IMG/VR virus record: IMGVR_UViG_3300023174_003074
Location: 1 to 30,815 of that record
DNA length: 30,815 nt
DNA from: a virus
Strand: one strand, 5' to 3'
Shown here: one piece after another, positions 1-30,815 of the stretch
How the letters are laid out: each line of letters opens with the position of its first letter
Numbering within the stretch: the stretch's first letter is position 1
The notes under the pieces: generated by a model
What the model saw: the letters and a program-made list of their open reading frames with translations, nothing else
The model's database searches: none
Told to the model about the DNA's origin: nothing
Position numbers and translations under genes: made by a program

Positions 1-3000
1 GGAATTGGAGATGCCAGCGTTATATCAACTGAATCAATATATTTAAAAAATAATCCAAAAACTAAAAAATATATCATGGTATATCAAAGATATTATGATG
101 CTGCTGGAAACAGTTTAAATAATTCTGGCGATGAAGCAACTATGATTGCAACATTTAAAAATGCAAATCTAACCAAGACAATGGAAAATGCATTAATTAG
201 AGCAGCAAAAGAATATAATAATTATATTAAATTGGTAAATGAAGATACTGTAGGTGGAACAAAAAATCCTATGGAACACATGGGAGATACTCCATTAATA
301 ATTTTTGATTATGAAACACCAATATATTCATCTATTCTTGGAGGATGGACAAATAAAACAACAGTAGATAATACCTGGGGAGTTGGTACTTGGGATTATG
401 CCATATCATTTGCTGCTGCAATGATTCCAAAGGCAAAAGAACTTGTAAATAATTCCACATTTAGAGCACAAAATAATATTCCAAATATATTTGTAAATGC
501 AAAATTTGCACATTATCAACTTCCATTTGCATCTGCAAATGTTACATTGAATGGTGGACCTTATCAATTACAGAATGAAGATGATCGTTTTTCTTATAGA
601 AAGAAAACAATCGCTGATAGTTGTTGGAGTAAAATAATAGAAACACAAGATTTCTTAGCACCAACAATATATTCGTATTATCCAATGCAAGATGATTTTG
701 GTGTAATTGATCCCGCAAATTGTAGTGGGTTTTTTACATACAAAAATACAAATCAATTTGATTTTAACAAACAACAAATATATGATAATGTTTTAGTTTG
801 TCTCGAATGGATGTCTAGAACTGGTATTGAAAAGGATATTTATCCTATGCTTGGATATTCTTATATTGGTGATGAGCAAGACTTTTTTAATAATAATTGT
901 AATAATTTAAAATTCAATTATATTGATACATCGAAAGAATTTTGGGGATCTAGGCAATTAACATTAGCAGATACAAAGACTTCGATGGAACTTGCTTTAC
1001 AAGCAGGAAAGCAAAGAATAAAAGGATTCCTATATTGGAATATGGGATATTTTTCTTTCTTGTCTAATAATATTACTTCTTGCAATTTACCAGATCTTTA
1101 TAAAGCAAGAGCAATCTACTCACGCGATATTAAAACAGACGGTCTTGGTTATATTGAAAATGATTCATTTTGGCCATCAAGAACATGTACTGATCAATTT
1201 AGTATTACATATGTTACACAAAGTCAATCTAATTATATTGAAGTCCATATTATAACTCCTCCATCTCTGAATGGAAAAACTATAGAAATTTATAGAAAGA
1301 CAACTGATACAGGAAGTAATTACAGTAAAATAGGAACAATAGTTGTTGATAGTTTATTGTCACTATACACAGACACGACTGTATTATTGACTTCAAAAAC
1401 TTATCAGTATAAAGCAGTTGTTGCAGGAACAACAACCTCAACAAATGAAATTCTTGGTAAATTTGTTAATCTCTCAACAGACGCATACTGGAAGAGAGGA
1501 GATGATGGTGATGATGTAACATGGGTAGATGGTAAACTAACTACAATAATTAATACATCTGATACAAATCTTGCTACAAAATATACAAATGAATCGGCAG
1601 AAAAAAGATTATATGTAAGAGATTATGATAGAACTATATTTGCATTTATACAAAGATGGTTTAGAAGTGATAGATCCGATGATCGTTATTATACACAAGC
1701 AATTAGAATGTTGGAAATCTCTTTAAGTAATTTTATAAACACTTCACCTACAAATTTAGCAAATTTTGTTACACTAAATGGAAGTATAGATTCTATAAAT
1801 CTTGATTTAAGAGATGCTTGTTTACATTTTGCTCAATTAGGATTCTTAACAGAAAATACTTCTTATATTAATAAAGCAAATACTCTATTAAATACATTTG
1901 CAGATAAAATACCAAGTTGGAAAATTTGGAACCCATATTACGAATCAAATTATGCAAATAGAACAGCAAAAAGTGCAAGTGATCCAATAACATTTCAAGA
2001 TGAATCTGCTTCTGGTATATGGGGAGATTGGATATATTTTGATCTTGTAATGGGAACACCTTTATTGGAAGCATGGGCACTAATAAGAAACAATCCAAAT
2101 ATAACAGTGACAGAAACTAAAATGAAAACTTTATTTGATTATTTCTTAAACATTTATACATTGAGAGCGTCACAAACAACACCATATGTTATGAATGGTC
2201 AACCAGATTATACTAATATGGATAGTTTTCAAATAAGAGGTGAAATAGATTTTGGTCTTTTAATTCCAGATCCAGAAATATTACACAAAGGCATAACTCA
2301 TTTAAATAATTTATATAAAATAAGATTTGCTCCAGATGGTTGCTGGAATGAAGTTTCGCCCGCTTATCATTCAGATTTGCAAAGAGGATTAAATAACTTA
2401 ATGAAAGATTTCCCATCAGTATATACTGATCCTATTGGATTTACAAGTACAGATGGAACAAGATATGACAGTTTAGATCCACTATCAAGATTCAGAACAC
2501 AAAGAGAAAGAGCAGATTATTTCATTCAATACATGAAATATCCAAACGATCTACCAATAGCGATTGGTGATACTAATTATAATTCATATCTAACAACAGA
2601 TTTTAGATACAGTAAACAACCACCAAGAGTAATTCCTGCTTCTTCCAATCTATTTGGTGCTAGTGGTATAGCAACTTTAACCAGTGGAACAGCTGGAAAT
2701 GAAACTATGGTTACTTTGAATTATGGTGCTTTCAATACACACAAACATAGAGATAAATTAAATTTAAATGTTTTCTGTAAAGGTCAAGAAGTTATAAGTG
2801 AAACTGAATATCAACCAGTTAGTGGTGATACTTTATCTTCTAGAGGATGGCATTCTTCTACTCCCGGACATGTTACAGTTACTGTCAATGAACAAAATCA
2901 AGATCCGGGTACAAATAGAAGATACAAAACAACAAATCCACTATTAGATCCTGTTACTGGAATTCCTGATTGGGGATACAGATGGAATTCTAGTTCATCC

Positions 3001-5700
3001 ACCGATTATGGTAAACTTAGATTATTCAATACAGATTTTAGTAAAGTTAAGGTTATGGAAGTAGATGCAGAAAAATCATATAATTCTGCAATTCCTAGTA
3101 CAACAAAATATAGAAGAACTGTTGCTCTTGTGGATATAGACAATGGTGATAATTATATTGTTGACATATTTAGAATAGTTGGAGGTGTAACACATGATTA
3201 TATGTTGCATAGTTGTTTACACTCCGACCATACAGTAACTTTAACCGGAATAAGTCCAACAACAACATCTGGAACATTATATACTGGAGGCTGGTCTTCT
3301 GGTGGTACGGATTATACAAAATGGGGATTAGATAAATTACAAAAAATTACAACTGCAACAACAAATAGTAATTGGAGTGCTGAATTTATACCAGTAACTG
3401 AAACAAATTGGAAATTAAACACATATATGTTGGGTTCTTCTGGAACTAATATTATTAATTGTAGTGGTCCAGCAATGAGAATTCCAAACAAAACTTTACC
3501 ATTTATATGCGTTAGAAGAACTGGATCACAACCAACAACAAGCACATATGTTGCTGTTCATCATGTAACTACAAAAACAGGAACTTCTAGAATAAGTAAT
3601 ATTGAGTCATTGTCTAGTACAAACAGTAATGTAATTGCATTTAAAGTAACATTTACAAATGGCAGATCTGATATAATTATTTCTGGTGAATCACCAACAA
3701 GTTCTGCAACTATTGATGGCAGAATTGCATTCACTGGTGCATTTGCACATATAGCAGAAAATACATCACAAAATGGTAGTAATCAATGGGCATATTTAGT
3801 TGATGGCAGTCAACTCAATATAAGTACTTATTCATTGAGTATACTTGGAAATGTATCATACTCTGGTCAAATAACTTCAATTCAACGAAAAGAGCAGGGA
3901 AATACTTATAATAAATTTATTACAAATGTTTCCATACCAGCATCTTCAAATCTTTCTAACTATACATTATTAGTAGATCCCGCCTCATTGCAGAGATGGT
4001 CATACAATATTAATTCTACTTCAAATACAGAAATAATAACACTAAATGAACCTGGATTGACTATTAGTGGAAGTACTGTAAAACAGGAATATTTCCCAAA
4101 TTGGGGAGATACAGGAACTGTTCAATTTAGAATACCGGGGTCTGCGTTAATGTTAAAAAACGATATAGATGGAATATGGGGGTTCACACAAACAGGAAGT
4201 GCCGTAGGAACTGCTCCATCATCAACAATACCTAAATTTGTTACCAAAACTGATAGTTCGTCAAGATCATATTATGAAATTGATGGAATACTTAATCCTT
4301 TGAGTATATCATCTAGTCCAAATAATTTTGGTTGTTTTGTATCACAAAATGGAAAGGTATATTGTTTTGGAACTAATACTGATGGTCAATGCACAATCCC
4401 ATCTGATGTTGGAACAATAAAACAAATATCATGCGGATATGCACATACACTTGCGTTAAGACAAGATGGTACAATGATTGCTTGGGGAAGTAATGGATCA
4501 AAACAAGGAAGATCAGGAACACAAGCAATACAAGCACAAATAACCGCAGCTGGTAGATATGTTACAAAAATATCAGCAGGAGCAGAGCATAATCTTGCAC
4601 TTTTGGACAATAGTGATGTTGTTGCTTGGGGCAAAAATGAATCAGCTCAATTAAGCGATCCAGACACATATTGGACAGAAATAGGACAATTTGGAACAAC
4701 TTGGCCAGGTGGTTATAATACACAAAGTTCAGAAACATATAAATACTATCAAGACAAATCCACACGATGGGGAAATGGTGAAATTAGACAATATCGTTGT
4801 GGCTATTATGCAGATGCCAACAGATATACAGGTTGTGAATCACCAAACGCATCTGCACTAGCACAGCACAAACTTTATAGTAATGTGAATGGATCTGGAG
4901 GAAATCCAATTCCACCTAGTACATATTTAAGTGCAAGTTATTCCACTGGTTGGACACCACATACTGGTGCTCCTTATGATTATCAATTCTCCAGATCAAC
5001 AACTGGTGATAGTACTAGCGTAAATTATAGTGGTGGCGGTTGGACTAGAAACACAATATCAACATCTGCATTTGGTGTATCGAATAAAAAATATAAAGAT
5101 ATTTCTGCAGGAAGAACTCATAATATATTATTGACTACAGATAACAAGATAGAGACATGGGGGGATAATTATTATTATCAAATTACTGGAACAGGACCAT
5201 TTGCAGCAGATAACAGAATTGGATTTGGTATAAGAACGGATGATTCAACAAAATATAATTACACAAATAATAGTTATTCTGTCGTAAAATCAATGAAGAC
5301 AACTTCAAATTCTGTAAGTAAGATTGCAGCATCATATTATACAAATATGGTAATTAAATCTGATAATACACTATATTATTGGGCAAGAAATGACATGGAT
5401 CAAAGCCAAGTATCCAATCTAACTCTACCGGGAGCAGAAATACCAACATTTATAAATGGTGCATATGAACATACAATGGTAATTGGTAATGCAGGTACTT
5501 TAAAAACAACAGGTAAATGGATAGATGCTCCATATACAGCAGTATCATTATTTGTTATTTCTATTCCTGCAACTACATTTAAATGGGCAGGTGGGGCAAG
5601 AAACTGGACAATGGCAGTTACATCGTCCAATAAAATAGTATTATGGGGAACCACAAAGGGACTCACAGAAATTGGAACATATACAATAACAACTATATAA
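1..5700 (+). CDS. Giant fibre/depolymerase-like protein: probable heparinase II/III-type lyase plus RCC1-like propeller (5' end outside window)
   Basis: The frame is open to the left edge (the codons from base 1 read GIGDASVIST...), so the gene starts outside and over 1,890 residues are visible. Domains in order: an N-terminal region to about 1150 that looks like a glycoside-hydrolase-type barrel (weak); a fibronectin-III-like beta domain about 1219-1430; a helical stretch about 1600-2570 containing DGCWNEVSPAYH with Tyr-His codons at 2365 and 2368; a beta-rich part with THKHRDKLNLNVF (His codons at 2740 and 2746). The last two signatures resemble the catalytic Tyr and the conserved His-x-His of heparinase II/III and alginate lyases. 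From about 4320 to the end there are RCC1-like blades (ISCGYAHTLALRQDGTMIAWG, ISAGAEHNLALLDNSDVVAWG, ISAGRTHNILLTTDNKIETWG and others). The likely role is a virion fibre or depolymerase acting on host surface polysaccharide. Substrate is unknown; lyase assignment is by motif only. Confidence 0.8.
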   Translation, partial: GIGDASVISTESIYLKNNPKTKKYIMVYQRYYDAAGNSLNNSGDEATMIATFKNANLTKTMENALIRAAKEYNNYIKLVNEDTVGGTKNPMEHMGDTPLIIFDYETPIYSSILGGWTNKTTVDNTWGVGTWDYAISFAAAMIPKAKELVNNSTFRAQNNIPNIFVNAKFAHYQLPFASANVTLNGGPYQLQNEDDRFSYRKKTIADSCWSKIIETQDFLAPTIYSYYPMQDDFGVIDPANCSGFFTYKNTNQFDFNKQQIYDNVLVCLEWMSRTGIEKDIYPMLGYSYIGDEQDFFNNNCNNLKFNYIDTSKEFWGSRQLTLADTKTSMELALQAGKQRIKGFLYWNMGYFSFLSNNITSCNLPDLYKARAIYSRDIKTDGLGYIENDSFWPSRTCTDQFSITYVTQSQSNYIEVHIITPPSLNGKTIEIYRKTTDTGSNYSKIGTIVVDSLLSLYTDTTVLLTSKTYQYKAVVAGTTTSTNEILGKFVNLSTDAYWKRGDDGDDVTWVDGKLTTIINTSDTNLATKYTNESAEKRLYVRDYDRTIFAFIQRWFRSDRSDDRYYTQAIRMLEISLSNFINTSPTNLANFVTLNGSIDSINLDLRDACLHFAQLGFLTENTSYINKANTLLNTFADKIPSWKIWNPYYESNYANRTAKSASDPITFQDESASGIWGDWIYFDLVMGTPLLEAWALIRNNPNITVTETKMKTLFDYFLNIYTLRASQTTPYVMNGQPDYTNMDSFQIRGEIDFGLLIPDPEILHKGITHLNNLYKIRFAPDGCWNEVSPAYHSDLQRGLNNLMKDFPSVYTDPIGFTSTDGTRYDSLDPLSRFRTQRERADYFIQYMKYPNDLPIAIGDTNYNSYLTTDFRYSKQPPRVIPASSNLFGASGIATLTSGTAGNETMVTLNYGAFNTHKHRDKLNLNVFCKGQEVISETEYQPVSGDTLSSRGWHSSTPGHVTVTVNEQNQDPGTNRRYKTTNPLLDPVTGIPDWGYRWNSSSSTDYGKLRLFNTDFSKVKVMEVDAEKSYNSAIPSTTKYRRTVALVDIDNGDNYIVDIFRIVGGVTHDYMLHSCLHSDHTVTLTGISPTTTSGTLYTGGWSSGGTDYTKWGLDKLQKITTATTNSNWSAEFIPVTETNWKLNTYMLGSSGTNIINCSGPAMRIPNKTLPFICVRRTGSQPTTSTYVAVHHVTTKTGTSRISNIESLSSTNSNVIAFKVTFTNGRSDIIISGESPTSSATIDGRIAFTGAFAHIAENTSQNGSNQWAYLVDGSQLNISTYSLSILGNVSYSGQITSIQRKEQGNTYNKFITNVSIPASSNLSNYTLLVDPASLQRWSYNINSTSNTEIITLNEPGLTISGSTVKQEYFPNWGDTGTVQFRIPGSALMLKNDIDGIWGFTQTGSAVGTAPSSTIPKFVTKTDSSSRSYYEIDGILNPLSISSSPNNFGCFVSQNGKVYCFGTNTDGQCTIPSDVGTIKQISCGYAHTLALRQDGTMIAWGSNGSKQGRSGTQAIQAQITAAGRYVTKISAGAEHNLALLDNSDVVAWGKNESAQLSDPDTYWTEIGQFGTTWPGGYNTQSSETYKYYQDKSTRWGNGEIRQYRCGYYADANRYTGCESPNASALAQHKLYSNVNGSGGNPIPPSTYLSASYSTGWTPHTGAPYDYQFSRSTTGDSTSVNYSGGGWTRNTISTSAFGVSNKKYKDISAGRTHNILLTTDNKIETWGDNYYYQITGTGPFAADNRIGFGIRTDDSTKYNYTNNSYSVVKSMKTTSNSVSKIAASYYTNMVIKSDNTLYYWARNDMDQSQVSNLTLPGAEIPTFINGAYEHTMVIGNAGTLKTTGKWIDAPYTAVSLFVISIPATTFKWAGGARNWTMAVTSSNKIVLWGTTKGLTEIGTYTITTI
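4320..5697 (+). other. RCC1-like beta-propeller repeats at the C-terminus of the giant protein
   Basis: Successive blades share the RCC1 signature: a G-x-x-H/T-x-x-x-L segment, then D-x-x-x-x-x-W-G. Clear copies begin near 4327, 4430, 4567, 5097, 5320 and 5578. Between 4670 and 5090 an insert rich in Tyr, Ser, Gly and Asn breaks the series. RCC1-type propellers are protein-binding or ligand-binding scaffolds. At the end of a phage fibre one could present the receptor-binding surface, which is inference. Confidence 0.7.
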
Positions 5701-5710
5701 AGTATAAATC

Positions 5711-8700
5711 ATGTTAGAAGAAAATCTTAAAAAAATATATTATATACCAGTTCCTGTTCCTCCCACAAGTAAAACACAACAAGAGGGAGAACTTAACTTA
5801 TTTGATTTATTCACCAATCCAAATCCACAATCTCTTGTCGGACCAGATATTGGAGGAACAACTTTACCCCAAATTAAACAAAATACAATACAAGATCAAG
5901 AATTAGCATTAGATGATATAAGAACAAATACATTAAAGTCATTTATTTTTTCTTGTTCTGATGGTGATTGTCCAAGTGATTCAAATGGAGATGATCTTAA
6001 TTGTTGTTGGGCAAACAATACTTGTCAAGAAAACTATTGCTATAAAAATGACGCAGAATGTACTTGCAATAATCCGGATGGATCCTCTGGTGGAACTTGT
6101 AATGCGGATATAGATTGCTCAATTGGTTGTTTATGTAAACAATTTAAAACTCCGTGCACTGAATTTAGCGGTTGTATGTATCCAAAACGAGATTTAAAAC
6201 CCGGTTGGGGTAAATATGAATGTACTGATCCTCATGATGGGAGTGCTTTCTACCTATGTGATGCCCCATGTGGAAGAGCATCAGGATCATGTTCCGCATC
6301 ATTAGTGGTTTTAAATGATCCTGACAAAAAATATGGAATCAAAACATGCGATGTTGCGGGCAATTCATATCAATATGTTGAAACAATATATTGCCCAACT
6401 CTTAGAGATGAATATAAAAATTATTGGGCAACAAACTGTGGTGGCGGATTGAAATGGAAGACTGCAGTAGACCGCGATAACGGAATACAAAGGTGTGAAT
6501 GTAAAGATACAAGTTGTGTTGGTTATGATGCAACCGATTGTTGGGATTCGGGTAAAGATAATGAATCACTAATTATGAATATAATCGGTCTTTCACTTGC
6601 ATGTAGTCAACAACCAACTTCTCTTTGTGGTGACAGACAGATAGGTAAAATTGAAGATTGCGAGAATATTATATTTTATCGAGATGAACAAGTAAAAGAC
6701 TGTTCAGAGTTAACATGTGCTGATCTAGATGCTGGTTTGGGTAAATATTGTGTATTATCAAATTGTACTCAATGTTGTGGTACTTGCGGAACACCTTGTT
6801 CGGATGATCCTACTACATGTTGCAAAACATGTGGTTCTGAATGTAATACTGCAAATGATTGTACAAAATATTCACAATGTCTTGCAAAAACTGGAAATTA
6901 TGCGCCAGGTGGAACATGTGAAAGATGCCCATGTACCGATCCATGTGGTTCAAATTGTGAAACTTCAACAAAGTCTCAATATGATAATTGCATATTAAAT
7001 TGTCAAAATAGTTGTTGCTGTACTAATCCATGTGTAGGTGCACCAACAGATTATTGGACATGTATGGCATCTTCATTTGGTAGTAAGGGATGCTGTAATA
7101 AAAATTGTGATAGGGATTGTGGTGGTCTTATAAACTCTTGTAGTTCTGCAAATGCAAATTGCAAAAAGAAAATCAGCGAAGGTGGTTGTTGTAAATGTGC
7201 AGAAGATATTTGTGCAACATCTACAAAAAATGATTATGAAAATTGTTTATTAAATGTTGGCGCATGTGATGGTTGTTGTACAGATCCATGCATTGGTGCA
7301 CCAAGTAACTATTTTGATTGTATTGTATCACCATATGCTGCTAAGGGATGTTGTTCTCCTTTTAGTTGCTTGGATTGTGGTTCAAGTCCATGTACAGACT
7401 CCCATTCGCAATGTAATACATCTACAGATTCTGGTGGATGTTGTGTATGTAAGAATACTGCATGTAAATCAACAACAAATATAGAATATAATAATTGTAA
7501 GAAAAATGCAGATTGTATAGCAAGTGGTTGTTGTACAGATCCATGTATTGGTGCACCAAGTAACTATTTTGATTGTATTGTATCATCATATGCTGCTAAG
7601 GGATGCTGTTCCTTTAGTTGTTCTGATTGTGGTTCAAGTCCATGTACAGACTCCCATTCGCAATGTAATACATCAAAGGAATCTGGTGGATGTTGTGTAT
7701 GTAAGAATTCTACTTGTGCAACATCTACAAAAGATGATTATGAAAATAAATGTAAGAAAAATGCAGATTGTATAGCAAGTGGTTGTTGTACAGATCCATG
7801 TATTGGTGCACCAAGTAACTATTTTGATTGTATTGTATCACCATATCTCGCAAAAGGTTGCTGTTCCTTTAGTTGTTCTGATTGTGGTTCAAGTCCATGT
7901 ACAGACTCCCATTCGCAATGTAATACATCAAAGGAATCTGGTGGATGTTGTGTATGTAAAGATAGTGCATGTAAAACCAATACAGTTATAGATTATAATA
8001 CTTGTATAAACACAAAGAAATGTTCAGATAACAGTTGTTGTATAGATCCATGCATAATAAATGGCACTCTTGTATCAGACCTGATAACATCTATAACTCT
8101 ATATGATCAATGTGTTGCAAAAACAGGAATCTTTAGTGGATTAAAAGATAATACTTGCTGTGGATCGTTTAAATGTTCATATTGCGTAGATGCATGTACA
8201 AATTCAGATATAAGATGCAAAAATCCATCTGGTGGTTCTGATTGTTGTGAATGTAATAATACTGAATGTAAAACGAATACTGTGAGTGATTATGCAAATT
8301 GTTTAGAACAAAATAAACAAAATAAATGTTTATCGTGTTGTTCTAATCCGTGTACAGGAATACCAGAAATAACAACTGTAGAAGAATGGAGAGCATGTAA
8401 AGCATCGGAAACAGGGACTGTAAATAAATACACACCTTATACAAGTAAAGGATGTTCATGTGGAGAGTTCTCATGCACACTATGTAAACCATCTGCATGT
8501 TCAAACATGGATATATTATGTCAGGCAACAAATTGTTGTGTATGCAACAATATTGCATGTAAATCAACAACAAATACAGAATATAATAATTGTAAATTAA
8601 ATACTGCATGTCGTGATGCTGGTTGTTGTATAGATCCATGCATTGGTGCACCAAGTAACTACTTTGATTGTATAGTATCACCATATGCTGCTAAGGGATG

Positions 8701-10471
8701 CTGTTCCTTTAGTTGCTTAGATTGTGGTTCAAGTCCATGTAGTGATCCACATTCGCAATGCAATACATCAAAGGAATCTGGTGGTTGTTGTGTATGTAAG
8801 AATACTGCATGTAAATCAACAACAAATACAGAATATAATAATTGCAAATTAAATACTGAATGTCTTAATACTGGTTGCTGTATAGATCCATGTATTGGTG
8901 CTCCAAAAGACTTCAATGATTGTATTAGATCACCATATCTTGCAAAAGGTTGCTGTATACCACCAGTAGGACCATGTACAGAATGTCCATATTGTCAGGG
9001 TCAAGACGGACAAGCAGGAACATGTTCTACACTTGCAGAATATAATGCATGTTTGTCATCGGGAGTATGCACTTCAAATAATTGCTGTATTTATCAACAA
9101 ACCGATCCTTGTGATGGTTGTTCTGATGATTGTAATACATGCAGATCAAATGCAACATGTGTTGCAAAAGGATGCTGTAGATTTAATTGTTCACAAATGA
9201 CATGTCCAGATTCTAGTACTGTTACTGGATATAGAGCATGTATGAATAATAATTGTTGCAAGACAGAAGGATGTTGCACATATCCATGCACGGGATGCCC
9301 AAAGAATTATTCAGATTGTATAAAGAATACACAATGTAATCTTGCAGGTTGTTGTATATACGAACCACAACCATGTGATAGTTGCACATTCCCAACAAAT
9401 CAACAATGTTTACAAAGTGTATATTGTTCTTCAAATGGTTGTTGTGCAGAAGATCCATGTTTTGGTTGTTTGGATGGTAGTCCAAATTCATATTATAGAT
9501 GCATGACGAACAGTGATTGCAGAACAAATGGATGCTGTGGTGAAGCACCATGTACATTAAATAAATGTTTTACATCAACAAAACAAGAATATTTACAATG
9601 TTTAAACAATCCAGATTGTAATGATTCAGAATACCCATGCTGTGATAATCCATGTAAGACATGTTCAACTAATTATTTTGAATGTATGAGAAATGATGCA
9701 TGTGTAAGAGCAGGTTGCTGTGCTATAGCACCAACCTGTTTGGATTGTAAGACAGATCCTGCATATCCAAATGCATCCTGTACACACCCAGATTCAAGAT
9801 GTAGTAATTCTCCTGAAACTGGAGGATGTTGTAATTGTAAGTCTTCTAGATGTCAAACATCAACTAAATCAGAATATACAACATGTGGAAATGTAATCAA
9901 TAAATCATTCTGTAAAGATATTTGGGGAACAGGTATATCTTGTTGTAGCAATCCCTGCACAGGTTGTGCAACTAAACAAGGTCAATTTGGTCTTTGTATA
10001 ACTCAATCTGGTTGTGCAAATAAAGGATGCTGTACACAACCACCAGAAGATCCATGTGCTGGCTGTAAACAATCTAATTGTTCAAGTATTGCAGAATGTG
10101 CAAGAAATGCATGTTGTAAGGAAACACCAATATGTGAAAATTGCAATGCAACTTATGCTACATGTATAACTTCGCCAACATGTGTTGCAAATGGTTGTTG
10201 CCCACCAGATCCATGTGTCAGATGCAATAGAAATAAGACAGTTGAGGGATTTGCAGAATGTTCTGCAGATGCACGATGTGTAGCAAATAATTGCTGCAAC
10301 GATCCATGTGATCAATGTAAGCACATATATTATACAGAATGTTCAAGTGATGTTTATTGTAGTGCAAATAATTGTTGTCCACCACTACCTTGTCCAACAT
10401 GTCCAGAAAATTATGAAGAATGTATTTCAAATGAAATTTGTAGATTATATTGTTGCTGCGTGGAGACATAA
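5711..10471 (+). CDS. 1586-residue cysteine-rich tandem-repeat protein, function unknown
   Basis: The gene begins 10 bases after the giant fibre gene, without a recognisable Shine-Dalgarno, so it is probably translationally coupled. The first ~75 residues are ordinary and Pro/Asn/Gln-rich (MLEENLKKIYYIPVPVPP...), with no signal peptide or membrane helix. The rest is extremely rich in cysteine: in the repeat from 7280, 16 of 85 residues are Cys. A middle region has near-identical 85-residue repeats (see the repeat entries). The C-terminal ~450 residues are a string of short modules of the form PC-x2-C ... Y-x2-C-x5-C-x3-GCC, for example PCTGCPKNYSDC and PCKTCSTNYFEC. The paired CC and CxxC spacing suits disulfide knots or metal knuckles. 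No enzyme motif is visible. Position next to a fibre gene and sharing of the module with the 21438 gene suggest a virion surface protein. I do not recognise a named family. Confidence 0.9.
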   Translation: MLEENLKKIYYIPVPVPPTSKTQQEGELNLFDLFTNPNPQSLVGPDIGGTTLPQIKQNTIQDQELALDDIRTNTLKSFIFSCSDGDCPSDSNGDDLNCCWANNTCQENYCYKNDAECTCNNPDGSSGGTCNADIDCSIGCLCKQFKTPCTEFSGCMYPKRDLKPGWGKYECTDPHDGSAFYLCDAPCGRASGSCSASLVVLNDPDKKYGIKTCDVAGNSYQYVETIYCPTLRDEYKNYWATNCGGGLKWKTAVDRDNGIQRCECKDTSCVGYDATDCWDSGKDNESLIMNIIGLSLACSQQPTSLCGDRQIGKIEDCENIIFYRDEQVKDCSELTCADLDAGLGKYCVLSNCTQCCGTCGTPCSDDPTTCCKTCGSECNTANDCTKYSQCLAKTGNYAPGGTCERCPCTDPCGSNCETSTKSQYDNCILNCQNSCCCTNPCVGAPTDYWTCMASSFGSKGCCNKNCDRDCGGLINSCSSANANCKKKISEGGCCKCAEDICATSTKNDYENCLLNVGACDGCCTDPCIGAPSNYFDCIVSPYAAKGCCSPFSCLDCGSSPCTDSHSQCNTSTDSGGCCVCKNTACKSTTNIEYNNCKKNADCIASGCCTDPCIGAPSNYFDCIVSSYAAKGCCSFSCSDCGSSPCTDSHSQCNTSKESGGCCVCKNSTCATSTKDDYENKCKKNADCIASGCCTDPCIGAPSNYFDCIVSPYLAKGCCSFSCSDCGSSPCTDSHSQCNTSKESGGCCVCKDSACKTNTVIDYNTCINTKKCSDNSCCIDPCIINGTLVSDLITSITLYDQCVAKTGIFSGLKDNTCCGSFKCSYCVDACTNSDIRCKNPSGGSDCCECNNTECKTNTVSDYANCLEQNKQNKCLSCCSNPCTGIPEITTVEEWRACKASETGTVNKYTPYTSKGCSCGEFSCTLCKPSACSNMDILCQATNCCVCNNIACKSTTNTEYNNCKLNTACRDAGCCIDPCIGAPSNYFDCIVSPYAAKGCCSFSCLDCGSSPCSDPHSQCNTSKESGGCCVCKNTACKSTTNTEYNNCKLNTECLNTGCCIDPCIGAPKDFNDCIRSPYLAKGCCIPPVGPCTECPYCQGQDGQAGTCSTLAEYNACLSSGVCTSNNCCIYQQTDPCDGCSDDCNTCRSNATCVAKGCCRFNCSQMTCPDSSTVTGYRACMNNNCCKTEGCCTYPCTGCPKNYSDCIKNTQCNLAGCCIYEPQPCDSCTFPTNQQCLQSVYCSSNGCCAEDPCFGCLDGSPNSYYRCMTNSDCRTNGCCGEAPCTLNKCFTSTKQEYLQCLNNPDCNDSEYPCCDNPCKTCSTNYFECMRNDACVRAGCCAIAPTCLDCKTDPAYPNASCTHPDSRCSNSPETGGCCNCKSSRCQTSTKSEYTTCGNVINKSFCKDIWGTGISCCSNPCTGCATKQGQFGLCITQSGCANKGCCTQPPEDPCAGCKQSNCSSIAECARNACCKETPICENCNATYATCITSPTCVANGCCPPDPCVRCNRNKTVEGFAECSADARCVANNCCNDPCDQCKHIYYTECSSDVYCSANNCCPPLPCPTCPENYEECISNEICRLYCCCVET
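7280..8041 (+). repeat. Three tandem ~85-codon repeats inside the cysteine-rich gene
   Basis: Units start at 7280, 7535 and 7790, with periods of exactly 255, 255 and then 252 bases. Each opens with ACAGATCCATG(C/T)ATTGG and encodes TDPCIGAPSNYFDCIVS, followed by GCC, SCxDCGSSPC, TDSHSQCNTS and GGCCVCK. Long stretches are identical at the DNA level, so duplication is recent or maintained by recombination. The later part of each unit is more variable. All copies remain in frame. Confidence 0.92.
8630..8956 (+). repeat. Further copies of the 85-codon cysteine repeat
   Basis: One full copy begins at 8630 (ATAGATCCATGCATTGG, encoding IDPCIGAPSNYFDC) and runs 252 bases. A partial copy begins at 8882 (IDPCIGAPKDFNDC) and changes after GCC into another module. 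Two much more diverged relatives fill 8042-8629 between these and the first tandem block, so the array has both young and old copies. Confidence 0.85.
8990..10468 (+). repeat. Array of short (~25-35 residue) seven-cysteine modules
   Basis: From about 8990 to the end of the gene the protein is a head-to-tail series of short modules with the pattern PC-x2-C-x(3-6)-Y-x2-C-x5-C-x3-GCC. Examples begin PCTGCPKNYSDC, PCKTCSTNYFEC, PCDQCKHIYYTEC and PCPTCPENYEEC. The spacing between cysteines is conserved while the other residues vary widely, which points to structural selection on the cysteines. Confidence 0.85.
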
Positions 10472-10473
10472 AT

Positions 10474-10944
10474 ATGAATGAGGATAATATTATGAAAAAA
10501 TCTGTTGATGAAAAATTAGAAGAAGCATTCAATATGCCAACCACTGTCGGTTCAATAATCGAGAGTCAAACAGAGTTGCCAATAATAACTACATCAAAAG
10601 ATACAGATTTAAATAGAGATTATCTCACAGTTAGATCAAATCTATATGATATTATTGAAAAGGGCACTAAAGCAATTGATGGTATTCTTCATGTTGCTTC
10701 AGAGGGTGATTCTCCCAGAGCATATGAAGTAGTATCTCAACTCATAAAAAGTGTAGCAGATGCAAATAAAGATTTATTACAACTACACAAACAATTAAAA
10801 GAAATCAAACAAGATACACCAGCATCTACACAATCTGCACAAAATATTACAAATCAATCAATATTTGTTGGTAGTACAACAGAACTGCAAAAATTATTAA
10901 AAGGTAAAATGCAGGAAATAAAACAAATAGAATCTGATGTATGA
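10474..10944 (+). CDS. gp16: Small terminase subunit (gp16-like)
   Basis: A 156-residue protein from ATG at 10474. This start is preferred over the upstream in-frame TTG at 10450 because GGAG at 10462-10465 lies 8 bases ahead. It also avoids overlap with the cysteine-rich gene, which ends at 10471. The protein is mostly helical and charged (NEDNIMKKSVDEKLEEAF, YEVVSQLIKSVADANKDLLQ), of the usual gp16 size (about 160 residues). The small terminase recognises phage DNA and regulates the motor during headful packaging. The best evidence is size plus its place directly before gp17, overlapping it by 4 bases (ATGA). Sequence alone is only moderately diagnostic. Confidence 0.85.
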   Translation: MNEDNIMKKSVDEKLEEAFNMPTTVGSIIESQTELPIITTSKDTDLNRDYLTVRSNLYDIIEKGTKAIDGILHVASEGDSPRAYEVVSQLIKSVADANKDLLQLHKQLKEIKQDTPASTQSAQNITNQSIFVGSTTELQKLLKGKMQEIKQIESDV

Positions 10945-12614
10945 TAGGTGATAAAAACTCATATCTTGGTAACCCAAATCTTAAAAGAACAAATGTTCCA
11001 GTAAACTTCACTCAAGAGCAAGTTGAGGAATATTTAAAGTGTTCTGAAGATCCCGTTTATTTTATGAAGAATTACATAAAGATTGTAAATCTTGATAAAG
11101 GTCTTGTAAATTTTGAATTATATCCATTTCAAGAAAAATTAGTAAATCTAATACGAGACAATCGTTTCGTGATTGCAAAGATGCCTCGTCAGTGTGGTAA
11201 GTCAACTACCATCATTGCAGATATTCTACACCATGCACTGTTTAATCCAAATCAGACCATAGCAATTCTTGCAAATAAAGAAAAACTTGCAAAGGGGCAT
11301 ATGGATCGTTTAAAGACTGCTTATGAAAACTTGCCAAAATGGTTACAACAAGGTGTCAAGGAATGGAACAAACATTCTATAGAATTGGAAAATGGTTCAA
11401 AAGTATTAGCATCTGCTACTTCTGCATCTGCAATCCGTGGTGGTTCATTTAATTATATTTTATTGGACGAGTTCGCACATGTCCCCGAAAATATAGCAAA
11501 TGATTTTTATAGTTCAGTATATCCAACTATTACTTCTGGTAAAACTACAAAAATGGTTATTATTTCTACTCCATATGGTTTAAATCTTTTTTATAAATTG
11601 TGGATAGATGCTATTGAAGAAAGAAATAGTTTTAAATATATTGATGTTCACTGGTCGGATGTTCCTGGTAGAGATCAGACTTGGTATGAAAGAGAAATTC
11701 AAAATTTAGGTGAAGATAAATTTAGAACAGAACACGAATGTGATTTTATTGGTAGCACTAATACTTTAATATCTCCAGACAAATTGAGAACTATGGTTTA
11801 TAAGACACCAATCCACACAACTGATGATGGTCTTAAAGTATACGAAAAACCAGTTATTGATTCAAAAACTCCTGCTAATAATCATAGTTATGTACTTACC
11901 GTAGACACCGCCAGAGGGACGGGGAACGACTACAATGCATTTGTAGTGATAGATATCACCAAGACCCCATATAAGATTGTAGCGACATTTAAAAACAATG
12001 AAATGTCACCATTGGTATACCCAAATATCATATATCCTATAGCAAAGCAATATAATGATGCTTACATATTAGTTGAAATAAACGATATAGGTGGTCAGGT
12101 TGCGGATCTACTTCACAATGAAATGGAATATGAAAATATATTAATGTCATCTATTAGAGGTAGAAAGGGACAGACTCTGGATGGAGGTTTCGCCGCTGGC
12201 AATCAGGTTCAATTAGGACTCAGAACAACTAAAGCGGTTAAGAGACTTGGATGTTCAATTTTAAAATCTTTAATAGAATCTAATAAATTATTAATTGTAG
12301 ATTATTCAATTATTCAAGAATTAGTTTCCTTTATTTCAAAAAATAATAGTTTTGAAGCGGATTCGGGTCACAATGATGATTTGGTTATGTGTATGGTACT
12401 ATTTGGTTGGTTAACTACCCAGAACTATTTTAAAGATTTAACTAATATGGATATCAGAAAAACTGTATTTGATGAAAAAATAAAACAATTAGAGGATGAA
12501 ATGACACCATTTGGTGTATTAGATGATGGTATTATGGATGCCAACCAAGAAATAGATGCTTCTGGAACAGTCTGGACAGAAGATTTAAATAGAAATAATG
12601 ATTTTTATACATAA
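10941..12614 (+). CDS. gp17: Large terminase subunit: packaging ATPase and nuclease (gp17-like)
   Basis: 557 residues. This is the DNA-packaging motor that docks on the portal. The N-terminal ATPase has Walker A PRQCGKST at about residues 82-89, Walker B LLDEFA at about 174-179 with catalytic Glu177, and coupling motif STPYG at about 209-213. The C-terminal RNase H-like nuclease has its acidic residues in VDTARGTGNDY (Asp322), ILVEIND (Glu379) and SGHNDDLVM (Asp479/480), the same order as in T4 gp17. The length is a little shorter than T4 gp17 (610), the deficit mostly at the N-terminus. The start codon overlaps the gp16 stop as ATGA, indicating translational coupling; there is no separate Shine-Dalgarno close by. 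Confidence 0.97.
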   Translation: MIGDKNSYLGNPNLKRTNVPVNFTQEQVEEYLKCSEDPVYFMKNYIKIVNLDKGLVNFELYPFQEKLVNLIRDNRFVIAKMPRQCGKSTTIIADILHHALFNPNQTIAILANKEKLAKGHMDRLKTAYENLPKWLQQGVKEWNKHSIELENGSKVLASATSASAIRGGSFNYILLDEFAHVPENIANDFYSSVYPTITSGKTTKMVIISTPYGLNLFYKLWIDAIEERNSFKYIDVHWSDVPGRDQTWYEREIQNLGEDKFRTEHECDFIGSTNTLISPDKLRTMVYKTPIHTTDDGLKVYEKPVIDSKTPANNHSYVLTVDTARGTGNDYNAFVVIDITKTPYKIVATFKNNEMSPLVYPNIIYPIAKQYNDAYILVEINDIGGQVADLLHNEMEYENILMSSIRGRKGQTLDGGFAAGNQVQLGLRTTKAVKRLGCSILKSLIESNKLLIVDYSIIQELVSFISKNNSFEADSGHNDDLVMCMVLFGWLTTQNYFKDLTNMDIRKTVFDEKIKQLEDEMTPFGVLDDGIMDANQEIDASGTVWTEDLNRNNDFYT

Positions 12615-12636
12615 CCTTAGACCAAAATAGGCGAAT

Positions 12637-12642
12637 AAGGAG
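12637..12642 (+). promoter_or_regulatory. Ribosome binding site of gp18
   Basis: AAGGAG lies 6 bases before the ATG at 12649. It is among the strongest Shine-Dalgarno sequences in the window, as expected for a highly expressed sheath protein, and it fixes the start. Confidence 0.8.
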
Positions 12643-12648
12643 AGAAAA

Positions 12649-14499
12649 ATGGCATTCCAACTAAGTCCCGGCGTAGAAATTAAAGAATTTGACTTAACAA
12701 GTGTTATCCCACAGATTGCTACCACACCAGCAGGTTATGTTGGCGTGTTTCAATGGGGTCCAGTTGACCAAAAAGTACTAATTGATTCGGAAAAAAAATT
12801 ACAAAATGTTTTTGGTAAACCATTCAGAAGTACAAGTGATGTATTTTATTCAATTGACTGGTTTGTTGCTGCAAACTTCCTCTCCTATGGTGGTGCGTTA
12901 ACAGTAGTAAGAGCAGATCAAAGCGATCAATACAATGCAACAGATTGTGGTGCAGGATCAACTTTTACAATTAAAAATAAAGAAGATTATGAAAAACAAT
13001 CAATAACTGGTGGAATTGGAGCAGGATGTAACTGGAGATTTGCTGCAAAGTATCCCGGTGCTCTTGGTAACAGTTTAAAGGTTATAGTAATCGATGCACC
13101 AGAATATGGATCAACAAATGCAACAACAACATTCTACGATACATGGAAAGATAAACTAGGAATACCTGGAACATCAGATTATGCAAAAAATTTAACTGGT
13201 GCAACAAATGTTGATGACGAATTACACATAGTCATTATCGATGAATTAGGTTATTTTAGTGGTACAAAGGGAACCGTTTTAGAAGTATACCCAAATCTAT
13301 CAAAAGCATCAGATGCTAAATCCGCAGATGGTGTTTCAATTTATTATAGAAATGTAATTAATAATAAATCCCAATATGTTTGGTGTGGTGAACATCCCGG
13401 TGCATCATCAGCAGTTGGTGCTAGTGGTATAAGTGCACCTGCAGGAGCATATGTAACACAAGCAGGAACACAAAGAAGCTGGGGCAGTACAATTGGATTT
13501 GATGGCACAGGTACAGTAATTCGTTTTGAAGAATTGTACTCAAAAGAATATAAAATGAATGGTTTAGGTCAAACTTTACCAATCCAATCTGGTGATAAAA
13601 ATAATATCTATACTCTAAAGGCAGATACTTTTGTCGATCAATTCAGTAACACAGAAGAAGTAGATGTTTCTCTTCTAATTGCTGGTTATATGAATGCAAC
13701 TAATGCCAAGAGAGTAGTTGAAATTGCTGTACAAAGACAAGATTGCATTGCTTTCGTATCAGCAGATCCATATACAATAGTAGAAAAATCAGGTACAGGT
13801 GCAAGTGTAGATGATGATATATTTGGTACATTACAAACTTTTAGAAATGCAGTTGGTTCATCTTCATATGGTGTAATGGATGGAAATGCAAAATATCAAT
13901 ACGACAGATATAATGACCGTTTCATCTATGTGCCATTATGTGGAGATATTGCAGGTTGCTGTGTAAGAACAGATAATACAAAAGAACCTTGGTATTCACC
14001 AGCAGGTTATGATAGAGGTCGTATTAATAATATCGTAAAACTTGTATGGAACCCATCAAAAGATTACAGAGATAAACTATATTCAGTTAATATAAATCCT
14101 GTAGTATCTTTCCAAGGTTCTGGTGCAATTTTATTCGGTGACAAGACTCTACAAAGTAAGCCAAGTGCATTTGATAGAATTAATGTCAGAAGACTATTCA
14201 ATGTCTTAGAGAAAACAATAGCAACTGCTGCCAAGTTCCAACTCTTCGAATTTAATGATGCATTCACAAGAGCACAATTCCGTCAACTTGTTGAACCATT
14301 CTTAAGAGAAGTTCAGGGCAAGCGTGGCGTAACCTCTTATGCAATAATATGCGACGAAACAAACAACACTCCATCAGTAATCGATCAGAATCAGTTTGTT
14401 GCAGACATCTTTATTGCGCCATCCAGAAGCATCAACTTTATTCGTCTTAACTTTGTTGCAACACCAACTGGTGTTACATTTGCGGAATTTGGTGGATAA
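12649..14499 (+). CDS. gp18: Contractile tail sheath protein (gp18-like)
   Basis: 616 residues, close to T4 gp18 (659). The N-terminus MAFQLSPGVEIKEFDLTS with PAGYVGVFQWGP is the typical sheath opening. The C-terminus carries the conserved sheath core: REVQGKRGVTSYAIICDETN, then VIDQNQFVADIFIAPSRSIN and FIRLNFVATPTGVTF. Copies form the outer contractile tube that drives the inner tube through the host envelope. Compared with the accessory genes the codons are less biased to AGA arginine (CGT also used), fitting high expression. The middle third is variable, as usual for the surface-exposed sheath domains. Confidence 0.96.
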   Translation: MAFQLSPGVEIKEFDLTSVIPQIATTPAGYVGVFQWGPVDQKVLIDSEKKLQNVFGKPFRSTSDVFYSIDWFVAANFLSYGGALTVVRADQSDQYNATDCGAGSTFTIKNKEDYEKQSITGGIGAGCNWRFAAKYPGALGNSLKVIVIDAPEYGSTNATTTFYDTWKDKLGIPGTSDYAKNLTGATNVDDELHIVIIDELGYFSGTKGTVLEVYPNLSKASDAKSADGVSIYYRNVINNKSQYVWCGEHPGASSAVGASGISAPAGAYVTQAGTQRSWGSTIGFDGTGTVIRFEELYSKEYKMNGLGQTLPIQSGDKNNIYTLKADTFVDQFSNTEEVDVSLLIAGYMNATNAKRVVEIAVQRQDCIAFVSADPYTIVEKSGTGASVDDDIFGTLQTFRNAVGSSSYGVMDGNAKYQYDRYNDRFIYVPLCGDIAGCCVRTDNTKEPWYSPAGYDRGRINNIVKLVWNPSKDYRDKLYSVNINPVVSFQGSGAILFGDKTLQSKPSAFDRINVRRLFNVLEKTIATAAKFQLFEFNDAFTRAQFRQLVEPFLREVQGKRGVTSYAIICDETNNTPSVIDQNQFVADIFIAPSRSINFIRLNFVATPTGVTFAEFGG

Positions 14500-14512
14500 T
14501 TATAAAAAAGGA

Positions 14513-14520
14513 CATAAATA
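14513..14520 (+). promoter_or_regulatory. Probable T4-type late promoter box (variant) for gp19
   Basis: CATAAATA, one base from the T4 late consensus TATAAATA, sits in the 44-base gap between gp18 and gp19. It would start transcription near 14526, just ahead of the Shine-Dalgarno AAGGAG (14531-14536) and the ATG at 14544. Confidence 0.55.
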
Positions 14521-14543
14521 AAGAGGAATCAAGGAGAAAATAA

Positions 14544-15251
14544 ATGGCAGACTCATCAATCAATTCATTCATGTCAGCCTTCGACGGCGGATCCAGACCA
14601 AATCTTTACTCAGTAAGTCTGGTTTGCCCAGTAGGTCCACTACCACAGTTACAATTCTTTTGCAAAGCAGCAACACTACCACAATCATTTTTAGGTGAAA
14701 TCAATATTCCATACTTGGGTCGTATCGCAAGATACCCAGGAGATCGTCAATTTGATGATTGGACAATTGATATTATCAATGATCAAAATATGACATTAAG
14801 AAATACATTTGAATTATGGAATGAATTATTCAATTCTAATGCTGGCAATTCAACAACATATCCAAATCCAAGAGCAGCATTTGGAAGTGCTATTGTTTCA
14901 CAACTTGATAGAAACTTTAAAGTTGTTAAATGGTATCAATTTTTTGATCTTTGGCCAGAACTAGTTTCTTCAATTCAATTAGGATATGATCAAAATGATA
15001 CTGTTTCTGAATGCCAAGTAACATTTAAGTATTCATACTTTGTAACAAGTTCATCACCATTCCAAACAAATAGTGCTGTAAATGTTGCAGGTGTTGGACC
15101 TGGTGCATCAAATCAAGCACAATCAGGAAACGGATTCTCCTTCGGTGTTCAAACAAACGCAGGTGGATTTGGTATTAATACTGGTGGTTCAGGTAACAAT
15201 ACATCCTTCGGCATAAATACACAAGCAGGTGGAGTTGGAATTAGTTTCTAA
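14544..15251 (+). CDS. gp19: Tail tube protein (gp19-like) with a Gly/Asn-rich C-terminal extension
   Basis: 235 residues. The first ~170 match the gp19 tail-tube fold: FMSAFDGGSRPNLYSVSL, LQFFCKAATLPQSFLGEINI, YPGDRQFDDWTIDIINDQNM and FELWNELF. Hexamers of this protein stack into the rigid inner tube that carries DNA. T4 gp19 has 163 residues; here about 65 extra residues follow, rich in Gly, Asn, Ser and Thr, with a repeated FGVQT/FGINT pattern (from about 15120). The extension could decorate the tube or occupy space between tube and sheath (inference). AAGGAG at 14531-14536 supports the start. Confidence 0.93.
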   Translation: MADSSINSFMSAFDGGSRPNLYSVSLVCPVGPLPQLQFFCKAATLPQSFLGEINIPYLGRIARYPGDRQFDDWTIDIINDQNMTLRNTFELWNELFNSNAGNSTTYPNPRAAFGSAIVSQLDRNFKVVKWYQFFDLWPELVSSIQLGYDQNDTVSECQVTFKYSYFVTSSSPFQTNSAVNVAGVGPGASNQAQSGNGFSFGVQTNAGGFGINTGGSGNNTSFGINTQAGGVGISF

Positions 15252-15292
15252 ATCCCCCTTCACTGTATTTCTTATAGAAAAGGATTTTTATT

Positions 15293-16918
15293 ATGGCATT
15301 TGAGTTATTTGGATTTACATTTGGCAAAAAAGACACAATAAACAAACCCATTGATTCATTTGTCCCAAAGGCAGTTGACGATGGAGCAAGTATTGTTGAA
15401 GGTGGTGGCTTTCAAGGTCAATATATTGATTTAGATGGTACACTCAAAGGTGATGTAGAATTAGTAAGAAAATACAGAGAAATGTCTCTGCATTCCGAAG
15501 TAGATCAAGCAATTGATGACATTGTTAATGACGCTATTACAGAGGATGCAACGGGTAAAACTATACAACTGGATTTAGATAAAGTTAATATACCAGATGA
15601 AATCAAAGATATAATTTATGAAGAATTTGATATCATTCTCCATTTATTAAATTTTAATAAAAAAGGAATAGAAATTTTTAGAAAATGGTATGTTGATGGT
15701 AGAATATACTATCACCATATTCTACACGATGATCCAACACAGGGTCTTAAGGAAGTTAGACTGATCGATCCGTTATTGATTAAAAAAATTAGAGAAGTAA
15801 AGAAAGACAGTTCATTATCAAATATTCCATTAATTAGAGATGTAAGAGAATATTATGTCTTCTCTAATTATGAAAAATTAAGTCCATACGATACAAAAGG
15901 ATTAAGAATATCTGTAGATAGTATCAACTATGTACATTCTGGTTTATATGATTATTCCAGTAAGAGAATAGTTGGATATCTACACAAGGCAATTAAACCA
16001 CTCAATCAACTTAGAATGGTTGAAGATGCTACAGTCATTTATAGATGGGCTAGAGCACCAGAGAGAAGAGTTTTCTATATTGATGTTGGTTCTCTACCAA
16101 AGAATAAAGCAGAGCAATACATGCGCGACCAGATGAATAGGTTTAGAAATAAACTTGTTTATGATGCTAACACCGGAGAAATCCGTGATGATAGAAAGCA
16201 TATGAGTATGTTGGAAGATTACTGGTTACCACGAAGAGAAGGCGGTAAGGGTACAGAAATTTCAACTCTACCCGGTGGTCAGAATTTAGGAGAGATGGAA
16301 GATGTTCTATACTTCCAGAAGAAGTTATTAAAATCACTTAACATTCCAATAAGTAGAATCGAATCTGAAAATGGATTCAATATGGGCAGAGCATCTGAAA
16401 TTACAAGAGATGAACTTAAATTTGCAAAATTTGTAAATAGACTTCGTTTAAAATTTAGTGAACTATTTTTAAACTTCCTAAGAGTTCAATTATTAGCAAA
16501 ACAAGTAATGAGTGAGGAAGACTGGAAAAATATTCAACAAAATATAATTTTTAAATATGCAACAGATTCTTATTTTTCAGAATCTAAACAAGCAGAAATA
16601 CTCAAAGATAGAATTTCAATTCTTAGAGATGCTGCGGATTATTCTGGTAAGTTCTATTCGGATAGATGGCTGAGAAAGAATCTATTAAGACAAACTGATC
16701 AAGATATTTCACAAATTGATGCTGAAATTGGTGAAGAGCAACAAATACAATTAGAAAAACAACAGCAAGCATCGATGGCTGCCGGTTTATCTCCACAGGG
16801 TCAAGAATTGGGTCAATCCGACATGTCGGGAGGACAATCTGGAGGTGGTATAAATACGGTAGCACCACCACAAGATCCAACAGGAGGTAAAACTTTCGAT
16901 GCCAGCAGCCTATTATGA
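15293..16918 (+). CDS. gp20: Portal vertex protein (gp20-like)
   Basis: 541 residues, near T4 gp20 (524). It forms the dodecameric ring through which DNA enters the head and which nucleates prohead assembly. Characteristic portal stretches are VELVRKYREMSLHSEVDQAI, DDIVNDAITEDATGKTIQL, RAPERRVFYIDVGSLPKNKA and MLEDYWLPRREGGKGTEIST, followed by LPGGQNLGEMEDVLYFQKKL. The last ~55 residues are Gln/Gly-rich and low-complexity. AAGGA at 15280-15284 precedes the ATG by 8 bases. The 3' end contains a late promoter box (16849) and overlaps the next gene by 20 bases, so the downstream cassette is wired into the end of this gene. Confidence 0.96.
   Translation: MAFELFGFTFGKKDTINKPIDSFVPKAVDDGASIVEGGGFQGQYIDLDGTLKGDVELVRKYREMSLHSEVDQAIDDIVNDAITEDATGKTIQLDLDKVNIPDEIKDIIYEEFDIILHLLNFNKKGIEIFRKWYVDGRIYYHHILHDDPTQGLKEVRLIDPLLIKKIREVKKDSSLSNIPLIRDVREYYVFSNYEKLSPYDTKGLRISVDSINYVHSGLYDYSSKRIVGYLHKAIKPLNQLRMVEDATVIYRWARAPERRVFYIDVGSLPKNKAEQYMRDQMNRFRNKLVYDANTGEIRDDRKHMSMLEDYWLPRREGGKGTEISTLPGGQNLGEMEDVLYFQKKLLKSLNIPISRIESENGFNMGRASEITRDELKFAKFVNRLRLKFSELFLNFLRVQLLAKQVMSEEDWKNIQQNIIFKYATDSYFSESKQAEILKDRISILRDAADYSGKFYSDRWLRKNLLRQTDQDISQIDAEIGEEQQIQLEKQQQASMAAGLSPQGQELGQSDMSGGQSGGGINTVAPPQDPTGGKTFDASSLL
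16849..16856 (+). promoter_or_regulatory. T4-type late promoter box inside the 3' end of gp20
   Basis: An exact TATAAATA lies within portal codons (Gly-Ile-Asn-Thr). Transcription would start near 16862, leaving a leader of about 37 bases with AGGAGGT at 16882-16888 ahead of the ATG at 16899. Position just before the accessory cassette makes chance less likely. Confidence 0.65.
16882..16888 (+). promoter_or_regulatory. Strong ribosome binding site deciding the 16899 start
   Basis: AGGAGGT lies 10 bases ahead of the ATG at 16899, inside the gp20 coding sequence. It supports a start that overlaps the portal gene by 20 bases. The next ATG, at 16915, is out of frame. Confidence 0.75.
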
Positions 16919-17486
16919 TATAACGATTGAAGAAGGTTCTAGTTATAAACTAAAATTAAAATTTAAAGATAGTACAAACACTGTTGTAAATTTAAATAGT
17001 ACTGATTCTAGAGCACCATCAATAACAACAATACCAGTTGGATTTGAATCGGAATTAACATCCAGCGATACAACCAAAGCAGGTAAATGTGGTGTATTTG
17101 CAAAAATGCAAGTTAGAAATTCTGTAAATGCCACTGTTGTAGAATTGAATCCTATCAATCAAGCAGATTCTGGACCTGTATCTTTATATGGTGAAAGTTA
17201 TAATATATTAGGTTCAAATGCAATTGATATAAGTTTATCTAATGGATTACCAGTTGCAGGTTCCCCTTTGCCAACACCAAATATAAAACTATCATTATCA
17301 TCTTTTATAACAAGAAGAATAAATTATGGTAATTATCTTTATGATTTAGAACTTATATATTTTAAATTACCATCAGGAACAACAGTTCCAAATTATACAA
17401 ATATATCAAATGGTCTTGATAGAAACACTGTAGTTTTTAGAATTTTACAAGGAAGATTTGTAATAACACCAGCAATCACAAGATAA
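16899..17486 (+). CDS. Small beta-rich structural protein (YDITIEEG family), probably virion-associated
   Basis: 195 residues, overlapping gp20 by 20 bases. The N-terminus AAYYDITIEEGSSYKLKLKF and the C-terminus NYLYDLELIY ... VVFRILQGRFVITP resemble an immunoglobulin-like or BppU-like beta-sandwich domain of tail and baseplate proteins of marine T4-like phages, as I recall that pattern. The middle (VELNPINQADSGPVSLYG...) looks like inserted loops. No cysteine richness, signal peptide or catalytic motif is seen. It leads the accessory cassette behind its own late promoter and strong Shine-Dalgarno, so it may be the piece that anchors the cassette proteins to the particle (inference). Confidence 0.8.
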   Translation: MPAAYYDITIEEGSSYKLKLKFKDSTNTVVNLNSTDSRAPSITTIPVGFESELTSSDTTKAGKCGVFAKMQVRNSVNATVVELNPINQADSGPVSLYGESYNILGSNAIDISLSNGLPVAGSPLPTPNIKLSLSSFITRRINYGNYLYDLELIYFKLPSGTTVPNYTNISNGLDRNTVVFRILQGRFVITPAITR

Positions 17487-17487
17487 T

Positions 17488-20400
17488 ATGGCAGTAGATT
17501 TATCAACATTTTATATAACAATAGAAGCCACTACTCCTATATTTAAATCTAGAGTAGATGGCAAAGATAGTGTTATAATTTCCACAACAATACCAAAAGA
17601 AGATGTTATAAAAACACAAGCACATAGAGATCCTGCTTATCAAGCAAGTTTTAATAGATGCACATCTTTAGGTTGTTCTGATTATACTCAGGGGTTTAAT
17701 TATATTCCAAGTTGCGGAGAATGTGAAAAACCATTATTCCCACCATTTTCCGAAAGACCTCTAATTACATGTCTTGCTGATACTCTATTAAAAAGAATTA
17801 ATTACACTCTTGATGGATTATTGGATAATAATAGATCTGCTACTTATGGTGGTGCAATGCCCATAGTAGATAATAGAGTAGAAACTAATAGAACAGATTA
17901 TTATTACTCTGATGCATATATTGAATATAAATTATATAACGGCACATCTTGGTCACCAACAAGTACATCTGGATGGAAAAATTTTCCAGGCTCAGGTGGT
18001 AATGTAAGTTTTAATAAATTTTATTCAATGACTGGTTATTGGTTTGGTTATGAACCATGCCATGGAGCAAATAATCTATATCAATGTGCAGTAAGTTGCG
18101 ATTCTGGTGAAGTTGTTGGTTGCTGGCAAGTTGGAGATCTTCAAAGAGAATTAGGGGATAATCCATTAAACACATATGGTGAAGTTAAATTTGGATCTGT
18201 TTGGGGATTTGTTGGACTAGAGAGTTCATATCCACAAACAATCAGATATTACCAAATATATGATCCTGCACAAATAGTTGCTGCAGGTGTTATATTAACA
18301 AAAGAGTTAATTGTTCCTCTAAATCCAACTATTTCCGAAAATGGATATATGACTTCAGCAGGAACAGGACAATTATCTGAAAATACAGGATATGGTGTAT
18401 GCAAACCAAAAAGAACATCATTAGATTTTGGTGATGCAGATTATCTAAGAGAAACAAATTGCTTATCCGGTGGAACAAAAAGAAATACAGATGAACGATG
18501 TTCAACATGTGAAATAAATTCTTATAAACCAACAAGAGCAATTGATAAGATGTTAAAATTTGCAGATTCAACTGCTCCTGATTATACTTCAGTGGAATTG
18601 AAAGATATACCAAAAGAACAATTTAAGAAATTGAAGTTTTCAGTTGTTGGTGATGTCGTAGGAAAAATTTTAACAGATGGAACAAATTGTTTTTTCCCCA
18701 AATCAACTATAGATACGACTGTTGGTAAATTTTTATTAGGTGGTCCTGTTGATGCAATAGTTGTACAGGGTTATAAACAAGCAACATTTACAGATTTAGG
18801 ACTTAAAAATGGATTTTATTATGATGATTGTATGTCTTGTTTGGAAGAAAAGGCAAATGCAATCTATAGTGTGATCTCAACTGCAAGAACAGAAGCAGCC
18901 AGAATTAATCCATTTTATCAAAAATGCGGTGTGGATATTGCAGGAAAAACTGTAGAACAAAGAGTAGCATCAGGACATCTTCCTTATAATATAGATTGTA
19001 GTTGTGTTCGTTGTGGTGATATTTACATAACTGGTGCACCTATATGGAAGAGTACACCTGCAGGCGGTTATTCGGTTTCTCCGGGAAGTGCCTCTGGTTC
19101 TTGGTCAATAACTGAGTCTTGGTTTACTGGTGCAGAAAATGCAAGTTTATATTTTGCTAATTTACCAAAGAAGAGAAAAACATTAGCAGTTGTTGATAAT
19201 AAACAAGTGTATATTGATGATCCATTATGCGTTCCATCATCAAATCCTTTACCAGAAGAAAATCCAGATTATCCATACGCAAGTGATAGAAGTCCAGAAT
19301 GTTGGGATTCAAACGATTCTCAATATAAGAGAATTTGGTGGTTCTTTGATAAATCAAAGAAATTTACAGATTTAGGATTTAGATCATTAGCACCAATGAG
19401 TGCATATTGGAATTGGCAAACAGTAGGATCCACAACAACAAAACTATGGTATCAGCACAGATACAATTCTAAACATCTTTGGTCTGGTTGTGGTGGATTA
19501 AAGGATAATGATAGAGCAGTGGTTCCTTTTTGTATCACTTGTTATGAAAAAATGCAATCTAAAGTAGATTCATTAAATAATATAGTAGTACCTTCAACCC
19601 TTAGTGCTGTAACTGGTATCAAACTAGCAGCAGAAAATGAATTCACTGATGCTGAAATTTCCTATAAAGGATTACCTTCAGTATATGCTGTTACAGATCC
19701 TAATTATGCATACGGTCTACCAAGATCATATCTCTACTACAGTAGAAGAGCATCAACTTCATATTACCCATGTGATAATACAAATACTGCACCATTGTTA
19801 GGAACATATAAATGCTCATGTGGTACTTTACCTTGTATGGATGAGATAATGTTAACTGCTGTACCTATTAAGTACAGAATAAATGTTTCGACTGGTAGCA
19901 GAGACATTGAAGGATTAAAAACATGTTCAACATTATCTCCCGGAACAGAAGCATTCCCAGGAGTATATGAATTACACTTAGAAGGAACAGAAAAGATATC
20001 AGATAGTCCAACATCTGATAAATTATATCCATTAGTCGGACCAAATAAATATAAAGATGGTGTTCCATTAAGAAATTACAATGTAGGATTAAATTGGGAT
20101 TCTTATAAGAACAGCAGATTACAACCAGAAAATTCTGGAGAAATTGGTGCCGCTGGTGCATACAAATATCAATATGCATCATCGTTTACAAATAATGGTT
20201 ATTTTGCAAATTTCTATGTTGATAATCACGATCCACTATATTTCTGGAATCGTCCAGTGTCCTTCTTGAATTCTGGTGTACTGATTAAGAGTCATGCAGT
20301 AAGTGAAGTAAATGAAACATTATTCAGATTAGCAAGATTAAGAGACATATATCATATAAACTGTTCAAAATCTTCAAACAATAAATGGGGCGAATATGGT

Positions 20401-20544
20401 TATGTTGATCATTTGATATCTGGTACACCAAAACCATATTTAAATTCAACCCACTTCTCATCACTCACAGATGGTGTTACTACTACACCATCAATGCCAC
20501 ATCTTCGCGGACCAGTAATTCCACAACAAGTTGGTCAAAACTGA
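17488..20544 (+). CDS. Large unrecognised protein with paired cysteines, probable structural
   Basis: 1018 residues, starting one base after the stop of the previous gene, without a clear Shine-Dalgarno (coupled translation likely). The start MAVDLSTFYITIEATTPIFK is beta-like. Scattered CxxC, CxC and CC-like pairs appear (SCGECEKPLFPPF, DCMSCLEEKA, IDCSCVRCGDIYITGAP, CSCGTLPC). Many Tyr, Trp, Ser, Asn and Gly residues suggest an extracellular beta-rich protein. The end is Pro-rich (PHLRGPVIPQQVGQN). It has no signal peptide, helix bundle or known enzyme motif. Shared operon and cysteine pairs link it with the neighbours to 26450. I cannot name a family. Confidence 0.85.
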   Translation: MAVDLSTFYITIEATTPIFKSRVDGKDSVIISTTIPKEDVIKTQAHRDPAYQASFNRCTSLGCSDYTQGFNYIPSCGECEKPLFPPFSERPLITCLADTLLKRINYTLDGLLDNNRSATYGGAMPIVDNRVETNRTDYYYSDAYIEYKLYNGTSWSPTSTSGWKNFPGSGGNVSFNKFYSMTGYWFGYEPCHGANNLYQCAVSCDSGEVVGCWQVGDLQRELGDNPLNTYGEVKFGSVWGFVGLESSYPQTIRYYQIYDPAQIVAAGVILTKELIVPLNPTISENGYMTSAGTGQLSENTGYGVCKPKRTSLDFGDADYLRETNCLSGGTKRNTDERCSTCEINSYKPTRAIDKMLKFADSTAPDYTSVELKDIPKEQFKKLKFSVVGDVVGKILTDGTNCFFPKSTIDTTVGKFLLGGPVDAIVVQGYKQATFTDLGLKNGFYYDDCMSCLEEKANAIYSVISTARTEAARINPFYQKCGVDIAGKTVEQRVASGHLPYNIDCSCVRCGDIYITGAPIWKSTPAGGYSVSPGSASGSWSITESWFTGAENASLYFANLPKKRKTLAVVDNKQVYIDDPLCVPSSNPLPEENPDYPYASDRSPECWDSNDSQYKRIWWFFDKSKKFTDLGFRSLAPMSAYWNWQTVGSTTTKLWYQHRYNSKHLWSGCGGLKDNDRAVVPFCITCYEKMQSKVDSLNNIVVPSTLSAVTGIKLAAENEFTDAEISYKGLPSVYAVTDPNYAYGLPRSYLYYSRRASTSYYPCDNTNTAPLLGTYKCSCGTLPCMDEIMLTAVPIKYRINVSTGSRDIEGLKTCSTLSPGTEAFPGVYELHLEGTEKISDSPTSDKLYPLVGPNKYKDGVPLRNYNVGLNWDSYKNSRLQPENSGEIGAAGAYKYQYASSFTNNGYFANFYVDNHDPLYFWNRPVSFLNSGVLIKSHAVSEVNETLFRLARLRDIYHINCSKSSNNKWGEYGYVDHLISGTPKPYLNSTHFSSLTDGVTTTPSMPHLRGPVIPQQVGQN

Positions 20545-20553
20545 GAATAATAA

Positions 20554-21441
20554 ATGACTACATCAGACCCATCAAAAAATTATTGTTCCTGTATAGAATT
20601 TGGTGAAAAAGGTTCCAAAGGAAAGGCTGTAGTATATACTGTAAATGCAGGACAAAAATGTTCTTCTGTTTTATCATATCAAGCACATATAAATTCATGG
20701 TGTGGGTTATATAGAAGATGGAAAGATTATCTTGGCGAATCTGTAAAAACAGATTTAGATTTATTTAAAATGATGGCATTTGATCCAGATACATATAATC
20801 AAAAAATATATCCGTGGGGCGATTATGGATGGTTTGGCCCATTTAGAACAGAAGAAGAAGCATTACAAGCAGCAAATACACAAATAAAAGAAAATTATTT
20901 ATATTGGAATGTTGATTGGCAAACTAGAATAAAAATTAAAGACTCATCTGGTAAAAAGGTTTACGAAACAAGAACAATTCCCGGTATAGTTGGTGGATTT
21001 AATTTTCATGGTCATACTCTTAATAGAGATGGTGATTTTTGTAGTGCTATAACATATTCTTCTGATAAAGTTGTTAGAAGAATGAAAAATAAAGAAGGTA
21101 TTGTGATAGATCTTTGGATATGGGAAGTTGATGGTGATAACAATCTAGGAACATGTAGTTGGAAAAATAAATCAATGAAGGCAACTAAAATGAATTGTTA
21201 TTCATTTATGTCTCTTGATGAAAGTGATTACTTCTGTGGCAATAATGATTACGATCAAACTATAAACAATAATAATAATGGTTGTTGGTGTTGTGGAAAT
21301 TATTCAAATTTAACAACAAAATTAGATCTTATAACAAATAAAAATAATATAAACATTGGACCATGTGGTAATCCATATCAATCAGATAAAAGAAATGGGA
21401 GATTTGGGAAGTATGATACTCGTCCTGGGGTGGTGAGATGA
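20554..21441 (+). CDS. Unrecognised 295-residue protein of the accessory cassette
   Basis: The gene follows the previous stop by 9 bases and overlaps the next start by 4 (ATGA), so it is in one operon. It opens with Cys pairs (KNYCSCIEFGEKGSKGKAVV), then an aromatic-rich middle (YPWGDYGWFGPFRTEEEALQ, NYLYWNVDWQTRIKIKDSSG), a His-rich turn (GFNFHGHTLNRDGDFCSA), and a Cys/Asn-rich end with NNNNNGCWCCGN. The EEALQAANTQIKENYLYW segment could be a small helix as in lectin-like or SPOR-like folds, but this is weak. No signal peptide is present. Function unknown; the cassette context suggests a virion protein. Confidence 0.82.
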   Translation: MTTSDPSKNYCSCIEFGEKGSKGKAVVYTVNAGQKCSSVLSYQAHINSWCGLYRRWKDYLGESVKTDLDLFKMMAFDPDTYNQKIYPWGDYGWFGPFRTEEEALQAANTQIKENYLYWNVDWQTRIKIKDSSGKKVYETRTIPGIVGGFNFHGHTLNRDGDFCSAITYSSDKVVRRMKNKEGIVIDLWIWEVDGDNNLGTCSWKNKSMKATKMNCYSFMSLDESDYFCGNNDYDQTINNNNNGCWCCGNYSNLTTKLDLITNKNNINIGPCGNPYQSDKRNGRFGKYDTRPGVVR

Positions 21442-24029
21442 GTTATAATATACCACCAAACAAAGATAACAATACCGATGCACAGTGCCCCGGTGGAACA
21501 TCAGTTAACTGTGGTGCACCTTCTACAATAGATAATATAAATTTAACGAGAGCCGAAGGTGGTACTCCTGGATTTATAACTATAACACGACATATGTGTG
21601 TCGGTGACTCAATAGAAAGTGGTCCAGAATTTACAAAACCCTCATATGGTTCTGTATTAGGTAAAACAGTAATACGAGATGCTTCTCCAAGCACACCAAG
21701 AAGTCAATATCCTTATGCATGTGGATATTTTGATTATGCAAGAAATGTAGTTGGTGATTCAACTTATGGTAATCCATATTCTTCTCAACAACCAACTCCT
21801 TTATGGAATTGTAGCAGTGGTGCATGTAGTCAATGGTTTGATTTTTTCTGCCATATTTTCTTTGGTTGTTTTAAAGATAATGATCCAACAAATGCAGGAT
21901 CAAGATCGGATATGGGAATGACTACTGAAGTTAGTTATTTAACAAATCCAGATCAACCAAAAAGAAAAACTTTATTAGATGTAAATACTGCACTTTCATC
22001 AAATAGATATACTGTAAAATTTCAAAATATAACACCAATAATTAAAGGTGCTGGTAGAACATATCGTTATGAAACTACTCCAACTGGTGCATTTACTGGT
22101 GATGTTAAGATACATTCCATAATACGACACCCAAAAATGAATAGAGAAGAACTCAGATTCTTTGGTGTAAAGGAAGAAGATTTTGATAAAGTGATGGTTG
22201 CTGCATCTGGAACCGATGTAAAAATAAATTATAGTTGTTTACATTCAGAAGCAAATAGCGTATCAATTGCATTTTTTAAATGGGATTTATCAACAATTGT
22301 CAATCACGATGGACGAGTAACTGTAAAGGGTGAAGATAGAGATCTCTATAAAATTATATCTCAAAAAATAAATAATGGAGAAATGCACTCGACCGACAAA
22401 GTTATGGAATATGTATTGTTGTCTTCATGGTTTAGAAATGGTGCAAATAGAGGAAATACTGGAGCAAGTGTAAATGCAACAGTAACAATACCATTAGAAC
22501 CATTTTGGGATGATAATACTATTATGGTTGTCTTTATAGGAAATAGAGTTGCTGGAAGAGGAAAATATAGCGACAGTAGATTATCATTAACTAAAAATAT
22601 AGTAGATGGTAATTGGAGTGGTGCTGTAAAAGCTGATGGTTCATTGGGTACACGAGGAACACCTTTTACCACAACAGGATTGCCTTGGAGCAATTCTGGA
22701 GGAGGAGATGGTAAACACTGTGGTTGTAAATTACAAATTACAGTTCCGGAATATGAGGAAGTTGGTGTTGGATGTAGTCAAACAAGAAATATTGACTGGT
22801 TATTATATTCAGATACAACACAATTAAGAAAAGTAAAACCATTATCGGATGGTAAAATTGATCAAATGTGGAACTCCCCATCTCAGGGTAGTCACATAAT
22901 GAAAATTGTACCAAATAATTATTATGAAAATGAATGTACTTGGAGAGTATCAAAAGCAATTAGAGATAACAAAGATATTTCACAAAATTCTGTTGTATAC
23001 GCAGCAAATTGTCTCACTAGTGTTGGTGATCCTTATATAAACGAACATGGATTTTTATCAAAAGAAAGTCCAATTGGTATTCATTACTTAGAAAAATGCA
23101 ATTCATATTCAATGAATATAAGTCCTAATGCTGAAATATCAAATCAAAGTCGTTGCTGTTCTCCAAAAATAAGTGGTCCATTTCTACTAGATAAATTACC
23201 ATATGGTGAAGATGAATTAATAAAGAAAAATGATAGTCTTCATGACAGTCCAGATTTATCAAGTAATTATAGACCAAACTTAAATTATTTTAATAAAAAT
23301 TTTGCGTATCATTTAGAAAATAGAATGGATTGTGAATGTAGTGGTAGTGATTGTGCAAAAGCAAAATGCTATGAATGCCCAAGTTTTACCAAAACTGAAT
23401 ACGAAGCATGTAAAATAGCAGATGAATGCAAAGATAAACAAGATTGTTGCAAAGATCCATGTTCAAGTTGTCCAAACACTTATGGATTATGTATTGCTAC
23501 TGGTGAATGTGAACAAAGAGGTTGTTGTTCTTTATGTGAAGACTGTGTATCGGATACTATTGCTGAATATAATGATTGTTTAGCAAATACTGGAACTTGG
23601 GCAACAAGAGGATGTAAGAGTAGAAATTGTTGTTCCATACAATGTGATGGTTGTCCACAAAATATTATAGACTGTATTGCAGTTGATATATGCAAAAATT
23701 CAGATTGTTGTAGATTTCTTTGTGATGTTGAATGTGATATTGTAAACAGAGGAACTATTGAAGAACCAATTTTTGAAAATAAAACATTAAGTGATTATTG
23801 GAATTGTATTCAAAACAAAGGTAAATATTCAACCTATCCAAAAAGCGAATGTAGTAACGGATGTTGTTGTCAAAACCCATGTGATAAATATAGAAGTGGA
23901 GTAAAAACAGTCATAAGAAGCGATGCCGGTGTATCATATGAATCACCATATTTAAGAGCAGACTGTGAAAATGATCCACGATGCGTTGAGGAAGAATGTG
24001 TTGGTTATTTACCAGAAATCCAGGGATAA
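21438..24029 (+). CDS. 863-residue cassette protein with C-terminal cysteine modules; paralogue of the 25575 gene
   Basis: The start overlaps the previous stop as ATGA, with a modest GGTGAG ahead. The N-terminus (CGAPSTIDN, EGGTPGFITITRHMCV) and a later block (SHIMKIVPNNYYENECTWRV, KCNSYSMNISPNAE, CCSPKISGPFLLD, NFAYHLENRMDCEC) align with the whole of the 291-residue protein at 25575. Between them this protein has about 400 extra residues, including a beta-sandwich-like part (VNATVTIPLEPFWDDNTIMV). The C-terminal ~230 residues carry cysteine modules such as PCSSCPNTYGLC and QCDGCPQNIIDC, each ending in CC, of the same type as in the giant cysteine-rich protein at 5711. Function unknown; probably a virion surface component. 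Confidence 0.87.
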   Translation: MSYNIPPNKDNNTDAQCPGGTSVNCGAPSTIDNINLTRAEGGTPGFITITRHMCVGDSIESGPEFTKPSYGSVLGKTVIRDASPSTPRSQYPYACGYFDYARNVVGDSTYGNPYSSQQPTPLWNCSSGACSQWFDFFCHIFFGCFKDNDPTNAGSRSDMGMTTEVSYLTNPDQPKRKTLLDVNTALSSNRYTVKFQNITPIIKGAGRTYRYETTPTGAFTGDVKIHSIIRHPKMNREELRFFGVKEEDFDKVMVAASGTDVKINYSCLHSEANSVSIAFFKWDLSTIVNHDGRVTVKGEDRDLYKIISQKINNGEMHSTDKVMEYVLLSSWFRNGANRGNTGASVNATVTIPLEPFWDDNTIMVVFIGNRVAGRGKYSDSRLSLTKNIVDGNWSGAVKADGSLGTRGTPFTTTGLPWSNSGGGDGKHCGCKLQITVPEYEEVGVGCSQTRNIDWLLYSDTTQLRKVKPLSDGKIDQMWNSPSQGSHIMKIVPNNYYENECTWRVSKAIRDNKDISQNSVVYAANCLTSVGDPYINEHGFLSKESPIGIHYLEKCNSYSMNISPNAEISNQSRCCSPKISGPFLLDKLPYGEDELIKKNDSLHDSPDLSSNYRPNLNYFNKNFAYHLENRMDCECSGSDCAKAKCYECPSFTKTEYEACKIADECKDKQDCCKDPCSSCPNTYGLCIATGECEQRGCCSLCEDCVSDTIAEYNDCLANTGTWATRGCKSRNCCSIQCDGCPQNIIDCIAVDICKNSDCCRFLCDVECDIVNRGTIEEPIFENKTLSDYWNCIQNKGKYSTYPKSECSNGCCCQNPCDKYRSGVKTVIRSDAGVSYESPYLRADCENDPRCVEEECVGYLPEIQG
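23335..23905 (+). repeat. Cysteine-module array at the C-terminus of the 863-residue protein
   Basis: At least three short modules follow one another (PCSSCPNTYGLC...GCC, CEDCVSDTIAEYNDC...CC, QCDGCPQNIIDC...CC) and a longer one ends near 23880. The cysteine spacing matches the 8990-10468 array. The DNA is diverged, so this is old homology or transfer rather than a fresh copy. Confidence 0.8.
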
Positions 24030-24032
24030 AAA

Positions 24033-25562
24033 ATGCCATTTAGAGATTATAGTCAATCAAAAAACAAAATATGTCCTAAGTGTAATACGGGTTCACCTTG
24101 GCCTTTAATAATATGGGATAATGTTTTAAATTTAGGGTATAAACATAGAATAAGATGTGGATTTAAAGCAAATACATGTGCGGGTATCAGGAGTGGTACT
24201 AACCCATCACAATCTCTTTTTATTGTTGGTACATTAGTAACTGATGATGATTTATTATCTCTTGGATTTCCAACAACATATAAAACACCAAGCACAGGTG
24301 GTCCTACTGGATGTATTGATTCTGTCTGTGGATGTGAGTATAAAGTTGGTGATGTATGGAAATATACTCCCAATTCCGGAAAGTTAACACTATCTTATAG
24401 TGGAGTATGTGACGGTAGTATGGGTATAAACATGGAAGTTTTTGACTATAATTCCGCTACTGAGCAATGGTCAGTGTCAAGGTGTGCTTCATCAACTGGA
24501 TTTGGTTATAATGAAAGTTCAAAAGGACAAAATGGTGTAAGTGGTAGTATCACTTTAGAAGACGGAACATTATATTCATATTTATATAATACAAAAAATA
24601 TATTAGTAGCAGTTTTTGATGACAATGGTGGTTGTGGAAATGGTGGATGTAATTATTTAACTATAACTTTAAATTATAACTCCAAATCAAAAAACTACTA
24701 TACAGATTTAGATAAAGATTGTGGTGGTAGATGTAATAATAAAAAGAAGGGATCATGCAGAACAACAGGAGGAGGTGGAATTCTTGGTGGATTTGCTTGT
24801 GAAACTTGCTTAAAGGCGTTAGAAAAATATAATAGCGATTTGGGGGGACGCGGAGGAATAATATCATCTCAAACTGATGATAATCCTGCATTTATTAATA
24901 CATATGATGAATGTTTATCAACATTACCAACACAATGTGGTTCACTATGTTGTAAATTTTTCTTTCCATGCGGTACTACAGTTACTCCCACTGGAGGTCC
25001 TACTGATAGTGTTTATTGTTTGAGAAGTGGTAGCACAACACCTTGTATGAATCCAAACGATACACCCGCAAATAGATATAATAACTGTGATCTATTAGCT
25101 GATTGTAAGAATAGAGGATGTTGTTTTGATTTTTGTGGAGATATAGGATTACCAGCTGGTCAAAATTTTACAGATATTATTTCATGGGATCAGTGTCCGG
25201 GTAATTCTATTAAGGGTGGAACAACTAGTAACAATTATAGTTTTGCAAGAACAAATCCAGAACCTGATTTTGTTAGTAATGGTTGTAGTTGTGGTTCTAA
25301 AAATTTTAATACTTGGTGTTTTAGAAATCCCAAAACAGATCAAACTATAAGCTGGTCAACTGCTAGTGCTGCTGAAAAAACTGCATGGAGAGGAATAAAG
25401 TATCAAAATCTATATAATGGTAAAAACTGGAATAGCACTACTAAGACGGAAACTCTATGTGTTGATGGTAGTCCATGTGAATATCCATTATTGCCTGAAG
25501 GTGATTCTTTTTATGATAAATTAGTATTTCAAACTTGTATTGATGTTGGTATATTATCGTAA
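24033..25562 (+). CDS. Unrecognised 509-residue cysteine-containing protein
   Basis: The gene begins 3 bases after the previous stop, with AGGGA at 24022-24026 as a weak ribosome site. The N-terminus has a zinc-knuckle-like CPKC pair (KNKICPKCNTGSPWPLIIWD). Residues ~115-230 look like a beta-sandwich (YTPNSGKLTLSYSGVCDG, GSITLEDGTLYSYLYN, NILVAVFDDNGGC, NYLTITLNYN) similar in style to extracellular carbohydrate-binding domains. The second half alternates Cys clusters and Gly/Asn-rich loops, including CDLLADCKNRGCC, a degenerate form of the shared cysteine module. There is no signal peptide or catalytic motif. Probable virion adhesion protein by context; identity unknown. Confidence 0.83.
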   Translation: MPFRDYSQSKNKICPKCNTGSPWPLIIWDNVLNLGYKHRIRCGFKANTCAGIRSGTNPSQSLFIVGTLVTDDDLLSLGFPTTYKTPSTGGPTGCIDSVCGCEYKVGDVWKYTPNSGKLTLSYSGVCDGSMGINMEVFDYNSATEQWSVSRCASSTGFGYNESSKGQNGVSGSITLEDGTLYSYLYNTKNILVAVFDDNGGCGNGGCNYLTITLNYNSKSKNYYTDLDKDCGGRCNNKKKGSCRTTGGGGILGGFACETCLKALEKYNSDLGGRGGIISSQTDDNPAFINTYDECLSTLPTQCGSLCCKFFFPCGTTVTPTGGPTDSVYCLRSGSTTPCMNPNDTPANRYNNCDLLADCKNRGCCFDFCGDIGLPAGQNFTDIISWDQCPGNSIKGGTTSNNYSFARTNPEPDFVSNGCSCGSKNFNTWCFRNPKTDQTISWSTASAAEKTAWRGIKYQNLYNGKNWNSTTKTETLCVDGSPCEYPLLPEGDSFYDKLVFQTCIDVGILS

Positions 25563-25574
25563 TAAAAAACAATA

Positions 25575-26450
25575 ATGTCATATAATAAACCACTACCAAG
25601 ATTAACAAATATACAAGATGAGTGGTGTACTACCGCATCATCTTCTTGTGGTAATTGTGGTATGCCTTCAACTATAGACAATGATGATTTAATTAAGAAA
25701 GAAGGCGGTTCTCCTGGATTTATAGCAGCAGTAAAACATATGTGTGTCAGTTCTGCTCCATGTGGTTGGGTATTGAGAAAAGATGTTTCTTATGGTAGTA
25801 GTAATCCCGCATTAACAGCAGATATTGATTATTGTCAAAAAACAGATTCATTAATATTTGAAACTACAGATGATAAAGTATGTAATCAATTAAGAGATTA
25901 TAATAAAAATGTTTCAACATTTGGAACTCTAACCACTCAAGAATATAAAACACCAAAAACTTCAAGTCATATAATGAAGTTGGTTCATAAAGATTATTTT
26001 AAAAATGAATGTTCTACTAGAATATCATCAAATATTGGACAAGAACAAAATACAATATTACATGCAAGTAATTGTATTTCTGATGTTGGAAATGACGATA
26101 GAGGTGCTAGTCTTGGTATAAGACATTATATACAAAATTGTAATTCATATTCTATGGATTTAAATCCAGTAGCAGATAGATCGTCATCAAAGCATAAATG
26201 CTGTTCTCCAAAAATAAGTGGTCCATTTTTATTAGAAACAAATTATAAAAATGCATTATTTGCAGCAAGAAAAGCAGCAAATGGAAAACCACCAGCAGAA
26301 CCTATTAAAGAAAAAATTTTTGATGCTCCTGTTTATATTAGTCTTTTTTCAAATATTCCAGATTATACTCTTTTAAGTGATAATTTTGCATATAATTTAC
26401 AAAATAGAATAGATTGTGAATGTACAAATTTATCTGATACACCATGTTAA
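25575..26450 (+). CDS. 291-residue paralogue of the 863-residue cassette protein (core domain only)
   Basis: Begins 12 bases after the previous stop with no Shine-Dalgarno (AATAAAAAACAATAATG). It matches the 21438 product at both ends and in order: CGMPSTIDNDDL and EGGSPGFIAAVKHMCV near the N-terminus, SHIMKLVHKDYFKNECSTRI, NCNSYSMDLNPVA, CCSPKISGPFLLE and NFAYNLQNRIDCEC toward the end. It lacks the large central insert and the cysteine-module tail, ending at TPC. The shared stretch TGCTGTTCTCCAAAAATAAG, with more identity after it, is conserved at DNA level, so duplication is moderately recent. The two products may build one structure with long and short arms (inference). Confidence 0.87.
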   Translation: MSYNKPLPRLTNIQDEWCTTASSSCGNCGMPSTIDNDDLIKKEGGSPGFIAAVKHMCVSSAPCGWVLRKDVSYGSSNPALTADIDYCQKTDSLIFETTDDKVCNQLRDYNKNVSTFGTLTTQEYKTPKTSSHIMKLVHKDYFKNECSTRISSNIGQEQNTILHASNCISDVGNDDRGASLGIRHYIQNCNSYSMDLNPVADRSSSKHKCCSPKISGPFLLETNYKNALFAARKAANGKPPAEPIKEKIFDAPVYISLFSNIPDYTLLSDNFAYNLQNRIDCECTNLSDTPC

Positions 26451-26468
26451 TGTTAAATACATTGCATA

Positions 26469-26476
26469 TATAAATA
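26469..26476 (+). promoter_or_regulatory. T4-type late promoter box for the gp67-gp21 unit
   Basis: An exact TATAAATA in the 44-base gap after the accessory cassette. Transcription would begin near 26482, on the Shine-Dalgarno AAGGA (26482-26486) itself, 13 bases before the ATG at 26495. Confidence 0.8.
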
Positions 26477-26494
26477 AAGAAAAGGATTCAAATT

Positions 26495-26764
26495 ATGTCA
26501 AATTTTATAGAAAAATTAGTTAATGGTAATTTAGAGGATTTTCGCAATCAAGTATTCAATACTCTTTATGCCAAAGCAGAAGAAGCATTAAATGAAAGAA
26601 AGGTGCAAGTTGCATCATCTCTATATTCCCCAGAAGAAGAAACAATAGAAGAAGAAAATATTCCAGAGCCAGTTGTAGCAAGAAGAATTGCTGGTGGAAT
26701 GGATTCAAAAACAGCAAAAACAAAGAAGTTAGGATTTAAAGGAAAGCACCCAGGTAAAGGATAA
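26495..26764 (+). CDS. gp67: Prohead core protein (gp67-like)
   Basis: 89 residues. The N-terminal half (EKLVNGNLEDFRNQVFNTLY, then AKAEEALNERKVQVASSLYS) is helical and resembles the T4 gp67 pattern, with an acidic segment after it (PEEETIEEENIPEP). It differs in its basic, glycine-containing tail (KTKKLGFKGKHPGKG), whereas T4 gp67 ends acidic. T4 gp67 is an internal scaffold component cut up by gp21 during maturation, and the gene lies just before gp21, as here. The identification rests on position, size and helical pattern. It is 2 bases from the next gene. Confidence 0.72.
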   Translation: MSNFIEKLVNGNLEDFRNQVFNTLYAKAEEALNERKVQVASSLYSPEEETIEEENIPEPVVARRIAGGMDSKTAKTKKLGFKGKHPGKG

Positions 26765-26766
26765 AT

Positions 26767-27420
26767 ATGAAATTAATAACAGAAACAATACAAGATATTA
26801 AATACATCACAGAGGAATCTGATGGTGCAAAATCAATGTATATTGTTGGTCCATATATGGTGGCAGAAGAAAAAAATAGAAATGGTAGAGTATATTCTCA
26901 ACCAATTCTAGAATCTGCAGTAACATCATATGTTAATAATTTTGTAAAACCTGGTAGAGCTCTAGGAGAATTAGGACATCCAGAAAACCCAACAGTAAAC
27001 TTAAATCAAGTATCACATTCTATTAAAAGTTTGGTATTTGAAGGTAATGTTTGTGTAGGTAAAGCCAAAATTTTAAATACGACCCCAATGGGTAAAATTG
27101 CGGAATCTTTAATTAAAGAGGGTGTAAAATTAGGTGTTTCTAGTCGTGGTATGGGTTCATTAAAGGAAATGAATGGTGTCAATTATGTACAACCAGACTT
27201 CATGATTGCTGCAGTAGACATTGTAGCAGATCCATCTGCCCCAGGTGCATTCGTAAATGGAATTATGGAAGGTAAGGAATGGGTATGGGAAAATGGAATA
27301 ATTAAAGAAGTTCAACTAGAAAATTACAAAAATAAATTAAATAATACCCCAAAAAGACTACAAGAAGAAACCCAATTAAAGATATTTGAACACTTTTTGT
27401 CAAAATTTAAAAATATATAA
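26767..27420 (+). CDS. gp21: Prohead core maturation protease (gp21-like)
   Basis: 217 residues, close to T4 gp21 (212). It is a serine protease of the phage prohead family that cleaves the scaffold and capsid proteins during head maturation. Visible active-site regions are RALGELGHPENP with His71 and KLGVSSRGMGSL with the Ser125/126 nucleophile, followed by DIVADPSAPGAF around 151-162. The N-terminus ITEESDGAKSMYIVGPYMVA is typical. AAAGGA at 26756-26761 gives a Shine-Dalgarno 5 bases ahead. It is co-transcribed with gp67. The C-terminal ~30 residues are Lys/Asn/Gln-rich. Confidence 0.95.
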   Translation: MKLITETIQDIKYITEESDGAKSMYIVGPYMVAEEKNRNGRVYSQPILESAVTSYVNNFVKPGRALGELGHPENPTVNLNQVSHSIKSLVFEGNVCVGKAKILNTTPMGKIAESLIKEGVKLGVSSRGMGSLKEMNGVNYVQPDFMIAAVDIVADPSAPGAFVNGIMEGKEWVWENGIIKEVQLENYKNKLNNTPKRLQEETQLKIFEHFLSKFKNI

Positions 27421-27423
27421 ATA
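27416..27423 (+). promoter_or_regulatory. T4-type late promoter box for gp22
   Basis: An exact TATAAATA overlaps the gp21 stop codon. Transcription would start near 27429, upstream of the Shine-Dalgarno AGGAG (27449-27453) and the ATG at 27461. Confidence 0.78.
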
Positions 27424-27460
27424 ATGCAAGACCAACAGATTGGAAAACAGGAGATTAAAA

Positions 27461-28675
27461 ATGGATCCAAAGAAATTAGCTGAAGAGATTTTAGAACAAC
27501 TTTTCCCTCAAAATGAAGAAGAACTCTTCGAAGAAAAAGACGAAGATGAAGATGAAGGTGAAGAGGATGAAGGTGAATATGAAGGTGAGGAAGAAGAAGA
27601 AGGACCAGAGCATGAGGAAAATGAGCCAGCAGGTCATGAAGCAGCAGAAGCAAAGGGTGGCAACAGTTCAAAAAACCAAGCATCCGTTGCAATGAAGCCA
27701 TCTATGGCATCTCCAGCAGTTAATGCAGGACCAAATAATGCATCAGGTAACTCAGTTCAAGATGCACATGGTGGTACACCAACCCCAGTAAATGGAAAAC
27801 CAGCATTCCAAACACTAACAGTAACCAATGTAAATGCAGCAGCAAATGCAGCAACATTAAACATGAAGCCATCATTTGCCGGTGTAGAACTTCCTTCATT
27901 AAATCGTGGTCAAATGCAAGAAGAAGTTAAGACACTTTTTGGTGCAGATGTATCAGAGGAATTTGTCGATAAGGCAGTATCTCTATATGAAGCATCAATT
28001 AATACAAATTTACAAACAATTACAGAACAAATGTCAGTTCTTTTTGAAGAAAAACTCGCAGAAAGCGTTGTTCAAATTGCAGAAGAACTAGAATCAAATG
28101 TAAGCGATTACCTTGGATATGTTGTTCAAGAATGGATAAAGGAAAATGAATTAGCAGTAGATAATGGTCTTCGTACAGAAATTGCAGAAAGTTTTATTGA
28201 AGGATTAAAGAATCTCTTTGCTGAATCATACATTGAGATGCCAGAAGATAAGACAAATATTTTTGACGAAATGACTACAGCAATTGAAAATCTAGAAACC
28301 AGAGTAAATGAAGAATTAGAAAAGAATATTTCTCTAAATGAACAAGTTTCTCTACTAGAAGCACAAGCAGTTTTTACAGAAGAAACAAAAACCCTAAAGA
28401 CAATTGATGCTGAAAATCTTCGTAAATTAGCAGAGAATGTAGAATTTTCAGATGTAGAAGATTTCCGCTCAAAAGTCAAATTATTAGTTGAAAATTATTC
28501 TAAGGTTAAGTCTGCACCAACAAAGAATACAACAGCAAACACAGAAAATACAAAAAATGTAGGTGCTGTAATTGATACTTTAATGGAAGAAACAGACAAT
28601 GCCCCACAAGTTGAATTTATCAACGAAAATATCAAACTTTACTCGGAAGTTCTTGGAAGAACAATTCAAGGATAA
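27461..28675 (+). CDS. gp22: Major prohead scaffolding core protein (gp22-like)
   Basis: 404 residues from ATG 27461, chosen over the in-frame TTG at 27440 because AGGAG at 27449-27453 lies 7 bases ahead. The N-terminal ~65 residues are extremely acidic (long Glu/Asp/Gly tracts at 27513-27640), followed by an Ala/Asn/Pro linker. The remainder is helical and coiled-coil-like (FEEKLAESVVQIAEELESNV, ESFIEGLKNLFAESYIE). It contains LYEA and LLEA, which fit the T4 gp21 cleavage rule (Ile/Leu-x-Glu before Ala/Gly). T4 gp22 has about 269 residues, so this is longer, largely through the acidic region. It forms the temporary core around which gp23 assembles. Confidence 0.9.
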   Translation: MDPKKLAEEILEQLFPQNEEELFEEKDEDEDEGEEDEGEYEGEEEEEGPEHEENEPAGHEAAEAKGGNSSKNQASVAMKPSMASPAVNAGPNNASGNSVQDAHGGTPTPVNGKPAFQTLTVTNVNAAANAATLNMKPSFAGVELPSLNRGQMQEEVKTLFGADVSEEFVDKAVSLYEASINTNLQTITEQMSVLFEEKLAESVVQIAEELESNVSDYLGYVVQEWIKENELAVDNGLRTEIAESFIEGLKNLFAESYIEMPEDKTNIFDEMTTAIENLETRVNEELEKNISLNEQVSLLEAQAVFTEETKTLKTIDAENLRKLAENVEFSDVEDFRSKVKLLVENYSKVKSAPTKNTTANTENTKNVGAVIDTLMEETDNAPQVEFINENIKLYSEVLGRTIQG

Positions 28676-28714
28676 CTCTAAATTATTAATTTTATATATA
28701 GATAAGAACCAAAT

Positions 28715-28720
28715 AAGGAG
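28715..28720 (+). promoter_or_regulatory. Ribosome binding site of gp23
   Basis: AAGGAG, 8 bases ahead of the ATG at 28729, fixes the start of the capsid gene. The AT-rich stretch TTTATATATAG at 28691-28701 may be a non-canonical late promoter, but it is not a TATAAATA. Confidence 0.75.
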
Positions 28721-28728
28721 CAAAAAAG

Positions 28729-30141
28729 ATGGACCCTACTCGTCAATTACTAACAGAATCAGTCAAAGCAAAGTGGAAGCCAATCCTTGAACACAATTCG
28801 CTTCCAGAGATTAAAGACTCATACAAGAAGCACTGCACAACTCTACTTCTAGAGAACGAAGAGAGATTCCTAAGAGAAACCTACCAAGGTATTTCAGGAA
28901 CTCAACTTGGTACATCTATACCAGGTGCAGGCACAACAACAGGTATCGATTCATTCGATCCAATTCTCATCAGCCTCGTTCGTCGTGCAATGCCAAATCT
29001 AATGGCATATGACCTAGCAGGCGTTCAACCAATGACCGGACCAACCGGACTCATCTTTGCAATGAAGAGTCGTTACGGTTCAGTAAGCGGTACTGGTGCA
29101 AGAACAGGTAGTGAAGCACTATTCAATGAAGCAGATACAGGACATTCTGGTGCTAATCTTGGTGGAACACACCTTGGTAACATGGGTGATCTATTCCAAG
29201 ACGATTCCGGTAACACCGATGGTCGCTTTGAGCCAGGTCGTGGTATGACAACCGTTCAAGGTGAAGGTTCAAACTTCAATGAAATGTCATTCACAATCGA
29301 GAAGACAGCAGTTGAAGCAAAAACCCGTGCTCTCAAGGCAGAATACACTCTAGAACTTGCACAAGACCTCAAGGCAGTTCATGGTCTAGATGCAGAAACA
29401 GAACTCGCAAACATTCTTTCAACAGAAATTATGTTCGAAATTAACCGCGAGCTCGTAAGAATGATTTATGATGTTTCTAAGCTCGGTGCACAACAAGCAG
29501 ATCTAGCATCTTATTCAACACCAGTCTTTGGTACAACCAAGGGTGGCGTATACGATCTAGAGAAGGACTCAGATGGTCGTTGGAGTGCTGAGAAGTTCCG
29601 TGGTCTTCTCTTCCAAATTGAAAGAGAAGCAAACACCATCGGTTCAGAAACTCGTAGAGGTCGTGGAAACATGGTAGTTGCATCTCCAGATGTAATCTCC
29701 GCACTCAGTATGAGTGGTATTCTTGACTTCTCACCAGCATTCAATTCAGCAATGAGTACAGATGTTAACGGAAGTACACTCGCAGGTACACTATCAGGTG
29801 GTAAGATCAAGGTTTACCTAGATCCATACTCAACACCAACTCACACAGAAACATGGACACCCGTAAACTATGTTTGCGTAGGTTATAAGGGAACAAGTCC
29901 ATACGATGCTGGTTTATTCTACTGTCCATATGTACCTCTACAAATGGTAAGAGCAGTTGATACCAGTACCTTCCAACCAAAGATCGGATTCAAGACTCGT
30001 TACGGTATGGTAAGCAATCCATTCGTTCTTGGAACTGACAGTGCTCCTGATGCTATGAGATTACAACGCAGAAGAAACCAATATTATCGTATCTTCCGCG
30101 TAGACAATCTACATGGTAATGATGCAAGTTACGGTGGTTGA
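28729..30141 (+). CDS. gp23: Major capsid protein (gp23-like)
   Basis: 470 residues (T4: 521). N-terminal pro-region KAKWKPILEHNSLPEI matches the T4 pattern WKPLLEGEGLPEI. The HK97-like core opens with LISLVRRAMPNLMAYDLAGV, QPMTGPTGLIFAMKSRYG, and has MSFTIEKTAVEAKTRALKAE with YTLELAQDLKAVHGLDAETE. The end includes VDTSTFQPKIGFKTRYGM and RLQRRRNQYYRIFRV. Hexamers form the head shell after gp21 removes the pro-region. The codons are the most host-like in the window (many CGT, CTC, AAC, GGT), consistent with very high expression. Confidence 0.97.
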   Translation: MDPTRQLLTESVKAKWKPILEHNSLPEIKDSYKKHCTTLLLENEERFLRETYQGISGTQLGTSIPGAGTTTGIDSFDPILISLVRRAMPNLMAYDLAGVQPMTGPTGLIFAMKSRYGSVSGTGARTGSEALFNEADTGHSGANLGGTHLGNMGDLFQDDSGNTDGRFEPGRGMTTVQGEGSNFNEMSFTIEKTAVEAKTRALKAEYTLELAQDLKAVHGLDAETELANILSTEIMFEINRELVRMIYDVSKLGAQQADLASYSTPVFGTTKGGVYDLEKDSDGRWSAEKFRGLLFQIEREANTIGSETRRGRGNMVVASPDVISALSMSGILDFSPAFNSAMSTDVNGSTLAGTLSGGKIKVYLDPYSTPTHTETWTPVNYVCVGYKGTSPYDAGLFYCPYVPLQMVRAVDTSTFQPKIGFKTRYGMVSNPFVLGTDSAPDAMRLQRRRNQYYRIFRVDNLHGNDASYGG

Positions 30142-30161
30142 TTTTAATTAGTCTCTGACGA

Positions 30162-30187
30162 AAGGGGAGGTCGAAAGACCTCCCCTT
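30162..30187 (+). terminator. Rho-independent terminator after gp23
   Basis: A perfect 11-base-pair stem, AAGGGGAGGTC (30162-30172) with GACCTCCCCTT (30177-30187), is closed by a GAAA tetraloop. The following ATCATTTTATAAA is a weak U tract. It ends the capsid transcript 20 bases past the gp23 stop. Confidence 0.92.
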
Positions 30188-30194
30188 ATCATTT

Positions 30195-30202
30195 TATAAA
30201 TA
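30195..30202 (+). promoter_or_regulatory. T4-type late promoter box for the 30208 gene
   Basis: An exact TATAAATA immediately follows the terminator. With the T4 spacing, the first transcribed base falls at or within a base or two of 30208, the A of the start codon. Confidence 0.78.
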
Positions 30203-30207
30203 CTCAT

Positions 30208-30738
30208 ATGGATACATCATTTTTAAAATCTGTATTAGCAAGACAACCTCAAACACTGAATACTCTTCAACCAAATGAGTTCCGTGTTGTATTTTCTAAA
30301 ATTCCACATGTAGTTTATTTCTGCCAAAAAGCAAATATCCCTGGACTACAATTAAACGAATATCAACAACCAACTCCCTTTGCTACACCTGTTCGTAGAC
30401 CAATGGGACAAATATTATATGATAATTTTGATATGGATTTTTTAGTAGCAGAAGATATGGAAAATTGGAAACAATTACATGATTGGTTAACTTCTATTCC
30501 ACCAACTGTAGAATGGAAAGATGAAAAAAAGAAACATCAAGATTATTATTCCGATGCATCTTTACTAATAATGAATAGTATGTCAAAACCATTTTTTGCA
30601 ATACATTTTAGAAATTGTTTTCCATTATCTTTATCAAATATTGAATTACAAACAACTGTAAATGATATTACACCAGTTATGTGCTCCGCATCATTTGGAT
30701 ATACTGGTTATTATCTTGAAAATTTGACTAGTTCGTAA
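30208..30738 (+). CDS. Second tail-tube-fold protein (minor tail tube or tail-completion component)
   Basis: 176 residues. It shares the gp19 fold pattern: FRVVFSKIPHVVYFCQKANI, PGLQLNEYQQPTPF, PVRRPMGQILYDNFDMDFLV, and EDMENWKQLHDWL, where gp19 here has FFCKAATLP ... YPGD ... FDDWTIDIINDQNM. It ends with a beta-rich FGYTGYYLENL. No Shine-Dalgarno precedes the ATG, and the late promoter puts the transcript start on it, so the mRNA may be leaderless. The length equals T4 gp3 (176), and gp3 is often found between gp23 and uvsY in related phages as I recall, but gp19/gp54-type tube proteins are the other option. The exact role is unsettled. Confidence 0.85.
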   Translation: MDTSFLKSVLARQPQTLNTLQPNEFRVVFSKIPHVVYFCQKANIPGLQLNEYQQPTPFATPVRRPMGQILYDNFDMDFLVAEDMENWKQLHDWLTSIPPTVEWKDEKKKHQDYYSDASLLIMNSMSKPFFAIHFRNCFPLSLSNIELQTTVNDITPVMCSASFGYTGYYLENLTSS

Positions 30739-30751
30739 TCTGTGATATACT
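30724..30751 (+). promoter_or_regulatory. Probable early, sigma70-type extended -10 promoter for the uvsY-like gene
   Basis: TTGACT at 30724-30729 and TATACT at 30746-30751 are separated by 16 bases, with TG at 30743-30744 giving an extended -10. Transcription would start close to 30758, the next ATG. It overlaps the end of the 30208 gene. Confidence 0.55.
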
Positions 30752-30757
30752 TACATC

Positions 30758-30815
30758 ATGACTTTAAATGAACTAATTGAACAAGCAAAACAAGACATGA
30801 AGTTTGACGACACAG
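30758..30815 (+). CDS. uvsY: UvsY-like recombination mediator, N-terminus only (3' end outside window)
   Basis: 19 residues are visible, MTLNELIEQAKQDMKFDDT, running off the right edge. The pattern of a short helix, then Lys/Gln-Asp-x-x-Phe/Ile-Asp-x-Thr, resembles the UvsY N-terminus (T4 begins MRLEDLQEELKKDVFIDST). UvsY loads the UvsX recombinase on single-stranded DNA. The position after the gp23 region agrees with T4-like gene order. The sequence seen is short, so this is a reasoned guess. No Shine-Dalgarno is present. Confidence 0.6.
   Translation, partial: MTLNELIEQAKQDMKFDDT

Follow-up and report, generated by a model that had tools for sequence, protein, structure and literature searches.

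What kind of protein is encoded directly upstream of the terminase genes of an uncultivated T4-like phage, where a single giant open reading frame is densely packed with cysteine codons? The DNA analysed here (the window) is the whole of one IMG/VR virus record, 30,815 bases long, and belongs to a T4-like phage. An earlier note, made by reading the same DNA, had drawn attention to the gene. We propose that its product would be a fibre or adhesin of the virion surface, made late and stapled by disulfides once lysis has occurred; judged from sequence, we regard this as about an even call.

Results

A cysteine-module protein beside the terminase genes

With isolated phages the large terminase subunit (TerL) shares at most about 57% identity (57% with Methylophilales phage Melnitz, 56% with Synechococcus phages), and with many uncultivated contigs 88-93%. 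The terminase genes do adjoin the giant gene, as noted earlier; 3' of it follow TerS, TerL, sheath, tube, portal, seven further genes, prohead protease, scaffold and major head protein (Table 1). The late-promoter core ATAAATA is not enriched in the window (17 occurrences observed, 20.5 expected). The gene on the 5' side encodes one large protein in which an N-terminal part without assignment is joined to a heparinase II/III-like lyase domain and to RCC1 repeats; this protein is a candidate phage-borne depolymerase or adhesin.

Cysteine makes up 17.0% of the giant protein and 19.2% of residues 341-1586, in agreement with the earlier estimate of a 1586-residue protein with about one residue in five in the repeats. 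This is far from chance, since the neighbouring core virion proteins contain only 0-1.7% (TerS 0, portal 0, TerL 0.9, gp23 0.6). The cysteine-free N-terminal segment is a possible anchor. Hydropathy revealed neither a signal peptide nor a membrane helix. The basic block of the repeat region, delimited by cutting at each CC, is a module of ~30 residues (mostly about 25-40) present in about 40 copies, with the canonical form C1-xx-C2 ... [YF]xx-C3-x5-C4-x3-[GN]-C5-C6. Three modules (a, b and c) form a super-unit of 84-99 residues, of which there are seven full copies (U0-U6) and a partial one (U7).

Table 1. Coordinates of the features discussed, in window positions.
Feature	Position	Strand	Remarks
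Upstream gene, cut by contig edge	1-5700	+	Heparinase II/III-like C-terminal domain (PF07940) and RCC1 repeats
Giant cysteine-module protein	5711-10471	+	1586 aa, 269 Cys; ATG start, uninterrupted ORF
N-terminal segment, residues 1-75	5711-5935	+	Cys-free
Irregular Cys-containing region, residues 76-340	5936-6730	+	11% Cys, without clear repeats
Super-unit U0	6932-7192	+	Three modules, a-b-c
Super-units U1, U2, U3	7193-7951	+	Adjacent 252/252/255-bp repeats; 80-92% DNA identity
Super-units U4, U5	7952-8539	+	Divergent; 51-60% DNA identity to U0-U3
Super-unit U6 and partial U7	8540-8956	+	U6 80-87% DNA identity to U1-U3
C-terminal run, residues 1083-1586	8957-10468	+	Short, mostly six-Cys modules; best-conserved part, about 51-74% to G001
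TerS (gp16)	10474-10944	+	PHROG 445, E 5e-41; longer TTG-start ORF from 10450
TerL (gp17)	10941-12614	+	
Gene between gp20 and gp21	21438-24029	+	Five Cys modules at C-terminus (about 23331-24026)
Neighbouring gene	24033-25562	+	One Cys module, RYNNCDLLADCKNRGCC; 6.9% Cys

A diverged tandem array

TRF detected a single array at 7270-8006 (period 255, 2.9 copies, 88% matches). A codon alignment resolves adjacent units of 84, 84 and 85 codons (7193-7444, 7445-7696 and 7697-7951); in this register the unit sizes are 252, 252 and 255 bases, and not 255/255/252 as first reported. The array of 85-codon units is real, but to call them near-identical was too strong: U1-U3 share 80-92% of their DNA and 72-87% of their protein sequence when compared with each other, and a fourth similar copy (U6, 8540-8791) is set apart from them by two divergent units. 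Assembly error, which the earlier note had kept in mind as a source of the repeats, is unlikely, to judge from the scattered substitutions and one-codon indel by which the copies differ and from a homologue at the same place in a second contig. The copy number in the contig is uncertain, because assembly could have collapsed copies.

A homologue in a second uncultivated phage

That homologue lies at about 60880-65950 on the minus strand of a 74-kb uncultivated contig (IMGVR_UViG_3300045125_000039, hereafter G001). The N-terminal part of the upstream gene, the giant gene, TerS, TerL, sheath, tube, portal, the block of cysteine-bearing genes, gp21, gp22 and gp23 follow one another there in the same order; the upstream gene keeps its N-terminus and has another C-terminal part. 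Since the G001 contig is broken by frameshifts, only open pieces were compared. Many of the frameshifts interrupt ordinary late genes, much as if long reads had been assembled without correction, and make ORF-based annotation misleading.

The match covers most of the giant from about residue 369, with the same modules in collinear order at about 35-74% identity: about 35% in the super-units, 52% in residues 1073-1460, 64% in 1462-1560 and 74% in 1561-1583. The N-terminal 340 residues show faint similarity, residues 76-340 being collinear and poorly conserved (CCWxNNxC...YC). The super-units of G001 differ from those of the window, and TRF found no near-identical array among them, although indels in the contig could hide one. 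On this evidence the recent super-unit duplications appear to belong to the lineage of the window. The expected variation between relatives finds support in G001, the only homologue found, which differs in repeat content. No near-identical relative carrying the giant was found by searches outside which records very near the window possibly lie.

Searches and predicted fold

The suggestion that this is no standard T4-like component held: neither Pfam, PHROG and NCBIfam nor INPHARED (tblastn with the low-complexity filter on) nor the PDB gave a match, and a peptide-pattern search of IMG/VR with the whole giant was also negative. A cysteine pattern of the PC/GCC type, proposed earlier as a route to relatives, did lead to one. 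With the DNA pattern C-x5-C-x3-GCC-x2-PC, run against viral and bacterial/archaeal genome collections, G001 was the sole clearly real match among the matches listed; the others inspected were apparent chance frames or low-complexity stretches. The pattern PC-x2-C-x6-C-x5-C-x4-CC gave no further giant among the matches listed and retrieved a contig (L390) with an ORF matching that of L422 (see below). A profile search with a single-module alignment recovered G001 again. In the part of the literature covered, no T4-like phage was described as having a cysteine-repeat virion protein.

Pfam, PHROG and NCBIfam identified no fibre, collagen, tropism or sugar-binding domain in the giant. We therefore describe the protein as working like an adhesin or fibre, and not as a member of a fibre family. 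The kinship to eukaryotic cysteine-repeat surface proteins that the earlier note had suspected did not emerge from Pfam or the PDB, neither of them a broad eukaryotic database. The module has no significant sequence match in the PDB, and the near-misses, TRIAP1 (E 0.065, the best) and Mrp10 (E 0.25), were judged to be chance. No significant sequence-profile or fold match to the WAP, granulin, knottin or CHCH families was obtained with Pfam, the PDB and Foldseek.

Modelling of the repeats, proposed as a check, gave a confident result for two units: AlphaFold returned a mean pLDDT of 91 for U2+U3 with 13 aligned repeats, and short helices surround C3 and C4. The pTM of 0.59 is no firm guide to whether the units form a rod or a globule. 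Foldseek, run at E up to 10, matched this model to nothing in the PDB or BFVD. The model of the C-terminal modules was poor (pLDDT 66) and again had no Foldseek match. The models suggest a new fold for the module, with the caveat that such small cysteine-rich folds are hard for Foldseek.

The module in other late genes

The same six-cysteine module, with the same joint variation of C2 and C4 (see below), recurs in the gene at 21438 (g21438). Its product differs from the giant in that about five modules end an unrelated domain of ~600 aa, and the gene lies in the gp20-gp21 interval and not in the gp15-gp16 slot. Orthologues in G001 and in two further contigs, L421 (IMGVR_UViG_3300010885_017593) and L422 (IMGVR_UViG_3300009155_000619), also have these modules at the C-terminus; with the window, four phages carry this module-ended second late gene. 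Five of the seven genes between portal and prohead protease encode proteins with 3.0-6.9% cysteine. The module family is probably larger than the viral and bacterial/archaeal genome collections searched here show.

Several observations concern the surrounding genes. The stretch from portal (gp20) to prohead protease (gp21), 16899-26764, holds seven genes, several of them cysteine-bearing and most without PHROG matches; those at 21438-24029 and 25575-26450 are paralogous. The block is kept in G001, L421 and L422 and partly in L014, and its place is taken in L015, L020 and L032 by a single cysteine-rich gene resembling g17488. Two other T4-like contigs encode unrelated-looking cysteine-rich proteins, one with a VC...DxxCC...WDxxC motif (L058:16354-18579) and one with Pro/Cys-rich CPPCxGC repeats (L059:11006-12643). 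A second tail-tube-like gene (PHROG 45) lies directly 3' of the major head gene at 30208-30738, and is found also in G001 and L421.

A slot for interchangeable large genes

In the contig L018 the slot is bordered directly upstream by gp13 (adaptor), gp14 (head closure) and gp15 (sheath stabiliser), and directly downstream by TerS. In phages with 88-93% identical TerL it is occupied by unrelated large proteins with little cysteine, 529 to at least 3174 aa long; L002 (TerL 93%), for one, has a 1650-aa protein in the giant's place. The giant is absent from all of these TerL-matched loci that have sequence upstream of TerS, and segments 5' of it in G001 match the slot proteins of L002 and L018. 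Its slot, flanked by gp13-gp15 on one side and the terminase genes on the other, is hypervariable, as expected for an adhesin or fibre gene of T4-like phages.

The slot proteins L002:4578-9527, L018:3555-9527 and L055:1-9522 share exchangeable segments (for example, residues 3-694 of the first match residues 1316-1987 of the second) and so form a mosaic of large genes on the 5' side of TerS. Phage Melnitz has no gene comparable to the giant at this place; it carries a gene with an F5/8 type C domain between TerS and TerL (L299:12930-14963), another binding-type insertion in the terminase cassette.

In aquatic T4-like phages (pelagimyophages, cyanomyophages) a hypervariable cluster for host recognition adjoins the neck genes, lying between VrlC and gp14 (PMC7029224). 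This cluster, the interchangeable large genes of the slot and the lyase/RCC1 neighbour together favour a surface, host-contact role. The earlier note had left open an adhesin, a whisker or a shield; unrelated large genes in one slot of phages with about 90% identical TerL favour adhesion or host recognition.

A decoration or shield, which would coat the head or tail and make it more durable (against proteases, for example) without itself binding the host, is an unlikely but serious alternative. The occurrence of the same modules in a gene between gp20 and gp21, beside the head genes, would fit such a coat, as would the extreme disulfide content, which suits protection, and the failure to find a sugar-binding domain. 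A general protective coat would, however, be expected to be kept, whereas the giant is patchy among the TerL-matched loci, and close relatives fill its slot with interchangeable large genes. We consider it improbable that the protein is a secreted or lysis-released factor acting outside the cell after lysis and no part of the virion. Disulfides would form on release, and disulfide-knit repeats resemble secreted eukaryotic modules in style; but the gene sits in the virion cassette, the same modules are fused C-terminally to another protein of that cassette, and we know of no precedent for a lysis-released factor of this kind in T4-like phages.

Cysteines change in pairs

Among 69 modules, 48 contain six cysteines, 10 contain four and 5 an odd number. 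The count is even in 49 of the 52 non-redundant modules, a parity that is no proof alone, since homologous modules inherit six cysteines. Of the modules with the YxxC3 anchor and a simple layout, 37 have both C2 and C4, 12 have neither, and 1 has only one of the pair. Joint changes occur at three orthologous positions. In the b module of U0, C2 and C4 are absent in the window (CTNPCVGAPTDYWTCMASSFGSKGCC) and present in G001 (VDSCATLEPLCVNTYDYWLCEEDSICMQFGCC). The second module of g21438 has both in the window, L421 and L422 and neither in G001 (VNPCVGAPLDYVECVAADGGSYDRKGCC), and its last module has both in the window and neither in L421; in L422 this last module lacks C4 alone and has an extra CC. 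Such joint gain and loss is what a C2-C4 disulfide predicts and is characteristic of disulfide-rich repeats. We attach no formal probability to it, the family being small and its modules non-independent.

The pattern supports disulfides over metal binding, and of the two means of stiffening suggested earlier it favours the former and disfavours the latter. With 19% cysteine, CxxC and CC motifs and no signal peptide to take it out of the reducing cytoplasm, the giant could conceivably act in the infected cell as a metallothionein-like sink or a zinc-knuckle chain. We think this very improbable: metal clusters do not require C2 and C4 to change together, there are only 7 histidines in 1586 residues, Pfam gives no match to either family, the residues between the cysteines are conserved (YxxC, GCC) and are modelled with well-defined short helices, and the gene sits among virion genes. 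That the repeat or the ORF is an artefact of assembly or translation, a natural worry with tandem repeats in a metagenomic contig, is scarcely credible and for the gene itself already refuted, given 1586 open codons, diverged units, the homologue in the same place of another contig and modules in other genes.

Discussion

The reading we prefer, a disulfide-stapled surface fibre or adhesin, implies the following course. Aquatic T4-like phages would exchange the gene by way of the host-recognition slot that separates gp15 from gp16. Having no signal peptide, the protein would be synthesised inside the reducing cytoplasm, its thiols free, and become oxidised once lysis had occurred. It would join the particle by one end; because the C-terminus is the most conserved end, anchor or tip could be either end. 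On release, three disulfides per module (two in 'b' modules) would form, and the product would be a stalk resistant to proteases, which either carries the host-binding surface or is that surface itself. Duplication of super-units and recombination would change its length. The sulfhydryl oxidase family PF04777 was not found in five related, incomplete records. Rather more tentatively, the giant may represent a new class of phage virion appendage: a chain of some 40 disulfide-stapled mini-domains of new fold, made reduced, locked by oxidation on lysis and tuned in length by recombination.

The giant would extend the known range of phage surface structures by an element built from disulfides and, if it is an appendage, would be the bacterial-virus counterpart of eukaryotic cysteine-repeat surface proteins. 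It poses the question of when and how such a protein becomes oxidised; a further question is the reduced-sulfur cost of its cysteine load to the host. The compact module might also serve as a stable repeat scaffold.

Virion proteins of tailed phages arise in a reducing cytoplasm and usually contain little cysteine. The eukaryotic WAP, knottin-type and CHCH modules have a spacing style, C...CxxxxxC...CC, similar to that of the giant's module, and are set apart from it by the lack of a Pfam match, a best PDB sequence hit of E 0.065 (TRIAP1) and the absence of Foldseek matches at E up to 10. The locus itself is of a known kind; the module, cysteine use on this scale and the sharing between two late genes had no match in the sources searched. 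The cluster of aquatic T4-like phages resembles it in placing hypervariable large genes beside the neck genes, and is reported to contain tail fibres, domains of the YadA, collagen and concanavalin A kinds and tropism determinants in the structural operon, together with glycosyltransferases; the word 'cysteine' appears nowhere in the paper, and the position is VrlC-gp14 where that of the window is gp15-gp16 (PMC7029224). In Agrobacterium phage Milano a disulfide network runs through sheath, tube, baseplate and receptor-binding proteins (PMC10811340). The likeness is that of a contractile-phage virion hardened by disulfides, receptor-binding proteins included, to which the giant would be a parallel if it is oxidised as we suppose. 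Milano, however, uses a few cysteines per standard protein, mostly in bonds between subunits, whereas the giant has hundreds, which would be bonded mostly within its modules.
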